DNA of 64,000 bases. Origin: Natronorubrum halalkaliphilum (GTDB lineage: Archaea; Halobacteriota; Halobacteria; Halobacteriales; Natrialbaceae). The position numbers were made by a program, and so were the translations under genes. Below the pieces are notes generated by a model, which worked only from the letters and a program-made list of their open reading frames with translations, searched no databases and had not been told where the DNA came from. The stretch covers positions 1-64,000 of the forward strand of contig NZ_WUYX01000071.1 of the NCBI RefSeq assembly GCF_009834785.1, read 5' to 3'. This document shows positions 1 through 64,000 of the stretch, one piece after another. The first letter of the stretch is position 1; each line of letters begins with the position of its first letter.

Positions 1-188
1 TGACCCCTGCCGACAAAGCATATCTCCACCGTAGATCGCCCCCTACGAGATACTAACGAAATCAGCTGGGGCTAAACACGTACTTCTGGTTTATGTAACC
101 AAAACCGCTCCAGCCACCATCCCTGATATAAATACTATTCTTGTCTATTAGTAAGATTTGGAAAATAAAGCGGACATAGGCCTTCTTC
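1..188. other. Left-edge non-coding stretch
   Basis: A+T-rich sequence downstream of the DUF6884-like gene. I see no convincing gene, tRNA or hairpin. A short reading frame running off the 3' end of the neighbouring gene on the same strand has no protein-like character. Confidence 0.4.
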
Positions 189-896
189 TCAAAGGAACTC
201 TCCAAGATTTCTCTGGGTCGTAAGTTCTGTAGTACAGAAGCCGGCAATATCGTCTATCGATTCTATGCTCGTCTTATTTGCAACCTGACCAGCAAAATTC
301 TCGAGATAGAGCCCTTTCAAAGCGACGACAATCGTTCCATGTTCCTTTGCCTGCTCAGTACGAGCTGGGATCGAAATGACGTTGGCGTACTGATCAGCGA
401 CTTCCTCTTGATTGAACGTCACACCGATCGTCTCTGTGGGGAGAACAGAGAGAGTTTCTGGGAGATCTATGGCTCGGTAGTAGTCGCTCCCAAGCGAGAA
501 AAAGACGATATCGTACGACTCAGACGAAACCATGTTGCGAATTTGCTCTACTATCCCGAGAGACTCAGCTCGAGACTCGATTTCAGCTGCAGCCATATCC
601 GCGAACGTAACGTTGTACGGCGGGAGTTCCTCGTTCTCTGCGACGAGACCGAATCCTGCGCTGATGAAGTGCCGATCCACACTATGTTCGTTGGCACGGA
701 GTGAATCAACTGCGTTACTGACGTATTGCTGTTGTCGGCCAGCGTAGAGTTTGCGTGCTGGAACGCTAACTACATCTTCTCGACTTCGAAGCGCATCAAG
801 GCTGGTATCATCGATCTCAGGTGCATCGAAAACGACGCTATCTCTGGGAGAGGATTTGCTGTTCGAACACTGGTCAATGATGAGCACCCTCATCAT
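189..896 (-). CDS. DUF6884-like protein, partner of the adjacent DpdA-like enzyme
   Basis: This 235-residue protein has no signal peptide or membrane segment. It shows the pattern I associate with the DUF6884 family: an early Cys-Ser-x-Ser-Lys (CSNSK, about residues 10-14), an ARKLYAGR segment near 47-54, a SAGFGLV turn, and PPYNVTF. Family members tend to sit beside DNA-modification transglycosylases; their biochemical role is not settled as far as I know. The start codon ATG at 894-896 shares one base with the stop codon of the dpdA-like gene upstream (TAATG-type overlap), so the two are probably translationally coupled from one transcript. A second ATG follows immediately at 893 and could be the real start. 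The family assignment is from motif memory, and no function is proposed beyond partnership with the transglycosylase. Confidence 0.7.
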   Translation of the reverse strand: MMRVLIIDQCSNSKSSPRDSVVFDAPEIDDTSLDALRSREDVVSVPARKLYAGRQQQYVSNAVDSLRANEHSVDRHFISAGFGLVAENEELPPYNVTFADMAAAEIESRAESLGIVEQIRNMVSSESYDIVFFSLGSDYYRAIDLPETLSVLPTETIGVTFNQEEVADQYANVISIPARTEQAKEHGTIVVALKGLYLENFAGQVANKTSIESIDDIAGFCTTELTTQRNLGEFL

Positions 897-3100
897 TAGA
901 ACTCCGACAGCCCCTTTTGAACCATGAACTTGGGCAAGAACTCGCTTTCATATCCGAGTCGCTCGAGAACGGCTGCTCGAAGCTCTGATGAATCCCGATA
1001 CGATTCTATGGCACATCCTTTCTCTTCAACGGCTTCGATGATCTCCTGGTCAACGGTTCCATCAGGATCGTACAGGAACAGGTTTTGATAGCGCGTGCAG
1101 AATTCGCTAATAGATGTCGCCATCTCGTCTTCGTCGAGCGACACCGATGTTGGTGATTCGGACCACCACTCGTGCACGCCGTCAGCACTCACAGTGCCGA
1201 TTTCTGCTACGGGTAGATCATGGACTTGCGACCAGAAGTCCGTCCGTTCCGTCAGGAGATATCCCTCCACAGTACTCCACGACTCGAGGGACTCAGAGTC
1301 TGGCGCAGCAACGAGCGTCTTCGGGAGTGCCTCTCGGAACTGATCGTAGAATCGTTTTGTGTTATGGAACCCGCGTCGCCGATTCCGGTTGTTCGCACGG
1401 AAGATTGCGACTTCGATTCCGTGCTCTTCGCAGATTCGACAGTCACACTCTCGCCACGGTTTCTCTCGAAGAAGCTTCCTGTACTCCTCGAGCAAGTTTT
1501 CGTCACCGATCCACGATGCATAATCTTCTACGAGGAGCCAGATCTGATTGAACGTAGCGACAGAACCTGACTCGTTCTCGAGCCGTTCGATCGATTCTGC
1601 CATTCTGGGGAACATCCCCTCGAAATGGTTGCAAGCAGTATCGATTAGCGATTGGTATTCATCAAAATCGAGCGGAGACTCGGGATCGTCGTCTCGAAGC
1701 AATTTGATTATTTTCTTTCGGAACGGGCGGCTGAAACTCGCCCGAAGTTCGCGACCGTGTTCGTAGTGATCTCGGAAATGTTCCTCGACGTCGCGTAGCA
1801 GATGGCGATTGTACTCTTCGTCGTGCCTGTGTTTTCTCAAATATGGAGCTAACTCATTGAGTGCTCGCTCCGCCTGAGCAGCCCACTCTCGAACCGCTTG
1901 TGAGATGGATTCACCCACATCGTATGCGCGAAGCGAGTGGAGGAGTTCTTGCCCACGAAGGGCAGTCTGGATCCGTTTCTCGAGTGGATCTCGATTAGAT
2001 CCGAACCGAACACGAAGGGCATCATAGCGACGTTCACTATTGAGATGATAGTTGTCGCCGCCTGTCCAGGCTGATCGGAGCATACTCGCACTGTCGAAGC
2101 TTGTCATCCCTGTTCGGCCGACTGTTTCAAACGCATCAGTTTTTGCGAACCCGAAAACGTGGGTATCGACTCGCGTCTTGCAATCTCGTTCGTGTTCTTT
2201 TATGGAATTCCCGACGCCAGTGACGATATCTCGAATTCGGCTCGCATTGCTTCCGGCGACGCCACCGATCCCGACGTACTGGTATCCAAGGTCGAGCACC
2301 TGATTCGCTGCTCGAGCGTACGACATCGGATCCCACCCCTGGATCGCAGCCATCAGTCGGAAGGAGTAGTCGTTATCATCGTACAACTTCTTCATCTCCG
2401 TGGCATTGTCGAGAGTCAACTGATAACGGAACTCCGTATCGTCCTCTCGATAGACGGCTCGGGGATCGTCGCGGAGCCGCTCAATGATCGTTGCTGGCTT
2501 GCCTTCGAAGTCTTCCCGACTGAATGGTTCGACGGAAGAAATGTCGGTGATCGTCGAGTTGTAGTCCAAGACGTATTCCGGCCAGTCCGTTGGCCACTCA
2601 TCAACCATGATATCGACATCGTCGGTTAACTCCTCAGGGAGGTCACTCGGTGTGAGCGGAGAGTCAGAGAACGCACGTTTATCGAGATAGAGGCGAGTTT
2701 CATGTCCGGATCCGAGGACGAGATGGTCGATTGTCACGCCGACGGAAACATCGAGGTCCTCGTAGAAAGCCAGCATCTCGTCGTTGTCATAGGGGGGAAA
2801 TGGGAGTGATTTGTAGCCCCAGGCACCACAGTCACTGATCGTCGGGAGCCAGTTAGGAACGTCGAGCCCTGACTGTTCGCCGTACACACCGTAGGATGTG
2901 AGGCGATCAAACTTCGTTGGACTCTCTTCGACCTGTTCTCGAGAAATTAGGACACCGTCTATCGGTATCGTTTCGTAGTCGAAGATATCCCAGATATACT
3001 GTAGCTCACGCTCGTTTTTCCCGAGCTCGGAATGCTCGTCGTGCTCAAAATCATAGTGAGCGTCGACGTTGTCATCCCATTCAGGAACGTAGAATTTCAT
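896..3100 (-). CDS. dpdA: DpdA-like DNA guanine transglycosylase (TGT superfamily)
   Basis: The 734-residue product resembles tRNA-guanine transglycosylases but is the size and divergence of DpdA, which exchanges guanine in DNA for a 7-deazaguanine such as preQ0. A (S)DCGAWGY segment places Asp90 where TGT has its first catalytic Asp. GVTIDHLVL surrounds Asp125. AIQGWDP (Gln254) and GIGGVAG (277-283) match the base-binding loops, and TSFDS puts Asp336 at the nucleophile position. Cys552-x-Cys554-x2-Cys557 with His579 forms the TGT-type zinc site. No PUA RNA-binding domain is evident, which favours DNA over tRNA. The preQ0-synthesis genes are not in the window, so the host's archaeosine pathway would have to supply the base. 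A TATA-like element lies about 31 bp upstream. Choosing DNA rather than tRNA as substrate is inference from length, context and the missing PUA domain. Confidence 0.78.
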   Translation of the reverse strand: MKFYVPEWDDNVDAHYDFEHDEHSELGKNERELQYIWDIFDYETIPIDGVLISREQVEESPTKFDRLTSYGVYGEQSGLDVPNWLPTISDCGAWGYKSLPFPPYDNDEMLAFYEDLDVSVGVTIDHLVLGSGHETRLYLDKRAFSDSPLTPSDLPEELTDDVDIMVDEWPTDWPEYVLDYNSTITDISSVEPFSREDFEGKPATIIERLRDDPRAVYREDDTEFRYQLTLDNATEMKKLYDDNDYSFRLMAAIQGWDPMSYARAANQVLDLGYQYVGIGGVAGSNASRIRDIVTGVGNSIKEHERDCKTRVDTHVFGFAKTDAFETVGRTGMTSFDSASMLRSAWTGGDNYHLNSERRYDALRVRFGSNRDPLEKRIQTALRGQELLHSLRAYDVGESISQAVREWAAQAERALNELAPYLRKHRHDEEYNRHLLRDVEEHFRDHYEHGRELRASFSRPFRKKIIKLLRDDDPESPLDFDEYQSLIDTACNHFEGMFPRMAESIERLENESGSVATFNQIWLLVEDYASWIGDENLLEEYRKLLREKPWRECDCRICEEHGIEVAIFRANNRNRRRGFHNTKRFYDQFREALPKTLVAAPDSESLESWSTVEGYLLTERTDFWSQVHDLPVAEIGTVSADGVHEWWSESPTSVSLDEDEMATSISEFCTRYQNLFLYDPDGTVDQEIIEAVEEKGCAIESYRDSSELRAAVLERLGYESEFLPKFMVQKGLSEF

Positions 3101-3130
3101 TCTAACACTTCAGGTATACTACTTCAGAGA

Positions 3131-3140
3131 TGTATATCTA
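3131..3140 (-). promoter_or_regulatory. TATA-like promoter element for the dpdA-like operon
   Basis: The plus-strand bases tgtatatcta read tagatataca on the minus strand and lie 31-40 bp upstream of the ATG at 3100. That is the expected position for an archaeal TATA box of a leaderless or short-leader transcript. Confidence 0.45.
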
Positions 3141-3160
3141 TCCGAATACTGGCCGGAGGT

Positions 3161-3168
3161 TTTTATAT
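3161..3168 (+). promoter_or_regulatory. TATA box with purine-rich BRE for the GIY-YIG-like gene
   Basis: ttttatat preceded by ggaggt lies 30-37 bp upstream of the ATG at 3198. This fits a leaderless haloarchaeal promoter. It sits 21 bp from the divergent dpdA promoter, so both transcripts could be controlled from one site. Confidence 0.5.
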
Positions 3169-3197
3169 CAAAATAGCACAAAGAGTAGACACCTCAA

Positions 3198-3908
3198 ATG
3201 ACTCGAAGTGAGGACATCAATCGATTCTATGGTCTGCTCGAGGACTTAGAACAGAACGTAGGAGGGAAACAGAAGCTCAAGGACTGCACTGGTTATATGG
3301 ACTGGCCCGATCGTGGAGTCTACTTCTTTTTAGCTCCGAATGAAACCCGAGACTCGAGTGATCAGCGTCGAATTACCCGTATCGGAACTCACGCAGTCTC
3401 TGAGGGAAGCAAGGCATCACTCTGGAATCGGCTTCGAACACATCGAGGGGCAATGAGTGGGACGTACGAAGGGGGTGGAAATCATCGAGGCTCCGTCTTC
3501 CGAAAACGAGTTGGTGAGGCAATTATCGACCGCGATGGATATCAAGAGGAATATCCTGAATGGGGGAATGGCTCGAGCGCTGACCGAGAACTTCGACTCG
3601 AAGAACTCGAGATGGAACAGCAGGTAAGTGAGTATGTCCGAGAGCTGCCGTTTCTTTGGGTCAAGGTAGATGACGAGCCAGGTCCCGAGAGTGAACGAGT
3701 CTATCTCGAACGAAACGCGATCGCACTGCTCAGTAACTACCAGAAGACAGCGATCGACGCCCGTTCTGAGAGTTGGCTCGGAAAATACAGTCGAAGTGAG
3801 GAAATCCGTCGATCGGGACTCTGGAACATAAACCACGTTGAGGAGAACTATGATTCAGATTTCCTTGATCTATTTGAGCAGAAAATCGAAGAAACCAATT
3901 CTATCTAA
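3198..3908 (+). CDS. GIY-YIG-like nuclease-fold protein
   Basis: This is a 236-residue soluble protein. An N-terminal segment contains GVYFF (about residues 35-39) and, 20 residues later, RIGTH. These are the two short beta-strand motifs of the GIY-YIG fold, followed by a conserved-looking LWNRLRTHRG helix and a GGGNHRGSVFRKRVG segment. I recall the N-H-R-G-S-x-F-R block from a widespread GIY-YIG-like family of hypothetical proteins in mobile and defence regions. The gene is divergent from the dpdA-like operon with only 97 bp between start codons. That suggests it could be the nuclease that reads the presence or absence of the modified base. Nuclease activity is inference: I cannot confirm every catalytic residue of the fold. 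Confidence 0.65.
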   Translation: MTRSEDINRFYGLLEDLEQNVGGKQKLKDCTGYMDWPDRGVYFFLAPNETRDSSDQRRITRIGTHAVSEGSKASLWNRLRTHRGAMSGTYEGGGNHRGSVFRKRVGEAIIDRDGYQEEYPEWGNGSSADRELRLEELEMEQQVSEYVRELPFLWVKVDDEPGPESERVYLERNAIALLSNYQKTAIDARSESWLGKYSRSEEIRRSGLWNINHVEENYDSDFLDLFEQKIEETNSI

Positions 3909-4025
3909 GGCAATGGCCAAAGACCTCCCACTTGTTCTTCGAGGATTACGTAAACATAGGCCAACGATCTACCTGCAGCTGCTAAAAGTCAATCTTAGTT
4001 CCTAAATGATCGAGTCGGCTATAAT

Positions 4026-5753
4026 CTAACGGTCAACATTTCTTCCAAGGGTGAAAATGAAGAGTGCAACAAGTAATGTGCCTAATAATGCCTGAAGACT
4101 TGCTAAATATTTCGGGTAGAGCCCAATTGCTGTGTAAGTGTTACTTCCTAATGTAGTGAAATTTGAAATACTGAAATATATGCTATGGAGAAATATTTCC
4201 AGTGTTTCTGGATCAAAACAGGTGCAGAACTGTAATTTATAGATATCTCCATCTTCACCCTCGATTCCGCCGGCAAAAGGATAAATAATCGCCCATCCGA
4301 GAATTACAATGGCAGAAGCTATGAGGATATTGCTCAGCCCTTCACCATGGCGAGTAAGCCACCTGTTTATTGTCGATATTATAAATTTTAAATGATTGTC
4401 GGCTTCTCTATAGTAGCTACGTTTAGACTCCTCCTTTCGTATATGATATTGGTGTGCCTGATCAGCTAGTGAGTTTGCCGAATAAAGGGATTCCAGTTGT
4501 CTATATGTCCAAGCAGCAGCTTGCAATCGATTAACATCTTCTTCGAAGTGTATCTTAGTATTCGGGTCGATTTCATATTTACATTTGAGACCAAAATTTG
4601 TTTCATTATTTATCCGTGAGTTGTCTAATATTACTTGATATAACAAAGAGAAACGTAAATTACTACCTCTAAGATCAGCCTGCCCTAAGTTCGCGTTCTC
4701 TAAATTCGCATTTTTAAATGTGGCATTTCTTGCATTGCATTTGGTTAAATTAGCAAATGGGAACTCTGCCTCCTCTAATTCGGCTGATTGGAGGTTTGCA
4801 TTTTTGAGAACTGCTTCTTCAAAATCAACCCTTTGAAGTTTTGCTCGCTCAAAGCAGCATGCATCAAAAATAGTTCTTTTAAATGACGAATCATTTGCAT
4901 TTACATCCTTCAAATTAGATCGGGTTGCGTCACCGTCCGTGAAACTAACGTTAGAAAGATCCGCATCTTCAAAATTTGTATCAACACAATTTGCTTTCGA
5001 TAAAGTTGCCTCTGAGAAAGAAGCCTGTGTAACATCAGCATTATGTAAATTCGCATCCTCGAGATTAGAATGTGAAAGATTCGCTCCGGTTAGGTTAGTG
5101 TCAGTTAAATTCGTATATCGTAATTTGGCTCCAGAGAGATCTACCTCAGCCATATTATTCTTGGACAGGTTCCGATGAGTAAGACTCGAATTTGATAAAT
5201 TCGCTTTTTCTAATCTAGCTCCAGAAAGATCTGTGTTTGATAGATTTAGACTAGATAAATTCGACCGTCTTAAATTAGAGTTAGAAATGTCTGCGTACTC
5301 AAGATTTCCACCTCTGAAATCAGTATCGTTTAATGTCGAATCAGATAGTTGTGATCTTGATAGGTTGGAATCTCTAAAATCTGCTTGGAGAAGATTCGCC
5401 GAAGAAAAATCAGATTCCTTTAAATTAGCATTACGGAAATCAACTCTTTGATGAACACTCTCAGAAAAAGTAGCTCCTACCGCTTGTGCATTTATAAAAC
5501 TACAATCGGAGAATGAAATTTCATTTTCAAAATTCACTCCGTTTATGATTGCCCCATCAAGCCGTTCACCAGTTTCTGCTCGAGCATCTTTTAACTCATC
5601 AAGCGGCTTATCAGAAACGTCTGCATGCCAAATACAATATTCAGTCTCCTTCCATTCTGGTCTTTTACAATTGTATCCATCTACTTCTCCGGGTAGTTCT
5701 TCTTCTGTAATAGAATACGAACATTCATCGCAGCCGTTATTTTCTTCTAACAT
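4026..5753 (-). CDS. Pentapeptide-repeat protein with C-terminal two-TM potassium-channel-like pore
   Basis: This 575-residue protein has three parts. Residues 1-50 carry a Cys/His cluster (CDEC, then NC and CIWH) that may bind zinc. From about 60 to 390 there is a long run of A(N/D)Lxx-type pentapeptide repeats, expected to fold as a right-handed quadrilateral beta-helix. The C-terminal third has two hydrophobic helices (about 470-495 and 545-570) flanking an extracellular loop and a re-entrant segment reading NFTTLGSNTY. The last resembles the TTVG selectivity filter of two-TM potassium channels but lacks the usual GYG. Such fusions are common in haloarchaea, with unknown physiology. The gene is strikingly A+T-rich compared with everything around it. 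It follows a 141-residue gene by 11 bp on the same strand and is probably co-transcribed with it. Confidence 0.8.
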   Translation of the reverse strand: MLEENNGCDECSYSITEEELPGEVDGYNCKRPEWKETEYCIWHADVSDKPLDELKDARAETGERLDGAIINGVNFENEISFSDCSFINAQAVGATFSESVHQRVDFRNANLKESDFSSANLLQADFRDSNLSRSQLSDSTLNDTDFRGGNLEYADISNSNLRRSNLSSLNLSNTDLSGARLEKANLSNSSLTHRNLSKNNMAEVDLSGAKLRYTNLTDTNLTGANLSHSNLEDANLHNADVTQASFSEATLSKANCVDTNFEDADLSNVSFTDGDATRSNLKDVNANDSSFKRTIFDACCFERAKLQRVDFEEAVLKNANLQSAELEEAEFPFANLTKCNARNATFKNANLENANLGQADLRGSNLRFSLLYQVILDNSRINNETNFGLKCKYEIDPNTKIHFEEDVNRLQAAAWTYRQLESLYSANSLADQAHQYHIRKEESKRSYYREADNHLKFIISTINRWLTRHGEGLSNILIASAIVILGWAIIYPFAGGIEGEDGDIYKLQFCTCFDPETLEIFLHSIYFSISNFTTLGSNTYTAIGLYPKYLASLQALLGTLLVALFIFTLGRNVDR

Positions 5754-5764
5754 AGGGGAAAATC

Positions 5765-6190
5765 TTATTCTATGATTTCGAGGGTCTCCTTCACAGGTTT
5801 ATGAAGATGATTTTCAATTATTACCTCAGCCACAATTTCGTTTGCCCGGGGATCATCTCGCTGGCGATTTTGTTCAATACCTTCTTCTAACTCATCTCTA
5901 TCTAATAGAAGGACAATTTCAGTATGGTTTTTGGATATTATATACATTTGCCTTCTTAGTTCCTGATTGGCATTAGCTGGGGCGTGTATTGCTAACCGGT
6001 GGAATCGTTCTGCAAATTCAGGTGTTTTATTTTCTAGTCTAATATCGGTCATATCATCAAGGGTGTTTCTGTCATAAAACCCGTCTGCTTCTTCGATAGT
6101 TTGACTAACCTCTTGGTTCCAAGAATCCAAACTATAGTTAGGGCTATCCGATCTGTCTGTACTAACTATAGATTTTATTAGATCTTTCAT
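5765..6190 (-). CDS. Hypothetical protein, co-oriented partner of the pentapeptide channel
   Basis: A 141-residue, probably cytoplasmic, acidic protein that I do not recognise. It has an N-terminal charged region, a helical middle (AERFHRLAIH, then a Gln/Asn-rich stretch), and a C-terminal Glu-rich segment. No membrane segment or metal motif is visible. I start it at the ATG at 6190 rather than the GTG two codons upstream. The low G+C matches the downstream pentapeptide-channel gene and not the flanking genes, so the pair was probably acquired together. A regulatory or sensing role with the channel is a guess from position only. Confidence 0.6.
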   Translation of the reverse strand: MKDLIKSIVSTDRSDSPNYSLDSWNQEVSQTIEEADGFYDRNTLDDMTDIRLENKTPEFAERFHRLAIHAPANANQELRRQMYIISKNHTEIVLLLDRDELEEGIEQNRQRDDPRANEIVAEVIIENHLHKPVKETLEIIE

Positions 6191-6356
6191 TGTCACTCTA
6201 TTTTTACCGGATCTGTGATAGAGGTTATGTTCCTGTATTTGGATATGTATCGTAGCTACAGAGACAGGTGCTAATCATCCGATTCGATTTTTGAATGTGA
6301 TTTCCCATTTGGATGGGCTTAGTCCTACGGCCACAGACCCTAATGAATTACCAGTA

Positions 6357-6364
6357 GTTATAAT
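6357..6364 (+). promoter_or_regulatory. TATA-like element for the recombinase operon
   Basis: gttataat lies about 36-43 bp upstream of the ATG at 6400 in a 209-bp divergent intergenic region. It is a reasonable archaeal promoter for the gene pair that includes the recombinase. Confidence 0.35.
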
Positions 6365-6399
6365 ATCAGGGCAACCATCTATCCTATTGGAGTTACACA

Positions 6400-6909
6400 A
6401 TGAGTGACAAGTACGAAGAGGGCCGACAAGCCAGCCAAGAATGGGCGAGATTAGGCGAAGACACCGAGCGAGCGGACGTCTATTGCCACGAAGATCACAA
6501 AACAGAATGGAAGAAAGAAGCCAAACACGAGGGACAAAGCCTCAGTCGATACCTCTACGATCTCGTCCAAGAGGCTCGTGCTTATCGGGAAGGTGGTCTC
6601 CCTCTGATCGCATCAAAAGACGAGCGGGTCGAAGAACTGCAATCCCGCATCGAAGAGCTACAGGACGAACTCTCTCGAGCTCAAAAAGAACAATCCGGTG
6701 GAACACGGATCACAGTTGATGATCTCACAGAGGAAGTTCTAACCGACCAGTATCAAACACTCGACGAACTCCTAGAGGACGTCAAGGCAACTGAGGAGGT
6801 CTCTGATCACCTTCGTCGACGACTCGAGGAACGACTCTATTCTCTCGCAGAGGATGAGGAAGTCGAATTCCAGCGAGGACATGGCTGGCGGTTTTCAGAG
6901 GGTGAGTAA
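6400..6909 (+). CDS. Ribbon-helix-helix/DUF5805-like protein upstream of the recombinase
   Basis: A 169-residue acidic protein. Residues 24-60 (RADVYCHEDHKTEWKKEAK, then SLSRYLYDLVQEA) look like the beta-strand plus two helices of the small haloarchaeal DUF5805/RHH-type DNA-binding proteins. Residues 75-100 are a short coiled coil (RVEELQSRIEELQDEL), and the C-terminal third is helical and charged. The stop codon is one base before the ATG of the tyrosine recombinase, a pairing often seen in haloarchaeal integrated elements. It may act as a directionality or copy-control factor, which is inference. Confidence 0.65.
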   Translation: MSDKYEEGRQASQEWARLGEDTERADVYCHEDHKTEWKKEAKHEGQSLSRYLYDLVQEARAYREGGLPLIASKDERVEELQSRIEELQDELSRAQKEQSGGTRITVDDLTEEVLTDQYQTLDELLEDVKATEEVSDHLRRRLEERLYSLAEDEEVEFQRGHGWRFSEGE

Positions 6910-6910
6910 G

Positions 6911-7846
6911 ATGTCTGCCGAACCCAACGAATCCAAGATCTACGAAAACAAGCATGGTGAGATCAACCGATTCATCAAACGAAAACGAGCCACCGGACGA
7001 AGCGAGAAAACGCTCAACTCGTATAGCCGCGTACTCCGTGAGTTCTTCCATGATCAATTTCCAGACCTCGAGCCCCAGGACGTCGAAGTTATTCATATTG
7101 AGGATTACGTCATGGCCCTCAATGAGCGTGACCTCACCCAGAACTCAGTAAAGAAATATCTCGAGGTCCTTTCGAGCTTCTACAGCTATGCGATGAAACG
7201 GCCGCACTTCGAGGGGATCACTGGTAACCCCGCTGCGGTGGTCATGGAAGAGATTCCACGAACATACCGCGACCGTCCCGACTGTGCGACGTGGCAGAGT
7301 GCCTGCAAAATCATCCAACATATGCCAGATCCTCGCGACAAGACCGTCGCGATCGTTCTTGCAAAGACTGGCTGTCGTCTTCTCGAAGGACTCTCGATTC
7401 GAGAAGAGGATCTGATGTTCGAAGAGGGGTTCATCAGGCTCCGGAATCGAAAAGGAGGGGGACAAACGGTAGTTCCCGTCGACGACGAGACGATCAACGC
7501 AATTAATCGGTACCAGTATATGATTCTCGATTCCGATTCTCCGTATCTTTTCACAAGCAACCAAGGGAATCGGATCTGCAAGGAGCGTATTCGTCGTGAG
7601 GTGAAACAAGCTGCAGACCGAGCTGGTGTGGCTCCTCTTGGGGAAACCAGATTTGAGAAGAAATTCACTCCACACACGTTCCGGACAGTATTCACGACCC
7701 TCATGCGGAACCAGGGGATGAAACAGCACATTCTAAAATACCTCCGAGGGGACGCCAAGACCGAGACAATGGACATCTATACCCGAGTCGATCGGGACCA
7801 GGCTCGAGAGGAATACATGAGCTGTATCAAGCGGATTGGGGTGTGA
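6911..7846 (+). CDS. XerC/D-type tyrosine recombinase (integrase)
   Basis: A 311-residue site-specific recombinase. Residues 15-100 form a SAM-like core-binding domain; the catalytic domain follows from about 125. Visible catalytic residues are Arg156 (TGCRLLEG), Lys181 (NRKGGG, the beta-hairpin lysine), His255-x2-Arg258 (HTFR) and the nucleophile Tyr290 (DIYTRV). The position normally held by His or Trp in LGH-type motifs reads Leu-Arg-Gly (278-280), a deviation seen in several archaeal integrases. I chose the ATG at 6911, which directly follows the stop of the RHH-like gene; a longer frame overlapping that gene is not needed. It marks an integrated element whose attachment sites I could not find. 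Confidence 0.9.
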   Translation: MSAEPNESKIYENKHGEINRFIKRKRATGRSEKTLNSYSRVLREFFHDQFPDLEPQDVEVIHIEDYVMALNERDLTQNSVKKYLEVLSSFYSYAMKRPHFEGITGNPAAVVMEEIPRTYRDRPDCATWQSACKIIQHMPDPRDKTVAIVLAKTGCRLLEGLSIREEDLMFEEGFIRLRNRKGGGQTVVPVDDETINAINRYQYMILDSDSPYLFTSNQGNRICKERIRREVKQAADRAGVAPLGETRFEKKFTPHTFRTVFTTLMRNQGMKQHILKYLRGDAKTETMDIYTRVDRDQAREEYMSCIKRIGV

Positions 7847-7851
7847 GATCT

Positions 7852-8100
7852 ATGTCTGGAGCAGATAGCTTCCTCTCTTGGAGCTTCAGGATAATCGGTC
7901 AAGGAGTAAAAGCCGCTGTACTAGTCGTTGCACTGGTTGTTATCGGTATTCCCGTTCTGATGATAGCGGCACATACGATCATTCCCGTTCTCGTACTTCT
8001 CTTTCCAGTTTGGCTTGTCCGAAAGTATGGTCCCTTGCTAGTGATAAAATTTGTAAGAGTCTGTAGATCAATCACCCCAAATAGAGAGAATAGTGGGTGA
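7852..8100 (+). CDS. Small membrane protein
   Basis: An 82-residue protein with about 45 hydrophobic residues arranged as two transmembrane helices (roughly residues 18-40 and 43-60), followed by a basic tail ending in NREN. It starts six bases after the recombinase stop; a GTG at 7843 overlapping that stop is an alternative. The operon position suggests it belongs to the mobile element. I do not recognise a family. Confidence 0.5.
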   Translation: MSGADSFLSWSFRIIGQGVKAAVLVVALVVIGIPVLMIAAHTIIPVLVLLFPVWLVRKYGPLLVIKFVRVCRSITPNRENSG

Positions 8101-8104
8101 CAGA

Positions 8105-8419
8105 ATGATTTCCGTTATCATTTACACTGATCCCTTTGATGGCCCTACCGAAGTTGCTCGAGTGACGATAGAAGGCGAGGTAATTAGAGATGGCCCAACT
8201 GCTGATAGAATACGAACTCGTCTCAAGGACGACTTAGACCCAATCAATAGGCATTGTACGGATGGACGAGATCTACTTCGGTACATCAAAGGCTCCTACT
8301 CAAGCGGCTACAAGATCGCACTCTACGATAGCGAGGACTCAGCAGAGATCATTGAGGGATTCTCTGATGAAGAGTACGAGGAATGGAACGAGTCAACTGA
8401 GTACGACACTTCCCTTTGA
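8105..8419 (+). CDS. Hypothetical protein, first of three related small proteins
   Basis: A 104-residue acidic protein starting with a hydrophobic strand (ISVIIYTDPFDG), then a strand pair around ARVTIEGEVIRDG, and a helical region ending near a FSDEEYEEW tail. The N-terminal half follows the same plan as the products at 8812-9027 and 9024-9233: strand, charged turn, short (I/V)xxG(E/K)(I/V) strand, and a later helix. It starts four bases after the preceding gene. Function unknown; a GTG at 8093 is an alternative start. Confidence 0.55.
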   Translation: MISVIIYTDPFDGPTEVARVTIEGEVIRDGPTADRIRTRLKDDLDPINRHCTDGRDLLRYIKGSYSSGYKIALYDSEDSAEIIEGFSDEEYEEWNESTEYDTSL

Positions 8420-8811
8420 GATCTATAATTAGTAGCTGCTACTCCTCATTAGAACTCTAAGCGGGTTCTCGAGTTGATCGATTGATTGTATTCATCCATC
8501 TGGAAAAGCGTTCTCTGATTCAGTCAGTAGGACTCAACGGTAACTATTGATCCTCTCTTGCGGGAACTATGATTAAATCGAATACTCGAGCAGGATCAGA
8601 CCGAGTTAGGGGGTTAACTCTCTGTTGTTACTGCCCGGAACTCTCACGCATTTTTAGATTTGAGATGATCCAATCTATTCGGCAAGCTTTCGGCTAACTC
8701 ACTACGCCAAAGATTACGAGTGAGCCGTAACTGCGGACTCTTCGAGCCCAGGTCTGTTCCTCCTCGGGAGTATTATGATGGAATAGGCCAATTAGACAAT
8801 TGGTGAGTCCG
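8420..8811. other. Non-coding gap in the integrated element
   Basis: 392 bp of moderate A+T content with no gene that I can support. It contains a small perfect hairpin (gagtta at 8603-8608, taactc at 8615-8620, 6-nt loop) and several scattered ctcgag palindromes. A promoter for the two short genes downstream probably lies at its right end. Confidence 0.4.
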
Positions 8812-9027
8812 ATGGCGCTCGTTTTCTTAGGACTGAACGATGAGCGGGAAGGATGGGAACGAATTGGTAAGGTCAACGACGGTGAGATAATTGAGGATCC
8901 TACTGGCGAACTCGAGGCAACTATCCAGGGTGTATACGATCTCGAGGACGAGGAGCGATTGAAGCGGATTTTCAATAACCACTACATCAATGCAGTCCCT
9001 GTCACTGAGGACGGTGGCAAAGAATGA
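8812..9027 (+). CDS. Hypothetical protein, second of three related small proteins
   Basis: A 71-residue acidic protein: hydrophobic N-terminal strand (ALVFLGLND), a RIGKVNDGEIIED turn-strand, then a DLEDEERLKRIF helix and a final HYINAVPV strand. The next gene repeats the order closely (IILFQIFDG, DLGKIENGKVTEE, DLEDEAGLLRAY, HIVAQIV), so they are paralogs. I start it at the ATG at 8812; TTG and GTG codons just upstream are alternatives. The stop overlaps the next start (ATGA), indicating coupled translation. Function unknown. Confidence 0.55.
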   Translation: MALVFLGLNDEREGWERIGKVNDGEIIEDPTGELEATIQGVYDLEDEERLKRIFNNHYINAVPVTEDGGKE

Positions 9028-9233
9028 TCATTCTCTTCCAGATCTTTGATGGCGAGAACCGATATGATCTCGGAAAGATAGAAAATGGAAAAGTCACCGA
9101 AGAGATCGAAGACGGCTTCGAGGAATGGATTCGTTTTGAAACCAGCCTTCCTACTACACCAGATCTTGAAGACGAAGCGGGACTACTTCGAGCTTATGAA
9201 GGCCCTCATATTGTCGCTCAGATTGTAGACTAG
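9024..9233 (+). CDS. Hypothetical protein, third of three related small proteins
   Basis: A 69-residue acidic protein and clear paralog of the product of 8812-9027, sharing the strand, GKxxxGK(V/I) turn, DLEDE helix and HxVAxxV terminal strand. It is translationally coupled to that gene through a four-base overlap. Tandem duplication in a mobile element suggests small dimerising accessory or counter-defence proteins, but nothing in the sequence shows an activity. Confidence 0.55.
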   Translation: MIILFQIFDGENRYDLGKIENGKVTEEIEDGFEEWIRFETSLPTTPDLEDEAGLLRAYEGPHIVAQIVD

Positions 9234-9450
9234 AAGTGAGATCCAGTCTCCGATACAATAAATAATATAAATAAGGGGAATAGACAGCCGATAATTGAAG
9301 AATCACCTCACAAGCGTTCCTTTGTGTTCTCCCACCAATTTGAGATTTTGAAAGACTCTTAATCATCCACACCTACCGCCTATAAAAACAGATCACACAC
9401 TCGTCATAGCCATAGAGACTATATTCAGAGTATTTGAATACTCATATCAC

Positions 9451-11862
9451 ATGAATCTTGATCACTACGACCAATACTGGAATGCGGTATCTTCCTCACC
9501 TAATAAGGAACGAGACCATCTAAAAAACAAGGGGTCAGGCGAGGCACTTGGGGCACAAACTGCGATGATCCAAAACAATCACTTAGGAAATCTGAAACGG
9601 TTATTTGATAAAGCAGGCGTTGATGATTGGACTGCCCATATTGATCATACCGCTACCTACAATTCTAATAAACAAAATATAATTGATACATATTCGGTTG
9701 ACGGATTTGAAAAAGATAGGGAGAAGAAACTTGATCGCCTCGAAGCAGAGGAAGAGAAATTACGCGAAGAAGCACCTGACGACGTCCCAACAACATTAGA
9801 TGAACAGCTCAGAAGAGGACAGAAAACCGAGATCAATGATGACGTTGAGGTGGAACATATTGGTAGTAGCATCAATAATAACTCAAATTCTAATGGTGAA
9901 GAAAAGAATGGTGTGTCAGTTGGCAATAATTATTCTGAGAAGGGAAACGATAAAATACAGTCTCAAGAAAACTCGAGTACTAAAGCTATCTCATTGTCAA
10001 AGGCCCGCTCTCGATGTCTCCAGGCGGTTGAAAAAGCGTATAACAGTGATCGTGTAATGCTGCTTGACGCCCTCCCTGGAATTGGTAAATCTTATTCAGC
10101 GATAGAAGCGGTATCAACAACCGATACGCCGATCACTATACTCACGTCTCGAGGCCGAAAGGGCAGATATGCTGAAATAAGATCTTGGTGTCAGAAGCAT
10201 GGATTATCATCTAAAGTCCTACCCCGGGTTGACGACAAGTGTCCCTCATTCGCTGGAAAACATGGTCCCCCATTAGAACAGAAGCTTAAGGACTATCGGA
10301 ATTTAGGGGTAACAGCATCAGACTTACACACTCATTGGGACCTTCCTTGCCAGAAGGGAAGCGGCTGTCCATACGAGTCCGAATGGGATTTCGAACCAGA
10401 CGACTACGAAGTTATCATTGGACACTATACCCACGCATATGTCGAGATAATCGTCGAAAATAGAGTGGTTGTTATTGATGAAGCGCCATCAGACGCCTTC
10501 CTTACCGAATTTACAGACCCTCACACCACCATAACGAATTTTTTACAGCAAACAAGCAATATACCCTTCTCAAACTATCATAGACTACTTACCAACAGCG
10601 ATAGCAAAAAGAAGGAATTAGCACTTAATTGGTTTAATCAAAAGGGTATAGGTCTGGGAAATTCTAAGCAAATTCTTGACAAAGACTCCGATAATTACCA
10701 TATCCACACGCCACTACTGGTCTTAGGAACTCTCAAAGCTAATGATCTTGGTAATAACTGGAGTACCTCACCATTAGGGGGTGGGCAAGTGTTTTCCCAC
10801 AACCAAAATTTAAATAAAATGTATGTTCTCGACCCACCTACTTTAGTTAATGCAAAAAACGTGGTCGCGCTGGATGGAGCACCTACACCACGTCTCTATG
10901 ATCTAATGCTTGGGCTCAATTTTAATCATAAACAGCTACTCACGGATACTGAAAGAGAGAGATACATACGTCATACCCAAAATATAAAAATTATTCAGAC
11001 AGAACTCAAAAGCATATACCCATATTCAAGTGGGAATCACGCTAATCTCGACCGTGATGAGGCACTTCTTCGAGAAGTAGCCAAAAGACACAGTTGCCAA
11101 CCAGCTGTAATTACGTCGGACCGTGTTCTAAACAAGTTAAAAAGCAAAAATATCCCGATATCAGCGAACAGCACCTACTACGGAAATCTCAAAGGGTCGA
11201 ATAAACTGGCTAACGAGGATGTCGGTGTGATTCTTGGTAGTCCTCACTATGGTGACCCATTTATCGAACGCTGGGCTGCTCTATTCGGTACAGAAGCTAC
11301 GGGGAATGGTCAAGGCTTGACAAAATCATACGGAGCGTTTGGCGACGAAATCCTCCAACATATGCGAGAAAACGAGGTTCTGCAAGCAATCTTCCGGTTC
11401 GCTCGTGATGGCTCAGGATCCACTGTCTATGTGAATACTGCAGCAATTCCTTCTTGGCTTCCGAGAGAGATTGCTCTCGGTGTAGTACGAAAGCGGTCTA
11501 CTATAGAACGAGACATCATTGAGGCGCTTTCAGATCTATGTGTTGCTTCTGGAGCAGATATCGCTAGGGAAACAGGACATAACAAGAATACTGTCCGATC
11601 TAATCTACGTAAGATCCAACAAGAAGGGCTAGTCCGTAAAACCGGGAAGAAGAAAGGGACTCAATGGCATGATGATGGCCTATCAGGTGCAAATACATGC
11701 GGTTTGGTCGACCTCAACAGCCTCACCGATCAGACCCATAATATATCTATAGGGGATATTGGCGATAAAATCGAGCATCAGCTAGAGCAGTACGGAGTTG
11801 ACCAGCATGAACGAGACCGCCTATTAGGCGATGGAACGATGACCAACTGGCGAACTAATTGA
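9451..11862 (+). CDS. ATPase/helicase-like protein with C-terminal winged helix, element-encoded
   Basis: An 803-residue protein. Residues 1-180 are a charged, Asn/Ser-rich region. A P-loop follows at 207-214 (LPGIGKS) and a Walker B/DEAP box at 343-346 (VVVIDEAP), as in superfamily-2 type ATPases. Four cysteines between them (Cys247, Cys264, Cys300, Cys306) resemble the iron-sulfur or zinc insert of XPD/DinG-like helicases. The C-terminal 110 residues include a helix-turn-helix (DIARETGHNKNTVRSNLRKI), a basic GKKKGTQW wing, and an acidic tail. Related proteins occur, as I recall, in haloarchaeal plasmids and proviruses, where a role in replication initiation or element maintenance is likely. 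It is the last plus-strand gene of the recombinase-containing segment and converges on the Dnd-Pbe operon. The exact helicase class is uncertain. Confidence 0.7.
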   Translation: MNLDHYDQYWNAVSSSPNKERDHLKNKGSGEALGAQTAMIQNNHLGNLKRLFDKAGVDDWTAHIDHTATYNSNKQNIIDTYSVDGFEKDREKKLDRLEAEEEKLREEAPDDVPTTLDEQLRRGQKTEINDDVEVEHIGSSINNNSNSNGEEKNGVSVGNNYSEKGNDKIQSQENSSTKAISLSKARSRCLQAVEKAYNSDRVMLLDALPGIGKSYSAIEAVSTTDTPITILTSRGRKGRYAEIRSWCQKHGLSSKVLPRVDDKCPSFAGKHGPPLEQKLKDYRNLGVTASDLHTHWDLPCQKGSGCPYESEWDFEPDDYEVIIGHYTHAYVEIIVENRVVVIDEAPSDAFLTEFTDPHTTITNFLQQTSNIPFSNYHRLLTNSDSKKKELALNWFNQKGIGLGNSKQILDKDSDNYHIHTPLLVLGTLKANDLGNNWSTSPLGGGQVFSHNQNLNKMYVLDPPTLVNAKNVVALDGAPTPRLYDLMLGLNFNHKQLLTDTERERYIRHTQNIKIIQTELKSIYPYSSGNHANLDRDEALLREVAKRHSCQPAVITSDRVLNKLKSKNIPISANSTYYGNLKGSNKLANEDVGVILGSPHYGDPFIERWAALFGTEATGNGQGLTKSYGAFGDEILQHMRENEVLQAIFRFARDGSGSTVYVNTAAIPSWLPREIALGVVRKRSTIERDIIEALSDLCVASGADIARETGHNKNTVRSNLRKIQQEGLVRKTGKKKGTQWHDDGLSGANTCGLVDLNSLTDQTHNISIGDIGDKIEHQLEQYGVDQHERDRLLGDGTMTNWRTN

Positions 11863-12138
11863 AATTGATCCATCGAGAACCAATGAGAAGTATAGTGCTA
11901 TGTCTCTATCATTCATCTTCTAATGCTGTTCTTGAGGCACATAACTGATCTACTCTTGGCTCGGGATCAAATCGATCTCTGTTCCGCTGATTACCATTTC
12001 CTCGTAATCGCTGCTCTCCGAAGAACTAAGCACTGATAGGGTCTCAAGATAGCTTCTTATTAGAACTGTGTATTTATTGACTGATAACTCATAGCTCAAG
12101 GTGATAGACAAATCCGTATTTGAAGAGCTCAAAGGAGA

Positions 12139-12642
12139 TTACAGCGTATCGATCTCTGCTTCTTCGAGCTTTTCTTCCTGAAGCAGTTTCTCAAGCGTCT
12201 CATCCCACTCTCCCTCAAATATGCTCAGAAGCCCGATCATATCAAACTCACCACGGTACTCCATCTCCCGGTTGATCTTGTCTACACCGGCATCCGCGTA
12301 CTGCCTGGCATACTCCCAAGCCTCAGTTTCGTCTACATCGTCGTGCCGGATCTTGACGAGTTCCCAGACGAAGTTGATCGCTTCCCTGTACTCGTCATTG
12401 CTGATGTTATCAATCTCGATGAAGTCCTGGCTGTAGTTACCCCGCGATTCCTCATTCCGGTTTTCATTTAGGAAACCGATGGCCAATCCTGCAGCGAAAA
12501 GCTCGTAGCCATCATCAAACGGGTATTCTGACTCAGGTCGATCAAGATCTTCATCATCATCAAGGGCCAGTCTCGCAGTACGCAGAACCAGATTCCGGTA
12601 GATGTTCTGCTTAGCGGTCTTGAAGGTTCGAGTAGTAGTCAT
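12139..12642 (-). CDS. pbeD: Phosphorothioation-dependent defence protein PbeD (by position)
   Basis: A 167-residue acidic, mostly helical protein, last gene of the Dnd-Pbe operon and overlapping the pbeC stop by four bases (ATGA). It shows a segment rich in aromatic and acidic residues (PFDDGYELFAAGLAIGF), a DVDETEAWEYARQYAD helix, and a Glu-rich C-terminus. I recognise no independent domain. The name follows gene order in the archaeal DndCDEA-PbeABCD system, in which the Pbe proteins together block replication of unmodified invading DNA. Its individual biochemical role is not visible here. Confidence 0.75.
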   Translation of the reverse strand: MTTTRTFKTAKQNIYRNLVLRTARLALDDDEDLDRPESEYPFDDGYELFAAGLAIGFLNENRNEESRGNYSQDFIEIDNISNDEYREAINFVWELVKIRHDDVDETEAWEYARQYADAGVDKINREMEYRGEFDMIGLLSIFEGEWDETLEKLLQEEKLEEAEIDTL

Positions 12643-14732
12643 TGTACCAACGCCTCCGGTTTATCCTCAATTTCAGGTTCAAACGGTTCCACGACTGAGG
12701 ACTTGGGATCTCCCTCTCGCTGACGGATCCGCAGGTGTCGGCTTGTTTGGTCCTTCACCTTGTGCAGATCCTCTTTGTGGAACTCATCCGGCTGGTACAG
12801 CATAATCACCTGATCCTTGAACTCGGGAAGATAGTTGATCAGGTTGTCCTTGTGAGTCGGGTCAAGTCGGCCGACAGGCGTGTCTATGACAACTGGTGCG
12901 TTACGGGCAGTCCATCGGTTAAGACCTGCGATGAATGCGTAGGCAATGATCTGACGGGCACCTTGGCTGGGGTCCTGCTCCTCTAATGGTCGAGTACCTG
13001 AAGAGGTGACTACGTCAAGTTCGTAGTTCGCGCTGATTTCCAGACCTTTGTACACTCCTTCCTTGTTCGTCAATCTTCGGAGAACTTCCGTGGCGTAATC
13101 CTGCACGTCCTTCCGACGCGACTCTACGTATCCTTCCTTAATCTCCTGCCAGGCATCACGGGATTTGCGGCACAGATTCCGCAGTCGTCTGTACCGTTCT
13201 TCTTCCTTGGTAGCCCCACCCATAGAGTCGATTCTATCCTCTTTGCTGTTGATCGCAGATTCAAGCCTGTCGATTTCGTCCTCGATATTGCTTATTGTCG
13301 AGTTGGACTCACCGATCTCCTCCTTGATACGCGATTTCTCCTCCCGGAGATCTTCAACATCCGACTTCGACATCGCAGCTTCGTCGATCTCCCCCTCTAA
13401 ATCAGCCTGCTCCTCTTCCAGGTCCTCAATTCGTTCCTCAAGATCCCGGACCTCGCTGTAGAGCCCGTGGTAATCGGTTTTCAGCTTATCAATCGTCCTC
13501 CCGTCACTGCTTTCTTTGAGATGATCTTGGTGTTTAGATGCTAACTGCCGCAGATCGTACTTTGCCTGTTTACTGTCGGACTGGAAACTTTCAAGAGACT
13601 GTTCCAAGATGTCCTCCTCTTCTTCCCCGATTTCATTACCGCAGAGACATTTTTCAACAGCTGGCTTCAACAGGTCGTTGATTACTCTCTCTTTTTCAGC
13701 CGTCTGTTCGACCTGGATCTTCTCCAAAACTTCGGATGTAGCGACACCTATCAGAATCGATCCGAAGTACGTGTGATAGTCCTGCAGCTCGTCCTTCTTC
13801 CTTTCGAGAATGTTGTAGAGGCCTTCTTCTTCCTCGTCAGTATCTGCTTCTTCCTCATCAACGCCGTTCAGCAGGTTATCTATATCGTCAATCCGGTCCT
13901 GCTTCTCGACTAACTCGACTGCATCAGCGATCTGGTTTTCGACTTTTTCAAGGGCCTTTTCCTTGTTCTCCAGAACTTGTTGCTCAGTATCCAGTTGCGT
14001 CTTCTGAGCACTCAATTCATCTTCCAGCTCACCTTTCTCATCTTTCAATGTGTCCAAGTCTTCTCTGTCAGATTCAGCTTCCAGATATTGCTCGTTGTAG
14101 TAACTCGCATTGTTATCCATATCGTCGATCGCTTTCTGGATTTGCTGAATCCCGAGGACAGTCTCGATAGCCTCTCGAATATCCTCTCGACTGTACTCTT
14201 CTTCCTCCTGAGTTCCGGCATACCGGTTCCCGACCTCCTCACCGTCGAAAAAGAAGAAGTTGGATGCGCTGGCAGGCAGGATGTTGTTCATGAACTGGTT
14301 GTATTCTTTCTCGCCATCCCGCTGAGCGATTATCGTCTCGTCCTCGCCTCCGTCTCCACCTGGAATGGTGACGGTTACTTCGGAGCGTTCAGGCTCTCTT
14401 TCGTCAGGGTCATCGACTTGCTCAAACTCGATGAATCGGGAGACACGGTAAACGGTATCGTTGTCGATGAACTCTACTGTGACACGGGTTTCGCCGTCCC
14501 CCTCAGTAGCAGCTCGTCGATTTATCGCTCTCCGCCACTTGGTGTTGATTTGTTGAAAGCTGCCGTCGTAACCGTAGAGACAGAACTTGAGGGCTTCTAA
14601 AAAAGCGGTCTTGCCTCGGTCATTCTTTCCGATTATGAAGATGAGAGGTTTGTCTTCTTCTATATTCAGAGGGACATTGACCTCATCGTAGAAGGGGCGA
14701 AAATTCTTGAGGGTTACTTCTAGTATACGCAT
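12639..14732 (-). CDS. pbeC: SMC/Rad50-like ATPase of the phosphorothioation defence module (PbeC by position)
   Basis: A 697-residue ABC-type ATPase. The N-terminal P-loop is GKNDRGKT (35-42). A FFFDGEEV segment near residue 150 recalls DndD/SMC-like proteins. Two long coiled-coil arms (about 190-280 and 370-520) surround a CLCG near residue 352, which could be a minimal zinc-hook-like apex. The C-terminal ATPase half has an ABC signature-like QGARQIIAYAF and Walker B/D-loop VVIDTPVGRLD. It is distinct from the DndD of the same operon, so the locus encodes two SMC-type ATPases. It starts two bases after pbeB. A role in sensing or stalling unmodified DNA together with the helicase PbeA is inference from the system. 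Confidence 0.85.
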   Translation of the reverse strand: MRILEVTLKNFRPFYDEVNVPLNIEEDKPLIFIIGKNDRGKTAFLEALKFCLYGYDGSFQQINTKWRRAINRRAATEGDGETRVTVEFIDNDTVYRVSRFIEFEQVDDPDEREPERSEVTVTIPGGDGGEDETIIAQRDGEKEYNQFMNNILPASASNFFFFDGEEVGNRYAGTQEEEEYSREDIREAIETVLGIQQIQKAIDDMDNNASYYNEQYLEAESDREDLDTLKDEKGELEDELSAQKTQLDTEQQVLENKEKALEKVENQIADAVELVEKQDRIDDIDNLLNGVDEEEADTDEEEEGLYNILERKKDELQDYHTYFGSILIGVATSEVLEKIQVEQTAEKERVINDLLKPAVEKCLCGNEIGEEEEDILEQSLESFQSDSKQAKYDLRQLASKHQDHLKESSDGRTIDKLKTDYHGLYSEVRDLEERIEDLEEEQADLEGEIDEAAMSKSDVEDLREEKSRIKEEIGESNSTISNIEDEIDRLESAINSKEDRIDSMGGATKEEERYRRLRNLCRKSRDAWQEIKEGYVESRRKDVQDYATEVLRRLTNKEGVYKGLEISANYELDVVTSSGTRPLEEQDPSQGARQIIAYAFIAGLNRWTARNAPVVIDTPVGRLDPTHKDNLINYLPEFKDQVIMLYQPDEFHKEDLHKVKDQTSRHLRIRQREGDPKSSVVEPFEPEIEDKPEALVQ

Positions 14733-14734
14733 TA

Positions 14735-14941
14735 CTATTCATCAGCTCCTTTGACTTCGACGTAGTCTTCGAGGACCCGTCGCAGTCTGTCGTCTATTCC
14801 GTGTCGACGTTTCATTCCCACCATCTCGTCCTCGATGTTGTATACCTGTATTAGAAGGTCTTCATCTATGTTTTTGTCATCAGCTTGCTCAGCTATCAGC
14901 TCGAGGATTTTCGGATCTATGTCTGATGTGTCAGTACTCAT
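14735..14941 (-). CDS. pbeB: Small phosphorothioation-defence protein PbeB (by position)
   Basis: A 68-residue, highly charged helical protein (DPKILELIAEQADDKNIDED, then a Met/Arg-rich helix and RRVLEDYVEV). Its start overlaps the pbeA stop by four bases and its stop is two bases from the pbeC start, which strongly supports that it is translated. Such a small helical protein between a helicase and an SMC-like ATPase is plausibly a bridging subunit. I see no known domain. Confidence 0.75.
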   Translation of the reverse strand: MSTDTSDIDPKILELIAEQADDKNIDEDLLIQVYNIEDEMVGMKRRHGIDDRLRRVLEDYVEVKGADE

Positions 14942-17097
14942 GTTGAGACAAAGGCTAGGTGTCCAAATCCGTAGGGCTCTAGTTCCTCGTTAAGTTTCAA
15001 CCGTATACTGTCTCTGTTTTCTGCAGCCTCCATAAATACCTTGGCTCGATTAAGCTCTTTCTCGATAAAGTTCCGGGCAGTGTCGTCTTGTTCGTTTGCG
15101 GAGAGCCCGGGCAGCGTGATCATATCGTAAACCATAGCTTTGTCTTTCTCTTCACTTTTTCGGAGTACTCGTCCTCTTCGTTGGATGAACTGCCGTTCGT
15201 TGCTTGTACTCGAAATAACAATACCGGTCGGGCAGTCAGGAACGTCCACACCTTCATCAAGACATTCAATTGCTAACAGATAATCGACATGTCCCTTATT
15301 AAATTGATAGAAAGCACTGCTCTTCTTTTCGGAGTCCATATCGCTGACGTACTCGGCAAACTGCTTATTCTGATTATTCAGTCGCTCCCGGATATCGTCG
15401 AGTTGCTCTGTATCCTCGCAGAAGATTATCGAAGGAGTGGGATGGTCAGATTTTAGGAACTCTTCGAAGCGGTCAGGCTTTGCTTCAGCTTTCTTTAATA
15501 TTTTCGCTCGTTTTCGCTGCCAGTCTTCTTTCTTGTCTTCTAATTTGTTTCGTTCGGTGGGGTCGGCGTCCTCAAGTTGTTCAACAACCTGTGCAATCCA
15601 CTTACTGTACTCCTTGTAGTCTTCGTACTCTTCTTCGTTCAGTTCACAAATCAGCGGATGGTATTCGTAGTCCGTCAGATATCCTTCTCGGACAGCTTCT
15701 TTCGTCCTATACTCGAAGATGATGTCTTCGAAATAGTCCTCTATCCTCTCGTTTCCTTTTTCATCTCGACGTTCAGGAGTCGCAGATAATCCGAGGCGTC
15801 GTCCAGCGTCATAGTCGAATAATTGGCTGAAGCTGTCCGCTCCGTACCTGTGGACTTCGTCAGCAACCAGCTGCAAGTGTTGCGGAGGAATGTCCTGGAC
15901 GAAGGCTTTGAAAGCATCTCCAATAGCGGTGTGGACCGTGGTTACGATAAACTGCTTTGGCTGATCTTGAATTAGATCTGGTGAGGCGATTTTGTACGGG
16001 TTGACTACGCTGATAATTCGGTCGTCCCAGCTTGTATTAGAGCTGCAGATCATTACGTCAGCGTCCGGTATCAGGTTCTCAATACTGCTTTTCCATTGGG
16101 TGAGGAGAGCATCTTTTGGGACAGCGACAACGGTCAACCGGCTATTTGCGTCGAGGTTTGCAGCCTTGATCGCGGCTCTTGTTTTCCCGGTTCCTGTCGC
16201 CATTGCCAGGATGCCAGTGTAATCATTGGCTATCCAGGTATCGACCGCTTCTTTCTGGTGAGGCCAAAGGGAGATTCCATCATCAGATTTGTTTTCAACC
16301 TCAGTCTCACCACTGGAGTCGTCTTCGAACATTTCCAGGTCCGGACGCCCATCTACTGTGTCCGGGCTATGTTCTTTCAGGCCTTCTTCAACAGCGTCAG
16401 GAAGATCCTTGACGATCACTCGGGGGTCTTCATTGTTCCAGAGCTTCTTGAAATGGCTCTGCTTTTCTGACGCCAACATATCGAGGCCGGGAGTCCAGTT
16501 GGGATAGACGTTAAACGATTCGTAGTTATCGGTCCATCCGAGTTCTGTTTCGTTTATAGAGCCTGAAAAAGCAGCTTTGTTGCCGTATTCATCTGTGAAG
16601 ACCCCGATTTTTTCGTGATAATGACTGAACGGATTGCTCTCGTCTGCATCCCGGAGATAAGCAATCTTGATCTCCAACAGATCCTCCTGGAGCATCCAAG
16701 CCATACACTTGAAACGGTCCTGCTTTAGGAAATCCGAGAACTGTTCAGCGGATAAGCCGCGGTGCAGAGCACCTTCGACAATTTCGCTTTCCTGGTCTTC
16801 GTCAGCCTCCCCTTCTGCTATTTTTTCTAGAACCTCGATATCGTTAGGGGATAGGCGTGGGGAAGCGATCAACCGCATCTTGCCCTCGTTGATAACGAGC
16901 TCTGAGACTCCCTGTGCGGCAATCGTCAGTGATTTGCTGTCGAAATAGCCCGCAGCCCGATCATATCTGTCAGCGTACTCCAAGCAAGGAATATAGAACT
17001 CATTCAGGAGGTCGTGTTCTCCAGAATTGTAGCTTACTTCTAGAGAAAGGGAATGGAGTCCTTTCGCCTCTTCTTCGTTTTCAATGCCTTCGGACAT
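14938..17097 (-). CDS. pbeA: PLD-domain plus DEAD/DEVH helicase of the defence module (PbeA by position)
   Basis: This 719-residue protein has an N-terminal phospholipase-D-like domain (residues 20-230; His161-x-Lys163 and a following SGSINETELGW block form a single HKD half-site). An SF2 helicase follows: Q-like LWPHQ at about 280, motif I ATGTGKT (300-306), motif II DEVH (413-416), motif III LSAT, and in the second RecA domain IIFCE, EGVDVPDC and QRRGRVLR. This architecture is like type III/ISP-type restriction helicases. It begins 25 bp after dndA and overlaps pbeB, so modification and defence genes appear to share one transcript. In the archaeal DndCDEA-PbeABCD system the Pbe part is reported to inhibit virus DNA replication rather than degrade the host genome. 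Nuclease activity of the PLD domain is unproven. Confidence 0.85.
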   Translation of the reverse strand: MSEGIENEEEAKGLHSLSLEVSYNSGEHDLLNEFYIPCLEYADRYDRAAGYFDSKSLTIAAQGVSELVINEGKMRLIASPRLSPNDIEVLEKIAEGEADEDQESEIVEGALHRGLSAEQFSDFLKQDRFKCMAWMLQEDLLEIKIAYLRDADESNPFSHYHEKIGVFTDEYGNKAAFSGSINETELGWTDNYESFNVYPNWTPGLDMLASEKQSHFKKLWNNEDPRVIVKDLPDAVEEGLKEHSPDTVDGRPDLEMFEDDSSGETEVENKSDDGISLWPHQKEAVDTWIANDYTGILAMATGTGKTRAAIKAANLDANSRLTVVAVPKDALLTQWKSSIENLIPDADVMICSSNTSWDDRIISVVNPYKIASPDLIQDQPKQFIVTTVHTAIGDAFKAFVQDIPPQHLQLVADEVHRYGADSFSQLFDYDAGRRLGLSATPERRDEKGNERIEDYFEDIIFEYRTKEAVREGYLTDYEYHPLICELNEEEYEDYKEYSKWIAQVVEQLEDADPTERNKLEDKKEDWQRKRAKILKKAEAKPDRFEEFLKSDHPTPSIIFCEDTEQLDDIRERLNNQNKQFAEYVSDMDSEKKSSAFYQFNKGHVDYLLAIECLDEGVDVPDCPTGIVISSTSNERQFIQRRGRVLRKSEEKDKAMVYDMITLPGLSANEQDDTARNFIEKELNRAKVFMEAAENRDSIRLKLNEELEPYGFGHLAFVST

Positions 17098-17122
17098 TAT
17101 TGGATTGTACTAGTGATGTTTG

Positions 17123-18304
17123 TCAGCTTATTTGTAGTTTCCGTAGGCGGGAGACGCTTTGAATCACTTTGTCCGTAGCGGATTCGATCTCTTCCCGGGT
17201 ATTGTCCTTCCCGAGTCCAAATCTTACTGCGGAGTGCCAGAGATCTTCGTTACCACCGAGTGCTTGAAGAACGTGCGAGGCTTCGACTTTGCCTGTTGTA
17301 CAGGCAGATCCCGCTGAGACAGCTAGTTCTGGTTGAAGGTTTTGGACCAGAGCTTTGTTTTCAACTCCGAAGAAGCTGACGTTCAGGTTATTGGGAATCC
17401 GCTTTTCTGGATGGCCGTTGAGAACAACATCGTCAAGTTCGCTGTCAAAACGATCCCACATGTAGGATGTGAGTTCGTCGACGTGCTGACGACGTTCTTC
17501 CATCTCTTTGTCGGCTAATTGTACTGCCTTGCCCAGTCCGACGATGGAAGGTACGTTGAGGGTGCCGGAGCGCCATCCGCGTTCGTGGCCGCCTCCGTGG
17601 ATGAGTGGATCGAGTTTGACTTTGGGGTTTCGTCGACGGACGTACAGTGCTCCGACACCTTTTGGTCCATAGATTTTGTGAGCAGAGATCGACATTAAGT
17701 CGATCCCCATTTCTTCGACGTCAATGGGAACATAGCCGATTGCTTGGACTGCGTCTGTGTGGAAGAAGACCTCGTTGTCTTTAGCGATTTCCCCAATTTC
17801 TTTAAGAGGTGCGATAGTGCCAATCTCGTTGTTGGCGGCCATTATGGAGATCAGAAGGGTATCGTCTCGAATGGCGTCTACAATATCGTCGGGGTCGATC
17901 AATCCGTTTTCGTCGACGGGGAGGTAGGTGATATCGAAGCCGCGTTCTTCTAACACCTCACAGGCCTCGAGGATAGCTTCGTGCTCTGTTTCCCCGGTGA
18001 TGATATGATTGCCTTTGTCTTTTCTCTCAGCGTAGTCAGCTACGCCCTTGATTGCCAGATTGTCGGACTCTGTTGCACCACTTGTGAAGATAATCTCTTC
18101 CTTCCGGCAGTTGAGGGCCTCTGAGATCTTTTCTCTTGCCTCTTCTACACCTTCCTTTGCCTTGGCTCCGTAGAGATGGTCGTCGCTAGCCGGGTTTCCG
18201 AAGCTCTCAGTGAGGTACGGCTTCATGTCGTCGGCTACTCGTTCGTCGACCGGTGTGGTAGCATGATGATCGAGGTAGACCGCGTCGTCAAGACTTGGAG
18301 TCAT
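17123..18304 (-). CDS. dndA: DndA cysteine desulfurase
   Basis: A 393-residue, full-length NifS/IscS-type, PLP-dependent cysteine desulfurase that supplies persulfide sulfur for DNA phosphorothioation. It has YLDHHATTP at the N-terminus, TSGATESDN around residue 75 for the PLP phosphate, SISAHKIYGPKG with Lys210 as the PLP Schiff-base lysine, and SAGSACTTG with Cys335 as the catalytic cysteine. In most bacterial clusters dndA stands apart or divergent. Here it is downstream of dndE with a four-base overlap, the CDEA order typical of archaeal clusters. It probably also delivers sulfur to the iron-sulfur cluster of DndC. Confidence 0.93.
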   Translation of the reverse strand: MTPSLDDAVYLDHHATTPVDERVADDMKPYLTESFGNPASDDHLYGAKAKEGVEEAREKISEALNCRKEEIIFTSGATESDNLAIKGVADYAERKDKGNHIITGETEHEAILEACEVLEERGFDITYLPVDENGLIDPDDIVDAIRDDTLLISIMAANNEIGTIAPLKEIGEIAKDNEVFFHTDAVQAIGYVPIDVEEMGIDLMSISAHKIYGPKGVGALYVRRRNPKVKLDPLIHGGGHERGWRSGTLNVPSIVGLGKAVQLADKEMEERRQHVDELTSYMWDRFDSELDDVVLNGHPEKRIPNNLNVSFFGVENKALVQNLQPELAVSAGSACTTGKVEASHVLQALGGNEDLWHSAVRFGLGKDNTREEIESATDKVIQSVSRLRKLQIS

Positions 18305-18714
18305 GGTAATCCACTATCCGGTTCCACGTCTGTCTCTTCTTTCAAGCTATTGGGAACCAGCGCCTGGAAGTCGCTGAGGTCGCTGATGTTTCCGTGGACC
18401 CTGATTACTCCTCGGTTTAGATGAGCTACGAACTCATCGAATAGATCTTCTTCAGGGTCTTTGTCTTCCTGGATTAGCCGTTCCTTCAGCAAAGCCATGT
18501 AGAGGGCGTCGTGTTCTCCGAGCAAGGTGTACCGGTTGAACGTTTGACCTTCGTTATCGTATTCCTCCGGGTTTGGTGGCCGGGGTTCATTCAGTGAGTA
18601 GCATAGGCCGATCCTGCAGAGATAGTTCGGTGTGAGACCGGTATTCCCTTTCAGCATTCGTAGCCGGTTCGTAGCGTCTGTACCTATCTGTATCCGGTTG
18701 AACTCTTTGCTCAT
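18301..18714 (-). CDS. dndE: DndE, DNA-binding subunit of the phosphorothioation complex
   Basis: A 137-residue protein with the DndE pattern: RLRMLKGNTGLTPNYLCRIGL near residues 17-37, GQTFNRYTLLGEHD near 60, and a terminal helix ending in HLNRGV. DndE binds nicked duplex DNA and is required with DndC and DndD for sulfur insertion. It overlaps dndD upstream and dndA downstream by four bases each. The C-terminal 30 residues (NISDLSDF to the end) extend beyond the bacterial core and are acidic. Confidence 0.9.
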   Translation of the reverse strand: MSKEFNRIQIGTDATNRLRMLKGNTGLTPNYLCRIGLCYSLNEPRPPNPEEYDNEGQTFNRYTLLGEHDALYMALLKERLIQEDKDPEEDLFDEFVAHLNRGVIRVHGNISDLSDFQALVPNSLKEETDVEPDSGLP

Positions 18715-20738
18715 TGTGGAACACCTTCCAGATCGATTTCGTCTCCTTGGTCAGGATTTGACCAGAAGTAGCCTCGGGAAACCGAAGTGTAGCCTTCTTC
18801 CTGGTTGTAGTCCAAGTGGTATGCCTGTGTGACGTCGTCGTTCAGCTGGTCGTAGTACTCGTCGTCGATTTCGGTATCAGTGGAGAACACCAGAACTTGG
18901 TGTGCTGCTTCTGGGAAGAAGTTTGCGATGAGGTTCTCTCGGTGTGCTCTGTCGAGCCGGCCAAGCGGTGTATCAACGATGAAGGGGAGCGGTCTTCCGG
19001 ATATCTCTGCCAATGCCCAAAGGAGGGCGGTTGCGAAGATCTGACGTTCACCAGCAGATAGTTCGGACTGTGGTTTGTGATTCCCGTGTTTGGTTTTGAC
19101 CTGGATGTTCAGGGCGTCTTCGTCGACCTCAATACCTTCGTAGAAGTCGCTTTTGTTGGAGAGAGCGAGGTACCGTTCAGTAAGTGCGTCCTCGAGGTTT
19201 CGGAGTTTCTCCTTGGACAGTTCCTCACGGTATTCACTCAGAACGTTCTGGACATTGGATGCGAGGTCAGCCCGCTCTGATACGGTCTCTTCGTCTTCTT
19301 TCCGATCAAGTTTGTTGTCGATCTGGTTCTCGAGGCGGGAGGTTTGTGTTTCGAGTTTGCTCAGTTTCTCTTCAATCTCGTTGAGATCGGATTTGAGGGA
19401 TTCTTTTTCCTCGATCAACCCGTTCAGGTCCTCTATGAGCGGTGAGATATCTTCTTCTTCCGGAGCACGTCCGAGTTGAGATTCGATATCCTGTAGCTCT
19501 CGAACCATGCTCTCCAGTTCATTGGACTTGGAGCCGAGGTTTTCAGGTACTTCATTCAGAGCTTTATCGACAACACCGTACATCTCACGGCGTTGGGATT
19601 CTGAGAACTGGTGGAGAAGTTTACTGTCCTCATCGTCGACTTGGAACCGATTCCTGATCTCTGACTGAAGCCGAGTTTTTATTTCCTCAGCTTGGTCTTC
19701 AGGGACATCAAGGCCGCTGAAGACTTCACCGTCTAAGGCATCGTCAAGCTCATTGTCGAGCCTTTCTTTGGCAGCAGCCGTCTCTTGCTTCTCGCTTTCT
19801 TCCTTAAGCCGGTTAACAACGCTCTGACAGAGTCCAGGTGCTAACGCGAAGGGGTATGCGTCGGTAGCGATCTCCCGGATATCTTCTTCGACATTCTCGA
19901 TTTTAGCGTTGAGTTCTGCTCTTCGCTCTTTCAGGCCCTCACGTTTGTCGGCGTAGGCACCACCCTCTTGGGCGATGTCAGCTTCCTTGCTGTCAATCTC
20001 GGATTCTAGTTCAGCAAGTCGCTCCGCCTTGTCTTCTTTTTCATCCTTTAGCTCTTGACGGCGGTTCTCGAGTTCTTCCCTCTCTTCTTGTAGTTCGTTG
20101 ATTTTCTCGGTGATACCTTCCAGACCGCTTTCGTCGAGTTTTCTGGAGCGGTATATTGAGAGGTCAGCATCAAGTCGGTCAACGAGGTCGAGGCCGAGCA
20201 GTGAGAAAAGGGAGTCTTCGAAGCTTTCGTCGTCTTCGATAGCGGTGGCCAGCTCTTGGACTTTTTCTCCGTCGAAGAAGAATAGCTGTGATACTCCTGG
20301 CGGGATCAGCTCTTTCAGGAAGTCTTCCCACTGGTCTTTGTCCAGATCTGATGGGAGTTTCCCGTTTCGCCGTACTTCAAGGTTCTCAACGATGCTCTTC
20401 CCACGGTCACGCCAAGATCGTTCTACGCTGTAGTGGTCCACCTCGCCCATGTAGGCGTACTCAAATTCGAGTCGGATCGATGCTTCATCAGCGGAGTGGT
20501 CTGCGTACTCGTGAAGTTTCCCTCTGATGTGTTCCTTGTAGTCAGTTTCACTGACCCGTCGACCTAATGCGCTTCGTCCGTGTAGACAGATCTGGATTCC
20601 TCGGAATAGGGTGGTTTTCCCGGCTCCGTTCGAGCCTCCGAACAAAATGATGGGTGAGTCCTGTGATGTGGAAAGTTGAAACTCGTTTCTGCCGCGATAT
20701 GGTCCGAAGTCATTGATTACCAGCTTTGTCAGTTTCAT
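18711..20738 (-). CDS. dndD: DndD, SMC-like ATPase of the phosphorothioation complex
   Basis: A 675-residue ABC/SMC ATPase. The P-loop is GGSNGAGKTT (34-43), with FFFDGEKVQELA near 160. A long coiled coil runs from about 215 to 280 and from 420 to 520. The signature LSAGERQIFATALLWAL and Walker B/D-loop IVDTPLGRLDRAHRENL are near 580-630. DndD is thought to provide ATP-dependent DNA nicking or opening before sulfur incorporation. The length fits the DndD family. It starts 14 bp after dndC and overlaps dndE, so the four dnd genes form one unit. Confidence 0.93.
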   Translation of the reverse strand: MKLTKLVINDFGPYRGRNEFQLSTSQDSPIILFGGSNGAGKTTLFRGIQICLHGRSALGRRVSETDYKEHIRGKLHEYADHSADEASIRLEFEYAYMGEVDHYSVERSWRDRGKSIVENLEVRRNGKLPSDLDKDQWEDFLKELIPPGVSQLFFFDGEKVQELATAIEDDESFEDSLFSLLGLDLVDRLDADLSIYRSRKLDESGLEGITEKINELQEEREELENRRQELKDEKEDKAERLAELESEIDSKEADIAQEGGAYADKREGLKERRAELNAKIENVEEDIREIATDAYPFALAPGLCQSVVNRLKEESEKQETAAAKERLDNELDDALDGEVFSGLDVPEDQAEEIKTRLQSEIRNRFQVDDEDSKLLHQFSESQRREMYGVVDKALNEVPENLGSKSNELESMVRELQDIESQLGRAPEEEDISPLIEDLNGLIEEKESLKSDLNEIEEKLSKLETQTSRLENQIDNKLDRKEDEETVSERADLASNVQNVLSEYREELSKEKLRNLEDALTERYLALSNKSDFYEGIEVDEDALNIQVKTKHGNHKPQSELSAGERQIFATALLWALAEISGRPLPFIVDTPLGRLDRAHRENLIANFFPEAAHQVLVFSTDTEIDDEYYDQLNDDVTQAYHLDYNQEEGYTSVSRGYFWSNPDQGDEIDLEGVPQ

Positions 20739-20752
20739 TGATTAGAGAGAGT

Positions 20753-22234
20753 TCAGGTCTGCGACTCTGGCGTGTACTGCCACTTTTCGATATTCTCTTC
20801 GCCTTCGATATCAGCTACGATTTCTTCCATAGGACGCCAGTCCTCTCTCATGACTTTGTCAATCTCGTTGTAGATGGAGGCCCGGCGTTTCATTCCGTGG
20901 TGCTGGAGTTCGGTGTCCAGTAGCCGCTGCACTAGTTCAGGGGGAACGTCGTGTTCGGAGGCGATCTCTTTGAGAAGCTTGGCTTCGGTTTCTCCGAAGG
21001 CTCCGTAGTCGTCTTGGACCCATCCGATGTCTTCCTCCATAGCATCTCTGTAGATCTTGGGAACGGAGTCTTCCCAATCGGCTCTTTCCTCTCGCCAGAT
21101 CCGGCGGATTTCTCTGAGTTCTTCGTCCCGGATTAGATCCATTTCTTCCTCGTCCGGAAGCTGGCGGTTGACTTCTTTCTGTGTTTCAAGCAGCTTTTTT
21201 AACAGGTCTTTGCAGAACTCGAACTTGTGGGCACGAGGGATGATCCCGTTGTCGCCGTTGGTTTTGGTCTTGACGTAGCCGTGTTGTCGGCCTTTCACCT
21301 GTCTGTAGGTTGGTTTCTCTTCTGGGTCCTGAGTGGATTTTAGGAAGTCTCGGAACTCCAGAAGAGGTTCCATCCATTCGTCGCCTTCGTCAATCATGTT
21401 CTGCATCGCCTTGTCTTCGGAGACAACGGTGCAGGTCCAGCAACCAAATCGGCTGTTACCGCAGGAAGGCGTTTTGGTGTCGATGACCATGGGACATTCG
21501 TCGTCGGCTTCTTGGTATAGGGCAGCGAGGTCTCGGTTTTCCTTGCCCCAGGGACAGTCGACTTGGAGGAGGTAGGACCAGATGTCGTCGACGATCCAGT
21601 CCTCTATCGGAGTGTAGACGAAAGCGTTGGCGAACTTGTTGTGTCGGGAGAGGATGCTACCGTCAATGCTGTGCAGATCCATGACCTGTTCTCTGGTAGC
21701 GCTTTCTGCTTTTCGAACCCCGAGGATTACGATGACTTCGCCGTGCTCGGAGACCTTGTTCTCGATGAATCTGTCAGCAGGGTCGATTTTCAGGCGTTCG
21801 GTACACCAGCGGAAGGTCTGGTTGGGTGCTGGGTAGCCTCGACCGATCAGATTTACCCAGAATGAGTCGTCAACCTTCGGAGTAACTTTGTGGGCTTCGA
21901 AAGGAAGTCCTTCCTTCTCTGCATATTCATTGATATTTTGAAGAGTACTGGTGATATGGTTTACAATCTTAGGAGTTTCGACAAGAGTATCACTAGAAAT
22001 AACGTGGATTGGTTTGGTTTGTTGTTTATCTGGAAGATCCTTGATAGCGTACCAAATGAGTTGAAGAGCAGTAGTGGAGTCTTTGCCGCCGCTGTATCCA
22101 ATTACCCAAGGGCGCTCATCTGCGAGATAGGTTTCACGGATTTCTTCATAGATGCCCTCGAGAGAACGATTGTCGAATACGGACTCACCCTTCTCCTGAC
22201 CCGTATTTGAAACTTCGAGATTGTCAGTACTCAT
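20753..22234 (-). CDS. dndC: DndC, PAPS-reductase-like sulfurtransferase with iron-sulfur cluster
   Basis: A 493-residue protein with the PP-loop IGYSGGKDST (Ser48-Gly-Gly-Lys-Asp-Ser53) of the adenine-nucleotide alpha-hydrolase/PAPS reductase fold. Four cysteines are placed as in DndC for a 4Fe-4S cluster: Cys144 (RWCTERLK) and Cys258, Cys265, Cys268 (SCGNSRFGCWTC). DndC activates the DNA backbone with ATP and transfers sulfur. It is the first gene of the operon; the ATG at 22234 follows a 707-bp gene-free region that must hold the promoter. It shows no obvious truncation. Confidence 0.93.
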   Translation of the reverse strand: MSTDNLEVSNTGQEKGESVFDNRSLEGIYEEIRETYLADERPWVIGYSGGKDSTTALQLIWYAIKDLPDKQQTKPIHVISSDTLVETPKIVNHITSTLQNINEYAEKEGLPFEAHKVTPKVDDSFWVNLIGRGYPAPNQTFRWCTERLKIDPADRFIENKVSEHGEVIVILGVRKAESATREQVMDLHSIDGSILSRHNKFANAFVYTPIEDWIVDDIWSYLLQVDCPWGKENRDLAALYQEADDECPMVIDTKTPSCGNSRFGCWTCTVVSEDKAMQNMIDEGDEWMEPLLEFRDFLKSTQDPEEKPTYRQVKGRQHGYVKTKTNGDNGIIPRAHKFEFCKDLLKKLLETQKEVNRQLPDEEEMDLIRDEELREIRRIWREERADWEDSVPKIYRDAMEEDIGWVQDDYGAFGETEAKLLKEIASEHDVPPELVQRLLDTELQHHGMKRRASIYNEIDKVMREDWRPMEEIVADIEGEENIEKWQYTPESQT

Positions 22235-22941
22235 AATCTAGACCCTTGTTTATCGTAGCCTTGTGGAAGGTACTTGTATCTACCGTTGCATCCCCCGCCG
22301 ATTCCGCTACGATCCATCGATTTTCCATTGAACACTCTCTTTGTAGGGGTCTACTTTTTGCATTGGAAGCGCTCTTCTTTGTTGCTTTCCGAATTGGTTT
22401 TTTTGTTTTCATTTGGAAGATACTGTCCTCTCCTCTACGTTGCTTCCCTACGGAGCTTCTCAGTATGTCTGATGAATCTACCCTCCTTTTGGCCTCTACA
22501 GTATTCTAGAGATTGGTCCGTTATCTCCAATTCGTAGAAGGACCCATCTAATATTTTTCTTATATTTCCCCATCTACGAGAGTACACCTCTCGGGACTTT
22601 GAACCCATATTTTCAGGATTGTAGTATTTTTTGAGTTACTCGCTAGACTCATCTTTGTCAAAGTCCTGTTTGAATAGGTGAGTCTGGTCGGCTCAAATGC
22701 AGTGATTCTACCTGTTCAACATCGAGGGTGGGCATAGTTGGACACGTGACCGTTGTATTTGAACTCTGAACGTCTATGCTCTAATAATTCAGCTAAACGA
22801 AGTGAAAGTGAAATTGGCGGAGGGCTCCGGGATAACAAAACTGTATCCTTGGTCTGTTGTACCAGCAATCTCTTCCAATAGAGGAGACTTCAACGAGCAG
22901 CCCAGATTATAAATCACAGCACATCATTCAACCTAATATCA
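22235..22941. other. Gene-free control region upstream of dndC
   Basis: 707 bp, A+T-rich, without a supportable gene. It must contain the dndC promoter; gatacaagta and gataaaca on the minus strand just upstream of 22234 are weak TATA candidates. A small perfect hairpin (cgagag at 22577-22582, ctctcg at 22588-22593) lies in its middle. A repeated-looking T-rich stretch (22,380-22,430) could mark a remnant, but I cannot identify it. Confidence 0.4.
22906..22914 (+). promoter_or_regulatory. TATA box for the 68-residue orphan gene
   Basis: attataaat lies 28-36 bp upstream of the ATG at 22942, the usual spacing for a leaderless haloarchaeal transcript. Confidence 0.5.
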
Positions 22942-23148
22942 ATGGCACAGTCAATTGACGACCTTCAGAGCATGATTGTTAACGAACTCCGAGTTCTCGA
23001 GGACGATATTCACGTGACAAGCGATGGAGATACACTTACCTTTTATCTTCCCTCTGAGGACTTAGATAAAGCTAGAGATGAGCTGGACTCCGACTTAGAA
23101 GTCCTTGAGGAACACGAGTACGAGTATTTAGTGAAGGTAACCCTGTAA
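22942..23148 (+). CDS. Small acidic orphan protein at the island edge
   Basis: A 68-residue protein with a regular helix-strand-strand-helix-strand pattern (IDDLQSMIVNELRVL, IHVTSDGDTLTFYLP, LDKARDEL, EYEYLVKVTL). It resembles small ferredoxin-fold or anti-sigma-like haloarchaeal proteins, but I do not recognise it. The good TATA box and the alternating hydrophobic strands support that it is real. It is the last gene before the composition rises to core G+C, divergent from dndC. Confidence 0.6.
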   Translation: MAQSIDDLQSMIVNELRVLEDDIHVTSDGDTLTFYLPSEDLDKARDELDSDLEVLEEHEYEYLVKVTL

Positions 23149-23345
23149 CTAGGCGGTTCATCTATTATATAGCGACTTTGGAATAGCAAGGTGCGGTACA
23201 TGTAAATCGATGGCCTCGGCACTCATAGGGCTCGTCACCACCGGGTGCCGAGTCCGGCTCGGAGCGAGTGAATCGTCATCGGCCACGCGAATCTATAGCA
23301 GCCGCTCCAAAGACGGTTTGGATTGCTCGAGACGCAGTCGTTCGG

Positions 23346-23606
23346 TTAGGAACGCCGCTCCGATTCGTCCGTCGCCCTCGCGAATGCGGTGTTGAATTCG
23401 TCGATCAGGTTCTCGAGGCGGCCCGTGTGTTGTTGGGAGAAGGTTTGGGGGGCGCGGTCGGTTGCGGTTTGTGTGGGTGTCGTTGCGGTTGCAGTTGTAG
23501 TATCAGAAGTATCTGACGTGCCGGCTGGCGTCGTCTGAGGACGGTCTGTCTGGCGGTTCGGCTGGGATTCGGTACGGGTCGTGGAGTGTGGGTGTCGTGT
23601 GCTCAT
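23346..23606 (-). CDS. Possible small low-complexity protein
   Basis: An 86-residue frame with a Thr/Gln/Ser/Asp-rich N-terminal 55 residues followed by a more regular helix (RLENLIDEFNTAFARATDE). It lies in the transition between island and core. The tail looks protein-like, but the composition is repetitive and I recognise no family, so this may be a remnant or non-coding. Confidence 0.3.
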   Translation of the reverse strand: MSTRHPHSTTRTESQPNRQTDRPQTTPAGTSDTSDTTTATATTPTQTATDRAPQTFSQQHTGRLENLIDEFNTAFARATDESERRS

Positions 23607-23841
23607 GTCGGTCGGGTTCGGATCGCGGAAACGTCGTCGGTGATCGATGCTGGGTTCGTCAAAGAGTGGGGGCAAACTCACGCTACTACGTGTACGACCG
23701 ACATCTGTACAACCCGGTAGACGCCCCTCCGTTATAAAAGTTAATGATAGACAATAATCGGCGCCGGCGTTTGGTGAAAATTATCGGTGAGAGCGTTCTT
23801 GCCTATCTGAAGCAAGCCGTACATTAAGACCGCAGGGGAGT

Positions 23842-24120
23842 GTGTCCTCGAGTGAGAACTGCATGGGTGGTGACGATGAAGACGGAGACGAAGACGAACG
23901 CGCCGACGAAGCCGGGAATACCGAAACCGGCGCCGACGTAAGTTTCGTGATTCCGACGCGAAACGAGGACGAGTATCTCCGGGGAACCCTCGCAAGCATC
24001 GCCGGGCTAGATACAAGTTACACGTACGAGGTCGTCGTCGCCGACGGGAACTCGACGGATGATACTCGAGCGATCGCACGCGAGTACGACGCAACCGTGA
24101 TCGAAGCGGACGGCTCGGGC
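23842..24120 (+). pseudogene. Truncated family-2 glycosyltransferase remnant
   Basis: After an acidic leader, the frame encodes VSFVIPTRNEDEYLRGTL, EVVVADGNSTDDT and a GSGIADARN segment, the first 75-80 residues of a GT-A/family-2 glycosyltransferase (nucleotide-binding strand and following helix). The expected continuation, with the DxD motif and catalytic region, is absent. After ARN the frame runs into unrelated sequence and the next gene begins. It is therefore a 3'-truncated gene, probably cut by the deletion or insertion that made this boundary. Confidence 0.7.
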
Positions 24121-24253
24121 ATCGCCGACGCCAGAAATCTCGATGGGCGACGGCGAGGAAGCGATCTGCCACGCGGACTCGCACGGCCATCGAACACCGG
24201 CAACGGCATGGCAGCCGACTTTATCGCTCCCCGTCGGTGACACGGATACGATC

Positions 24254-24646
24254 GTGTCTACCGTTCCACCTGAAGCAAAGCGTCTTCTCGAGAGCGAGCC
24301 GTTGATGGCCCACCTCGGGACCTGCGTCGATGGTCGCCCGCACGTCGCCCCCGTCTGGTACCGATACGATGAGTCGGACGAAGTCGTCGAAATCGTCACG
24401 ACGGGTCGGAAGCTGGCGAACGTCCGAGAGAACCCGCAGGTCGCCCTCTCGATACAGCAAGACGAGGCGGGCGAGGCGCAGTGGATGGTGTCGCTACTCG
24501 GTACCGCGACCGTCGTGGATGACGACGACCGGACGGAACGGGCACGCGAGCGGATCAACGCGAAGTACGACGCGGAGCCGGAGGCCTACGCCGAGAACAC
24601 GCTCGTCCGGATCGCAGTCGGCTCGGCGTCGTACCGAACCTACTGA
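24254..24646 (+). CDS. Pyridoxamine 5'-phosphate oxidase-family (flavin-binding split-barrel) protein
   Basis: A 130-residue protein with the FMN-binding split-barrel pattern: LMAHLGTCVDGRPHVAPVWYRYD, then IVTTGRKLANVRENPQVALSI and VSLLGTATVVDD. This family includes F420- and FMN-dependent reductases; the substrate cannot be read from the sequence. I start it at the GTG at 24254, which begins just before the conserved helix. A longer frame would overlap the glycosyltransferase remnant. It is the first intact core gene to the right of the island. Confidence 0.85.
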   Translation: MSTVPPEAKRLLESEPLMAHLGTCVDGRPHVAPVWYRYDESDEVVEIVTTGRKLANVRENPQVALSIQQDEAGEAQWMVSLLGTATVVDDDDRTERARERINAKYDAEPEAYAENTLVRIAVGSASYRTY

Positions 24647-24661
24647 ACGCGGCGTCGCGAT

Positions 24662-25264
24662 TCAGTGCAGGAACAGGTCGTCGGGAAGCCCGCCGAAGCC
24701 GCCGCCGTCGTACCGAAGGGTCTCCCAGCCCGCGTTCTCCGCACCGTCGATATCGCCGTCGCTGTCGCCGACCATACCGTACTGGGTTGCCGGCAGCCGC
24801 TTCTCGAGCGCACGGTACGGCGGCGCGTTGGGCTTGTGGGCCCCTACTTCGTAGGAAGCGACGACCGCGTCGACGGCGTCCGCGAGATCGTGGGCTCGAA
24901 GCTTCGCCAACTGCCAGTCGCGAACACCGTTCGTGAGCACGCCGAGTTCGTGCGTCTCGCGCAACCGTTCGAGATCCGCACGGGCGTTCGCAGGCGGGGA
25001 GAGGGATTCGATCTCTCGCTCCAGAAGCGCCGTCGCGTACGCGTCGGGGTCCGAACAGCCGTCGATCCGAGCGAACGCCCGCCGGACCGGGTCGGGCTCG
25101 CAGGCGGAAAACAGCTCGAAAAACGCCTCCTCGTACGTCTCGAGCCACGTTTTGGGCACCGATTTGCTGCCCCGGACGTCCGAGATCGCACCTGCAAGTA
25201 ACTCCTGATAGGGCTCGTCGGTGTGGAGCAACGTTCCATCGAGGTCGAAGACGATCGCTGTCAC
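24662..25264 (-). CDS. HAD-superfamily hydrolase
   Basis: A 200-residue phosphatase-like protein with motif I at the very N-terminus (IVFDLDGTLL), motif II GVLTNGVRD, motif III lysine in GAHKPNAP, and motif IV MVGDSDGDIDGA. An alpha-helical cap of about 60 residues lies between motifs I and II, as in phosphoglycolate-phosphatase-like subfamily I HADs. I use the GTG at 25264 so that motif I falls at residue 5. Substrate unknown. Confidence 0.88.
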   Translation of the reverse strand: MTAIVFDLDGTLLHTDEPYQELLAGAISDVRGSKSVPKTWLETYEEAFFELFSACEPDPVRRAFARIDGCSDPDAYATALLEREIESLSPPANARADLERLRETHELGVLTNGVRDWQLAKLRAHDLADAVDAVVASYEVGAHKPNAPPYRALEKRLPATQYGMVGDSDGDIDGAENAGWETLRYDGGGFGGLPDDLFLH

Positions 25265-25310
25265 GGAAGGCTGTTTGGGCGAACATGTCAAGAAGCTTTT
25301 GATAAGGTGA

Positions 25311-26522
25311 TCACTCCCGACCCGGCGACGGCCCCCGCAGCCCCGGATGCGTCCGCAGGTCTCGAACGCGTCGCATCTGAGCGCGGAGATCGGCCGCGCT
25401 TCCGGGGGGTGCACTCTCGAGGGCGTCCTCACCGTCGCCGTGATCACCGGTTCCGCTCTCGGGTCCGTCGAGTTCGTCGATCGACTTCGGAAACGTCCGC
25501 AGGTCCTTGTGGATCGCCAGTCCGGCGTAGGCGCCGTCGCCGATGGCGATGGTCGTCTGATTCTGGCCGTGGGTGACGTCGCCGACCGCGTAAACGCCGT
25601 CGACACTGGCCTCGCGGCGCTCGTCGACGTCGATCGCGCCGTCCTCGCTCAGTTCGCAACCGAGATCCGCAGCCAGATCCGCGTTGTACGCCGAGCCGTA
25701 CATCGCGAAACCGCCGAGATAATCCGTCTCGGTGCCGTCGGCGAACGCCAACCCGCCGAGCCACGGCGGTTCGTCCTCGTCGAGGCTCTCGTCGTCGTAG
25801 GCCGAGACGACGGCCGTGTCGACCAGATCGACCGGATGGGCCTCGAGTTGCGCGTCGGTCTCGTCGCCCCACTCGGGTTCGCGACCGTCCAGCAGGAGGT
25901 CGACGTCGGCGGTGAAATTGAGTATCGCCATCGCGACGTGGGCCGCACTCTCCGTGTGGCCGAGGACGAAGACGGGCCCGTCGCCCAACGTGAACGCGTC
26001 GCAGTGGAGACAGTAGTGGAGCCCTCGTCCGGTAAAGCGCTCGAGTTCCGGCACGTCCGGGCTCCGATCCCGGAACCCGGTCGCGAAGACGATCCGTTCG
26101 GCGTCGATCGTGGCGTGAGTCGACTCGAGTCGAAAGCGGGGGGCATTAGCAGAGTCGGCGCGATCGCTGTCGCCGTCATCGGTGTCACCAGCGTCGCCGC
26201 CGTCGTCATCACCGTCGCCGTCGCCGTCGCCCTCGCTGTCGCTGTCATCACCGCCCCACTGCGTTATCGACTCGACGGCGTCGGGATAGAAGTCGCCGCC
26301 GTAGTGCTCGAGTTGATCGACCCCGTGGGTCGCGAGTTGCCGTCCAGAAACGTCCTCCGAAACGCCGAGCAGATTGTGGACGTGATTGACCGCCGCGTGG
26401 CGGCCGCCTTCCTTCTCGAAGACGGCCGTCCGGTGGCCGAGGCGAGTCGTGTACAGCGCGGTCGTCAAACCCGCGGGACCGCCACCCACGACGACGACCT
26501 CGTACTCGATGGGGTCGCTCAT
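25311..26522 (-). CDS. Thioredoxin-reductase-like FAD/NAD(P) oxidoreductase with acidic insert
   Basis: A 403-residue flavoprotein: N-terminal GGGPAGL FAD motif with a TAVFEKE acidic end of the second strand, a dithiol-like HYCLHCDAF at about 190, the second dinucleotide-binding VFVLGHTESAA, and the C-terminal FAD motif GVYAVGDVTHG. The overall plan is that of low-molecular-weight thioredoxin/ferredoxin-reductase proteins. Between about 105 and 140 it carries a simple-sequence insert of Asp, Gly and Ser. I start it at the ATG at 26522. Whether the CxxC is redox-active on thioredoxin is not proven. Confidence 0.85.
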   Translation of the reverse strand: MSDPIEYEVVVVGGGPAGLTTALYTTRLGHRTAVFEKEGGRHAAVNHVHNLLGVSEDVSGRQLATHGVDQLEHYGGDFYPDAVESITQWGGDDSDSEGDGDGDGDDDGGDAGDTDDGDSDRADSANAPRFRLESTHATIDAERIVFATGFRDRSPDVPELERFTGRGLHYCLHCDAFTLGDGPVFVLGHTESAAHVAMAILNFTADVDLLLDGREPEWGDETDAQLEAHPVDLVDTAVVSAYDDESLDEDEPPWLGGLAFADGTETDYLGGFAMYGSAYNADLAADLGCELSEDGAIDVDERREASVDGVYAVGDVTHGQNQTTIAIGDGAYAGLAIHKDLRTFPKSIDELDGPESGTGDHGDGEDALESAPPGSAADLRAQMRRVRDLRTHPGLRGPSPGRE

Positions 26523-26683
26523 GATACGTCCACTCGGTTGCCCAGCGGGTTGAGGCTGGGCCGTGAATATGCGTCCGGGTGCGGTACTGATGGCGCCCGC
26601 TCGAGTTCGCCCCCGCTCTCGGCGTTCGATAGTCGGCCCGAAAACGCCGGTTGTGGTCCGCGAATACGACAGATATCCCCCGA

Positions 26684-27451
26684 TTAAAGCCCGGTCGGGA
26701 CGTCGAAATAGCTCGTCTCGAGACCCCACTCGCCGACCAGTTCCCGGAGCGCGCGGACGCCGAACGTCTCGGTCGCGTAGTGGCCGGCGAGCACGACGTG
26801 GATGCCGGCCTCCTGGGCCTCGTGGTAGGCCTTCTGTTTCCCCTCGCCGGTAATCAGCACGTCCGCGCCCGCGGCGACGGCCTCGTCGAGCCAGTCGGTG
26901 CCGCTCCCGGTGACGATCGCGATCTCCTCGATCTGGTCGGGACCGAACTCGAGGGTCCGTACCGGTTGGCCGTCGGTATCGAGGGCGTTTTCGAGTTGTT
27001 CTCGGAGCGCGTCGACCGTGAGCGACTCAGGGACAGTACCGCGTTGGCCGATGTACTCCGGCCCGAGTTCGCCGAACGGTGCCCGCGCCTCGAGGTCGAG
27101 TACGTCGGCGACGCCGGCGGCGTTGCCCAGTTCCTGATGGCCGTCGAGCGGGAGGTGTGAGACGTACAGCGCGAGATCGTGTTCGATCAGGGGGGCGATC
27201 CGGTCGTAGGTGCGGCCGGTGACGCGGTCGAACCCGCCCCAGGAAATGCCGTGGTGGGTCACGAGGGCATCAGCGTCGGCGTCGATCGCCCGTTCGAACG
27301 TTTCTTGGACGCCGTCGACGGCGAAGGCGACGTGTTCGACCTCGCCGCGGTCGGGGCCGACCTGCAGCCCGTTCGCGCTGGCGTCGAGGTCGGCGTAGTC
27401 GTCGGTTCCCAGCTCCTCGTCGATTCGGGTGGCAAAGGTCGCAAGTTCCAT
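26684..27451 (-). CDS. NIF3/DUF34-family dinuclear-metal protein
   Basis: A 255-residue protein of the NIF3 family. It has metal-ligand motifs LVTHHGISWGG near residue 63 and SHLPLDGH near 97, plus a C-terminal LAGHYATETFG block with another His and Glu. The family has been linked to GTP cyclohydrolase-like and metal-insertion functions without a firm activity. The length and motif order are normal. The start ATG at 27451 places MELATFATRIDEEL as the first helix. Confidence 0.88.
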   Translation of the reverse strand: MELATFATRIDEELGTDDYADLDASANGLQVGPDRGEVEHVAFAVDGVQETFERAIDADADALVTHHGISWGGFDRVTGRTYDRIAPLIEHDLALYVSHLPLDGHQELGNAAGVADVLDLEARAPFGELGPEYIGQRGTVPESLTVDALREQLENALDTDGQPVRTLEFGPDQIEEIAIVTGSGTDWLDEAVAAGADVLITGEGKQKAYHEAQEAGIHVVLAGHYATETFGVRALRELVGEWGLETSYFDVPTGL

Positions 27452-27637
27452 GCAGTGTGGTTGCCCGGCGAGGCCCTTGTATTCGACTGATTGGAGCGCT
27501 TTCGAAAGCAAGTCTCGACGAGAACTGACAGGCGTGGCCAGCGGAGCAACTGACGAGAACTGCCGGACGGAGACAGACAAACAGGAACTCATCTCCCCTT
27601 CAGTAGGAACTATGCGTTCGCCGTCGTAGATCCGAGT

Positions 27638-28549
27638 ATGTCACGCGAGACGGTCACACACGAGACGGGTGCAATCTACGAGTTTACTCCCGACCTCGAG
27701 CCGAGCGCGACGGTCGAATCGGGCGCGGAGCTAACGATCGAGACGCGAGACAGCCTCGACGGAGCGATACAGGACGAATCGGACGTGATCGAGTCGGTCC
27801 CCGAGGAAGTAAACGCCGCGACGGGACCGATCGCGGTCGCGGGTGCAGACCCCGGCGACGTCCTTCGCGTCGAAATCGAGGAGATACGAATCACGGAGGC
27901 CCACGGGCGAGTGATAACCATCGACGGCTTCGGCCTGCTCGACGGGCACGACGATATCGAGGCCCCGCGGACGCGGATGACGCCGGTCGGGGACAACGGC
28001 GAGACGATCGCGTTCGACGACCTCGAGGTCCCAATCGACCCCGTTATCGGAACGATCGGCGTCGCGCCCGCGTCGGAGTCGTACACGACGCTCGTCCCCC
28101 ACGACCACGGCGGCAACCTCGACACGACCGATATGACGGCGGGGAACGCGGCCTACTTCCCCGTCTTTCAGGAGGGCGCGATGCTCGCGATGGGCGACTG
28201 CAAGGCCGCTATGGCCGACGGCGAGATGTGCGGCACCGGATCGGAAATCGCCTGCGACATCGACGTTACCGTCGACGTGATCACCGACCCCGAATTCGAC
28301 CTCGAGCGTCCGCTGATCGAGACGCCCGACGCGTGGAAGCCCGTCGCCAGCGCCGAGACGCTCGAGGCGGCCTGCGAACTGGCGAACGAAGACGCGATCG
28401 ATCTGCTGGCAGCCGAACACGGGTTCGATACGACGGATGCCTACCTGTTCTCGAGTCTGGCTGGCGGCCTCGAGATCAGTCAGGTGGTCGATCCGCTGGT
28501 GACGGTGCGAAACGCGGTGCCCAAGGAGTACCTTTCCGACCCGTTCTGA
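27638..28549 (+). CDS. Acetamidase/formamidase-family amidohydrolase
   Basis: A 303-residue cytoplasmic enzyme of the acetamidase/formamidase family, hydrolysing short amides to ammonia and a carboxylate. Landmarks are the early ETRDSLDG segment, VAGADPGDVLRVEI, the VGTI-like IGTIGVAP turn, HDHGGNLDT with metal-binding His and Asp, and GDCKAAMADGEMCGTG. The length is typical. It stands alone, divergent from the NIF3 gene. Confidence 0.9.
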   Translation: MSRETVTHETGAIYEFTPDLEPSATVESGAELTIETRDSLDGAIQDESDVIESVPEEVNAATGPIAVAGADPGDVLRVEIEEIRITEAHGRVITIDGFGLLDGHDDIEAPRTRMTPVGDNGETIAFDDLEVPIDPVIGTIGVAPASESYTTLVPHDHGGNLDTTDMTAGNAAYFPVFQEGAMLAMGDCKAAMADGEMCGTGSEIACDIDVTVDVITDPEFDLERPLIETPDAWKPVASAETLEAACELANEDAIDLLAAEHGFDTTDAYLFSSLAGGLEISQVVDPLVTVRNAVPKEYLSDPF

Positions 28550-28625
28550 GCGAACGGAACCGTCGCTGGGGCTTCGCTTGTTCCGGACCCGCTGTTCGAG
28601 TCAATCGATCGAAGAGTCTGCGAAA

Positions 28626-30074
28626 CTACCGTCGGCCGTTCCGGTGATCGATAGTCACGGAACGGATCTCGAATCGAGCGCCACCAGCGGCACTTTCGGT
28701 GGGCTGAATCTCCCACTCGTGGGCGTCGATGATTCGCTTTACGATAGTGAGCCCTAATCCAGCGGGTTCACCACCCGCCGAAGGTAGCGGAGCAAAGAGA
28801 TCGGTCCTGACTTCGTCGGGGAGCCCGACCCCATCGTCCTCGACGTAGAATCCCTCGTCGCACGGGCCCACGCAGACGGTCACATCCTCACCGCCGTGTT
28901 CGATGGCGTTTCGAAAGAGGTTCTCGAAGAGATGGCGGACGGCTCGCGGATCGGCCTTGATGACGGGAGGGTCACGCAACCGTAGGTCGGCGCCCGCCGT
29001 GTCGACCCCCTTCCAACACTGCTCGGCAAGGGAAGCGGTATCTACCGTGTTTTTCTTGCCGATGGTCTCCCCGTGGCGAGCGAGCGACAGAGTCTGATTG
29101 ACGATCTGATCGATCCGCGTCAGCGCGATCTCTACGTCCTCGAGGTGGTCGCTGTCACACTCCGCGCGAGCAGCCTCCAGGTATCCTTGCGCAATGTTGA
29201 CCGGGTTTCTGAGATCGTGGCTGACGATGCTCGAGAACTCGCTGAGTCGGTCGTTTTGGCGTCGAAGTTCCTGTTCCCGTTCTTTGCGTTCGGTAATGTC
29301 GCGCGTGCTGAGGACGTAGCCGTCTACGGCGGTGTGAGTCTTGTTACAGCCGACCGTTTCGAGCCAGACCCAGTGGCCATCGGCGTGTTCGTACCGATAT
29401 TCAACGCTGGTCGCTGTGCTATCTGGCTCTTCGATCATCGTCGAGATGTTTTTGCGCACCTTCGCGCGGTCGTCCGGGTGGATGTACTGAAAGTTATCCT
29501 CCCCGACCAACTCGTCGGGTTCGTAGCCGAGCATTCGCTTGACGGCTGGACTTTCGTATTTACTTATTCCCTCTTCGTCGATCACACTCAACAGATCCGA
29601 AGCGGTCTCAACGTAGGCTTGGAATCGCTCTTTGAGCGCCTCGAATTCTCGTTCACGGTTGGTTCGGTCAGTGATGTCGCGACCAACCGCTACCGACCCT
29701 TGCAGTTCTCCGGCAGCATCGGTGATCGCGTGGGAGTTCCACGAGAGGGTCCGACAAGAGCCATCTTTGGTTTCGATCGTCGTTTGGAATTCTTCGACGG
29801 CTTTCTCACCCTGTAAAATGGCCGAGACGTTGTTCAGAATGTCGTTTCGGTAGGTTTCGTCGGGATACAGCCACGTCCATATCTCATCTGACCCAACGAC
29901 TTCCTCGGCCGTATAACCGCTAATCTCTTCGGCAGCCTCGTTCCAGAGCGTGACGGTTCCCGTTTCGTCGAGAGCGTTGATCCAGACGTTCGCGCTCTGA
30001 ATAATCGCGTCTCGGAATTGACTGAGCTCTCTGAATTCGTCGTCGCGCCGTTTCCGGTTGCTACCCGACTCCAT
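28626..30074 (-). CDS. PAS-domain sensor histidine kinase
   Basis: A 482-residue cytoplasmic kinase without membrane helices. It has two PAS/PAC units (about 20-140 and 145-270; each ends with a DITDR- or DITER-like linker), then HisKA with the phosphoacceptor His286 in VSHDLRNP, and a HATPase domain with NLFRNAIEHGG (N box), DDGVGLPDE (G1) and GLGLTIVKR (G2). The response regulator is not adjacent. I start it at the ATG at 30074; a TTG 10 codons upstream is possible. The signal is unknown. Confidence 0.9.
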   Translation of the reverse strand: MESGSNRKRRDDEFRELSQFRDAIIQSANVWINALDETGTVTLWNEAAEEISGYTAEEVVGSDEIWTWLYPDETYRNDILNNVSAILQGEKAVEEFQTTIETKDGSCRTLSWNSHAITDAAGELQGSVAVGRDITDRTNREREFEALKERFQAYVETASDLLSVIDEEGISKYESPAVKRMLGYEPDELVGEDNFQYIHPDDRAKVRKNISTMIEEPDSTATSVEYRYEHADGHWVWLETVGCNKTHTAVDGYVLSTRDITERKEREQELRRQNDRLSEFSSIVSHDLRNPVNIAQGYLEAARAECDSDHLEDVEIALTRIDQIVNQTLSLARHGETIGKKNTVDTASLAEQCWKGVDTAGADLRLRDPPVIKADPRAVRHLFENLFRNAIEHGGEDVTVCVGPCDEGFYVEDDGVGLPDEVRTDLFAPLPSAGGEPAGLGLTIVKRIIDAHEWEIQPTESAAGGARFEIRSVTIDHRNGRR

Positions 30075-30264
30075 AAGGGGTTCTACGCGGATAACGCGTG
30101 TCAAACGAATAAACTAGTCGGTTATTCCAGGTTTGTGTTGTGTAGGAAGTTTCCATTTGGCAGTTGGCGTCCGGGCTGTGTTCGGCACGATCCCGAAAAC
30201 TTCCACAGGTCGAGAGTTTCAACAGAACCGCGGAGACACGTTCCTCGAGAAACAGCGGTCGAAA

Positions 30265-31170
30265 TTACGAGAGGGACGAGGCGGCACGCTCGAAGACGAA
30301 CTCGCGGACCAGTTTTCCGGCCAGCGCCGCGGCCTGCCCGTCGTCTCGGTCGTTGACCTCGACCACGTCGAACCCGCTGGCGTGGGGTGCCACCTCGCGG
30401 ACCACGTCGCGCATCTCGCGGGGCTCGAGCCCGAACGGTTCCGTCGTCCCCGTTCCCGGCGCGTAGCCGGGGTCGGCCGCGTCGATGTCGACGCTCAGGT
30501 AGACGTCTCGATCGCCGAGTCGATCTCCGAACGCCCACTCACCGACGTCTTCGGGCGGAACGACGGTCACGTCCTCGGCCGCCGCACGCTCCCACTCCGC
30601 CTCGCTGCCCGTTCGGACACCGAGGAGGACGACCTCCTCGACGGAGTCGACGTCGTCCAGAATCCGACGCGTCACGGCGGCGTGGGAGAGCTCGTTGCCG
30701 TCGTAGGCGTTGTAGAGGTCGAGATGAGCATCGAGACAGACGAACACCTCGGGTTCGATCGCACGCACGCCCGCGAGCGAGACGGTGTGTTCGCCGCCGA
30801 GCGTCAGCGGGACGGCGTCGTCCCAGACGATATCGCGGAGCGTCCCCTCGAGCCACTCGAGATAGGCGTCGACGTCGTCCCACGCACGCACGTCGCCATG
30901 GTCTTCGACGCCGAGGTCTGAAAAGTGCTGGTCCGTCCGGTGGTCGTAGTCGTCGAACGGCTCCGCAAAAGTCCGAATCCGCCGGGGGCCGAACCGGGTC
31001 CCCGGCTGAAAGGTCGTCGATACGTCCAGGGGCGCACCGACGACCACGAAGTTCGCGCCTCCACGGTCGGACGAACGTCCTCGCGTGTCGGTTTCGCCGC
31101 CACGGTCGGAATCAGCCGCCTGATCCGCCGTGTCGGTCTCCTCGCGTTCGTCAGTCGCCCCGGGGAACAT
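30265..31170 (-). CDS. speB: Agmatinase-type ureohydrolase
   Basis: A 301-residue Mn-dependent ureohydrolase with the metal ligands in order: GGEHT, DAHLDLYNAYDG and DIDAADP. It would convert agmatine to putrescine and urea. It begins with the last base of the aIF5A stop codon (TAATG), the conserved haloarchaeal pairing. Since archaeal aIF5A carries deoxyhypusine, and an agmatine route to that modification has been described in haloarchaea, the coupling is functional rather than accidental. The N-terminal 30 residues are a low-complexity acidic extension. Confidence 0.92.
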   Translation of the reverse strand: MFPGATDEREETDTADQAADSDRGGETDTRGRSSDRGGANFVVVGAPLDVSTTFQPGTRFGPRRIRTFAEPFDDYDHRTDQHFSDLGVEDHGDVRAWDDVDAYLEWLEGTLRDIVWDDAVPLTLGGEHTVSLAGVRAIEPEVFVCLDAHLDLYNAYDGNELSHAAVTRRILDDVDSVEEVVLLGVRTGSEAEWERAAAEDVTVVPPEDVGEWAFGDRLGDRDVYLSVDIDAADPGYAPGTGTTEPFGLEPREMRDVVREVAPHASGFDVVEVNDRDDGQAAALAGKLVREFVFERAASSLS

Positions 31171-31544
31171 TAGACGATCTTTCGCTGGTCTTCCATCTCG
31201 AGGTATTCGATGTTCTCGTCGGGCGAGACATCCGTATCCTCGGGGACGCGCATCGTGATCGTCTCGTACGTTTCGAGGTCCATGATCTGCATGTCGTCGC
31301 CGTCGACCGAAACGACCTGGCCGTTTTTCCGCTCGATGATCGGAACCCAGATCTTCGCGTCGACGGGCTGGGAGAACGAACGCTTCTTGCCGTCGAAGAC
31401 GCCGGCGGCCTCGACGCGAGCCTTCGCGCTGCCGTGTTTGCCCGGCTTGGCCGTCGAGTAGGCGTTGATCTTACACGGGGTATCCTCGATCATGACGTAG
31501 CTTCCTTCCTGGAGTTCGCGAACTTCGGTCTGCTGTTTCGCCAT
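31170..31544 (-). CDS. eif5a: Translation factor aIF5A
   Basis: A 124-residue archaeal IF5A. The hypusination loop reads KPGKHGSAK, with the modified lysine in GKHGSAK, followed by a C-terminal OB fold ([20 protein letters not shown]). It promotes peptide-bond formation at difficult sequences. It is translationally coupled to the downstream agmatinase. Confidence 0.97.
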
Positions 31545-31904
31545 GTCCCGGCGTAATCAACCGACGGCCATAAACCGTTTGGAATGGCCGCTGGCTCGAG
31601 TTCAGTCAGGCAACACGTCCGATTCGGCCGAACGGTCGCCGCCGAACCCGGAGACGGGCGAAAACGGGCGGTGACAGACGGACTGCTGTCCCGAGTGAGC
31701 GGCGCGACCGCGGACGGCTGTGGTTGTGCCGGTACTGATACTGCCGGTCAGAAGTCACTGAAGAAGATTGACCGGACGGGAACAGCGAATCTTCTCAAGA
31801 GTTCTGTCCGGCAGTATGACGCCTAGTAGGCCGTATCCAACGACGGACACCGCCAACGGTCGCGAGGCGAAATCACTACTGACTGGTCCGCGAATGACGC
31901 GGTA
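31545..31904. other. Intergenic region with nested inverted repeat
   Basis: 360 bp between divergent genes, no gene seen. Its right half contains the 80-bp nested inverted repeat described separately. Confidence 0.5.
31738..31817. repeat. 80-bp nested inverted repeat, MITE-like
   Basis: The outer arms, 31738-31753 and 31802-31817, are 16 bp with one mismatch (left ATACTGCCGGTCAGAA, right TTCTGTCCGGCAGTAT). An inner perfect pair, agaagatt at 31762-31769 and aatcttct at 31788-31795, nests inside. If the repeat proper begins at CTGCCGG, both ends are flanked by TA, as expected for insertion by an IS630/Tc1-type transposase. It could instead be a structured RNA or a transcription terminator. No transposase is nearby. 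Confidence 0.55.
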
Positions 31905-32489
31905 ATGGTCGACAGTCTCGTCGCCGGACTCGGCGTCGTCGCGGTGCTCCTCTCGGCCGGCAGCGCCGTAATGTTCGTTCGCTACCGCCGGCGGACGCGA
32001 GCACGGCGTGCACTCGCGGACGCCCTCGAGGCACGCCTCGCCGACGCGATGGGGCCGGGAACCGGCACCCACCTCGAGCAGGCGCCGACCGTTCGCCGGA
32101 TCGCCGTCGTAGACGCCGACAGCAAGGGCGACGGTGAGACCGAACGGCCAGCCTTCGTGCCGGTCATCCGCATCAATCTCGAGACCACCGACGCGCCGGG
32201 AATGAAGCTCATCTTCGAATACGTTGCGGACGCCCTCGAGACGGTCCATCCCGAACTCGAGGCGCGCAAGGAACGGGTTCATCGCTACGACGTAGAGTTC
32301 ACGTTCGGTCCCGGTGGCCTCCTCGTTGATGGAGAGTGTCGTCGCGTTTCCGTTACGCCCGAGTTGGCGACACAGCTGCTCGAGGAGGAGGGATTCGGCG
32401 CGTTCGAACTCCGGCGGGCGATCGAGCGCGCCGACCGCGACGCCGACGGCGACGGCGATACGCCGACCACGCTATGGGTGGAATGCTAA
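31905..32489 (+). CDS. Haloarchaeal hypothetical protein with N-terminal membrane anchor
   Basis: A 194-residue protein: one transmembrane helix at residues 5-27 followed by a basic RYRRRTRARR stop-transfer segment, then a soluble domain with strands around RIAVVDAD, AFVPVIRINL, and YDVEFTFGPGGLLVDG. The tail is acidic. I recognise no named domain. The topology suggests an inner-face anchored protein. Confidence 0.7.
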   Translation: MVDSLVAGLGVVAVLLSAGSAVMFVRYRRRTRARRALADALEARLADAMGPGTGTHLEQAPTVRRIAVVDADSKGDGETERPAFVPVIRINLETTDAPGMKLIFEYVADALETVHPELEARKERVHRYDVEFTFGPGGLLVDGECRRVSVTPELATQLLEEEGFGAFELRRAIERADRDADGDGDTPTTLWVEC

Positions 32490-32720
32490 CCCTCCCCGTT
32501 CGAAACCCCGACGAGCACCGACCGCGTTACCGATGGCCTCCAGACGCACCGTGCTCGTGACCGGTGGAACCGCGGCGTTCGCCTGCTGCGCCGCGTTCCG
32601 CCGCACTCCGGACGTTACCGGGACGTGGGCTCACCGGGGATCCGACGGTGTCCGAACCGGGACTCGAGTCGGCGACGGCCCGAACCCACAGTCCCCTCAT
32701 CGCGGGACTCGCGGTCCCGA

Positions 32721-33794
32721 TCACCGACGGAATCCGATCGGCTCGGCCGGCGGCTCGAGCGGGCTCGTCGGCAACCCGTCCCCGACTTCGGGGTCGTTGT
32801 ACGCTCCGGGCGCGACGTCGTTGGGCGAGTCGGGGTAGTACACCGACGCGAGCAACTGCAGGTGGCCGCGGCCGACGCCGAGTTCGAACTGGCCGCCGCC
32901 GTACAGCCGAATGTCGCGATCCTCACAGAAACGAATCGTCTCGAGCAGCGACTCGATCGAGCCGAATCGCGACGGTTTGATGTTGAGCCAGTCGGGTTCC
33001 CAGGGGAGTTCTTCGACGTCCTCGAGGCCGTGAATGGGCGCATCCCACGACACGCGACTGCGGACCGCCGGGTCCTCGAACAGCGGCTCCGTCTCTGCGG
33101 TCAGCGCGGGGTCCTCGATGACGGCGTCGGGAAACGCGTCGAACACTCGCCGATACAGGTCGGGATCGGCTGGGACGTCGACGTCCGTGCCTTCGTACTG
33201 CCCCTTCAGGTCGAGAATCCGAACGGCGTCGGTCCCGACGGCCTCGCCGATCGCCGCGACGACGTCGTCGTCCCACGCCGGAATCGGATCCAGCTTGAAC
33301 TCGAGGGTCGGCACCTGCTCGCGCAACGTCTCGAGACGGTCGGTTGTCGGCGGTTCGCCGAGTCGGGTGCTGGTGACGAACCGAACCGGGTCGAGCGAGC
33401 GGTCGACCGCGCTCGCGAGGTCCGTTCCGGCCTGCCGGAGCGCGAGGTCGAGCGCCGCGCTCTCGAGCCCCCACCGCCGGTAGTTCCGGAACACCGACCG
33501 GTCGGGTGCCCCCGACGGGAACAGATCGACCGACTCGAGCCGCGCGGAGAAGGAATCGATCGTGTACTCGCCGGTCAGATCGGGCAGTCCCGACTCGGCC
33601 AGCGCGTCGTGGTCGGCGGTCTCGTAGGTGACGTCCTCGCCCCGTCCGACCGCGGGTTCGCCGTCCGGCCCGGGTCCGGACAGCGCGAACTCGGTGGTGA
33701 CGCGGGTAAACTCGCTCGAGGTCTCCCGCTCGAGGCGCTCGCTCGAGACGTCGTCGATCGACAGCGACAGGTCGGCGATCCGGTCGTAGTCCAT
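32721..33794 (-). CDS. Enolase-superfamily-like protein
   Basis: A 357-residue protein with the capping domain plus TIM-barrel layout of the mandelate racemase/muconate lactonizing group. EFKLDPIPAWDDD, ILDLKGQYEG (with the Lys), a VIEDPAL strand end (Glu-Asp metal site), and WLNIKPSRFGSIESLL support it. The barrel's third metal ligand is not obvious, so it may be a non-classical member; haloarchaeal annotations usually call it enolase-like. Substrate unknown. Confidence 0.8.
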   Translation of the reverse strand: MDYDRIADLSLSIDDVSSERLERETSSEFTRVTTEFALSGPGPDGEPAVGRGEDVTYETADHDALAESGLPDLTGEYTIDSFSARLESVDLFPSGAPDRSVFRNYRRWGLESAALDLALRQAGTDLASAVDRSLDPVRFVTSTRLGEPPTTDRLETLREQVPTLEFKLDPIPAWDDDVVAAIGEAVGTDAVRILDLKGQYEGTDVDVPADPDLYRRVFDAFPDAVIEDPALTAETEPLFEDPAVRSRVSWDAPIHGLEDVEELPWEPDWLNIKPSRFGSIESLLETIRFCEDRDIRLYGGGQFELGVGRGHLQLLASVYYPDSPNDVAPGAYNDPEVGDGLPTSPLEPPAEPIGFRR

Positions 33795-34116
33795 ACCGTC
33801 TAGTCGGACGCCACTGGAAAGAACGTTTCACCGATTATCGCCCGCTCAACTGAACGAGCCGGTACTGTTGACACGCGAGAGGTGGTTGTCCCAGCGGCGA
33901 TCGACGAAGACGACTGCGGTGAAGAGGAGTCCAACGAGTCGTGCGAATCCAACGCCGTTCGCGATCCGCTAGAAATGTGGCGAACCACCGAGCCACCGAG
34001 CTACCGGGACCCGGACACCGGTACGCAGCCCGTCTCATACGGTTGATTGTAATCAATGGCCGCCGATCACCAGGGACGGGGTCGGTGATCGGCGATAAAT
34101 AGTTACAGAATCCGTC
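33795..34116. other. Intergenic region with two hairpins
   Basis: 322 bp between the starts of the enolase-like gene and the end of the ABC1-kinase gene. No gene seen. Two perfect inverted repeats lie at the right end and are listed separately. Confidence 0.5.
34043..34094 (-). terminator. Tandem hairpins downstream of the ABC1-kinase gene
   Basis: cgccgatcacc at 34061-34071 pairs perfectly with ggtgatcggcg at 34084-34094 (11-bp stem, 12-nt loop). Next to it, ttgatt at 34043-34048 and aatcaa at 34051-34056 form a second, A+T-rich palindrome. Both lie just beyond the minus-strand stop at 34117, so a transcription-termination or 3'-end-protection role is plausible. Archaea often use U-tracts instead, and none is prominent here. 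Confidence 0.4.
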
Positions 34117-35769
34117 TCACTCCTCGCCGCGTCGCTGACGCAGGTTCTGTCGCGTAAACTGTGGCTTCGCCCGGATCGATTTCGGCTTGCGGAACGATCG
34201 GTAGAGTTGGATCATCACGACGACCGAAAAGGCCGCTGCGACGACCGACGCCTCGGGAGCCTCGAGCGCGTAGAGCACCCCCATCGAGAACAGCGACATC
34301 GTGAGTAACATGCCGTAGACCAGCCGTTTGGCGAGTTTGTCGAAAACGTTTTCGTCGTCTTCGACGCCGATGCGGACGTAGAGGTCGTCCCGATCCAGTC
34401 GGTCGAGCGTGCGCTCGGTCTTGGGGGCGAGCCGAGTCAGCGATTCGCCCGTTCGGCGGAGTTGTTGGCCCGTTTCCCGGACGTATTGGCGTGCCGTCTC
34501 CTCGCGATACCCCTCTTCGGTAAGGTAGACGGTCGCCGTCGCGATGAAGTCGAAGTCGGGATCGAGCGTGACACAGACCCCTTCGACGACGGTCGCGACC
34601 CGCAGGACGAGCGCGAGATTCTTGGGGAGTCGGAACGGGAAGACGTAGATCGAATCCTCGATCTGGCCGACGATCTGGTTGATCCGGTACTGCTCGACGT
34701 CCTCGCCGCGGGCGTCCTGGATGGCGATCTCCATCACCTCGGCCATCACGCCCCGGTCGGCGTCGGGGCTGAGCGTCCCGATTTCGACCAAGGCGTCGAG
34801 GATGCCATCGATGTCCTGGTTGGCGACGGCGATGTAGAACTCGATGATCTTGTCCTGGATGAACGGCTCGACCCGTCCCGACATGCCGAAGTCGTAGAAG
34901 ACGATCCGGCCGTCGTCGGTCACCGCCAGGTTCCCCGGGTGCGGGTCGGCGTGGAACACCCCGTCGTCCATGATCATCTGCAGGTACGCCCGCTGTAAGT
35001 TCTCCGCGAGGCGCGTCCGGTCGATCCCCTTGCGGTCGAGTTCCTCGACGTCGTTGATCTTCGTCCCCTCGATGTACTCCATCGTGAGCACGCGCTGGCT
35101 CGAGTGGCTCTCGACGACGTCGGGGATGACGAGCCGGTCGTCGTCGCTGAAGTTACCGCGGATTTCCCGTAACATCGCGGCCTCGCGCTCGTAGTCCATC
35201 TCCTCGCGGATCGTCTTCGAGAACTCGTCGGCCAGGTTCTCGAGTGAGAACGCGCGGGAGTCGTCGACGAAGGTGAGCAGGATCGGCAGCGACCACTTGA
35301 TCACCCGCAGATCGGCGTTGACGAGCGGTTCGATATCCGGCCGTCGGATCTTGACCGCCACCTCGGGGCCGATATCGTCCGCCCCCTCCCGGTTCGTTCG
35401 CGCCGCTTCGGTGTCGGGATCCAGCCGCGCTCGGTACACCTGTCCCAGGCTCGCACCGCTGATCGCTTCGGTCTCGAACTCGGCGAAGCGCTCGTCGACG
35501 GGCCCGATTTCGTCCTCGAGCACCCGTTTGGCGGCTGGCCACTCGGCGGGGGGCACGTCGTCCTGAAGCGCCGAGAGCACGTCGATGTACGCCGGCGGCA
35601 ACACGTCGGGCCGGGTCGAGAGCAGCTGGCCGAGTTTGATGAACGTCGGTCCGAGCGTCAACAGCGAGTCGAGTAACACTTCTGCGCGTTGGCGGTGGGT
35701 CTCGTCGTCGACTCGTCGCGAGCGGCCGAACAGGAGGAACCGACGTCGGTCGCGGGCGTAGGCGAGCAA
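34117..35769 (-). CDS. ABC1/AarF/UbiB-type atypical kinase
   Basis: A 550-residue UbiB-family protein. It carries the family-specific KLGQ motif (TFIKLGQLLSTRPD), an Ala-rich nucleotide loop (ISGASLGQVYRA), VAVKIRRP with the catalytic Lys, the HADPHPGNL catalytic loop and YDFGMSG metal loop, and two C-terminal membrane helices (about 475-520). The family supports quinone/isoprenoid lipid metabolism. The start is unusual: the frame is open and protein-like for 20 codons upstream of the TTG at 35769 without an ATG or GTG. The expected haloarchaeal N-terminus would begin at a CTG at 35829, so the true start is uncertain. Confidence 0.88.
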   Translation of the reverse strand: MLAYARDRRRFLLFGRSRRVDDETHRQRAEVLLDSLLTLGPTFIKLGQLLSTRPDVLPPAYIDVLSALQDDVPPAEWPAAKRVLEDEIGPVDERFAEFETEAISGASLGQVYRARLDPDTEAARTNREGADDIGPEVAVKIRRPDIEPLVNADLRVIKWSLPILLTFVDDSRAFSLENLADEFSKTIREEMDYEREAAMLREIRGNFSDDDRLVIPDVVESHSSQRVLTMEYIEGTKINDVEELDRKGIDRTRLAENLQRAYLQMIMDDGVFHADPHPGNLAVTDDGRIVFYDFGMSGRVEPFIQDKIIEFYIAVANQDIDGILDALVEIGTLSPDADRGVMAEVMEIAIQDARGEDVEQYRINQIVGQIEDSIYVFPFRLPKNLALVLRVATVVEGVCVTLDPDFDFIATATVYLTEEGYREETARQYVRETGQQLRRTGESLTRLAPKTERTLDRLDRDDLYVRIGVEDDENVFDKLAKRLVYGMLLTMSLFSMGVLYALEAPEASVVAAAFSVVVMIQLYRSFRKPKSIRAKPQFTRQNLRQRRGEE

Positions 35770-35845
35770 CAGCGGGAGAAACTGCCACGCGACGAGGACG
35801 AACCGCTTGTACGCGCGGAGGGAGACCAGTCTCGGTCACCTCACG

Positions 35846-36211
35846 TTAGTCGGCGTCCTCGTCGACGACGTCGATCGTCGTCTCCGTTCCCGGCGCAGAC
35901 TTGGGAAGGGTCAACTCGAGGACACCGCGTTCGACCGTCGCCGCCGCGTCCGGGCCGACCGCGTCCTGCGGGAGGGGGAGGTCGATTTCGAGAAAGAGCG
36001 ATCGGTTCTCCTCGAGGTAGCGATAGCTACTGGCGGGCTCTTTTTCGCGGTGGGCGTCGATCGAGATGCGGCCGTCCTCGACCGAGAGATCGAGCGATTC
36101 GGCCGAGACGCCCGGCACGTCGAGGACGAGCAGATAGGCGTCTTCGCTCTCGAGCAGATCGAAGAAGACGTCCTCGGAGAGATCTCCCAGTGCGTCACGG
36201 AGCGTTGACAT
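35846..36211 (-). CDS. Hsp20/alpha-crystallin small heat-shock protein
   Basis: A 121-residue small chaperone: alpha-crystallin domain from about 18 to 105, with a LLVLDVPGVS strand, SLFLEIDLPLP, and the closing GVLELTLPKS motif. It lacks the long N-terminal arm of larger oligomeric Hsp20s. I start it at the ATG at 36211. It ends near the start of the ABC1-kinase gene on the same strand and may be co-transcribed with it. Confidence 0.9.
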   Translation of the reverse strand: MSTLRDALGDLSEDVFFDLLESEDAYLLVLDVPGVSAESLDLSVEDGRISIDAHREKEPASSYRYLEENRSLFLEIDLPLPQDAVGPDAAATVERGVLELTLPKSAPGTETTIDVVDEDAD

Positions 36212-36497
36212 AGCTATCGGTTTGAACGCCGATACGAAAAAGGCCGCGGTAGCGGCCGATTCGATGGGAACGACGGGCGCCCGGATACCCGTCCGTCGGA
36301 TGGAAACGAAAGAACCCGCGAGAGCGCCGACGAGGGGAGTCCCGGAACGGCCACGGAACGGCATCCGATCCGAAGTCGATGGGACGCCAGGTCGACCCCT
36401 CGCCGGAATCGTGCGCTTCGACTTCGTATTCGGGGACGAGTTCGGCCCTCAGTTCGGTCCCCCTACGCTTTTGACGCGCGGCGACCCGAGTCAGGGT

Positions 36498-37862
36498 ATG
36501 GAAGGAGCCGACAGCGAGCGCAAGGAGGCCGGATTCAAGGTTCGAACCCCGGTCGACGAGGCGCGCCGACTGCTCAGAGAGGCTATCGTGGGGGCCCGCG
36601 ACGGCGACGACGGCGATGGTGGGGAACGGAGCGACGGCGACGGCGACGGCGATGCTGCAGACAGCGGCGACCGCCCGCGTCTAACCGGCACCGAGACCGT
36701 CGACGTCGAGCGCGCGGACGGGCGGGTCCTCGCTGCTCCAGTCACGGCCGCCCGGAACGTGCCCCACTACCGTCGGGCGGCGATGGACGGCTACGCCGTC
36801 CGCGCCGAGGACACGTTCGGCGCCAGCGACCGCTCCCCCGAAGTGCTTCGCATCGCCGAAGGTACCGGCACGGACGCCGATATCTCCCCGGGAACGGCCG
36901 CTCGCGTCCACACCGGCAGCGCCCTCCCCGACGACGCCACTGCCGTCGTCATGATCGAACAGGTGACCGAACTCGAGTCGGTCGGCGAACTCGAGGTTGC
37001 CGACGCGGTCGCGGAGGGCGAAAACGTCGCCCCGATCGGCGAGGACGTCGAGGAGGGCCAGCACCTCTACGATTCGGGTCACCGGCTCCGACCGTCGGAT
37101 CTCGGTCTCCTGCGGTCCGCCGGCTACGCGAACGTCGCGGTCGCACGGCGGCCGACGGTGGGCGTGATTCCGACCGGCGAGGAGCTCGTCGACAGCGATC
37201 CGGCTCCGGGAGAGGTCGTCGAAACCAACGGGCTCACCGTCTCTCGAATGGTCGACCGCTGGGGCGGCCGCGCGACCTACCGGGACATCGTCACCGACGA
37301 TCCCGACTCCCTTCGCGTCGCTATCCAGCGGGATCTGACGAAGGACGTGGTCGTGACGACCGGCGGCTCTTCGGTCGGCGAGCGCGACCTCCTGCCCGAA
37401 GTGATCGACGACCTCGGCGAGGTGGTCGTCCACGGCGTCGGCCTCAAACCCGGCCATCCGGTCTGTTTGGGCATCGTGGAGGACACTCCCGTCCTCGCCC
37501 TGCCGGGCTACCCCGTCGCCTGTATCGTCAACGCCGTCCAGTTCCTCCGGCCCGTCCTGCGCTGGCTCGAGGGCACCACGCCCGATCCCCACCCGACGAC
37601 TCGCGCGCGACTCGAGCGCAAGATTCCAAGCGAACCCGGGACGCGAACGTTCGCCAGGGTGGAACTCGACGAACGAACGGACGGGGCCGCGACTTCCGAG
37701 GGCGACGGCCCGCAGTTCGCGGCGACGCCGACCAGAGCGAGCGGTTCGGGCGTGCTCTCGAGCGTCGCACTCGCCGACGGATGGGTGGTCGTCGACGACG
37801 ACCGCGAGGGCGTTCCGGCGGGCGAGACGGTCGCCGTGCAGGACTGGGAGCCGAACGGATAG
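36498..37862 (+). CDS. moeA: MoeA-type molybdopterin molybdotransferase, first paralog
   Basis: A 454-residue MoeA inserting molybdate or tungstate into adenylated molybdopterin. Family landmarks: VPHYRRAAMDGYAVRAED, GSALPDDATAVVMIEQ, GVIPTGEELVD, VTTGGSSVGERDLL, GLKPGHPVCLGI and LPGYPVACIV. A repetitive Gly/Asp insert interrupts the N-terminal region around 36,591-36,675. I use the ATG at 36498 because it precedes the first conserved helix (DEARRLLREA). A longer paralog lies at 41220. Confidence 0.93.
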   Translation: MEGADSERKEAGFKVRTPVDEARRLLREAIVGARDGDDGDGGERSDGDGDGDAADSGDRPRLTGTETVDVERADGRVLAAPVTAARNVPHYRRAAMDGYAVRAEDTFGASDRSPEVLRIAEGTGTDADISPGTAARVHTGSALPDDATAVVMIEQVTELESVGELEVADAVAEGENVAPIGEDVEEGQHLYDSGHRLRPSDLGLLRSAGYANVAVARRPTVGVIPTGEELVDSDPAPGEVVETNGLTVSRMVDRWGGRATYRDIVTDDPDSLRVAIQRDLTKDVVVTTGGSSVGERDLLPEVIDDLGEVVVHGVGLKPGHPVCLGIVEDTPVLALPGYPVACIVNAVQFLRPVLRWLEGTTPDPHPTTRARLERKIPSEPGTRTFARVELDERTDGAATSEGDGPQFAATPTRASGSGVLSSVALADGWVVVDDDREGVPAGETVAVQDWEPNG

Positions 37863-37981
37863 TCGAAACCAACAACCGATCCTCGCAGTCGATCCTGTGG
37901 CGTTTAGGCCCCTCTCGGGCAGCAGTGTCCGTCGAACACCACCATCGTTTAATACAGACCTGTGTGTACGTCCGTATTACC

Positions 37982-38122
37982 ATGGATATGGACGAATTCC
38001 TCGAGGGAGAGTCGCTCACTGGACAGCAGGCCATACTCATTTTCTTCGCCTTCCTGCTATTGGTCATTCTCGCGGGCATACTGCTCGTCATCTTCAGCGA
38101 TACGTTCCAGGCGATCGTTTAA
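37982..38122 (+). CDS. Small single-span membrane protein
   Basis: A 46-residue protein: acidic N-terminal 16 residues (MDMDEFLEGESLTG) then a strongly hydrophobic helix of about 24 residues and a short tail. Such short single-pass proteins recur in haloarchaea. An ATG in a good context and a compact helix support it; function unknown. Confidence 0.6.
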   Translation: MDMDEFLEGESLTGQQAILIFFAFLLLVILAGILLVIFSDTFQAIV

Positions 38123-38183
38123 CTGATCAACTCCGGCGATCCGTCGGAACGTGACGCGAACGGTCGGTCCCGCAAGGGCGGCA

Positions 38184-39332
38184 TCATTGACTCCCGTCGC
38201 CGTCAGACCGTATCGCGAGCCGAACCGCGTCCGCGAGCGCGTTCACCCGGGCGACGTGTTCGTACGATCCGTCCCGGACCCCGTTCGTAACGTAGGCGAA
38301 GCCGATGTTCTTCTCGGGATCCGCCCACCCCACGCTACTGCCGAGTCCGGCGTGGCCGAACACGCGCTCGGGCGAGAGCGTTCCGTAGGGTGCGACCGTC
38401 GTGCCACCCTTCCAGAAGCCGAGGGCGAACCGTCCCTCCCGACCGAGGGTTCCGTCCGCGTCCGTCTCGGCCTCGAGTGCCGTCATCCGTTCGACGGTCT
38501 CGGGCGAGAGGAATTGCGTGCCCTCGAGTTCCCCGTCGTTGGCGAGACAGGCGTAGAAGCGGGCCATGTCGCCGGCGGTCCCGATGCCGTTGGCGGCGGG
38601 GATGACGGCCCGATGAATTTCCTCCAGGTTGAACGGCTCCGCGACTTCGGCGTTCTTCCCGAGTCCTTCGCCCGGATCGCGACAGCGATCGAACGGCTCG
38701 AAGCCGACCAGCGTCGCGACGTCGTCGGGTTCGTCCTCCCGTAGCCCGATGCCGGTGTCGGCCATTCCGAGGGGGTCGAACACGCGCTCGCGGGCGGCTT
38801 CCTCGATCGGCGTCCCCGACACCCGACGAACGAGTTCGCCGACCAGCCAGCCGAACGTGAGGGCGTGGTAGGCCGGCTGTTCGCCCGGCGGGAAATTCGG
38901 CTCCATCGACTCGAGGTGCTCGACCACGGCGTCCCAGTCGCTCCAGCGCTCGGGCCGGTCGTCGAGTTCGCTCTGGTTGAGTCCGGCGGTGTGGCTGAGC
39001 ACCTGTCGGACGGTGATCTCGGCTTTCTCGGTTCCCTCGTCGGCGAACTCGGGCCAGTGCTCGACGACACGGTCGTCGTACGCGAGTTCGCCTTCGTCGA
39101 CGAGCGAGTGCAGCGTCGCGGCCGCGTACGGTTTCGTACAGGAAAAGAGGAGGTGACGCTGGTCGGCCGTCTCCTCGTCGCCGTCCGGTCCGGTCGTGCC
39201 GCCCGCGAGGTCGAGCACTCGTTCGCCGTCGACGTAGACTGCCAACTGGGCACCGTGGTGGAGGCCGACCGCGAGATGGCGATCGAACAGATCGGCGATC
39301 CGTTCTCGAGCAGTATCGTCAATCAGTGGCAT
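38184..39332 (-). CDS. Serine beta-lactamase/esterase-like hydrolase
   Basis: A 382-residue class-C-type serine hydrolase. The nucleophile motif S-x-x-K is SCTK, Tyr of the second motif is in PAYHALTFGWL, and HAGLGSS stands for the third (H/K)-x-G motif. It has no signal peptide, so a cytosolic esterase or D-aminopeptidase-like role is more likely than antibiotic resistance. The start ATG at 39332 removes a non-conserved leader. Confidence 0.88.
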   Translation of the reverse strand: MPLIDDTARERIADLFDRHLAVGLHHGAQLAVYVDGERVLDLAGGTTGPDGDEETADQRHLLFSCTKPYAAATLHSLVDEGELAYDDRVVEHWPEFADEGTEKAEITVRQVLSHTAGLNQSELDDRPERWSDWDAVVEHLESMEPNFPPGEQPAYHALTFGWLVGELVRRVSGTPIEEAARERVFDPLGMADTGIGLREDEPDDVATLVGFEPFDRCRDPGEGLGKNAEVAEPFNLEEIHRAVIPAANGIGTAGDMARFYACLANDGELEGTQFLSPETVERMTALEAETDADGTLGREGRFALGFWKGGTTVAPYGTLSPERVFGHAGLGSSVGWADPEKNIGFAYVTNGVRDGSYEHVARVNALADAVRLAIRSDGDGSQ

Positions 39333-39532
39333 ACCACACGACTTCAGGGGAAGGACCGTAATCGTTCCGTTCAGAGATTCGTCTGTAGCTGCTGAAACGA
39401 ATTGTACGCTGATCACAGAGCCATCATGCGATTAGGTGTGCAGTGACTTTCAGCAACGACTATCGCTTTGATCGGGTGAAACGCCGCAGACGGCGAGATA
39501 CGTTACGTCTCCGGCCGAACCGCCGCTCGAGC

Positions 39533-41011
39533 CTAATCGCTCGGCTGAGAGTCGGGCCGGTACGACCGACTGACGACCTTCCAGGTTCCGGTCTCGAACC
39601 GGTAGTAGGTGACGGCGGCGGGCACGAACGTCTCGAGGATCAAGGCGGCGTACAGCGCCTCGATGCCTAGTGGCGTGATGGCCTCGAGATACGGAATCGG
39701 GACCGAGACGGCCCCGAGGAAGGCGATAGGGAGCGCAAAGAGGTACAGACCGAGTACTTGCCCGTAGAACGGCCAGCGGGTGTCGCCGCTGGCGCGGAGC
39801 GGACCGGTCGCGCCGCCGCTGATGCCGCGGAAGACGACGCTGACGCAGGCGACGGCGATGAACGTCGTCACGAGCGGCAGGATCGACGGGTCGTCCACGA
39901 AGACGCGGCCCACCTGCTCGGCGAAGACGAAGACGAACGTCGCGCTGACGAGGTAGACGCTGGTGCCGAACCAGAGCACTTCCCGGCCGTACGTGTCGGC
40001 GTCCCGTTCGTCGCCGGTGCCGAGTTCCTGTCCGACCAGACTGCTCGAGGCGAGCGAGAAGCCCCAACCGGGCGTGTCCATCAGGTCCCGGACGCGGCGG
40101 GCGACGACGTAGGCGGCGAGGACGTTCGGGCCGAACAGCGCGACGATCGCGAGCATCGGGAACTGTGCGCCCCGCCGAGCGACGTTCGTAAAGACCAGCG
40201 GCGTGCCGATGCTGAGAACGTCGCGGATATCGCTGACCGACGTCAGCGGCCACGCGAGGCTGACCGCGACGGGGAATTCGCCGATCAGCGGCAGACGACC
40301 GAACGCGAAGCCGGTGACGAACGCGACCAGCACGAGGACGTTCGCGACGACCGTGCCGATCGCCGCGCCGACGACGCCCATCCCCAGTCCGAAGATAAGC
40401 GCCGCGTTGAGTCCGACGTTGACGATTGCACCGCTCGCACGGAGCACCATCGGCGTCCACGCGTCGTCGGCACCGACGAGCGTTCGACTCCCGATGAGAT
40501 TCAGCGCTGCGAACGGCACGCCGATGGCGACGACCCGGAGGTAGTCCGCGCCGTAGGCGATCGACGCGCTATCGCTCCCGACGAGCGCGATCAGTCCCTC
40601 GGGAACCATCCAGTACAGCGCGGCCAGCGGGAGCGTGATCGCGGCGACGACGACCCCGCTCGTCGTTACCGCAAGCGAGAGGCTTTCGGCGGTACCGCCG
40701 GTGTAGCGCTGGGAGACTAAGCCGATCGTGGCGCCGGCGATTCCGCCGCCGAAGCCGAACGCCAGCCCCCAGTAGGGCGTCGCGAGTCCGATCCCAGCGA
40801 TCGCTGCCGGTCCGAGCGCGATCCCGACCATCGCGACGTCCGCCGCGGACTTGGACATCCGGGCGAGGCCCGTCATGATCCGCGGCCAGGCGAGGTCGGT
40901 CGTGCGCTCGGCGCGTCGCGGATCGATCACCCCGAACCGCCCGAGGAGGTAGCCGACCGCGAGCAGGAGCCATCGGAACGGATTCGGAAGATCGCTCCAT
41001 CGAAAAGACAC
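39533..41011 (-). CDS. MATE-family multidrug/sodium antiporter
   Basis: A 492-residue integral membrane protein with about 12 transmembrane helices in two halves. Each half begins with an ADVAMVGIALGP- or GTPLVFTNVARRG-like segment typical of MATE carriers that export cationic drugs or flavins in exchange for Na+ or H+. I start it at the GTG at 41011, which begins just before the first helix; the longer frame upstream overlaps the divergent molybdenum-cofactor gene region and is not conserved in style. Confidence 0.88.
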   Translation of the reverse strand: MSFRWSDLPNPFRWLLLAVGYLLGRFGVIDPRRAERTTDLAWPRIMTGLARMSKSAADVAMVGIALGPAAIAGIGLATPYWGLAFGFGGGIAGATIGLVSQRYTGGTAESLSLAVTTSGVVVAAITLPLAALYWMVPEGLIALVGSDSASIAYGADYLRVVAIGVPFAALNLIGSRTLVGADDAWTPMVLRASGAIVNVGLNAALIFGLGMGVVGAAIGTVVANVLVLVAFVTGFAFGRLPLIGEFPVAVSLAWPLTSVSDIRDVLSIGTPLVFTNVARRGAQFPMLAIVALFGPNVLAAYVVARRVRDLMDTPGWGFSLASSSLVGQELGTGDERDADTYGREVLWFGTSVYLVSATFVFVFAEQVGRVFVDDPSILPLVTTFIAVACVSVVFRGISGGATGPLRASGDTRWPFYGQVLGLYLFALPIAFLGAVSVPIPYLEAITPLGIEALYAALILETFVPAAVTYYRFETGTWKVVSRSYRPDSQPSD

Positions 41012-41219
41012 GAACGCGAATTCAGTTTCTGGCAATAAAGGACTTGATATCGGCGAATACACCGAGAGATGTTCGCATTTTCTCGGTATTTTACACCATG
41101 ATCGTTCATCGGGGTTGCGAGATGTCCGTCCGTGACACACGCTCATCGGTTCATCTCGTGTCTCCGCTTCGTCGGCGGAGTCGACCGACGTTTTTACCCC
41201 CGGCGCGCCAACTGCGGGT

Positions 41220-43082
41220 ATGGAACGCAAGGAGTTTCGCGATCTCGCATCCCCCGACGAGGCGCGCGAGGCGATCGACTCGCTCTCGCTCGAGGGCGGC
41301 ATCGACCGCGTCTCGCTCGAGGCGGCCCGCGGCCGGGTGCTCGTAGCGCGACTGGACGCCGAACTCGACGTCCCGGGGTTCGACCGGGCGAGTTTGGACG
41401 GCTACGCCCTCCGAGCGCGGGACACGTTCGGGGCCGACGAAGCCGATCCGGCGCGACTCGAGGTCGTCGGCGAGGTTCACGCGGGCGAGGAGCCGTCGAT
41501 CGAACTCGAGGACGGCCAAGCCGCCGAAATCTCGACCGGTGCGGTGATGCCGTCCGGCGCGGACGCGATGGTTCCGGTCGAGCGGACCGATACGGACGCT
41601 GGCGGCGACGCGGTGCTGATCCGCACCTCGGTCGCCCCCGGCGACAACGTCATGTTCGCCGGCGCCGACGTCGCCGCGGGCGAGCGCGCGCTCGGACCCG
41701 GAACGCAGATTACGCCCCGCGATATCGGCCTGCTGTCCGCACTCGGCGTCGACGAGGTGCCCGTTCGCGCGAAGCCTCGAGTCGGCATCGTCTCGACGGG
41801 CGACGAACTCGTCCGACCGGGCGGTGACCTCGAGAGCGAACGCGGCGAGATCTACGACGTCAACAGCTACACGATCGCCGCGGGGGTCGAAGACGCCGGC
41901 GGCGAGGCGGTGCTCTATCCCCACGCCGGCGACGAACAGGACGAGATGGAAGCGGTACTCAGGACCGCGGCCGACGAGTGCGACCTCGTGCTCTCCTCGG
42001 GATCGACCAGCGCGAGCGCGGTCGACGTCATCTACCGGGTCATCGAAGAGCAGGGCGACCTGCTGTTACACGGCGTCAGCGTCAAGCCGGGAAAGCCGAT
42101 GCTCGTCGGTCGATTGAACGATTCGGCGTACGTCGGCCTCCCCGGCTACCCCGTCTCCGCGATGATGGTCTTTCGAACGTTCGTCGCGCCCGCGATCCGC
42201 GCGGCCGCGGGGCTGCCCGAGCCGAAGGCGGCGACGGTTTCCGGAACGCTGGCCAGACAGGAGCGCTACGACGAAGGGCGACTGCGGCTCATGCCCGTCG
42301 GGCTGGTTCAGAACGGCGACGGCGAGACGCTCGTGTATCCCGTCGACAAGGGTAGCGGCGCGACGACCAGCCTCGCCGAAGCCGACGGCGTCGTCACCGT
42401 CGACCCCGGAACCGACTACCTCGAGGCGGGCGAAGCCGTCACGGTCCAACTCTTTTCGCCGGACGTCCGGCCGCCCACACTGCTCGGCGTCGGCGAGGAC
42501 GATCCGACGCTGAATCGGTTGCTCGACGGCCTCGAGAACCCCCGGTACCTGTCGGTCGGCACCCGACCCGGACTGCGACGGCTCCGGGAGGAAGTGCCGG
42601 ACGTGGCCGTTGCAGCGGGGCCGCTCGACCGCGAGGTCGACGCCGACGAACTCGGCCGCTGGAGCCGCGAGTGGGGTCTGATCGTGCAGGCCGGCAACCC
42701 CCACGAACTCGAGGATTTGTCCGATCTGGTTGACCGCGACCTGCGCTTTGTCAACCGGACGACCGACTCGGGGCTGCGCTCGAGCCTCGAGGTCGCCGTC
42801 GACGATCTCGCGGCCGATCGCGACGCCGGCACGGGCGAGATTCGCGAGGCCATCGAGGGCTTCGACCTCGGACTCCGCGCCCACGAGAGTCCTGCGCGGA
42901 AGGTTATCGCAGGCGACGCCGACGTCGGCCTCGGACTCCGCCAGACGGCCGAACGGCTCGACCTCGGCTTCGTCTCTATCGGCGAGCAACCGGTTCGGGT
43001 GCTTGCAAATCCCGACCGGACGGCGAAACCCGGCGTTCGGGAACTCGCGACGGCACTCGAAGACGTGGCTGGCGACAGCTGA
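41220..43082 (+). CDS. moeA: MoeA paralog fused to a PBP-like domain
   Basis: A 620-residue protein. Residues 1-400 are a MoeA domain (FDRASLDGYALRARDTFG, GAVMPSGADAMVPVER, GIVSTGDELVRPG, LSSGSTSASAVD, SVKPGKPMLVGR, LPGYPVSAMM). Residues 410-620 form a periplasmic-binding-protein-like fold (VAAGPLDREVDADELG, RKVIAGDADVGLGLRQTAERLDLGFVSIGEQPVRVL). This fusion is a recognised archaeal type. The second domain may bind molybdate or tungstate or discriminate between them. It is one of two MoeA genes within 5 kb. Confidence 0.9.
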   Translation: MERKEFRDLASPDEAREAIDSLSLEGGIDRVSLEAARGRVLVARLDAELDVPGFDRASLDGYALRARDTFGADEADPARLEVVGEVHAGEEPSIELEDGQAAEISTGAVMPSGADAMVPVERTDTDAGGDAVLIRTSVAPGDNVMFAGADVAAGERALGPGTQITPRDIGLLSALGVDEVPVRAKPRVGIVSTGDELVRPGGDLESERGEIYDVNSYTIAAGVEDAGGEAVLYPHAGDEQDEMEAVLRTAADECDLVLSSGSTSASAVDVIYRVIEEQGDLLLHGVSVKPGKPMLVGRLNDSAYVGLPGYPVSAMMVFRTFVAPAIRAAAGLPEPKAATVSGTLARQERYDEGRLRLMPVGLVQNGDGETLVYPVDKGSGATTSLAEADGVVTVDPGTDYLEAGEAVTVQLFSPDVRPPTLLGVGEDDPTLNRLLDGLENPRYLSVGTRPGLRRLREEVPDVAVAAGPLDREVDADELGRWSREWGLIVQAGNPHELEDLSDLVDRDLRFVNRTTDSGLRSSLEVAVDDLAADRDAGTGEIREAIEGFDLGLRAHESPARKVIAGDADVGLGLRQTAERLDLGFVSIGEQPVRVLANPDRTAKPGVRELATALEDVAGDS

Positions 43083-43251
43083 GAACGACCCATACGGGTC
43101 GCTGTCACCGTGTCTCGGGACGACCGCGAGCGGTCTTGCGGTCGCGGCGGAACTGACATACAGCGGTCCGTACGGAACGGCGTATCAGCGTCTCTGACAC
43201 TCACGCTCGACGGAATAGCGCTTTTTACGCCAGCGCGGTGTATGTGTCACG

Positions 43252-43905
43252 ATGTCAACGATAGCCGAGTTCCGGCTACCAGCCGCGGAGACGACACTGG
43301 GAACGGCGGTCGAGCACGCGCCCGACGCCACGTTCGAACTCGAGTCCTCGGTGTCGAAAACACGGCCGTCCCTCTGGGTATCCGGCGTCGACCGCAACAC
43401 GGTCGAACGCGCCTTCGAGGCTGACTCGTCGGTCGAAGGCTACGATCTGCTCGTCGAAAGCCAGTCGCGACTGCTGTACGACGTGAACTTCGTCGACGAT
43501 ACGGTCCGGCTCCGGGACGAACTGCTGGCAGACGGCGGCTCCCTGCTCGAGATGTGGGGGACCGACGGCTGGTGGCAGGTCCGGGTCCGGTTTCGCAACC
43601 GAGAGGCGCTCGTCGAGGCCCACGACCGACTCGAGGACGCCGGAATCTCCGTTGACCTGCGGCGCGTGACCGACGTGACCGACGTTGCGGAGAACGAGAC
43701 GCGGCTAACGCCCGAACAACAGGAAGCGCTCGAGGCCGCACTCGAACACGGTTACTTCGAGATTCCGCGCGGCATCTCGATGGAGGAATTGGCCGGCGAA
43801 CTGGGGATTTCCCATCAGGCGCTCTCCGAGCGGTTCCGTCGCGCCTACGAGACGCTAGTCGACGACGAACTCCAACCCGCGGGAGAGCACTCGAACGCCG
43901 AGTGA
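43252..43905 (+). CDS. HTH-10/Bat-type transcriptional regulator
   Basis: A 217-residue haloarchaeal regulator: an N-terminal sensory half with strands (AEFRLPAAETTLG onward) and a C-terminal HTH-10 domain (LTPEQQEALEAALEHGYFEIPRG, then EELAGELGISHQALSERFRRA). It resembles the C-terminal part of the bacterio-opsin activator. A T-rich TATA-like stretch (cttttta) lies about 23-30 bp upstream of the ATG. The target is unknown. Confidence 0.9.
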   Translation: MSTIAEFRLPAAETTLGTAVEHAPDATFELESSVSKTRPSLWVSGVDRNTVERAFEADSSVEGYDLLVESQSRLLYDVNFVDDTVRLRDELLADGGSLLEMWGTDGWWQVRVRFRNREALVEAHDRLEDAGISVDLRRVTDVTDVAENETRLTPEQQEALEAALEHGYFEIPRGISMEELAGELGISHQALSERFRRAYETLVDDELQPAGEHSNAE

Positions 43906-43967
43906 GCGTGCTAAGTGAAACTGCGCGGCCAACGTTTACGACGCGGAGCGTCGTCCGTAGCCGTAGC

Positions 43968-44231
43968 ATGCTCGAACTCTATCAGGCGGAGCACTGTCCG
44001 CACAGCGCGGACGTTCGGGAGACGCTCTCCGAACTCGGGGTCTCGTACGTGATTCACAACCCGCGGCTCCCCGGCAGCGAGGGTGGTGACGTACTCAACG
44101 AGCAAACACAGCAGATGATGACGACAATCGGCGGCGAGGACTCGATCCCGTTTCTCGTCGACACCGACCGCGAGGAAACGCTCTACGAGAGCGAGGCGAT
44201 TATCGACTACCTGGAGACGAATTACGAGTAG
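43968..44231 (+). CDS. Glutaredoxin/GST N-terminal-fold thiol protein
   Basis: An 87-residue single thioredoxin-fold protein with C-x-x-x reading CPHS at the active site (residues 9-12), a cis-proline in SIPFLVD, and YESEAIIDYLETNYE as the closing helix. With one cysteine it would act by a monothiol mechanism. It is probably co-transcribed with the regulator upstream. Start at the ATG at 43968. Confidence 0.85.
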   Translation: MLELYQAEHCPHSADVRETLSELGVSYVIHNPRLPGSEGGDVLNEQTQQMMTTIGGEDSIPFLVDTDREETLYESEAIIDYLETNYE

Positions 44232-44257
44232 GCAATTAGTAGCGACGAGCGCGCCGT

Positions 44258-44470
44258 TCAGTCGCCGGTCGAGGGAGAGGAAGAGGGAACCAGATCCCGA
44301 ACGAAGATTTCGTCGGGTACGTCCGGAATTCGCGGCGGGACGACCCCGTCGCTCGAGTCGATCGTATGGCCCGTCTCGACGTGGTGCTCGATCGCCCGCC
44401 GGGACCGAACGCGGGCCGACGGCTCGTCAGTCGCGCTCGTGTGCCAGTCGCAGTTGAGGCAGTATTTCAT
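44258..44470 (-). CDS. Small zinc-finger-like haloarchaeal protein
   Basis: A 70-residue protein with a C-x2-C at residues 4-7 (CLNC) and a distal H-H and H pair near 28-34 (IEHHVETGH), arranged like a C2H2 zinc finger. The acidic Pro-rich tail is disordered-looking. The role is unknown. Confidence 0.7.
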   Translation of the reverse strand: MKYCLNCDWHTSATDEPSARVRSRRAIEHHVETGHTIDSSDGVVPPRIPDVPDEIFVRDLVPSSSPSTGD

Positions 44471-44620
44471 CGCGTCTCTGCCGCTATCTCGAACTGGGGC
44501 CCTGAATTCCTTTTGGTCTCGGTCACGGCCACAGTCACGATCACGATCCGTTCGCGGGTCACGGACGAGTGCGGAAGACGATCGATTGACGGAAATCGGC
44601 GGAAATCCACCGCGAATCGA

Positions 44621-45250
44621 TTAGAACAGCTCGTCGAACGACTGCACGCGATAGTCACCGAGGACGCACTGCCCGCGGCGTTCGTGGCCGACTCGCTCGA
44701 CGTGGATCGCGTCGAGACCGGCGTTCCAGGCCGCCCCGACGTCGCACGCGCCGTCGCCCGCGAGCACGCCCCGATGGCCGTTGTGGCCGACGCCGAGATC
44801 GTCCATGACGGACTGGACGGGGTCGGGATCCGGCTTCCAGCCCGTCTGCTCGGTACAGCACAGGCGCGCGTCGAACCAGTCGTGGATGTCGAGATGGTCG
44901 AGGACCGGTTCACAGAGGAACTCCTGACAGTGTGTCACCAACCCGACCGGGAACTCGAGTTCGGCGACGAACTCGGCGTCCTCGTGGAGGTAGGTCTGTT
45001 CGGCCCGCACCAGCGGATCCTCCTCGTCGTGGAAGGCCGTCCAGAACTCCTGTGGATCGATACCCCACTCCTCGAGCTGTCGGTCTCGAGAGCCCGAGAG
45101 ACCGCTCCAGATGATATCCGCCTCCTGGTCGGTAAACTCGCGACCGAGACGGTCGCCGACCCGGTCGAACACGTCTCGAGTGTACGACCACTCGACGTCG
45201 ACGAGGGTCCCGTCGAGATCGAGCAGCCAGAAATCGTACTCGCCGTTCAT
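44621..45250 (-). CDS. HAD-superfamily hydrolase (second)
   Basis: A 209-residue HAD protein: motif I FWLLDLDGTLVD, motif II VGLVTHCQEF, motif III lysine in GWKPDPD, motif IV LAGDGACDVGAA. The cap lies between I and II. It is a phosphoglycolate-phosphatase-like enzyme with unknown substrate. The ATG at 45250 is preferred because motif I then begins at residue 6. Confidence 0.88.
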   Translation of the reverse strand: MNGEYDFWLLDLDGTLVDVEWSYTRDVFDRVGDRLGREFTDQEADIIWSGLSGSRDRQLEEWGIDPQEFWTAFHDEEDPLVRAEQTYLHEDAEFVAELEFPVGLVTHCQEFLCEPVLDHLDIHDWFDARLCCTEQTGWKPDPDPVQSVMDDLGVGHNGHRGVLAGDGACDVGAAWNAGLDAIHVERVGHERRGQCVLGDYRVQSFDELF

Positions 45251-45325
45251 CGGACACTGATCTTCGGCCGGCTCGAGTAAAGATGTGTCGCCCGTCTGCT
45301 CACGGTACACGACGAACCCTCCCGA

Positions 45326-45709
45326 TCACGATTTGTCGGTCACCCTGATGCTCGAGCCCAGATACTTCGAGAGGACCTCGGAGACGTTCTCGGCGTTGAA
45401 CGCCTCGAGATCGTCGGCGATCGCGTCTTTGAACGCTGCGAAGTACTCCTGATCGACCTGTAGTTCGCGAAACGAGGCCGACTCGACCGGCTCGCCGAGC
45501 CACTCCGCCGCGAGCTGGCAGCCGTACTCCGGGTCGCCCAACTCGCCGCGCCAGAGGGTGTCCCGGAAGAACAACCACCCCTCGCTACCAGGCTCCGGAG
45601 CTTCGCGGAAGACGGTTACCGTCGCCTCGGCCGACGACGGCTCGAGCCGAACCGACGGCTGGTCGGGCTCGAGTCGGACGTCGGCGGTGAAGACGTACTG
45701 GGCCTCCAT
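45326..45709 (-). CDS. LWR-salt protein
   Basis: A 127-residue acidic protein of the haloarchaeal family named for its LWR motif (RDTLWRGEL near residue 52). Beta-rich N-terminus (QYVFTADVRLEP), helical C-terminus. Its function is unknown; it is restricted to halophilic archaea as far as I know. It sits 9 bp downstream of the pterin dehydratase gene on the same strand. Confidence 0.8.
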   Translation of the reverse strand: MEAQYVFTADVRLEPDQPSVRLEPSSAEATVTVFREAPEPGSEGWLFFRDTLWRGELGDPEYGCQLAAEWLGEPVESASFRELQVDQEYFAAFKDAIADDLEAFNAENVSEVLSKYLGSSIRVTDKS

Positions 45710-45718
45710 CAGCGTGGC

Positions 45719-46000
45719 TCAGGCGTCTCGCTCGGATTCGATCAGCTCCGCCATTTCGGTGTCAGCCTCCGTAATCCCGCCTTCTTCGTGGGAGGTCAGC
45801 CGGATCTCGACTTCCTCGTATCGAATGATGATCTCGGGGTGGTGAAACTGCGACTCCGCGATCTCGCCGACCATCTGTGCGAAGTTGACGCCGCGGAGGT
45901 AGTCGTCGAACTCGTAGATCCGGACGATTTCGTCGCCCTCACGCGACCAGTCGTCGGGGAGTTGCGCCTCGATCTCGTCGTCGGAAAGTAGGTCAGCCAT
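45719..46000 (-). CDS. Pterin-4a-carbinolamine dehydratase
   Basis: A 93-residue PCD/DCoH-family enzyme with the family sequence DYLRGVNFAQMVGEIAESQFHHPE. The HHP pair and following hydrophobic strand form the active site. The ATG at 46000 gives the usual length. In organisms without pterin-dependent hydroxylases the family can assist molybdopterin or tetrahydrofolate metabolism, so the substrate is open. Confidence 0.9.
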   Translation of the reverse strand: MADLLSDDEIEAQLPDDWSREGDEIVRIYEFDDYLRGVNFAQMVGEIAESQFHHPEIIIRYEEVEIRLTSHEEGGITEADTEMAELIESERDA

Positions 46001-46190
46001 AATCGCCCGGACGGAACGCAATCAGATAATGATTGTGCCCTGCAGAGTCGCCACACGGGTACTGTCCGCCTCGATCGGTGCCGTCGCCGATTCTCCACGA
46101 CTCGTGGCGACTGGGTTCGGAATCGTGCACCGACGATCCGGAACCACCGACAAGGACTTATCGACGAGCGGAGTACGTGCTGGCACTGTA

Positions 46191-46370
46191 ATGTGTGACC
46201 GGTCAGGAAATTGCTCGAACGACCAAACGTGCCAGCTCGTTCTCCGACATGAGCATACCGGGATCGAAACGACCGAGTATTACTGCAAGGCACACCTCGT
46301 CCTTCGGATCTGGGAAGTCGAAGCCGACGACAAACTCGATATCGTCGACGCGACAAAGCTCTGGCACTGA
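46191..46370 (+). CDS. Small Cys-rich zinc-binding-like protein
   Basis: A 59-residue protein with CDRSGNC, a single Cys in TCQLV, and YYCKAHL, enough cysteine and histidine for a small zinc site. A TTG/ATG choice is resolved by the ATG at 46191. Haloarchaeal small protein of unknown role. Confidence 0.65.
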   Translation: MCDRSGNCSNDQTCQLVLRHEHTGIETTEYYCKAHLVLRIWEVEADDKLDIVDATKLWH

Positions 46371-46597
46371 TACGGACCGCTGTACCGAGTTATCGGTGTA
46401 CTCACGGACGCCCGTGAGTGGGCCGGTACCGACGTACGGGAGACCGTATGACTGGCGTTAGCTCCCGACCCGAGCACGACCCTGGCGCCGACGGCTACCA
46501 CGCTGATCTCGTTTTACCGCCCGAACAGTACGGCGCTCGCGCTCGCGGAGTACCGGTACAACGCAGAATCGCCGTGCTGCACTACACCCGTTCCTCG

Positions 46598-48001
46598 CTA
46601 ATCGTCATCGGCCGTTTCGAGTCGCGTCTCGGAAGCCTGCGCGGCGGCGTTCAGCGGCGGTGCCAGCGGCCCGTCGTCGCCACCGAAGTCGGGATCGAAC
46701 AGCTGAAGGGCGGTGTTGATGGTGCTCCAGTCGTCTTCCGCCGCCGCTTCGCGTAAGCTCTTGGTCGGCGGCGCGAGCAACTGGTTGACCAGCGCGTCGG
46801 CCATCGCCTCGACGACCTCGCGTTGCTCCGCGGAAAACCCGTTGCCCTCGAGCTGTGACAGCGCGGTCTCGAGTTCGCGTTGCTTGATCCGGTCGGCGGA
46901 TTCGTACATCGCGGCGATCACTTCGTCCGCACGAGCGCGTTTGTACTGCTCACAGAGCAGGTCGAACTCGCGGTCGATCATCCTCTCGACCTCGCGGGCC
47001 GCGTCGGCGCGTTGCTCACGGGTTTCCTGGGTGATCGACTCGAGATCGTCCAGATCGTAGACGACGACGGTCGACAACGCGTCGGCGGCTGGCGCAACGT
47101 CGCGTGGCTGGCCGAGGTCGACGACGACTCGTTCGGGGTCGTCATCGGACGTGGTGGTTTCCGTCTCTGTCTCCGTCTCCGTCTCCGTCTCTGTCCCCGC
47201 CTCTGGACGCGCTTCGCCATCGGCCTCGAGCTGGCGCGGTCCGAGGACCGGTTCGTCGCTGCCGGTTGCCGCGACGACGACGTCCGCCTCGCTCGCTATC
47301 GTATCGAGTGCAGACAGCGGTGCGGCGTCGGCGTCGGCGTCCAGTTCGGTCGCGAGATGTTCGGCGTGAGAGACCGTTCGATTAACGATCACCAGTTCGT
47401 CGACGCCGGAGTCCGCGAGACTGCGAGCGGCCAGTTGGCCCATCTCGCCGGCACCGACGACGAGCGAGGTCGCCCCCTCGAGGGAGACGTCCCGTGCCGC
47501 GAGCTTCGTCGCGGCCGAGCCCAGCGAGACGACGCCTTCGTTGATCTCGGTCTCGGTACGGGCGCGTTCGCCGACGTGAATGGCTTTCGTCACGGCGGCC
47601 TCGAGCATCTCGCCGATCCCACCCGCGTTGCGGGCGTCCTCGTAGGCTGTTCGCACCTGCCCGATGATCTGATCTTCGCCCAGGACGACGGACTCGAGTC
47701 CCGCCGCAACGGAGAGGAGATGGCGCAGGCTCTCGTCGTGGTCGTTGCGGACGACGGCGTCGTCGTCGACCGATGCGAAAAATTCCTCGAGTGCGGCCCG
47801 GCCGACGGCCGCGTCGCTGGCGACCACGTAGGCTTCGACCCGGTTGCACGTCGAGAGCACGTACGCCTCCTCGATGTCCGGGACCGAGAGCAGGTCGGTG
47901 ACGCCGGCTTGCTGGCTTTCGGGACTGGCAGCGGCGAGATCGTCGACGCTCCCGCTCTCGTGGGTTACGCACGCAGCGGTTACGACTCCGGCTGGAATCA
48001 C
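46598..48001 (-). CDS. hemA: Glutamyl-tRNA reductase
   Basis: A 467-residue HemA catalysing the first step of tetrapyrrole synthesis, glutamyl-tRNA to glutamate-1-semialdehyde. The catalytic Cys is in VLSTCNRVE. The NADPH fold carries LVVGAGEMGQLAARSL, and a C-terminal dimerisation helix follows. An in-frame Thr-Glu simple repeat (about residues 268-281) interrupts the NADPH domain surface. It starts with a GTG at 48001 that overlaps the upstream stop, so it is coupled to the precorrin-2 dehydrogenase gene. Confidence 0.93.
   Translation of the reverse strand: MIPAGVVTAACVTHESGSVDDLAAASPESQQAGVTDLLSVPDIEEAYVLSTCNRVEAYVVASDAAVGRAALEEFFASVDDDAVVRNDHDESLRHLLSVAAGLESVVLGEDQIIGQVRTAYEDARNAGGIGEMLEAAVTKAIHVGERARTETEINEGVVSLGSAATKLAARDVSLEGATSLVVGAGEMGQLAARSLADSGVDELVIVNRTVSHAEHLATELDADADAAPLSALDTIASEADVVVAATGSDEPVLGPRQLEADGEARPEAGTETETETETETETTTSDDDPERVVVDLGQPRDVAPAADALSTVVVYDLDDLESITQETREQRADAAREVERMIDREFDLLCEQYKRARADEVIAAMYESADRIKQRELETALSQLEGNGFSAEQREVVEAMADALVNQLLAPPTKSLREAAAEDDWSTINTALQLFDPDFGGDDGPLAPPLNAAAQASETRLETADDD
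47161..47202 (-). repeat. In-frame hexanucleotide repeat inside hemA
   Basis: Seven 6-bp units of the type ccgtct/ctgtct on the plus strand, encoding an alternating Thr-Glu run on the minus strand. It is a probable replication-slippage site in an essential gene, located in a non-conserved surface insert. Confidence 0.7.
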
Positions 48002-48654
48002 GGCTGACCACTCCCGCTAGATAGGTCCTCACGCAGCACGTCCTCAATCACTTGCCCACAGTTGGAAGTACCCGCACGTAAAGCTGTCCAAACCGCCGGA
48101 CTATTGACGACATCGGTGACGATCTCGCGACGGCGCTCGGGATCGACCTCCCGCGATTTGAGTTCCCGTCGCAGCGCCGCACAGACCGTCGCCATCTCGC
48201 CCGCTCCGTCGAGCGTGTCCTCGAGTTCCCGGCGGAGAAACTTGCTCAGCGCGGGCGCGGTTCCGCCCGTCGCGACCGCGACCACGACGGGATCGTCGCG
48301 GACGGTCGCGGGAACGACGACGCTACCGGGATCGCGCTCCCCCGATCGGTCGGCGCGGTTGACCAGAACGCCGCGTTCCCGAGCGGCGTCGGCGACGGCC
48401 GCGTTGACCGGTTCGTCGTCCGTCGCCGCGACGACCAGCGCGGGTGTCGTCCGCTCGAGCCAGTCGCCGATGTCGTCGGGCTCTGGTGCGGCCCGAATCA
48501 GTTCGCTCCCGCCGAAATCGCGATCCGCGAAGGCGGGGCTGACGACGAGCACCGTTGCTTCGCGAGCGAACCGGCGGGCCTTCCGGGCGCCGACTGGCCC
48601 GCCGCCGAAGACGAGCACCGTCGCATCCGTGAAATCGTGCAAGAGCGGAATCAT
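47998..48654 (-). CDS. Precorrin-2 dehydrogenase/sirohydrochlorin ferrochelatase-like protein
   Basis: A 218-residue SirC/Met8-type protein: N-terminal NAD fold (VLVFGGGPVGARKARRF, VVAATDDEPVN), then VVVPATVRDDPVVVAVATGGTAPALSKFLR, the family's dimerisation and catalytic block. It oxidises precorrin-2 for siroheme and the archaeal heme route. It is coupled to hemA by a four-base overlap, so precursor supply and branch-point enzyme are made together. Confidence 0.9.
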   Translation of the reverse strand: MIPLLHDFTDATVLVFGGGPVGARKARRFAREATVLVVSPAFADRDFGGSELIRAAPEPDDIGDWLERTTPALVVAATDDEPVNAAVADAARERGVLVNRADRSGERDPGSVVVPATVRDDPVVVAVATGGTAPALSKFLRRELEDTLDGAGEMATVCAALRRELKSREVDPERRREIVTDVVNSPAVWTALRAGTSNCGQVIEDVLREDLSSGSGQP

Positions 48655-48699
48655 TCTAAGCGGTGGAGTCGAACAAAGACGAGCGCTCGACGAGTGTCT

Positions 48700-49104
48700 T
48701 CAGTCCCCTCTGACGCCGGTAACCTCGTACCCGAGCTCTCGGATGCCCTCGAGGATCGCCTCGTGATCGGCGCTGGCTTCGTAGTAGATGACGATATCGA
48801 AACTCCCCTCTCGCAGCAGTTGCTGACACTCCCAGACGAACGCCTCGTCGTCGAGCGTGAGTCCCTGGTGCTGGTTCGAGGAGAAGTCGGAGTCGTCGTT
48901 ACCCGAGTAGACGTAGCAGTCTTTTGGATCGTGCCCGGAGTGCTCTGCGATGAGGTCGCCGACGTCGATCGTCGCCTGCATCATCTGGACATCCTCGCTG
49001 CCGTCGTAGGTCGTGTGGACGACCGCGCCGTTGAGTTCGATCTCGCCGGGTTCGAGCAGTGCTTTGGTTCGGTGATAGAGGTCGTCGTCGATCGCGTCTG
49101 CCAT
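48700..49104 (-). CDS. DUF5778-like haloarchaeal protein
   Basis: A 134-residue acidic protein of a conserved haloarchaeal family of unknown function, recognised by LLEPGEIELNGAVVHT, KDCYVYSGNDD and the C-terminal GYEVTGVRG. No metal or membrane motif is evident. It lies upstream of the tetrapyrrole genes on the same strand. Confidence 0.8.
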   Translation of the reverse strand: MADAIDDDLYHRTKALLEPGEIELNGAVVHTTYDGSEDVQMMQATIDVGDLIAEHSGHDPKDCYVYSGNDDSDFSSNQHQGLTLDDEAFVWECQQLLREGSFDIVIYYEASADHEAILEGIRELGYEVTGVRGD

Positions 49105-49210
49105 TGGTTGGAACCAGCAGGTCCGAACGGATAGCCGTCACGATTTTATGAACGGCTGTTGAGTGTCAGATAGTATCACGATCCCAGATGACACACAAGA
49201 CACATAGGCG

Positions 49211-50185
49211 ATGATGACCTTTGCCCGGACAATGAAGCGGTGGTTTCGTCAGCGCGTCGATGCAGCCTACGAGAAAGTACTCTCACGGGAAGTTTCCGGC
49301 GCGCCGACCCACGTTGCGGTGATCCAAGACGGAAATCGACGATACGCCCGTCGCAAAGGCGGTGACGCTCCCGACGGCCACCGTGCAGGCGCTGAAACGA
49401 CCGAGGACGTCCTCAACTGGTGTCAGGATATCGGGGTCGAAGAGTTGACGCTGTACGCGTTCTCGACCGAAAACTTCGACCGGCCGGACGAGGAAAACGA
49501 AGCGCTGTTCGATCTCCTCGAAACGAAACTCCACGAGTTCGCCGACGCTGACCGCGTCCACGAGAACGAAGTCGGAATCCGGGCGATCGGCGAAATCGAG
49601 ATGCTTCCCGAGCGAGTCCAAGACGCCGTCGACTACGCCGAACGACGGACACGCGACTACGATCAGTTCGTCCTCAACATCGCGCTCGCGTACGGCGGCC
49701 GGTCGCGACTCCTCGAGGCCACCCGCGGAGTCGCCAGCGAGGTCGAGTCCGGGAGCCTCGAACCCGACGAAATCGACGTCGAAACCATCGAGGAGCGACT
49801 GTACGACCAGCCGGTTCGCGACGTCGATCTGATCATTCGACCCGGCGGCGAAGAGCGAACGTCGAACTTCCTGCCGTGGCACGCCAACGGCAACGAGGCG
49901 GCCGTCTTCTTCTGTACGCCCTACTGGCCGGAGTTCTCGAAGACCGACTTCCTCCGGGGGATTCGAACCTACGAGTCCCGCGAGGAATCCTGGCGACGAA
50001 CCCGGGCCCGGCGAGCGATCGCCCTGCTCGGCGCTATCAGCGACCCCGAACTCGCCGAAGCGCAGTCGGTCGTCGATCGGTTCCGCGATTCGTTGCCGAC
50101 GGCCGAACAGCCCGATCCGGAAGAGTTAGAGGCCGACGGCAGTCAGGTCGACGGAGTCGATTCCGGCAGTCGGGTTGCCGACTGA
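49211..50185 (+). CDS. uppS: Cis-prenyltransferase (polyprenyl diphosphate synthase)
   Basis: A 324-residue cis-IPPS-family enzyme for the carrier lipid of glycosylation. HVAVIQDGNRRYARRKG has the catalytic Asp of the DGNRR motif, and LTLYAFSTENFDRP follows normally. The downstream pyrophosphate-binding region reads IIRPGGEERTSNF, and the later segment (PWHANGNEAAVFF) departs from the usual WQ-x2-YxELYF. A hydrophilic tail follows from about 290. The start could be 49211 or the adjacent ATG at 49214. Confidence 0.9.
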   Translation: MMTFARTMKRWFRQRVDAAYEKVLSREVSGAPTHVAVIQDGNRRYARRKGGDAPDGHRAGAETTEDVLNWCQDIGVEELTLYAFSTENFDRPDEENEALFDLLETKLHEFADADRVHENEVGIRAIGEIEMLPERVQDAVDYAERRTRDYDQFVLNIALAYGGRSRLLEATRGVASEVESGSLEPDEIDVETIEERLYDQPVRDVDLIIRPGGEERTSNFLPWHANGNEAAVFFCTPYWPEFSKTDFLRGIRTYESREESWRRTRARRAIALLGAISDPELAEAQSVVDRFRDSLPTAEQPDPEELEADGSQVDGVDSGSRVAD

Positions 50186-50296
50186 TGCCGGCGGCGACAA
50201 GAGCGATCCGTTTTGCGGTCCCGCCTACTCTCACAGAGCGAGTCCCCGCCGTACTCACCAAAAGACTTACCACTCAGTAATACAACATTATTAGCC

Positions 50297-50713
50297 ATGG
50301 CAGAGGCTCATATTCGCATCGATGTCAGTCGGCTCGCACGGCTGACGGGCCTCGAATTCGAGGCAGCCGCCACACTCCTCGGAACTCGTCGCACCCGGAC
50401 TACGCTTTACGTCCTCTCGAGGTGTGACTCACCGGTCACCATCGATCGATTGGCGAGAGCAATTGCTCGTCGTAGCACTGGCACTGACACAGACACCGAT
50501 CCGTCGTCCGCTCGTCTCTCGCTCGTCCACGTTACGCTCCCGAAACTCGAGGATTACGGCGTTATCGAATACGAGTTGGCCCCAGAAACCGTTCGGGTGG
50601 ACGGGCCAGTCGTCGGCCTTGAGCGACCGCTCGGAGCGGCGCCGGACGAAGCCGATGACTCCGAACCGGGGCGATCGAACCGGTCGACGGACCAACACGA
50701 CGCATCGAAGTGA
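50297..50713 (+). CDS. Haloarchaeal winged-helix-like regulator (DUF7344 type)
   Basis: A 138-residue protein. The first 90 residues (LARLTGLEFEAAATLLGTRRTRTTLYVLSRCD, then LSLVHVTLPKLEDYGVIEYE) match the haloarchaeal HTH module of the DUF7344 kind; the tail is acidic and unstructured. It sits between two cis-prenyltransferase homologs. Target unknown. Confidence 0.8.
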   Translation: MAEAHIRIDVSRLARLTGLEFEAAATLLGTRRTRTTLYVLSRCDSPVTIDRLARAIARRSTGTDTDTDPSSARLSLVHVTLPKLEDYGVIEYELAPETVRVDGPVVGLERPLGAAPDEADDSEPGRSNRSTDQHDASK

Positions 50714-50714
50714 G

Positions 50715-51320
50715 CTAGCGGCCGAACCGTCGCGACCGATTGCAGTACTCCCGAACCGCGCGCAGGAAATCTCGCTTGCGGAAATCACGCCAGTTGACGT
50801 CCGTGAAGTACAGTTCCGAGTAGACCGACTGCCAGATCATAAAGTCCGAAAGCCGCTCCGCGCCGGTCTTGATGACGAGATCAGGCTCGGACGGGAAGAC
50901 GAGATGGTCTTCGACCCGTTCGTCGTCGATCTCCTCCGGTTCGAGGTCGCCGTCGGCGACGCTCTCGGCGAGCGTCTGCACCGCGCTGGTGAACTCGTGC
51001 TTTCCGCCGAGGCCGATCCCGATTCGGATCGGCGCATCCGCTCGCGCCCGGTCTTCAGGGCCGCGAACGGCTACGTCTCGAGGAGCGTCGATCGTCTCGA
51101 GTTCGCGTCGCAGAGCCGGAACCGCCGCCGCGTCGAGGACGCTCACGTAGACGGTGACCTGCGACGCGTACTCGAACGCCCACGCGAAGAAGTCCGTCAG
51201 CGTCTCGTAGGCTCCGCGCTCGAGGAGATCCCGTTCGGTAATCACGAGGGCGACGTGATCGGGCGTCTCGGCGTCGTAGCGGCGAATCCGGAGCGCAAGA
51301 TACCGTTCGTACAGTCCCAC
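50715..51320 (-). CDS. Cis-prenyltransferase-like paralog without catalytic Asp motif
   Basis: A 201-residue member of the same family. Its C-terminal half is more canonical than that of the enzyme at 49211: DLVIKTGAERLSDFMIWQSVYSELYFTDV. At the catalytic N-terminus, however, DGNRR is replaced (HVALVITERDLLERG), so the catalytic Asp is lost. It is convergent with the regulator gene. It may be the non-catalytic subunit of a heteromeric cis-prenyltransferase, comparable in arrangement to eukaryotic DHDDS with NgBR. This is inference from motif loss. Confidence 0.82.
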   Translation of the reverse strand: MGLYERYLALRIRRYDAETPDHVALVITERDLLERGAYETLTDFFAWAFEYASQVTVYVSVLDAAAVPALRRELETIDAPRDVAVRGPEDRARADAPIRIGIGLGGKHEFTSAVQTLAESVADGDLEPEEIDDERVEDHLVFPSEPDLVIKTGAERLSDFMIWQSVYSELYFTDVNWRDFRKRDFLRAVREYCNRSRRFGR

Positions 51321-51527
51321 GCGCTTGAGTTTCCCGGTCCGGTGTGATACGGGTTACGGGTTCGATCCGTTCGCGGGAGGCCACCTCCGTCGTCACGGTC
51401 GCTCGACCGTCGGTCGACGAACGATCTGAACGATCTGTATCCTATCCAGCGCCGTTGAGAGCAGTGAGAACGGCCGCGGCGCGGTTCACGAACCTTCAAG
51501 TGAACGCCACAGAAAGGACTCGGTATC

Positions 51528-52874
51528 GTGACAGCACCCGTCCGGCGAGCCGGCGTGTTTGCGCTCCTCTGTACGCTCGCACTCGCCGTGCCACTCGGTG
51601 GCCCCTGGACCGGGGCTGCGATCGCCGCCGTCGTGTTCCTCGGCGCGTTCCTCGTGACCGACGGTCCCATCTTCGATCTCCTCGCGTATCCGAGCGACTA
51701 CGAGGGCGGGCGTCTCTACGGCCTCATCACGTTCGTCCTTGCGGCGGTCACCCTCGGACTTATCGCGGTAACGGCGTCGCTGTCGATCGCGGTCTTCGTC
51801 GGCACCGTCCTCCTCATCGGATACGGCAACGTCGCGGAGCAACTCGCTCGCCGCCGAACCGACCACGACGTCGCGCTCGTTGCCGTCTTCTGTCTCGTCG
51901 CGACCGCCGCCGCCGTCTTCGGGCAGGGGGTGACACACTGGCTCACCGAGCGCCCCGCCCCCCTCGAGCCGATCGGGTCCGCGCTCCCGACGATGCTCTT
52001 TCTCGGCGCGAGCGGCGCGTTGCTCGCCGCCTTGCTCCGTGACGTCCTGTTATCCCACGACGACCCGATCGTCATGCTCTCGGTCGGCCTGCTCTGTTGG
52101 CTGCTCGCCGAACTCGAGCCGGCGATCGGCGCAGCCGGTATCCTCGCCGCACTCGTCGTCACGGTCGTGCTGGGCTACGTCTCCTACGCGCTCGAGACGG
52201 CCTCGATCGCGGGGATGCTCACGGGGATCCTGCTCGGCCTGCTGACGATCGTCCTCGGCGGCTACGGCTGGTTCGTCGTCCTCATCTCGTTTTTTGCCAT
52301 CGGCGGCCTCTCCTCGAAGTTCCGGTACGAACAGAAGGAATCGATGGGCGTCGCCGAGGACAACAACGGCGCCCGCGGCAGCGGTAACGTACTCGGCAAC
52401 GCCGCCGTCGCGATCGTCGCCGTGCTGGGCTACGCGGCAAGTTCCGCAACCCTGCTCCCGGGCGATCCCGACCCCAGCCTGTTTCTCTTCGCCTTTACCG
52501 GCTCCGTCGCCACCGCGATGAGCGACACGCTCTCGAGCGAGATCGGGAGCGTCTTCGAAACGCCGCGGCTGATCACCACCTTAGAGCCCGTCGAACCCGG
52601 AACCGACGGTGGGGTGACCTGGCAGGGCGAGGTCGCCGGCATCGCCGGTGCAATCGTCGTCGCCGGCATTTCCTACGTCCTCTTTCCGGAAGTCGCCGTC
52701 GTCGGCGCGGGGATCATCGTCGCCGCCGGCGTCGTCGGCATGACCGTCGATAGCATTCTCGGGGCGACCCTCGAAGGGACCGTCCTCGGCAATCAGGGCG
52801 TGAACTTCCTCGCGACGCTCTCCGGCGCGCTGGTCTGTGCGTTGCTGGTGCTGTCGTTTGCAGTGCTCGGGTGA
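51528..52874 (+). CDS. DUF92-family integral membrane protein
   Basis: A 448-residue protein with about 12 hydrophobic helices. The C-terminal half holds the DUF92 signature region: KFRYEQKESMGVAEDNNGARGSGNVLGN, then SDTLSSEIGSVF and SILGATLEGT. The plant member VTE6 phosphorylates phytyl phosphate, so a polyprenyl- or dolichyl-phosphate kinase is a plausible role. The N-terminal half is an additional multi-span domain typical of archaeal members. It is divergent from the paralog described above. GTG start. Confidence 0.85.
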   Translation: MTAPVRRAGVFALLCTLALAVPLGGPWTGAAIAAVVFLGAFLVTDGPIFDLLAYPSDYEGGRLYGLITFVLAAVTLGLIAVTASLSIAVFVGTVLLIGYGNVAEQLARRRTDHDVALVAVFCLVATAAAVFGQGVTHWLTERPAPLEPIGSALPTMLFLGASGALLAALLRDVLLSHDDPIVMLSVGLLCWLLAELEPAIGAAGILAALVVTVVLGYVSYALETASIAGMLTGILLGLLTIVLGGYGWFVVLISFFAIGGLSSKFRYEQKESMGVAEDNNGARGSGNVLGNAAVAIVAVLGYAASSATLLPGDPDPSLFLFAFTGSVATAMSDTLSSEIGSVFETPRLITTLEPVEPGTDGGVTWQGEVAGIAGAIVVAGISYVLFPEVAVVGAGIIVAAGVVGMTVDSILGATLEGTVLGNQGVNFLATLSGALVCALLVLSFAVLG

Positions 52875-53043
52875 CCGTCCCCAGATAGCGATCTCGAGTG
52901 GCGCCGTCACCGGCCGACCGTTACGTTCTCTGTGACTGATCGGAGCCAGTTACGTTCGCCGCGGCAAGCAGCATGCGGAGGCAGGCGCCGAGAAAACTGA
53001 TTCTATTCGATGAAAATACCAGATTCGTATGAGCGGACGAGGA

Positions 53044-54483
53044 TCAGCCGGAGTCCGGCGCCGTCTCGGCGATGTCGTCGATCGCGTGAATCCGAACGTC
53101 GGTCGGCCGCTTCGTGAACTGGCCGAGCGAACGCGCAATGATCAGATCGACGCCGCGATCCGCCGCCAGGTCGAGCAGTCGCTGTGAGAGGATCTCGTCG
53201 AGCACGACTGTCTTCGGTGCCGGCTCGAGGGACTCGAGGGCGTCGTAAGCGTTGGCCACGTCGGTTTCGTCGATCGTCTCAGTATCGGCGTCGAGAAAAC
53301 GGACGCGTTCGGTTCGGTCGCGGATGACGACCGAGGCGTGGCCGTAGACTGTTTCCGGCGCTGGGGAGACGGCGGACTCGCTCGTTTCCGCGGTCTCTAG
53401 TTCGGCGGTCTCGGCGGCTGCTGACTGGGCGTTCGACTGTACGACGGAGTCGCTTTCGCTCTCGGAGACCGCTTGGTCGGGGTCGGGGACGGTAGCATCG
53501 GGAACTGGGGTCGCCGGACTGGTCTTGGGTGTCGAATCGGAAGCACCGTCGGCCGTAGGGGAGTCGACATCGGCGTTTCGGTTGTGACTGTGATCACGAT
53601 CACGATCGCTGTCGGTCGGTGCCGGTGCCGGCGTCGAACTACCGTCGGTCGCGGCGACGGCCTCGCGCGGCTCGTTCATCCCCGAAACGGTGTCGTAGGG
53701 GACCTTGTTCCGCAGCGCGGCGAACAGTTCGTGGTGGTCGAGTTCTTCGACGGAGGTGTCCGACGGCGCAAAGGCGACGTAATCGATCTCGCCGACCTGC
53801 GAGAGTTCCTCGAAGATGAGGTCGCCGCCGCGGTCGCCGTCGAGGAAGGCCGTGACGGTGCGGTGGCGAGTGAGTTCGGCGACGGCGTCGGGAACGTTCG
53901 TCCCTTCGACCGCGATGGCGTTTTTGACGCCGTACTTGAGGAGCGTGAGCACGTCCGAACGACCTTCGACGACGATGATCGCGTCGCTGTCCGTGACCCG
54001 CGGGCCGGCCGGAAGCCCCTCGTACTCGGTGATATCCTCGACGCGGACGTGCTGGCGAACCTCCGCGAGGATCTCCTCGGAACTCATCACGGAGTCGTCG
54101 AACCCCGTCCGGAGCAGTTCCGTCGCCCGATCGACGACCTCCTTTCGTTTCGCCGCCCGGACGTCCTCGATCTCGCGGACCTCGAGGGTAGCCCGACAGG
54201 GACCGACCCGGTCGATCGTCTCGAGGGAAGCCGCAAGCGTCGCGGTCTCGACCTTGTCGAGGCTGGTCGCGATGGTGACGTGACCGTGTGACTGGCCTTT
54301 GGTGCTGGTTATTTCGACGTCGATGCGGCCGACTTTGCCCGACTGACGGAGGTCGCGGAGATCGAGTTCGTCACCGAGTAGCCCTTCGGTCTGGCCGAAG
54401 ATAGCGCCGACGACGTCGCTCCGCTCGACGACTCCGTCAGCCGTGGCGTTCGCGTGGATGAGGTATTTCGAGGTGTCTTCCAT
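53044..54483 (-). CDS. dnaG: Archaeal DnaG primase
   Basis: A 479-residue archaeal DnaG. The TOPRIM domain (about 170-260) has the VVEGRSDVLTLLKYG glutamate motif and a FLDGDRGGD metal motif. A long, low-complexity acidic linker (about 285-385) separates it from the C-terminal domain ending in LLDLAADRGVDLII. DnaG is an exosome-associated protein as well as a primase homolog in archaea. The start ATG at 54483 is well supported by the N-terminal KYLIHANATADGVVERSDV. Confidence 0.93.
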   Translation of the reverse strand: MEDTSKYLIHANATADGVVERSDVVGAIFGQTEGLLGDELDLRDLRQSGKVGRIDVEITSTKGQSHGHVTIATSLDKVETATLAASLETIDRVGPCRATLEVREIEDVRAAKRKEVVDRATELLRTGFDDSVMSSEEILAEVRQHVRVEDITEYEGLPAGPRVTDSDAIIVVEGRSDVLTLLKYGVKNAIAVEGTNVPDAVAELTRHRTVTAFLDGDRGGDLIFEELSQVGEIDYVAFAPSDTSVEELDHHELFAALRNKVPYDTVSGMNEPREAVAATDGSSTPAPAPTDSDRDRDHSHNRNADVDSPTADGASDSTPKTSPATPVPDATVPDPDQAVSESESDSVVQSNAQSAAAETAELETAETSESAVSPAPETVYGHASVVIRDRTERVRFLDADTETIDETDVANAYDALESLEPAPKTVVLDEILSQRLLDLAADRGVDLIIARSLGQFTKRPTDVRIHAIDDIAETAPDSG

Positions 54484-54597
54484 GGGAGATCAGTCCCCGT
54501 GAGAGGCGGTCCCACAAACGAGGGACCGAAACGGTTTATGTAGATTTTGGATCGTGACGGGGAAATAGCTGTTGACCTGTCGGCAAACGCGGGGCGA

Positions 54598-55437
54598 TCA
54601 GTACGCCGGTCGGTACCAGTACCAGTAGAGCGTGGCGAGAGTCAGGACGACCAGTCCGCCGAAGAAGAACAGGAGGCCGGGTGGGATCGTTGCGAAGACG
54701 GCCTCGGCCGCTTCGACGCTTCCGTCAGTCGCGTGCTCGGTCGAGTCCGCGCCGGTAGCCGAGGGGTCGCTATCGAGGGCCACATCGTCGGCGGCGTCGG
54801 CGTCGGCGTCAGCGTCAGCGTCCTCGGCAGTTTCGGCTTCGTCTTCCGCTTCGTCGGAATCGGTCGTTTCCGTCTCGAAACCGCTGGCCTCGTCCTCGTC
54901 GGCGGACGAGTCGTCCACATCGTCGGGCTCACCCGCATCGTCCCCATCCTCCACACCGGCCGGAGCCGCCTCCGCCGCCGACGAGTCCGTCGCCGACTCC
55001 GCCCATCGTGTGAGTCCGTGCTGTACCAGCAGGCTTCCGCCAGCAAGCGCACCGAGGCCGCCGACGAACCGCGAGAGCGCCTCGCGGAGGCGACTCGCCG
55101 TCGAGTCGTCGCTCGTGACGATCAGTGGCCCGTCCGTCGCCGCGTAGACGCTCATCTCGTTGCCCCGCGAGGAGTACCACGTGTCGACCACCTCGATGAG
55201 GCCGGCTTCCTCGAGGTTCTCCAGATGATAGCGGACGTTCTGGATCGAGGAATCGATCGCGTCGGCGACGTCGCTCGGCGTCCCGGGTTCGTTCTCGAGT
55301 CGCGCGTAGATCTGTCGGGCGGTCGTCGACGAGAGGGCGCTGAAGACCGCGTCGGCGTCCTCGCCCTCGAGGTCGACGATGCGCGGGTGGCCCTCGTTTT
55401 CGGCGGGCTCGGAACGGAACGGGAACAGCCGGGCCAT
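54598..55437 (-). CDS. Winged-helix regulator with C-terminal membrane helix
   Basis: A 279-residue protein. Residues 28-95 are an ArsR-like winged helix (ADAVFSALSSTTARQIYARLE, DVADAIDSSIQNVRYHLENLEEAGLIEV). A short hydrophobic segment near 145 (VGGLGALAGGSLLVQHG) and an acidic Asp/Ala-repeat linker follow, then a final helix (FFFGGLVVLTLATLYWYW) that would anchor it in the membrane. It is a membrane-tethered DNA-binding regulator. A perfect palindrome in its own promoter suggests autoregulation. Confidence 0.83.
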   Translation of the reverse strand: MARLFPFRSEPAENEGHPRIVDLEGEDADAVFSALSSTTARQIYARLENEPGTPSDVADAIDSSIQNVRYHLENLEEAGLIEVVDTWYSSRGNEMSVYAATDGPLIVTSDDSTASRLREALSRFVGGLGALAGGSLLVQHGLTRWAESATDSSAAEAAPAGVEDGDDAGEPDDVDDSSADEDEASGFETETTDSDEAEDEAETAEDADADADADAADDVALDSDPSATGADSTEHATDGSVEAAEAVFATIPPGLLFFFGGLVVLTLATLYWYWYRPAY

Positions 55438-55770
55438 GTCAGTTCAAGTTGCATTCGCCTGCGAATACCTATACGCTTTTTCCTCCCTGAAAGAGCCATT
55501 TTACCTTTCGAAACCGCTGACTTCGATCGCTCTCTGTCGGGCGAATTCGATCGGTTGGGCCCGGTACACGAGCGAAGACGACATCACGGTGACATCGACG
55601 AGAACGAACGGCGACTCGAGCAGTCCGGTAAGTGCTTGCGGCGAGAACGGAACGACTGAAAACCCCCGACAGCGGGAGACCGGATCGCACCAAGCCAACC
55701 GATAACAGAATCTCTTCAATAGCCATCGTTGAAGGGAAACGGTTACCAACGTCGCGCCGAACCACCGGAT
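55438..55770. other. Divergent intergenic region
   Basis: 333 bp between the regulator and the DUF3311 gene. Apart from the palindrome, I see no gene or RNA. Confidence 0.4.
55453..55466. promoter_or_regulatory. Palindromic operator candidate in the winged-helix regulator promoter
   Basis: attcgc-ct-gcgaat is a perfect inverted repeat 16-29 bp upstream of the regulator's ATG. A tatacg-like TATA region follows further upstream on the minus strand. Its position would let a dimer block transcription start. Confidence 0.45.
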
Positions 55771-56034
55771 ATGCGCCGTCTGGAACTCGCAGGCTGGATC
55801 GTGGTCGCGATCGTCGTAAGCGGGCTCGCGATCCCGTGGTTTCTCTGGGGTGACGCGACGCTCGTCGCCGGCCTGCCGCTGTGGCTCTGGTGGCACATCG
55901 GCTGGATGGGACTGACGTCGATCGTCTTCTGGCTCTTCGCACGGCGAGCCTGGGGGATCGGTATCGAAACCAACTCGGGAGACTCGAGCCCCGAACAACC
56001 CCCACAATCGACCACTGGAGGTGAGCGGCCGTGA
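55771..56034 (+). CDS. DUF3311-family small membrane protein, symporter partner
   Basis: An 87-residue protein with two transmembrane helices (about 6-24 and 32-56), PLWLWWHIGWMG in the second, and a hydrophilic tail. DUF3311 proteins regularly precede sodium:solute symporters and may be an accessory subunit. Its stop overlaps the next start by four bases. Confidence 0.88.
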   Translation: MRRLELAGWIVVAIVVSGLAIPWFLWGDATLVAGLPLWLWWHIGWMGLTSIVFWLFARRAWGIGIETNSGDSSPEQPPQSTTGGERP

Positions 56035-57506
56035 CCCTCACGCTCCAGCTCGGGATCATCGTCGGCTACCTGATTCTGGCGCTGCTCATCGGGCTAGTCG
56101 CTTACCGGCTGACCGACCGCACCGCGGAGGACTTCTACCTCGCGAGCCGAACGCTCGGAACGATCGTCCTACTCTTTACGACCTTCGCAACCTTGCTGTC
56201 GGCGTTTACGTTCTTCGCCGGCCCGAACATCGCCTACGCGCAGGGCCCCGAGTGGGTGCTCGTCATGGGGCTGATGGACGGGATCATCTTCGCCGTCCTC
56301 TGGTACGTCATCGGCTATAAGCAGTGGCTGCTCGGGCGACAGTACGACTACGTCACGCTCGGCGAGATGCTCGGCGACCGGTTCGCTTCGAGACGCCTTC
56401 GCGGACTCGTCGCCGGCGTCAGTCTGCTCTGGCTCTTTCCGTACGTGATGCTCCAACAGGTCGGAGCCGGGACCGCGCTACAGGCGCTCACCGAAGGCGC
56501 CGTACCCTACGCCGTCGGTGCCGGACTGATCACCGCGTTCATGATCCTCTACGTCGTCGTCGCGGGAATGCGCGGGATCGCCTGGACCGACACCCTGCAG
56601 GGCGCGTTCATGCTCGTCACCACCTGGATCGCGCTCGTTTGGGTACTCGTCGCCGTGGGCGGCCCCGGTAGTGCAACGTCGGCGCTCGCCTCGAGCGAGG
56701 AGACCGCTCACTTCCTCTCGCTGGGCAGCGATTACTACACGGCCCAGTGGATGCTCTCGACCGCGATCACGATCGGCTTCGGCGTCGCGATGTTCCCGCA
56801 GGTGAACCAGCGCTTTTTCGCCGCCGGATCGAAGACGGTGCTCAAGCGTTCGTTCGCGCTGTGGCCGATCCTCTGCGTACTGTTGTTCGTCCCGTCGTTC
56901 ATGCTCGGGGCGTGGGCCCGCGGGCTCGACGTGGCGATTCCGGAGGGCGATAACGTCCTCCCCGCGGTGCTCGCCGAGTACACGCCCGTCTGGTTCGCCG
57001 CGCTCGTCATCGCCGGCGCGATGGCCGCGATGATGTCCTCTTCGGACTCGATGCTGCTCTCGGGGTCGTCGTACTTCACTCGAGACCTCTACCGGCCGTT
57101 CGTCGAGCAATCGATCTCGGAGCGGCGTGAAGACCTGCTGGCCCGCGTCGGCGTCGTGCTCTTCGCGACGGCGTCGTTCGGCGCGAGTCTTGTCAACCCG
57201 GCGACGCTGTTCGAACTCGGCGACGCGGCGTTCAGCGGCTTCGCCCAACTCGCGTTGCCCGTGATCGTCGCGCTGTACTGGCGGCGGACGACTCGAGCGG
57301 GTATCACGGCCGGCATCCTCGTCAGTCAGGCGTTCTACCTCTCGAGTCTCTTCCTCGCGACCGTTCCGAGTTCCTACGCGGGCTGGACGGCCGGTCTCGT
57401 CGGGATGGGCCTCGGCCTCGTCGTCACCGTCGCCGTTTCGTTGGTGACGACGCCGGCGGCCGACGAACGGCGAGCGATCTATTTCGACGGGTTGGGCGCG
57501 GACTGA
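56031..57506 (+). CDS. Sodium:solute symporter (SSS family)
   Basis: A 491-residue integral protein with about 13 transmembrane helices. Conserved-style features include the N-terminal ADRTAEDFYLASRTLG-like DFYLASRT signature, FFAGPNIAYAQGPEW, and the late GAMAAMMSSSDSMLLSGSSYFTRDLY sodium-site region. It belongs to the pantothenate/solute branch; the substrate is not readable. GTG start coupled to the DUF3311 gene. Confidence 0.92.
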   Translation: MTLTLQLGIIVGYLILALLIGLVAYRLTDRTAEDFYLASRTLGTIVLLFTTFATLLSAFTFFAGPNIAYAQGPEWVLVMGLMDGIIFAVLWYVIGYKQWLLGRQYDYVTLGEMLGDRFASRRLRGLVAGVSLLWLFPYVMLQQVGAGTALQALTEGAVPYAVGAGLITAFMILYVVVAGMRGIAWTDTLQGAFMLVTTWIALVWVLVAVGGPGSATSALASSEETAHFLSLGSDYYTAQWMLSTAITIGFGVAMFPQVNQRFFAAGSKTVLKRSFALWPILCVLLFVPSFMLGAWARGLDVAIPEGDNVLPAVLAEYTPVWFAALVIAGAMAAMMSSSDSMLLSGSSYFTRDLYRPFVEQSISERREDLLARVGVVLFATASFGASLVNPATLFELGDAAFSGFAQLALPVIVALYWRRTTRAGITAGILVSQAFYLSSLFLATVPSSYAGWTAGLVGMGLGLVVTVAVSLVTTPAADERRAIYFDGLGAD

Positions 57507-57594
57507 CCGTCGGCAGTCCATCCCGTCCGTGCTCGGTCACGAGCGCCTTGCCAGTGGCACCGGGACTTAGTAGCTCCCCGGCGTGGCCCCGCAC

Positions 57595-58380
57595 ATGGAA
57601 CTTGACCTCGACGGTAACAGCGCACTGGTAACGGCCTCCTCGAGCGGTCTCGGTTTCGCGAGCGCGCAGGCGCTCGCCGAGGAGGGGGCGAACGTGATGC
57701 TCTGTGGACGCGACGAGGAGCGACTCGAAGAGGCTCGCGCTGAAATCGCGGAGACGGCGACAGGGGACGTCCGAGCTACGCCGACCGACGTCACGGACCC
57801 CGACGAGGTTTCCCGCCTCGTCAGCGAGACGGTCGACGCCTTCGGCGGCCTCGATCACCTCGTCACCTCCGCCGGCGGGCCGCCGAGTACGACGTTCCTC
57901 GAGACGGACGAACAGGACTGGTACCAGGCCTACGACCTGCTGGTGATGAGCGTCGTCTGGACCGTCGAGGAAGCGCACGAGCACCTGATCGAATCCGAGT
58001 ACGGCACGATCACCTGCATTACGTCCCGGACGGTCCGGGAGGTCGCGGACGGCCTGTTGCTCTCGAACGCCGTGCGTCGGGGCGTGATCGGACTCGTGAA
58101 GACGATTTCGCGGGAGTTCGCACCCGAAGTCCGCGCGAACGCGGTGCTGCCGGGAACGATCGAAACGCCTCGCATCGAGGAACTGATCGAGGCCAACATC
58201 GAGCGCGGCGTCTACGAGGACTACGAGGAGGGGCTGGCGGAACTCGCCGACGAAATCCCGATGGACCGAATCGGCGAGCCCCGCGAGTTGGGAGCTATCG
58301 TGGCGGTGCTTTCGAGTCCGCGCTCGAGTTTCGTCAACGGCGTCGAACTGCCGATCGACGGCGGGCTGTTACGGAGTTAG
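57595..58380 (+). CDS. SDR-family protein with altered active site
   Basis: A 261-residue Rossmann-fold protein with VTASSSGLGFA as dinucleotide loop, HLVTSAGG for the NAG-like motif, and a C-terminal VNGVELPIDGG. The usual catalytic Y-x3-K is replaced: the aligned stretch reads LLLSNAVRRGVIGLVKT, so Tyr and Lys of the motif become Ser and Arg. This is a recurrent divergent SDR subgroup, whose activity is uncertain. Start at the ATG at 57595. Confidence 0.88.
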   Translation: MELDLDGNSALVTASSSGLGFASAQALAEEGANVMLCGRDEERLEEARAEIAETATGDVRATPTDVTDPDEVSRLVSETVDAFGGLDHLVTSAGGPPSTTFLETDEQDWYQAYDLLVMSVVWTVEEAHEHLIESEYGTITCITSRTVREVADGLLLSNAVRRGVIGLVKTISREFAPEVRANAVLPGTIETPRIEELIEANIERGVYEDYEEGLAELADEIPMDRIGEPRELGAIVAVLSSPRSSFVNGVELPIDGGLLRS

Positions 58381-58409
58381 ACGGAACTGCGAGCGAGCGC
58401 GAGCCGGTT

Positions 58410-59081
58410 TCACACGAGCCGAAACAGGCCCGCGAGGCCGACGAGCAACAGCAACGCGGGCACCACTCTGAGCGCCACGTTGCGCGACGGGAGCAGTCGC
58501 GCCTTGTTCGACCAGTTGACGACCGAACTCGCGATCTGGACGGGTCCGAGGAGGTCACGTCGCCCTAACGGCTCGGCGGTCGCCACGATCCCCTCGGCCC
58601 AGTCGAAAAACGGCCGTAGATCCGGATGGTCGCGACTCTCTCGAGTCATCTCGAGGCCCAGTTCGACGTTGTACTCGAAGGCGACCTGCGTGATGTTCGC
58701 GGAGCCGACGATACACCGCGGGTTCGGGCCGTCGCGAATGTAGAGCTTCGCGTGGAGGCCGCGGGGCCGTTTGTACAATCGCACCTGCTCGCGGTCGTCG
58801 AGCGCCCAGAGGTCGCGGGCGATGCGGGCCGAAAACTGGTCGGAGGCGGGGCCGACCACCGAGATCAGCACGTTGTCCCGGGAGCGCTCGAGAAACGAGA
58901 CGATATCGTCACGGATCGCCAGATACCCCTGGTAGGTGAAATAGCCGCTGACGAGATATATCGTCCCGTCACCGGCGAACAGATCGGCCAGCGCGTCCTG
59001 AACTCGGCGGTCAGCGTCGTTCGTTCCCAATAGCCCGACCGCCGGATCGACCTCGAATTCGGGTATCGGCGACGTGTTCAT
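58410..59081 (-). CDS. Phospholipase-D-like protein with C-terminal membrane helix
   Basis: A 223-residue protein with one HKD half-site (GLHAKLYIRDG then VGSANITQVAFEYNVELG), preceded by IYLVSGYFTYQGYLAI. A hydrophobic helix at the C-terminus (ALRVVPALLLLVGLAGLF) would anchor it. With one HKD it would need to dimerise to form an active site, as in Nuc-type endonucleases. Start at the ATG at 59081. Confidence 0.8.
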   Translation of the reverse strand: MNTSPIPEFEVDPAVGLLGTNDADRRVQDALADLFAGDGTIYLVSGYFTYQGYLAIRDDIVSFLERSRDNVLISVVGPASDQFSARIARDLWALDDREQVRLYKRPRGLHAKLYIRDGPNPRCIVGSANITQVAFEYNVELGLEMTRESRDHPDLRPFFDWAEGIVATAEPLGRRDLLGPVQIASSVVNWSNKARLLPSRNVALRVVPALLLLVGLAGLFRLV

Positions 59082-59149
59082 CGCTGTAGCGTTTCCCACC
59101 GGTCGTTATGAATTTCGTGTGTTGGGTCTCGAGCGAGAACGCGGAGCGG

Positions 59150-59929
59150 TCAGTCGTCCGTCTCGAGGACGATCGGCCGGTGATCGGACAGCTGGACGTT
59201 CAGGACATCGCATCGGTCGACGTCGACGCTCGGCGAGCAACAGAACAGGTCGAGACTGCGCGAGGAGACGAACAGATCGTCGAACGGCCGCGCCGGAACG
59301 GTCTCGCCGGGGACCCGCGTCTCGAGCCCGGCACGGTCGGTGAAGGCACCCAGCTCGTCGGCCCCGTCGAAGGTGTTGAAGTCTCCGGTCACGATCACGT
59401 CCCGCCCCTCGGCTCGCTCGGTCACCAGCTCGGCGAGCTGACGGAGCTGCCGCCGCCTGCTCCGACCGCCCAACGAAAGGTGGACGACGAACAGGACCGT
59501 CTCGGGGGCAAGCGACACCTCGAGCACCAGTCGTTTTCGGCCGGCCGACAGGTAGTGGGTGGTCGTCCGGCGATCCGACCGCGAGAGCACGGCGTTTCCG
59601 AGGTAGCCGAAGAACGGCAGCGATCCGACGATTCCGCCGTCCCCGTACTTGTTGGCGACGTTGCCCCTGTAGGACAGCCCTCGTTCGGCGAGGGTATCGA
59701 CGAGTGTTCGAAACTGCCCGTCGGTGACCGTCCGGTGAGATCCGCGGTCGACCTCGAGGAGCGAAACGACATCGGGGCGCTCGCGCTCGATCACCGAGAC
59801 GAGTTGGTCGAGTTTTTGCCGTTCCACGTCGGTGTCGCCGAGCAGCGAGCCGATCGGTGGCGGGACGTAGCCCCAGCAGACGTTCTGATAGCCGAGCAGA
59901 TAGCCCGCGTTACAGGAGAGGATTTTCAT
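59150..59929 (-). CDS. Endonuclease/exonuclease/phosphatase-family protein
   Basis: A 259-residue EEP-fold protein: MKILSCNAGYL (N-terminal Asn), VVSLLEVDRGSHRT (metal-binding Glu), VTGDFNTF (DxN) and the C-terminal SDHRPIV (Asp-His). It hydrolyses phosphodiester bonds of nucleic acid or lipid headgroups. Length and motifs are complete. Start at the ATG at 59929. Confidence 0.9.
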   Translation of the reverse strand: MKILSCNAGYLLGYQNVCWGYVPPPIGSLLGDTDVERQKLDQLVSVIERERPDVVSLLEVDRGSHRTVTDGQFRTLVDTLAERGLSYRGNVANKYGDGGIVGSLPFFGYLGNAVLSRSDRRTTTHYLSAGRKRLVLEVSLAPETVLFVVHLSLGGRSRRRQLRQLAELVTERAEGRDVIVTGDFNTFDGADELGAFTDRAGLETRVPGETVPARPFDDLFVSSRSLDLFCCSPSVDVDRCDVLNVQLSDHRPIVLETDD

Positions 59930-60079
59930 GGCACGTGGAGCGTCGAGCCTCGCGTCGAACGTCTCGAGGACTCGTTCGGTCGTATTCGGTGAGTGTCGGA
60001 TATAACTATTACTCTGCCGGGGGTGGGGGAGCCGTCGACAGTCGAGTACGTCCCGACTTCGGGTGGCAGATCCGCTCAC

Positions 60080-61006
60080 TCATTTTTCACGAAGCGCCTC
60101 GAGCGTCTCGAACGCGGCCGTCCGCAGCTGATCGCCGAGGGCTTCCCGCCGTTCCGGGCCCGCGTTTTCCTGCAGGAACAGCGACTCGAGAAACGCGACC
60201 AGATTGACGGCGCGGTACGCGAGGCGTCGGCGCTCGAGGTCCTCGGGAAGGGGCCGAACGGATTCGTAGCCCGTCCGAAACGCGCGAGCGGCGGCCTCGG
60301 AGACGTCGTCGCACGCCTCGAAGTACGGCATCACCGTTCGCCAGTAGTCGTACTCGGCCGGTGCGACGAACGCGTGTTCGAAGTCGATCGCCGCGGTAAC
60401 TTGACCATCGACGTGGACGAGATGATCGGGGTGGATATCCCCGTGACAGAGTACGGGCTCGCCAGCGCCATCGAAAGCGTTCGGGTTATTTTTCAGAAAC
60501 CGATCGACGGCGTCCACGACGGCACCGTAGCCGAGCGGAGCCAGAAACGCACGGTGGAACGCGAGGCGTTCCCGCGCGGCATCGATCCAGTCGTCGTGCG
60601 CCTCGAGTTCGAGACCCGAGGGACCGTCTCGAGGCCGACCGAAGCCGTCGAACTCCCCGGTCGTGTCGGCGTGGAGCGTACCGAGCCAGCGGCCCGCGGC
60701 GCGAGCCCATGTCGGTTCGACCGTCGCCGTTGACCGGTCGATATCGTCGTCCCACGTCGTGAGGTAGTGATCGGTACCGATAGCGAGTACGTCCGGAACC
60801 GGCGCCGACGCGTTCGACGAGACGTAGTCGTGGACGCGCCCTTCGTCGGCCGCGTGCCCTCGCGGATGATCGTCGATTTTGAGAACCGATCGTCTGCCGT
60901 CGAGTCGAACTTCGTACACCCGGTAGGGCGGAACGTCGTGGAGTTCGCGGACGACCGTGCCGTCATCAGCGTACTGTGCAAGCGTCGTTTCGATCTTCGA
61001 TTTCAT
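60080..61006 (-). CDS. Aminoglycoside phosphotransferase-family kinase
   Basis: A 308-residue APH/choline-kinase-fold protein: VLKIDDH with the nucleotide lysine, LCHGDIHPDHLVHVDG (catalytic loop) and AIDFEHAF (metal Asp). It likely phosphorylates a small alcohol rather than an antibiotic. Start at the ATG at 61006. Confidence 0.88.
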   Translation of the reverse strand: MKSKIETTLAQYADDGTVVRELHDVPPYRVYEVRLDGRRSVLKIDDHPRGHAADEGRVHDYVSSNASAPVPDVLAIGTDHYLTTWDDDIDRSTATVEPTWARAAGRWLGTLHADTTGEFDGFGRPRDGPSGLELEAHDDWIDAARERLAFHRAFLAPLGYGAVVDAVDRFLKNNPNAFDGAGEPVLCHGDIHPDHLVHVDGQVTAAIDFEHAFVAPAEYDYWRTVMPYFEACDDVSEAAARAFRTGYESVRPLPEDLERRRLAYRAVNLVAFLESLFLQENAGPERREALGDQLRTAAFETLEALREK

Positions 61007-61173
61007 CGGTGGAAGCCGCTGACGGGCGGTGGCCGACCGGGCCAGCACGGCGCTGCCGCTCCGGTCAGAACGGAGTCGGAAGAGACGTTCTCGAGAGCGG
61101 AACGTAACGATACCGATTTCGGATTGCGTCGAGGGCCCGGCACCGAACCGTAATCCTCTCCTCCCCTGTTCTC

Positions 61174-62142
61174 GTGGCAGGGGTTGTGTACCGTCCGGCA
61201 CAGCTCGCTGGCTATTTCGCGCTGGTGCTTACGGCCGGCGCGTTGCTCGTAAACTCGGCGACCGCCCCGGTTTCCCTCTCGACCGGAACGGTCGGCGTCC
61301 AGATCGGACTCGTCCTCACCGCCGCCGTCGCCGGCGTTGTCGAGCACCGACGCGAATTGAGTCAGTTTGAGACCCCCGGGTTCGACCGCTCGGACGGGAT
61401 CGACGCGCTCGCAGTCGTTGCCGGGGCCGTCGTCACCTACGCGCTGAGCGTCTCTGCCGGGCTCGGGCCGGTTCTGGCCTCCGCGCTCGTCGGACTGCTC
61501 GTCGGGCTCACGATCCCCGAAGTCGGTGCGCCGGCCTACTGCGGCTCCTTCGTCGGCATGGCCTCTCCGGCGGTGTTCGCATCGCTCGAGTTCGTCGCGC
61601 TCGCAGGAGTCGTCGCCGGCCTCGGCTTCGTGGCGTCGACGGAGTCGTTCGGCGGCGTCGGCGGAAAGCTGGGAACGCTCGCGCTGTTCGGCTGTGTCAC
61701 GACGGCCGCGATTGTGGGCCTCGACTACACCAGCGCCGGGCCCCCGCAGTGGGAGCTCGTCTCCACCATCGTCCCGGTGGCGGTCCTCGGGGCCGTCGCG
61801 ACGGTCGTCCTGAGCGTTCGACTCGAGTTGGGTGCGGTCATCGGCTCCGGAGTCGTCGGCGTCGCGGCCGGCGTCGCGTTCCCGCTGGCCGCGCCGGAAC
61901 TGGGGACGACGCTGGCCGCCGCGGCCTTCTGTGCCTCCTTCGTCGGGATGTCAAGCGTGGAACGGCTGGGCGGCATCGCCCACATCGCGCTCGTCGGCGG
62001 GCTGTCGGGGTTCGTCTTTCTCGCGGTGACGCCCGCGTTCGACGGTGCCGGCGGCAAACTCGGGACCGTCGCCTTCGTCTCCTGCATCGGTCTCATCGGC
62101 GCGCTGGAACTCCGCGAGTTCGCGGTCGAACGGATGCAATGA
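61174..62142 (+). CDS. Haloarchaeal multi-span membrane protein with internal duplication
   Basis: A 322-residue protein with about 10 hydrophobic helices. Two similar halves are visible: YCGSFVGMASP ... GGVGGKLGTLALFGC, and FCASFVGMSSV ... GAGGKLGTVAFVSC. This suggests a transporter-like inverted or tandem repeat fold. I recognise no family. GTG start; a second GTG is 12 bases downstream. Confidence 0.75.
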   Translation: MAGVVYRPAQLAGYFALVLTAGALLVNSATAPVSLSTGTVGVQIGLVLTAAVAGVVEHRRELSQFETPGFDRSDGIDALAVVAGAVVTYALSVSAGLGPVLASALVGLLVGLTIPEVGAPAYCGSFVGMASPAVFASLEFVALAGVVAGLGFVASTESFGGVGGKLGTLALFGCVTTAAIVGLDYTSAGPPQWELVSTIVPVAVLGAVATVVLSVRLELGAVIGSGVVGVAAGVAFPLAAPELGTTLAAAAFCASFVGMSSVERLGGIAHIALVGGLSGFVFLAVTPAFDGAGGKLGTVAFVSCIGLIGALELREFAVERMQ

Positions 62143-62185
62143 GTTCGGCGAGTTCGACGAATTTGGCGAGTTCGGCGAGTTCGTG
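62141..62185 (+). repeat. Five 9-bp tandem repeats after the membrane-protein gene
   Basis: gagttcggc, gagttcgac, gaatttggc, gagttcggc and gagttcgtg follow each other directly, starting inside the stop codon of the membrane protein. No gene uses them; they may be a slippage product of the gene end. Confidence 0.7.
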
Positions 62186-62239
62186 GCCCGTAATTCGAGA
62201 ACAGATCAGCCACCGACCGCCGACTGCCGCCTACCACCC

Positions 62240-63091
62240 CTAGTCCGCCGAAATCTCGCAGCTTCCTTCGTACGACACGTCGTCGACCGACTCGATCTCG
62301 GGCTCGTCGCCACAGACCGGACAGGCCGGATTCGACAGGACATCGACCGTCTCGAAGCTCATGTCCATCGCGTCGTACATCAGGAGCCGGCCCTCCAGGG
62401 ACTCGCCCTTGCCGAGAACGTACTTGACGACCTCGGTGGCCTGAATGCAGCCGACGGTGCCGGGGAGGACGCCGAGGACGCCGGTGGTCGCACAGTCGGG
62501 AACGGTACCGGGCTCGGGTGCCTCGGGAAAGATACAGCGGTAACACGGCGGCGAGTCCGCAGATCCGTCGGATTCCCCGCCGCGTTCGTTCGTGAACGTT
62601 GTCACCTGCCCTTCGAAGCGGTAGATCGCGCCGTGAGAGAGCGGCGTTCCGGTGAGCACGCAGTGATCGTTCAGCAGGTATCGCGTGGCGAAGTTGTCGC
62701 TGGCGTCGAGGACGACGTCGTACTCAGCGACCAGGTCCGCGACGTTGTCGGCGTCGATCCGGATCTCGTGGGCGTCGACGTCGATATCCGGGTTGAGCGC
62801 CGCGACGTAGTCGGCCGCGCTCTCGACCTTGGGGCGGCCCACGTCGTCGTCGCCGTGGACGATCTGTCGCTGCAGGTTCGACCGTTCGACGACGTCGTCG
62901 TCGACGATCCCCAGCCGCCCGACTCCGGCCGCCGCGAGGTACTGGATTGCCGGCGATCCCAGCCCGCCCGCACCGACGACCAGCACCGACGCCTCGAGCA
63001 GGCGTTGCTGGCCTTCGGGGCCGATTTCGTCCATGATCACGTGTCTCGAGTAGCGATCGAGTTGGGTCGCATCGAGGCGCAGGTCGCTCAT
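62240..63091 (-). CDS. ubaA: UbaA-type E1-like adenylyltransferase (ThiF/MoeB family)
   Basis: A 283-residue enzyme. VLVVGAGGLGSPAIQYL binds ATP, ASDNFATRYLLND holds the adenylation Asp, and the two zinc pairs are CYRC and CPVC. Haloarchaeal UbaA adenylates small SAMP/MoaD-type proteins both for protein conjugation and for sulfur transfer to molybdopterin and tRNA, which links it to the MoeA genes in this window. Start at the ATG at 63091. Confidence 0.92.
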   Translation of the reverse strand: MSDLRLDATQLDRYSRHVIMDEIGPEGQQRLLEASVLVVGAGGLGSPAIQYLAAAGVGRLGIVDDDVVERSNLQRQIVHGDDDVGRPKVESAADYVAALNPDIDVDAHEIRIDADNVADLVAEYDVVLDASDNFATRYLLNDHCVLTGTPLSHGAIYRFEGQVTTFTNERGGESDGSADSPPCYRCIFPEAPEPGTVPDCATTGVLGVLPGTVGCIQATEVVKYVLGKGESLEGRLLMYDAMDMSFETVDVLSNPACPVCGDEPEIESVDDVSYEGSCEISAD

Positions 63092-63265
63092 AGCCGGTAC
63101 TTGGTGTGAGAGCGAGAAAAATCCGCGGGTCGGTTCGGGGTTGGTAGAAGGGGTGACAACGGATCGAGCGACCGCATTCGATAGCCGCCACAATCCGACA
63201 ACTGGTCGAGGCAGGTCTGTGGGTGAACCAGACGATTTAATAGTATGGTGCGCATTGGCATACCT

Positions 63266-63451
63266 ATGGCAACCTCACCCAATGATGCCGGTGACGATGT
63301 CGTCGACCAATTCCTCTCGGATCGCGGCCACACGGTAGAACGAGTGGGGTGGGAGCAAGAGTATAACAAGAAACAGTGTCCCGACTGTGGCGGCCTCCAC
63401 GATACGGCCGCGAGCTCCTGTACCGTCTGCGGGTGGGAACCGACCCCGTAA
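63266..63451 (+). CDS. HVO_0416-like small zinc-finger protein
   Basis: A 61-residue protein with a C-terminal two-pair zinc ribbon (CPDCGG and CTVCGW). The N-terminus (DQFLSDRGH, VERVGWEQEYNKK) matches a conserved haloarchaeal family. TATA-like ttaatagt lies about 22-30 bp upstream. Role unknown. Confidence 0.85.
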   Translation: MATSPNDAGDDVVDQFLSDRGHTVERVGWEQEYNKKQCPDCGGLHDTAASSCTVCGWEPTP

Positions 63452-63580
63452 CGCCGTCAGCAATCGCCGGTCCATTTTTCGGACGATAGCGTCTCAGCAG
63501 TCAGAACCCGCCGTCTGTGCTGTCGACACGACGCTGTTCAGTCGCGACGACCGCTATTTTCCCCACTGTCATGCGACACA

Positions 63581-63588
63581 ATTATAAT
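63581..63588 (+). promoter_or_regulatory. TATA box for the DUF7563-like gene
   Basis: attataat lies 33-40 bp upstream of the ATG at 63621. An inverted repeat (ttgttc at 63592-63597, gaacaa at 63613-63618) fills the space between TATA and start, a likely operator. Confidence 0.5.
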
Positions 63589-63620
63589 GTATTGTTCACG
63601 TAGGTGTTTTACGAACAACA

Positions 63621-63779
63621 ATGCCGGAATGCCAGAACTGCGGTGCGTTCGTGACGGATGCGTACGCTCGCGTGTTTACCCCGCGTGGCGTCGACGATCC
63701 GCGGGTCTGTCCCGACTGTCAGGACAAGATTCGAGACGGTGCTGACATCCGAACCGCACGCTCCCCGCGAAACCCCTGA
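63621..63779 (+). CDS. DUF7563-like small zinc-finger protein
   Basis: A 52-residue protein with two CxxC pairs (CQNCG at residues 4-8 and CPDCQ near 30) and a short basic C-terminus (TARSPRNP). It matches a small haloarchaeal family of unknown function. Its promoter and operator-like repeat are well defined. Confidence 0.8.
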   Translation: MPECQNCGAFVTDAYARVFTPRGVDDPRVCPDCQDKIRDGADIRTARSPRNP

Positions 63780-63884
63780 CGGCGTCGCCGACCCGCCGCC
63801 GTCGGGCGGGTTCAAACTGGCAGACGGGTTTCTATCGACGGAAACCCACGTGACTTATGGGTATTGCGCTCTTGAACAGCTACA

Positions 63885-64000
63885 ATGGCTACCACGGAGA
63901 CGAAGGTGACCCGGTTGTTCGGTGGTCCGGGCAGCGGGAAGACGACTGCCCTGCTCGACCACGTCGAAGAAATTCTCGAGGAAGACGGCGTTACATTCCG
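63885..64000 (+). CDS. UvrD/REP-type helicase, 5' part only
   Basis: The first 38 codons run off the window. They encode LFGGPGSGKTTALLDHVEEIL, a Walker A motif close to the N-terminus, as in haloarchaeal UvrD-like superfamily-1 helicases. The identity of the rest is inference. Confidence 0.7.
   Translation, partial: MATTETKVTRLFGGPGSGKTTALLDHVEEILEEDGVTF

What the first reader, a model, noticed from the sequence alone, without database searches (positions are those of the whole stretch)
189..3908. Three-gene DpdA / DUF6884-like / GIY-YIG-like module: candidate chromosomal 7-deazaguanine DNA-modification and restriction system
The sequence shows a 734-residue TGT-type enzyme without an evident PUA domain (Asp90, Asp336 and a zinc site at 552/554/557/579). 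It is translationally overlapped by a DUF6884-like protein, with a GIY-YIG-like protein transcribed divergently from a shared 97-bp promoter region. Known bacterial Dpd islands have about ten genes including helicases; this set is minimal and lacks preQ0 synthesis, which the archaeosine pathway could supply. A small base-modification enzyme paired with a nuclease-fold protein would be a compact restriction-modification design.
Basis: partly seen in the sequence, partly recalled or inferred. Interest (0 to 1): 0.75.

Follow-up and report, generated by a model that had tools for sequence, protein, structure and literature searches.

The report
Compact DNA-guanine-swapping defence module, haloarchaeal
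A salt-loving archaeon carries three linked genes: two that probably replace guanines in DNA with a modified base and trim it, and one that looks like a DNA-cutting enzyme; it is an unusual, stripped-down relative of known DNA-marking defence systems and ties a so-far unexplained candidate defence pair to that chemistry.

Summary
The 734-aa protein is a true DpdA (NCBIfam DpdA 276 bits, cut-off 200; profile hits the solved DNA-guanine transglycosylase 7ui4, E 4e-57); D90, D336 and the C552/C554/C557/H579 zinc site are invariant in 56 relatives. The overlapping gene is DUF6884, with a YaaA-like fold and DpdC-like sequence. Across 62 distinct haloarchaeal dpdA loci, DUF6884 is adjacent (29) or fused to DpdA (33) every time.

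Most haloarchaeal loci are not minimal: 53 of 62 also carry a second TGT, usually with a wHTH-like protein and a BrxD-like ATPase. The window's genome lacks the second TGT and the ATPase; its contig ends at an IS66-like repeat 105 bp past DUF6884.

The divergent gene is PADLOC candidate PDC-M57B. Elsewhere it often sits beside a stand-alone DUF6884; it is fused to one beside queC on a phage contig, and lies by queDEC in one genus. It adjoins DpdA-DUF6884 in only two genomes, this one and Halorussus salinisoli; both lack the second TGT genome-wide.

So the three-gene variant is probably real but rare. DNA modification is very likely; nuclease role and restriction-modification polarity are inferred. 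GIY-YIG identity rests on motifs only. The module lies in a defence island.

The parts
896..3100 (-). DpdA, DNA-guanine transglycosylase, 734 aa; D90 and D336 catalytic, zinc site C552/C554/C557/H579; helical insert about 407-535
   Evidence: NCBIfam NF041059 276 bits, cut-off 200; PADLOC DpdA E 1e-74; PDB 7ui4 E 4e-57; residues invariant in 56 homologues
189..896 (-). DUF6884 protein, 235 aa, YaaA-like fold, motifs C10xxxK14 and S79AGFG83; DpdC-like candidate preQ0-DNA hydrolase or base-recognition partner
   Evidence: Pfam PF21818 31.7 bits; PADLOC DpdC E 9e-12; adjacent or fused to DpdA in 62 of 62 haloarchaeal loci; AF2 pLDDT 94.5; Foldseek YaaA 5caj E 1.4e-5
3198..3908 (+). GIY-YIG-like protein, 236 aa (PADLOC candidate PDC-M57B), putative nuclease
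   Evidence: PDLC04714 E 2e-79; motif residues G40, Y42, R61, G63, R78, H82, E171, N180; next to DpdA-DUF6884 also in L189; fused to DUF6884 in L258
3101..3197 (.). 97-bp divergent intergenic region, presumed shared promoter region
   Evidence: sequence; not homologous by eye to the corresponding gaps of L140 or L189
1..83 (.). end of an IS66-like repeat at the contig end; the operon cannot be followed beyond it
   Evidence: same 82-86 bases on nine other contigs of the genome, most at their ends; homologous stretch abuts an IS66 transposase gene in DL31
6854..7846 (+). XerA-like tyrosine recombinase of the island that carries the GIY-YIG gene (context, not part of the module)
   Evidence: NF040815 217.5 bits, just below its cut-off of 220; same integrase and 169-aa gene beside GIY-YIG in L135, L137, L139, L140, L141, L147

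Best explanation
A compact, DNA-modification-linked defence module. DpdA exchanges guanine in DNA for preQ0 made by the host's archaeosine pathway. DUF6884, a DpdC-like YaaA-fold protein, then acts on the inserted base in DNA, most likely hydrolysing preQ0 to ADG and recognising the base. The divergently transcribed GIY-YIG-like nuclease uses DUF6884 or the mark to tell self from foreign DNA and cuts DNA of the wrong status, giving a three-gene restriction-modification-like system. It appears to have arisen by placing a DpdA-DUF6884 pair where the mobile PDC-M57 island normally has a stand-alone divergent DUF6884; in this genome and in Halorussus salinisoli it stands in for the larger haloarchaeal Dpd operon. 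Shown here: identity of DpdA, universal DpdA-DUF6884 linkage and fusion, the DUF6884 fold, GIY-DUF6884 linkage and fusion, and exclusion of the second TGT. Inferred: the chemistry on DNA, nuclease activity, and the direction of discrimination (cutting unmarked DNA).
For: DpdA passes the equivalog cut-off and matches the solved DNA-guanine transglycosylase 7ui4 through the catalytic and zinc regions; catalytic residues invariant. DUF6884 is linked in 62 of 62 haloarchaeal loci, 33 of them C-terminal fusions. Bacteria carry the fusion in the opposite order and Asgard archaea have separate neighbours; the virus HRTV-29 has DUF6884 overlapping DpdA. DUF6884 resembles DpdC and folds like YaaA. GIY is coupled to DUF6884 in several ways: divergent, convergent or co-directional in about half of the sampled loci, on a Deinococcus plasmid, and fused beside queC on a phage contig. 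It is beside queDEC genes in four genomes of one genus. GIY-DpdA-DUF6884 recurs in L189. Both genomes with it lack the second TGT, while all eight other genomes tested have it. The host has QueC. The window is a defence island with a Dnd-Pbe system.
Against: Only two genomes show the three genes together, and defence islands and mobile regions make some juxtaposition expected by chance. Most GIY-YIG genes live without DpdA, so GIY does not need a DpdA mark; that argues against simple restriction-modification polarity. No profile or structure match confirms GIY-YIG (model pLDDT 60). DpdB and all dpdD-K genes are absent from the module, and a minimal DpdA system without an ATPase is unproven. 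The contig ends at an IS, so further genes may be missing in this assembly. No DNA nucleoside data exist for this organism.
Confidence: 0.48

Rival explanations
1. Two separate modules side by side: a DpdA-DUF6884 modification pair that has lost its partners, and an intact PDC-M57-type nuclease that attacks viral DNA carrying 7-deazaguanines (type IV-like), for example haloviruses that modify their DNA. DUF6884 homologues would be base readers in both.
For: GIY pairs with stand-alone DUF6884 without DpdA in many loci; it is found on a Deinococcus plasmid and in phage contigs; haloviruses with dPreQ1 and other 7-deazaguanine DNA are known (PMC6884629). GIY- and DpdA-bearing genomes do not overlap more than expected.
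Against: The same divergent arrangement with DpdA-DUF6884 arose twice, with different dpdA architectures and GIY branches, and only in genomes without the second TGT. A nuclease against 7-deazaguanine DNA next to an active DpdA would endanger the host unless DUF6884 protects it.
Confidence: 0.3
2. Decaying island: the operon lost its second TGT, wHTH and ATPase genes by IS66-type transposition, and the GIY-YIG gene is a chance neighbour. The locus is a non-functional remnant.
For: An IS66-like end lies 105 bp after DUF6884, close to where relatives begin the second TGT; second TGT and ATPase absent from the genome.
Against: dpdA, DUF6884 and GIY-YIG are intact with all conserved residues. The 105 bp before the IS contain no second-TGT start, so the IS did not simply interrupt that gene. 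L189 shows the same set with no contig end nearby.
Confidence: 0.15
3. The 734-aa protein is a tRNA-modifying TGT paralogue and the cluster concerns tRNA, not DNA.
For: Distant membership of the TGT superfamily (Pfam TGT 13.6 bits, below cut-off).
Against: NCBIfam DpdA equivalog and the DNA-guanine transglycosylase structure match; no PUA domain; the genome keeps separate archaeal TGT-family genes on C6.
Confidence: 0.04

Closest known systems
Bacterial Dpd systems (dpdA-K, Salmonella Montevideo type)
   Same: DpdA family with the same catalytic and zinc residues; a DUF6884/DpdC-type protein next to dpdA; preQ0 as substrate (summary of Dpd biology read in PMC11888242)
   Different: No DpdB, no dpdD-K; DUF6884 only covers the DpdC N-terminal part; DpdA has a long helical insert and C-terminal extension; a GIY-YIG-like gene instead of the restriction operon
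Haloarchaeal two-TGT Dpd operon (e.g. Haloarcula vallismortis, L207; its DpdA EMA11768 in AOLQ01000002 is mentioned in PMC6884629)
   Same: Homologous DpdA and DUF6884 in the same order
   Different: The window lacks the second TGT, wHTH-like gene and BrxD-like ATPase, and the optional helicase/PLD and preQ0 genes nearby; it has GIY-YIG
PADLOC candidate system PDC-M57 (M57A DUF6884 + M57B)
   Same: Same M57B protein family, same integrase-bearing island type, DUF6884 in the divergent unit
   Different: The DUF6884 is of the DpdA-linked subfamily and comes with DpdA; no publication on M57 was found
Halorubrum virus HRTV-29 DpdA locus
   Same: DUF6884 ('YaaA') gene overlapping a DpdA gene
   Different: Short viral DpdA, opposite gene order, no GIY-YIG annotated beside it
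BREX-related capture (BRC) systems with TGT (PMC12839542)
   Same: TGT homologue in a defence setting
   Different: BRC has PglZ, HerA/FtsK, DUF6079 and GNAT and no DpdC homologue; none of these lie in this module

Membership tests
Dpd (7-deazapurine in DNA) | DpdA, a DNA-specific TGT homologue with two catalytic Asp and a zinc site | tested here: met
   NF041059 276 bits over cut-off 200; 7ui4 E 4e-57; residues invariant
Dpd (7-deazapurine in DNA) | DpdC, converting dPreQ0 to dADG | tested here: inconclusive
   DUF6884 matches the N-terminal third of PADLOC DpdC models, E 9e-12; activity not testable
Dpd (7-deazapurine in DNA) | DpdB (DndB/ParB-like ATPase) beside dpdA | tested here: not met
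   no DpdB hit among window neighbours or conserved haloarchaeal neighbours
Dpd (7-deazapurine in DNA) | Restriction operon dpdD-K | tested here: not met
   none in the module; the contig ends 188 bp beyond DUF6884, and beyond it only the second TGT and the ATPase were searched for in the genome
Dpd (7-deazapurine in DNA) | 7-deazaguanine nucleosides in genomic DNA | not testable with these tools
   needs LC-MS
Haloarchaeal two-TGT Dpd operon (defined here) | Second TGT + wHTH-like + BrxD-like ATPase in the genome | tested here: not met
   second TGT and ATPase absent from the genome; the wHTH-like gene was not searched for separately
PDC-M57 (PADLOC) | M57B protein | tested here: met
   PDLC04714 E 2e-79
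PDC-M57 (PADLOC) | M57A, a DUF6884 protein next to M57B | tested here: inconclusive
   the DUF6884 is separated from GIY by dpdA and matches M57A only weakly, E 2e-7
GIY-YIG nuclease superfamily | Ordered GIY, YIG, Arg/His, Glu, Asn motif on the beta-beta-alpha-alpha-beta-alpha fold | tested here: inconclusive
   motif order conserved and matching element order in a weak model, pLDDT 60; no Pfam, PDB-sequence, Foldseek or hhalign match
BRC (BREX-related capture) systems | HerA/FtsK translocase and PglZ with TGT | tested here: not met
   no such proteins among the PADLOC or Pfam matches of the window genes scanned around the module

The most novel reading that the evidence does not exclude
DUF6884 is a general 7-deazaguanine-DNA reader or hydrolase that couples either to DpdA (writer) or to the PDC-M57 GIY-YIG nuclease (cutter). 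The window shows all three combined into an unusually small 7-deazaguanine restriction-modification system, and PDC-M57 by itself would be a so far unexplained class of 7-deazaguanine-directed defence found in archaea, bacteria and phages.
Probability: 0.35. Interest if true: 0.78.

Novelty: new variant of a known kind. Interest (0 to 1): 0.6.

Why it matters
If true, guanine-replacement immunity can work with three genes instead of about ten, without the helicases and ATPases that accompany it elsewhere. It also gives a first functional handle on a candidate defence pair (PDC-M57) for which no published explanation was found, by tying its nuclease-like protein to the 7-deazaguanine chemistry that haloviruses use to escape restriction. 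Separately, the comparison shows that haloarchaea have a characteristic Dpd operon with two TGT enzymes and, in half the cases, a DpdA-DUF6884 fusion.

Tried and rejected
(1) 'Minimal three-gene set is the normal form' was rejected: 53 of 62 loci have the second TGT, and 52 have all three extra genes. (2) 'Minimal only because the contig is cut': considered first, then weakened. The genome has no second TGT or ATPase anywhere, the 105 bp before the IS lack a second-TGT start, and L189 has the same set in an uninterrupted contig. (3) GIY-YIG proof by profile or fold failed: Pfam, PDB sequences, AF2 (pLDDT 60), Foldseek, and hhalign against E. coli YhbQ. (4) DpdA in IMG/VR: no relative; only one distant match in the phage collection. 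(5) Inteins suspected in long DpdA proteins; the two read here are a repeat-rich insert (L088) and a tandem duplication (L087), not inteins by inspection. (7) My first regular-expression test for DUF6884 partners was too strict and was replaced by profiles.
Full report
WHAT IS THERE. The window is the first 64 kb of a 216-kb contig (C46) of a 4.56-Mb haloarchaeal assembly; window base 1 is the contig end. Three intact genes occupy 189-3908 exactly as described. The stop of dpdA and the start of the DUF6884 gene share a base, and 97 bp separate dpdA from the divergent gene.

DpdA. The 734-aa protein scores 276 bits against NCBIfam DpdA (cut-off 200) and E 1e-74 against PADLOC DpdA, but only 13.6 bits against Pfam TGT. 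Its family profile finds the solved DNA-guanine transglycosylase 7ui4 at E 4e-57, aligned through the catalytic and zinc regions. D90, D336, C552, C554, C557 and H579 are invariant in 56 homologues. No PUA domain was found. The genome has other TGT-family genes on contig C6.

DUF6884. The 235-aa protein passes Pfam DUF6884 narrowly and matches DpdC models over its first ~110 residues. An AlphaFold2 model from 31 homologues has pLDDT 94.5; the best solved match is YaaA, 5caj, E 1.4e-5. C10, K14, S79, A80 and G83 are invariant across archaeal and bacterial homologues. A published Pfam note describes DUF6884 as YaaA-like with CxxxK and LSAxxG motifs and a possible DNA-lesion role (PMC11701544), and DpdC is listed as carrying DUF6884 (PMC11888242).

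LINKAGE OF THE PAIR. In 62 distinct haloarchaeal dpdA loci the DUF6884 domain is always present: 29 as the next gene, 33 fused to the C-terminus of DpdA. In cyanobacteria, Paenibacillus and others it is fused in front of DpdA; in Asgard archaea it is a neighbouring gene. In halovirus HRTV-29 it overlaps the dpdA gene. Independent fusions in both orders are strong evidence that the two act together.

THE USUAL HALOARCHAEAL OPERON IS LARGER. Downstream of DpdA-DUF6884, 53 of 62 loci have a second TGT (344 aa, Pfam TGT 92 bits), 53 a 298-aa protein and 54 a BrxC/D-like ATPase; 52 have all three. The name wHTH for the 298-aa protein is mine; it has no Pfam hit. Many loci add a large helicase and a PLD-domain protein, or folE/queCDE and a YhhQ-type transporter. 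Haloarcula vallismortis, whose DpdA was mentioned as possibly modifying HVTV-1 DNA (PMC6884629), has this full form (L207). The window's genome has no second TGT and no such ATPase. Window bases 1-83 are a repeat found on nine other contigs, mostly at their ends; a homologous stretch lies next to an IS66 transposase gene in another haloarchaeon. The 105 bp between DUF6884 and this repeat do not contain the start of a second TGT, which in relatives comes about 80 bp after DUF6884.

THE GIY-YIG-LIKE GENE. It belongs to PADLOC candidate PDC-M57B (E 2e-79), and the family occurs in 95 of 391 sampled haloarchaeal genomes. G40-Y42, R61-G63, R78-H82, E171 and N180 are invariant or nearly so, in the order known for GIY-YIG nucleases (own knowledge). 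No Pfam, PDB-sequence, Foldseek or hhalign match supports this, and the model is poor (pLDDT 60), so the fold is likely but unproven. About half of the sampled relatives lie next to a DUF6884 protein, in divergent, convergent and co-directional arrangements. A phage contig has DUF6884 and GIY fused in one protein next to queC. Other phage contigs and a Deinococcus plasmid have the two as neighbours. In four genomes of one genus GIY is beside queD/queE/queC (one of the four shows queC only). The window's GIY, 169-aa gene and integrase belong to the same island type as in L140 of the same genus, where a stand-alone DUF6884 occupies the divergent position.

IS THE TRIO REAL? GIY is beside dpdA in 2 of 62 loci: here and in Halorussus salinisoli (L189/L250). 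The two GIY proteins fall in different branches, each near stand-alone M57 loci; one DpdA is unfused and the other fused. Both genomes lack the second TGT, whereas all eight other genomes tested have it, seven of them genomes with a dpdA locus that lacks it nearby. If two loci were drawn at random from 62, the chance of hitting exactly these is 1 in 1891. A crude estimate gives 0.009 expected adjacencies under random gene order; even with an assumed 20-fold enrichment of defence islands, two or more would be seen with probability about 0.015. With n = 2 and a post hoc comparison this is suggestive, not proof.

MECHANISM. Most likely DpdA inserts preQ0, supplied by the host (QueC on contig C14), into DNA; DUF6884 acts on the inserted base as DpdC does; and the GIY-YIG-like protein uses DUF6884 or the mark to tell self from non-self. 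Identity and association are shown; chemistry and polarity are inferred. The main rival is that M57 is a separate, type IV-like attack on modified viral DNA that happens to sit beside a Dpd remnant.

CONTEXT. The same window holds a Dnd-Pbe phosphorothioation system at 12639-22234 (DndC, DndD, DndA, PbeA, PbeC), so this is a defence island. That makes a defence role plausible but also makes chance neighbours more likely.

VERDICT.

Noticed in passing
window 12639-22234: A Dnd-Pbe phosphorothioation system (DndC, DndD, DndA, PbeA, PbeC), so the DpdA module lies in a defence island.
   Followed up: partly
window 4026-5753 and 5765-6196: A 575-aa pentapeptide-repeat protein with a C-terminal ion-channel domain, weakly like the Hailong effector HalA (58 bits, cut-off 250), with a 143-aa gene of unknown family beside it: possible further defence pair.
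   Followed up: no
L258:4701-6576: Phage contig (IMG/VR) with QueC followed by a 420-aa fusion of DUF6884 and the GIY-YIG-like domain, then a SIR2-like/AAA protein and a nucleoside deoxyribosyltransferase.
   Followed up: partly
L163, L274, L275, L276: In four genomes of one genus the GIY-YIG-like gene is directly beside preQ0 genes, queD/queE/queC (only queC seen in L275).
   Followed up: partly
L033-L088, L174-L207: Haloarchaeal Dpd operon with two TGT-family enzymes, a DpdA-DUF6884 fusion in half the cases, a 298-aa protein without Pfam match and a BrxD-like ATPase, with interchangeable helicase/PLD or other neighbours; no description found in the papers searched.
   Followed up: partly
L266, L267: DUF6884 and GIY-YIG-like genes as a two-gene cargo between capsid-region genes of a phage contig.
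   Followed up: no
L298 (Picosynechococcus plasmid) and Paenibacillus/Brevibacillus loci L219, L237, L242, L243: Bacterial loci also combine a DpdA-DUF6884 fusion with a second TGT gene and large helicases.
   Followed up: no
L087, L088: DpdA proteins with an internal tandem duplication (L087) and a repeat-rich ~195-aa insert (L088).
   Followed up: partly
L296 (HRTV-29): Halovirus HRTV-29 carries DUF6884 overlapping its DpdA gene, annotated as 'peroxide stress protein YaaA'.
   Followed up: no
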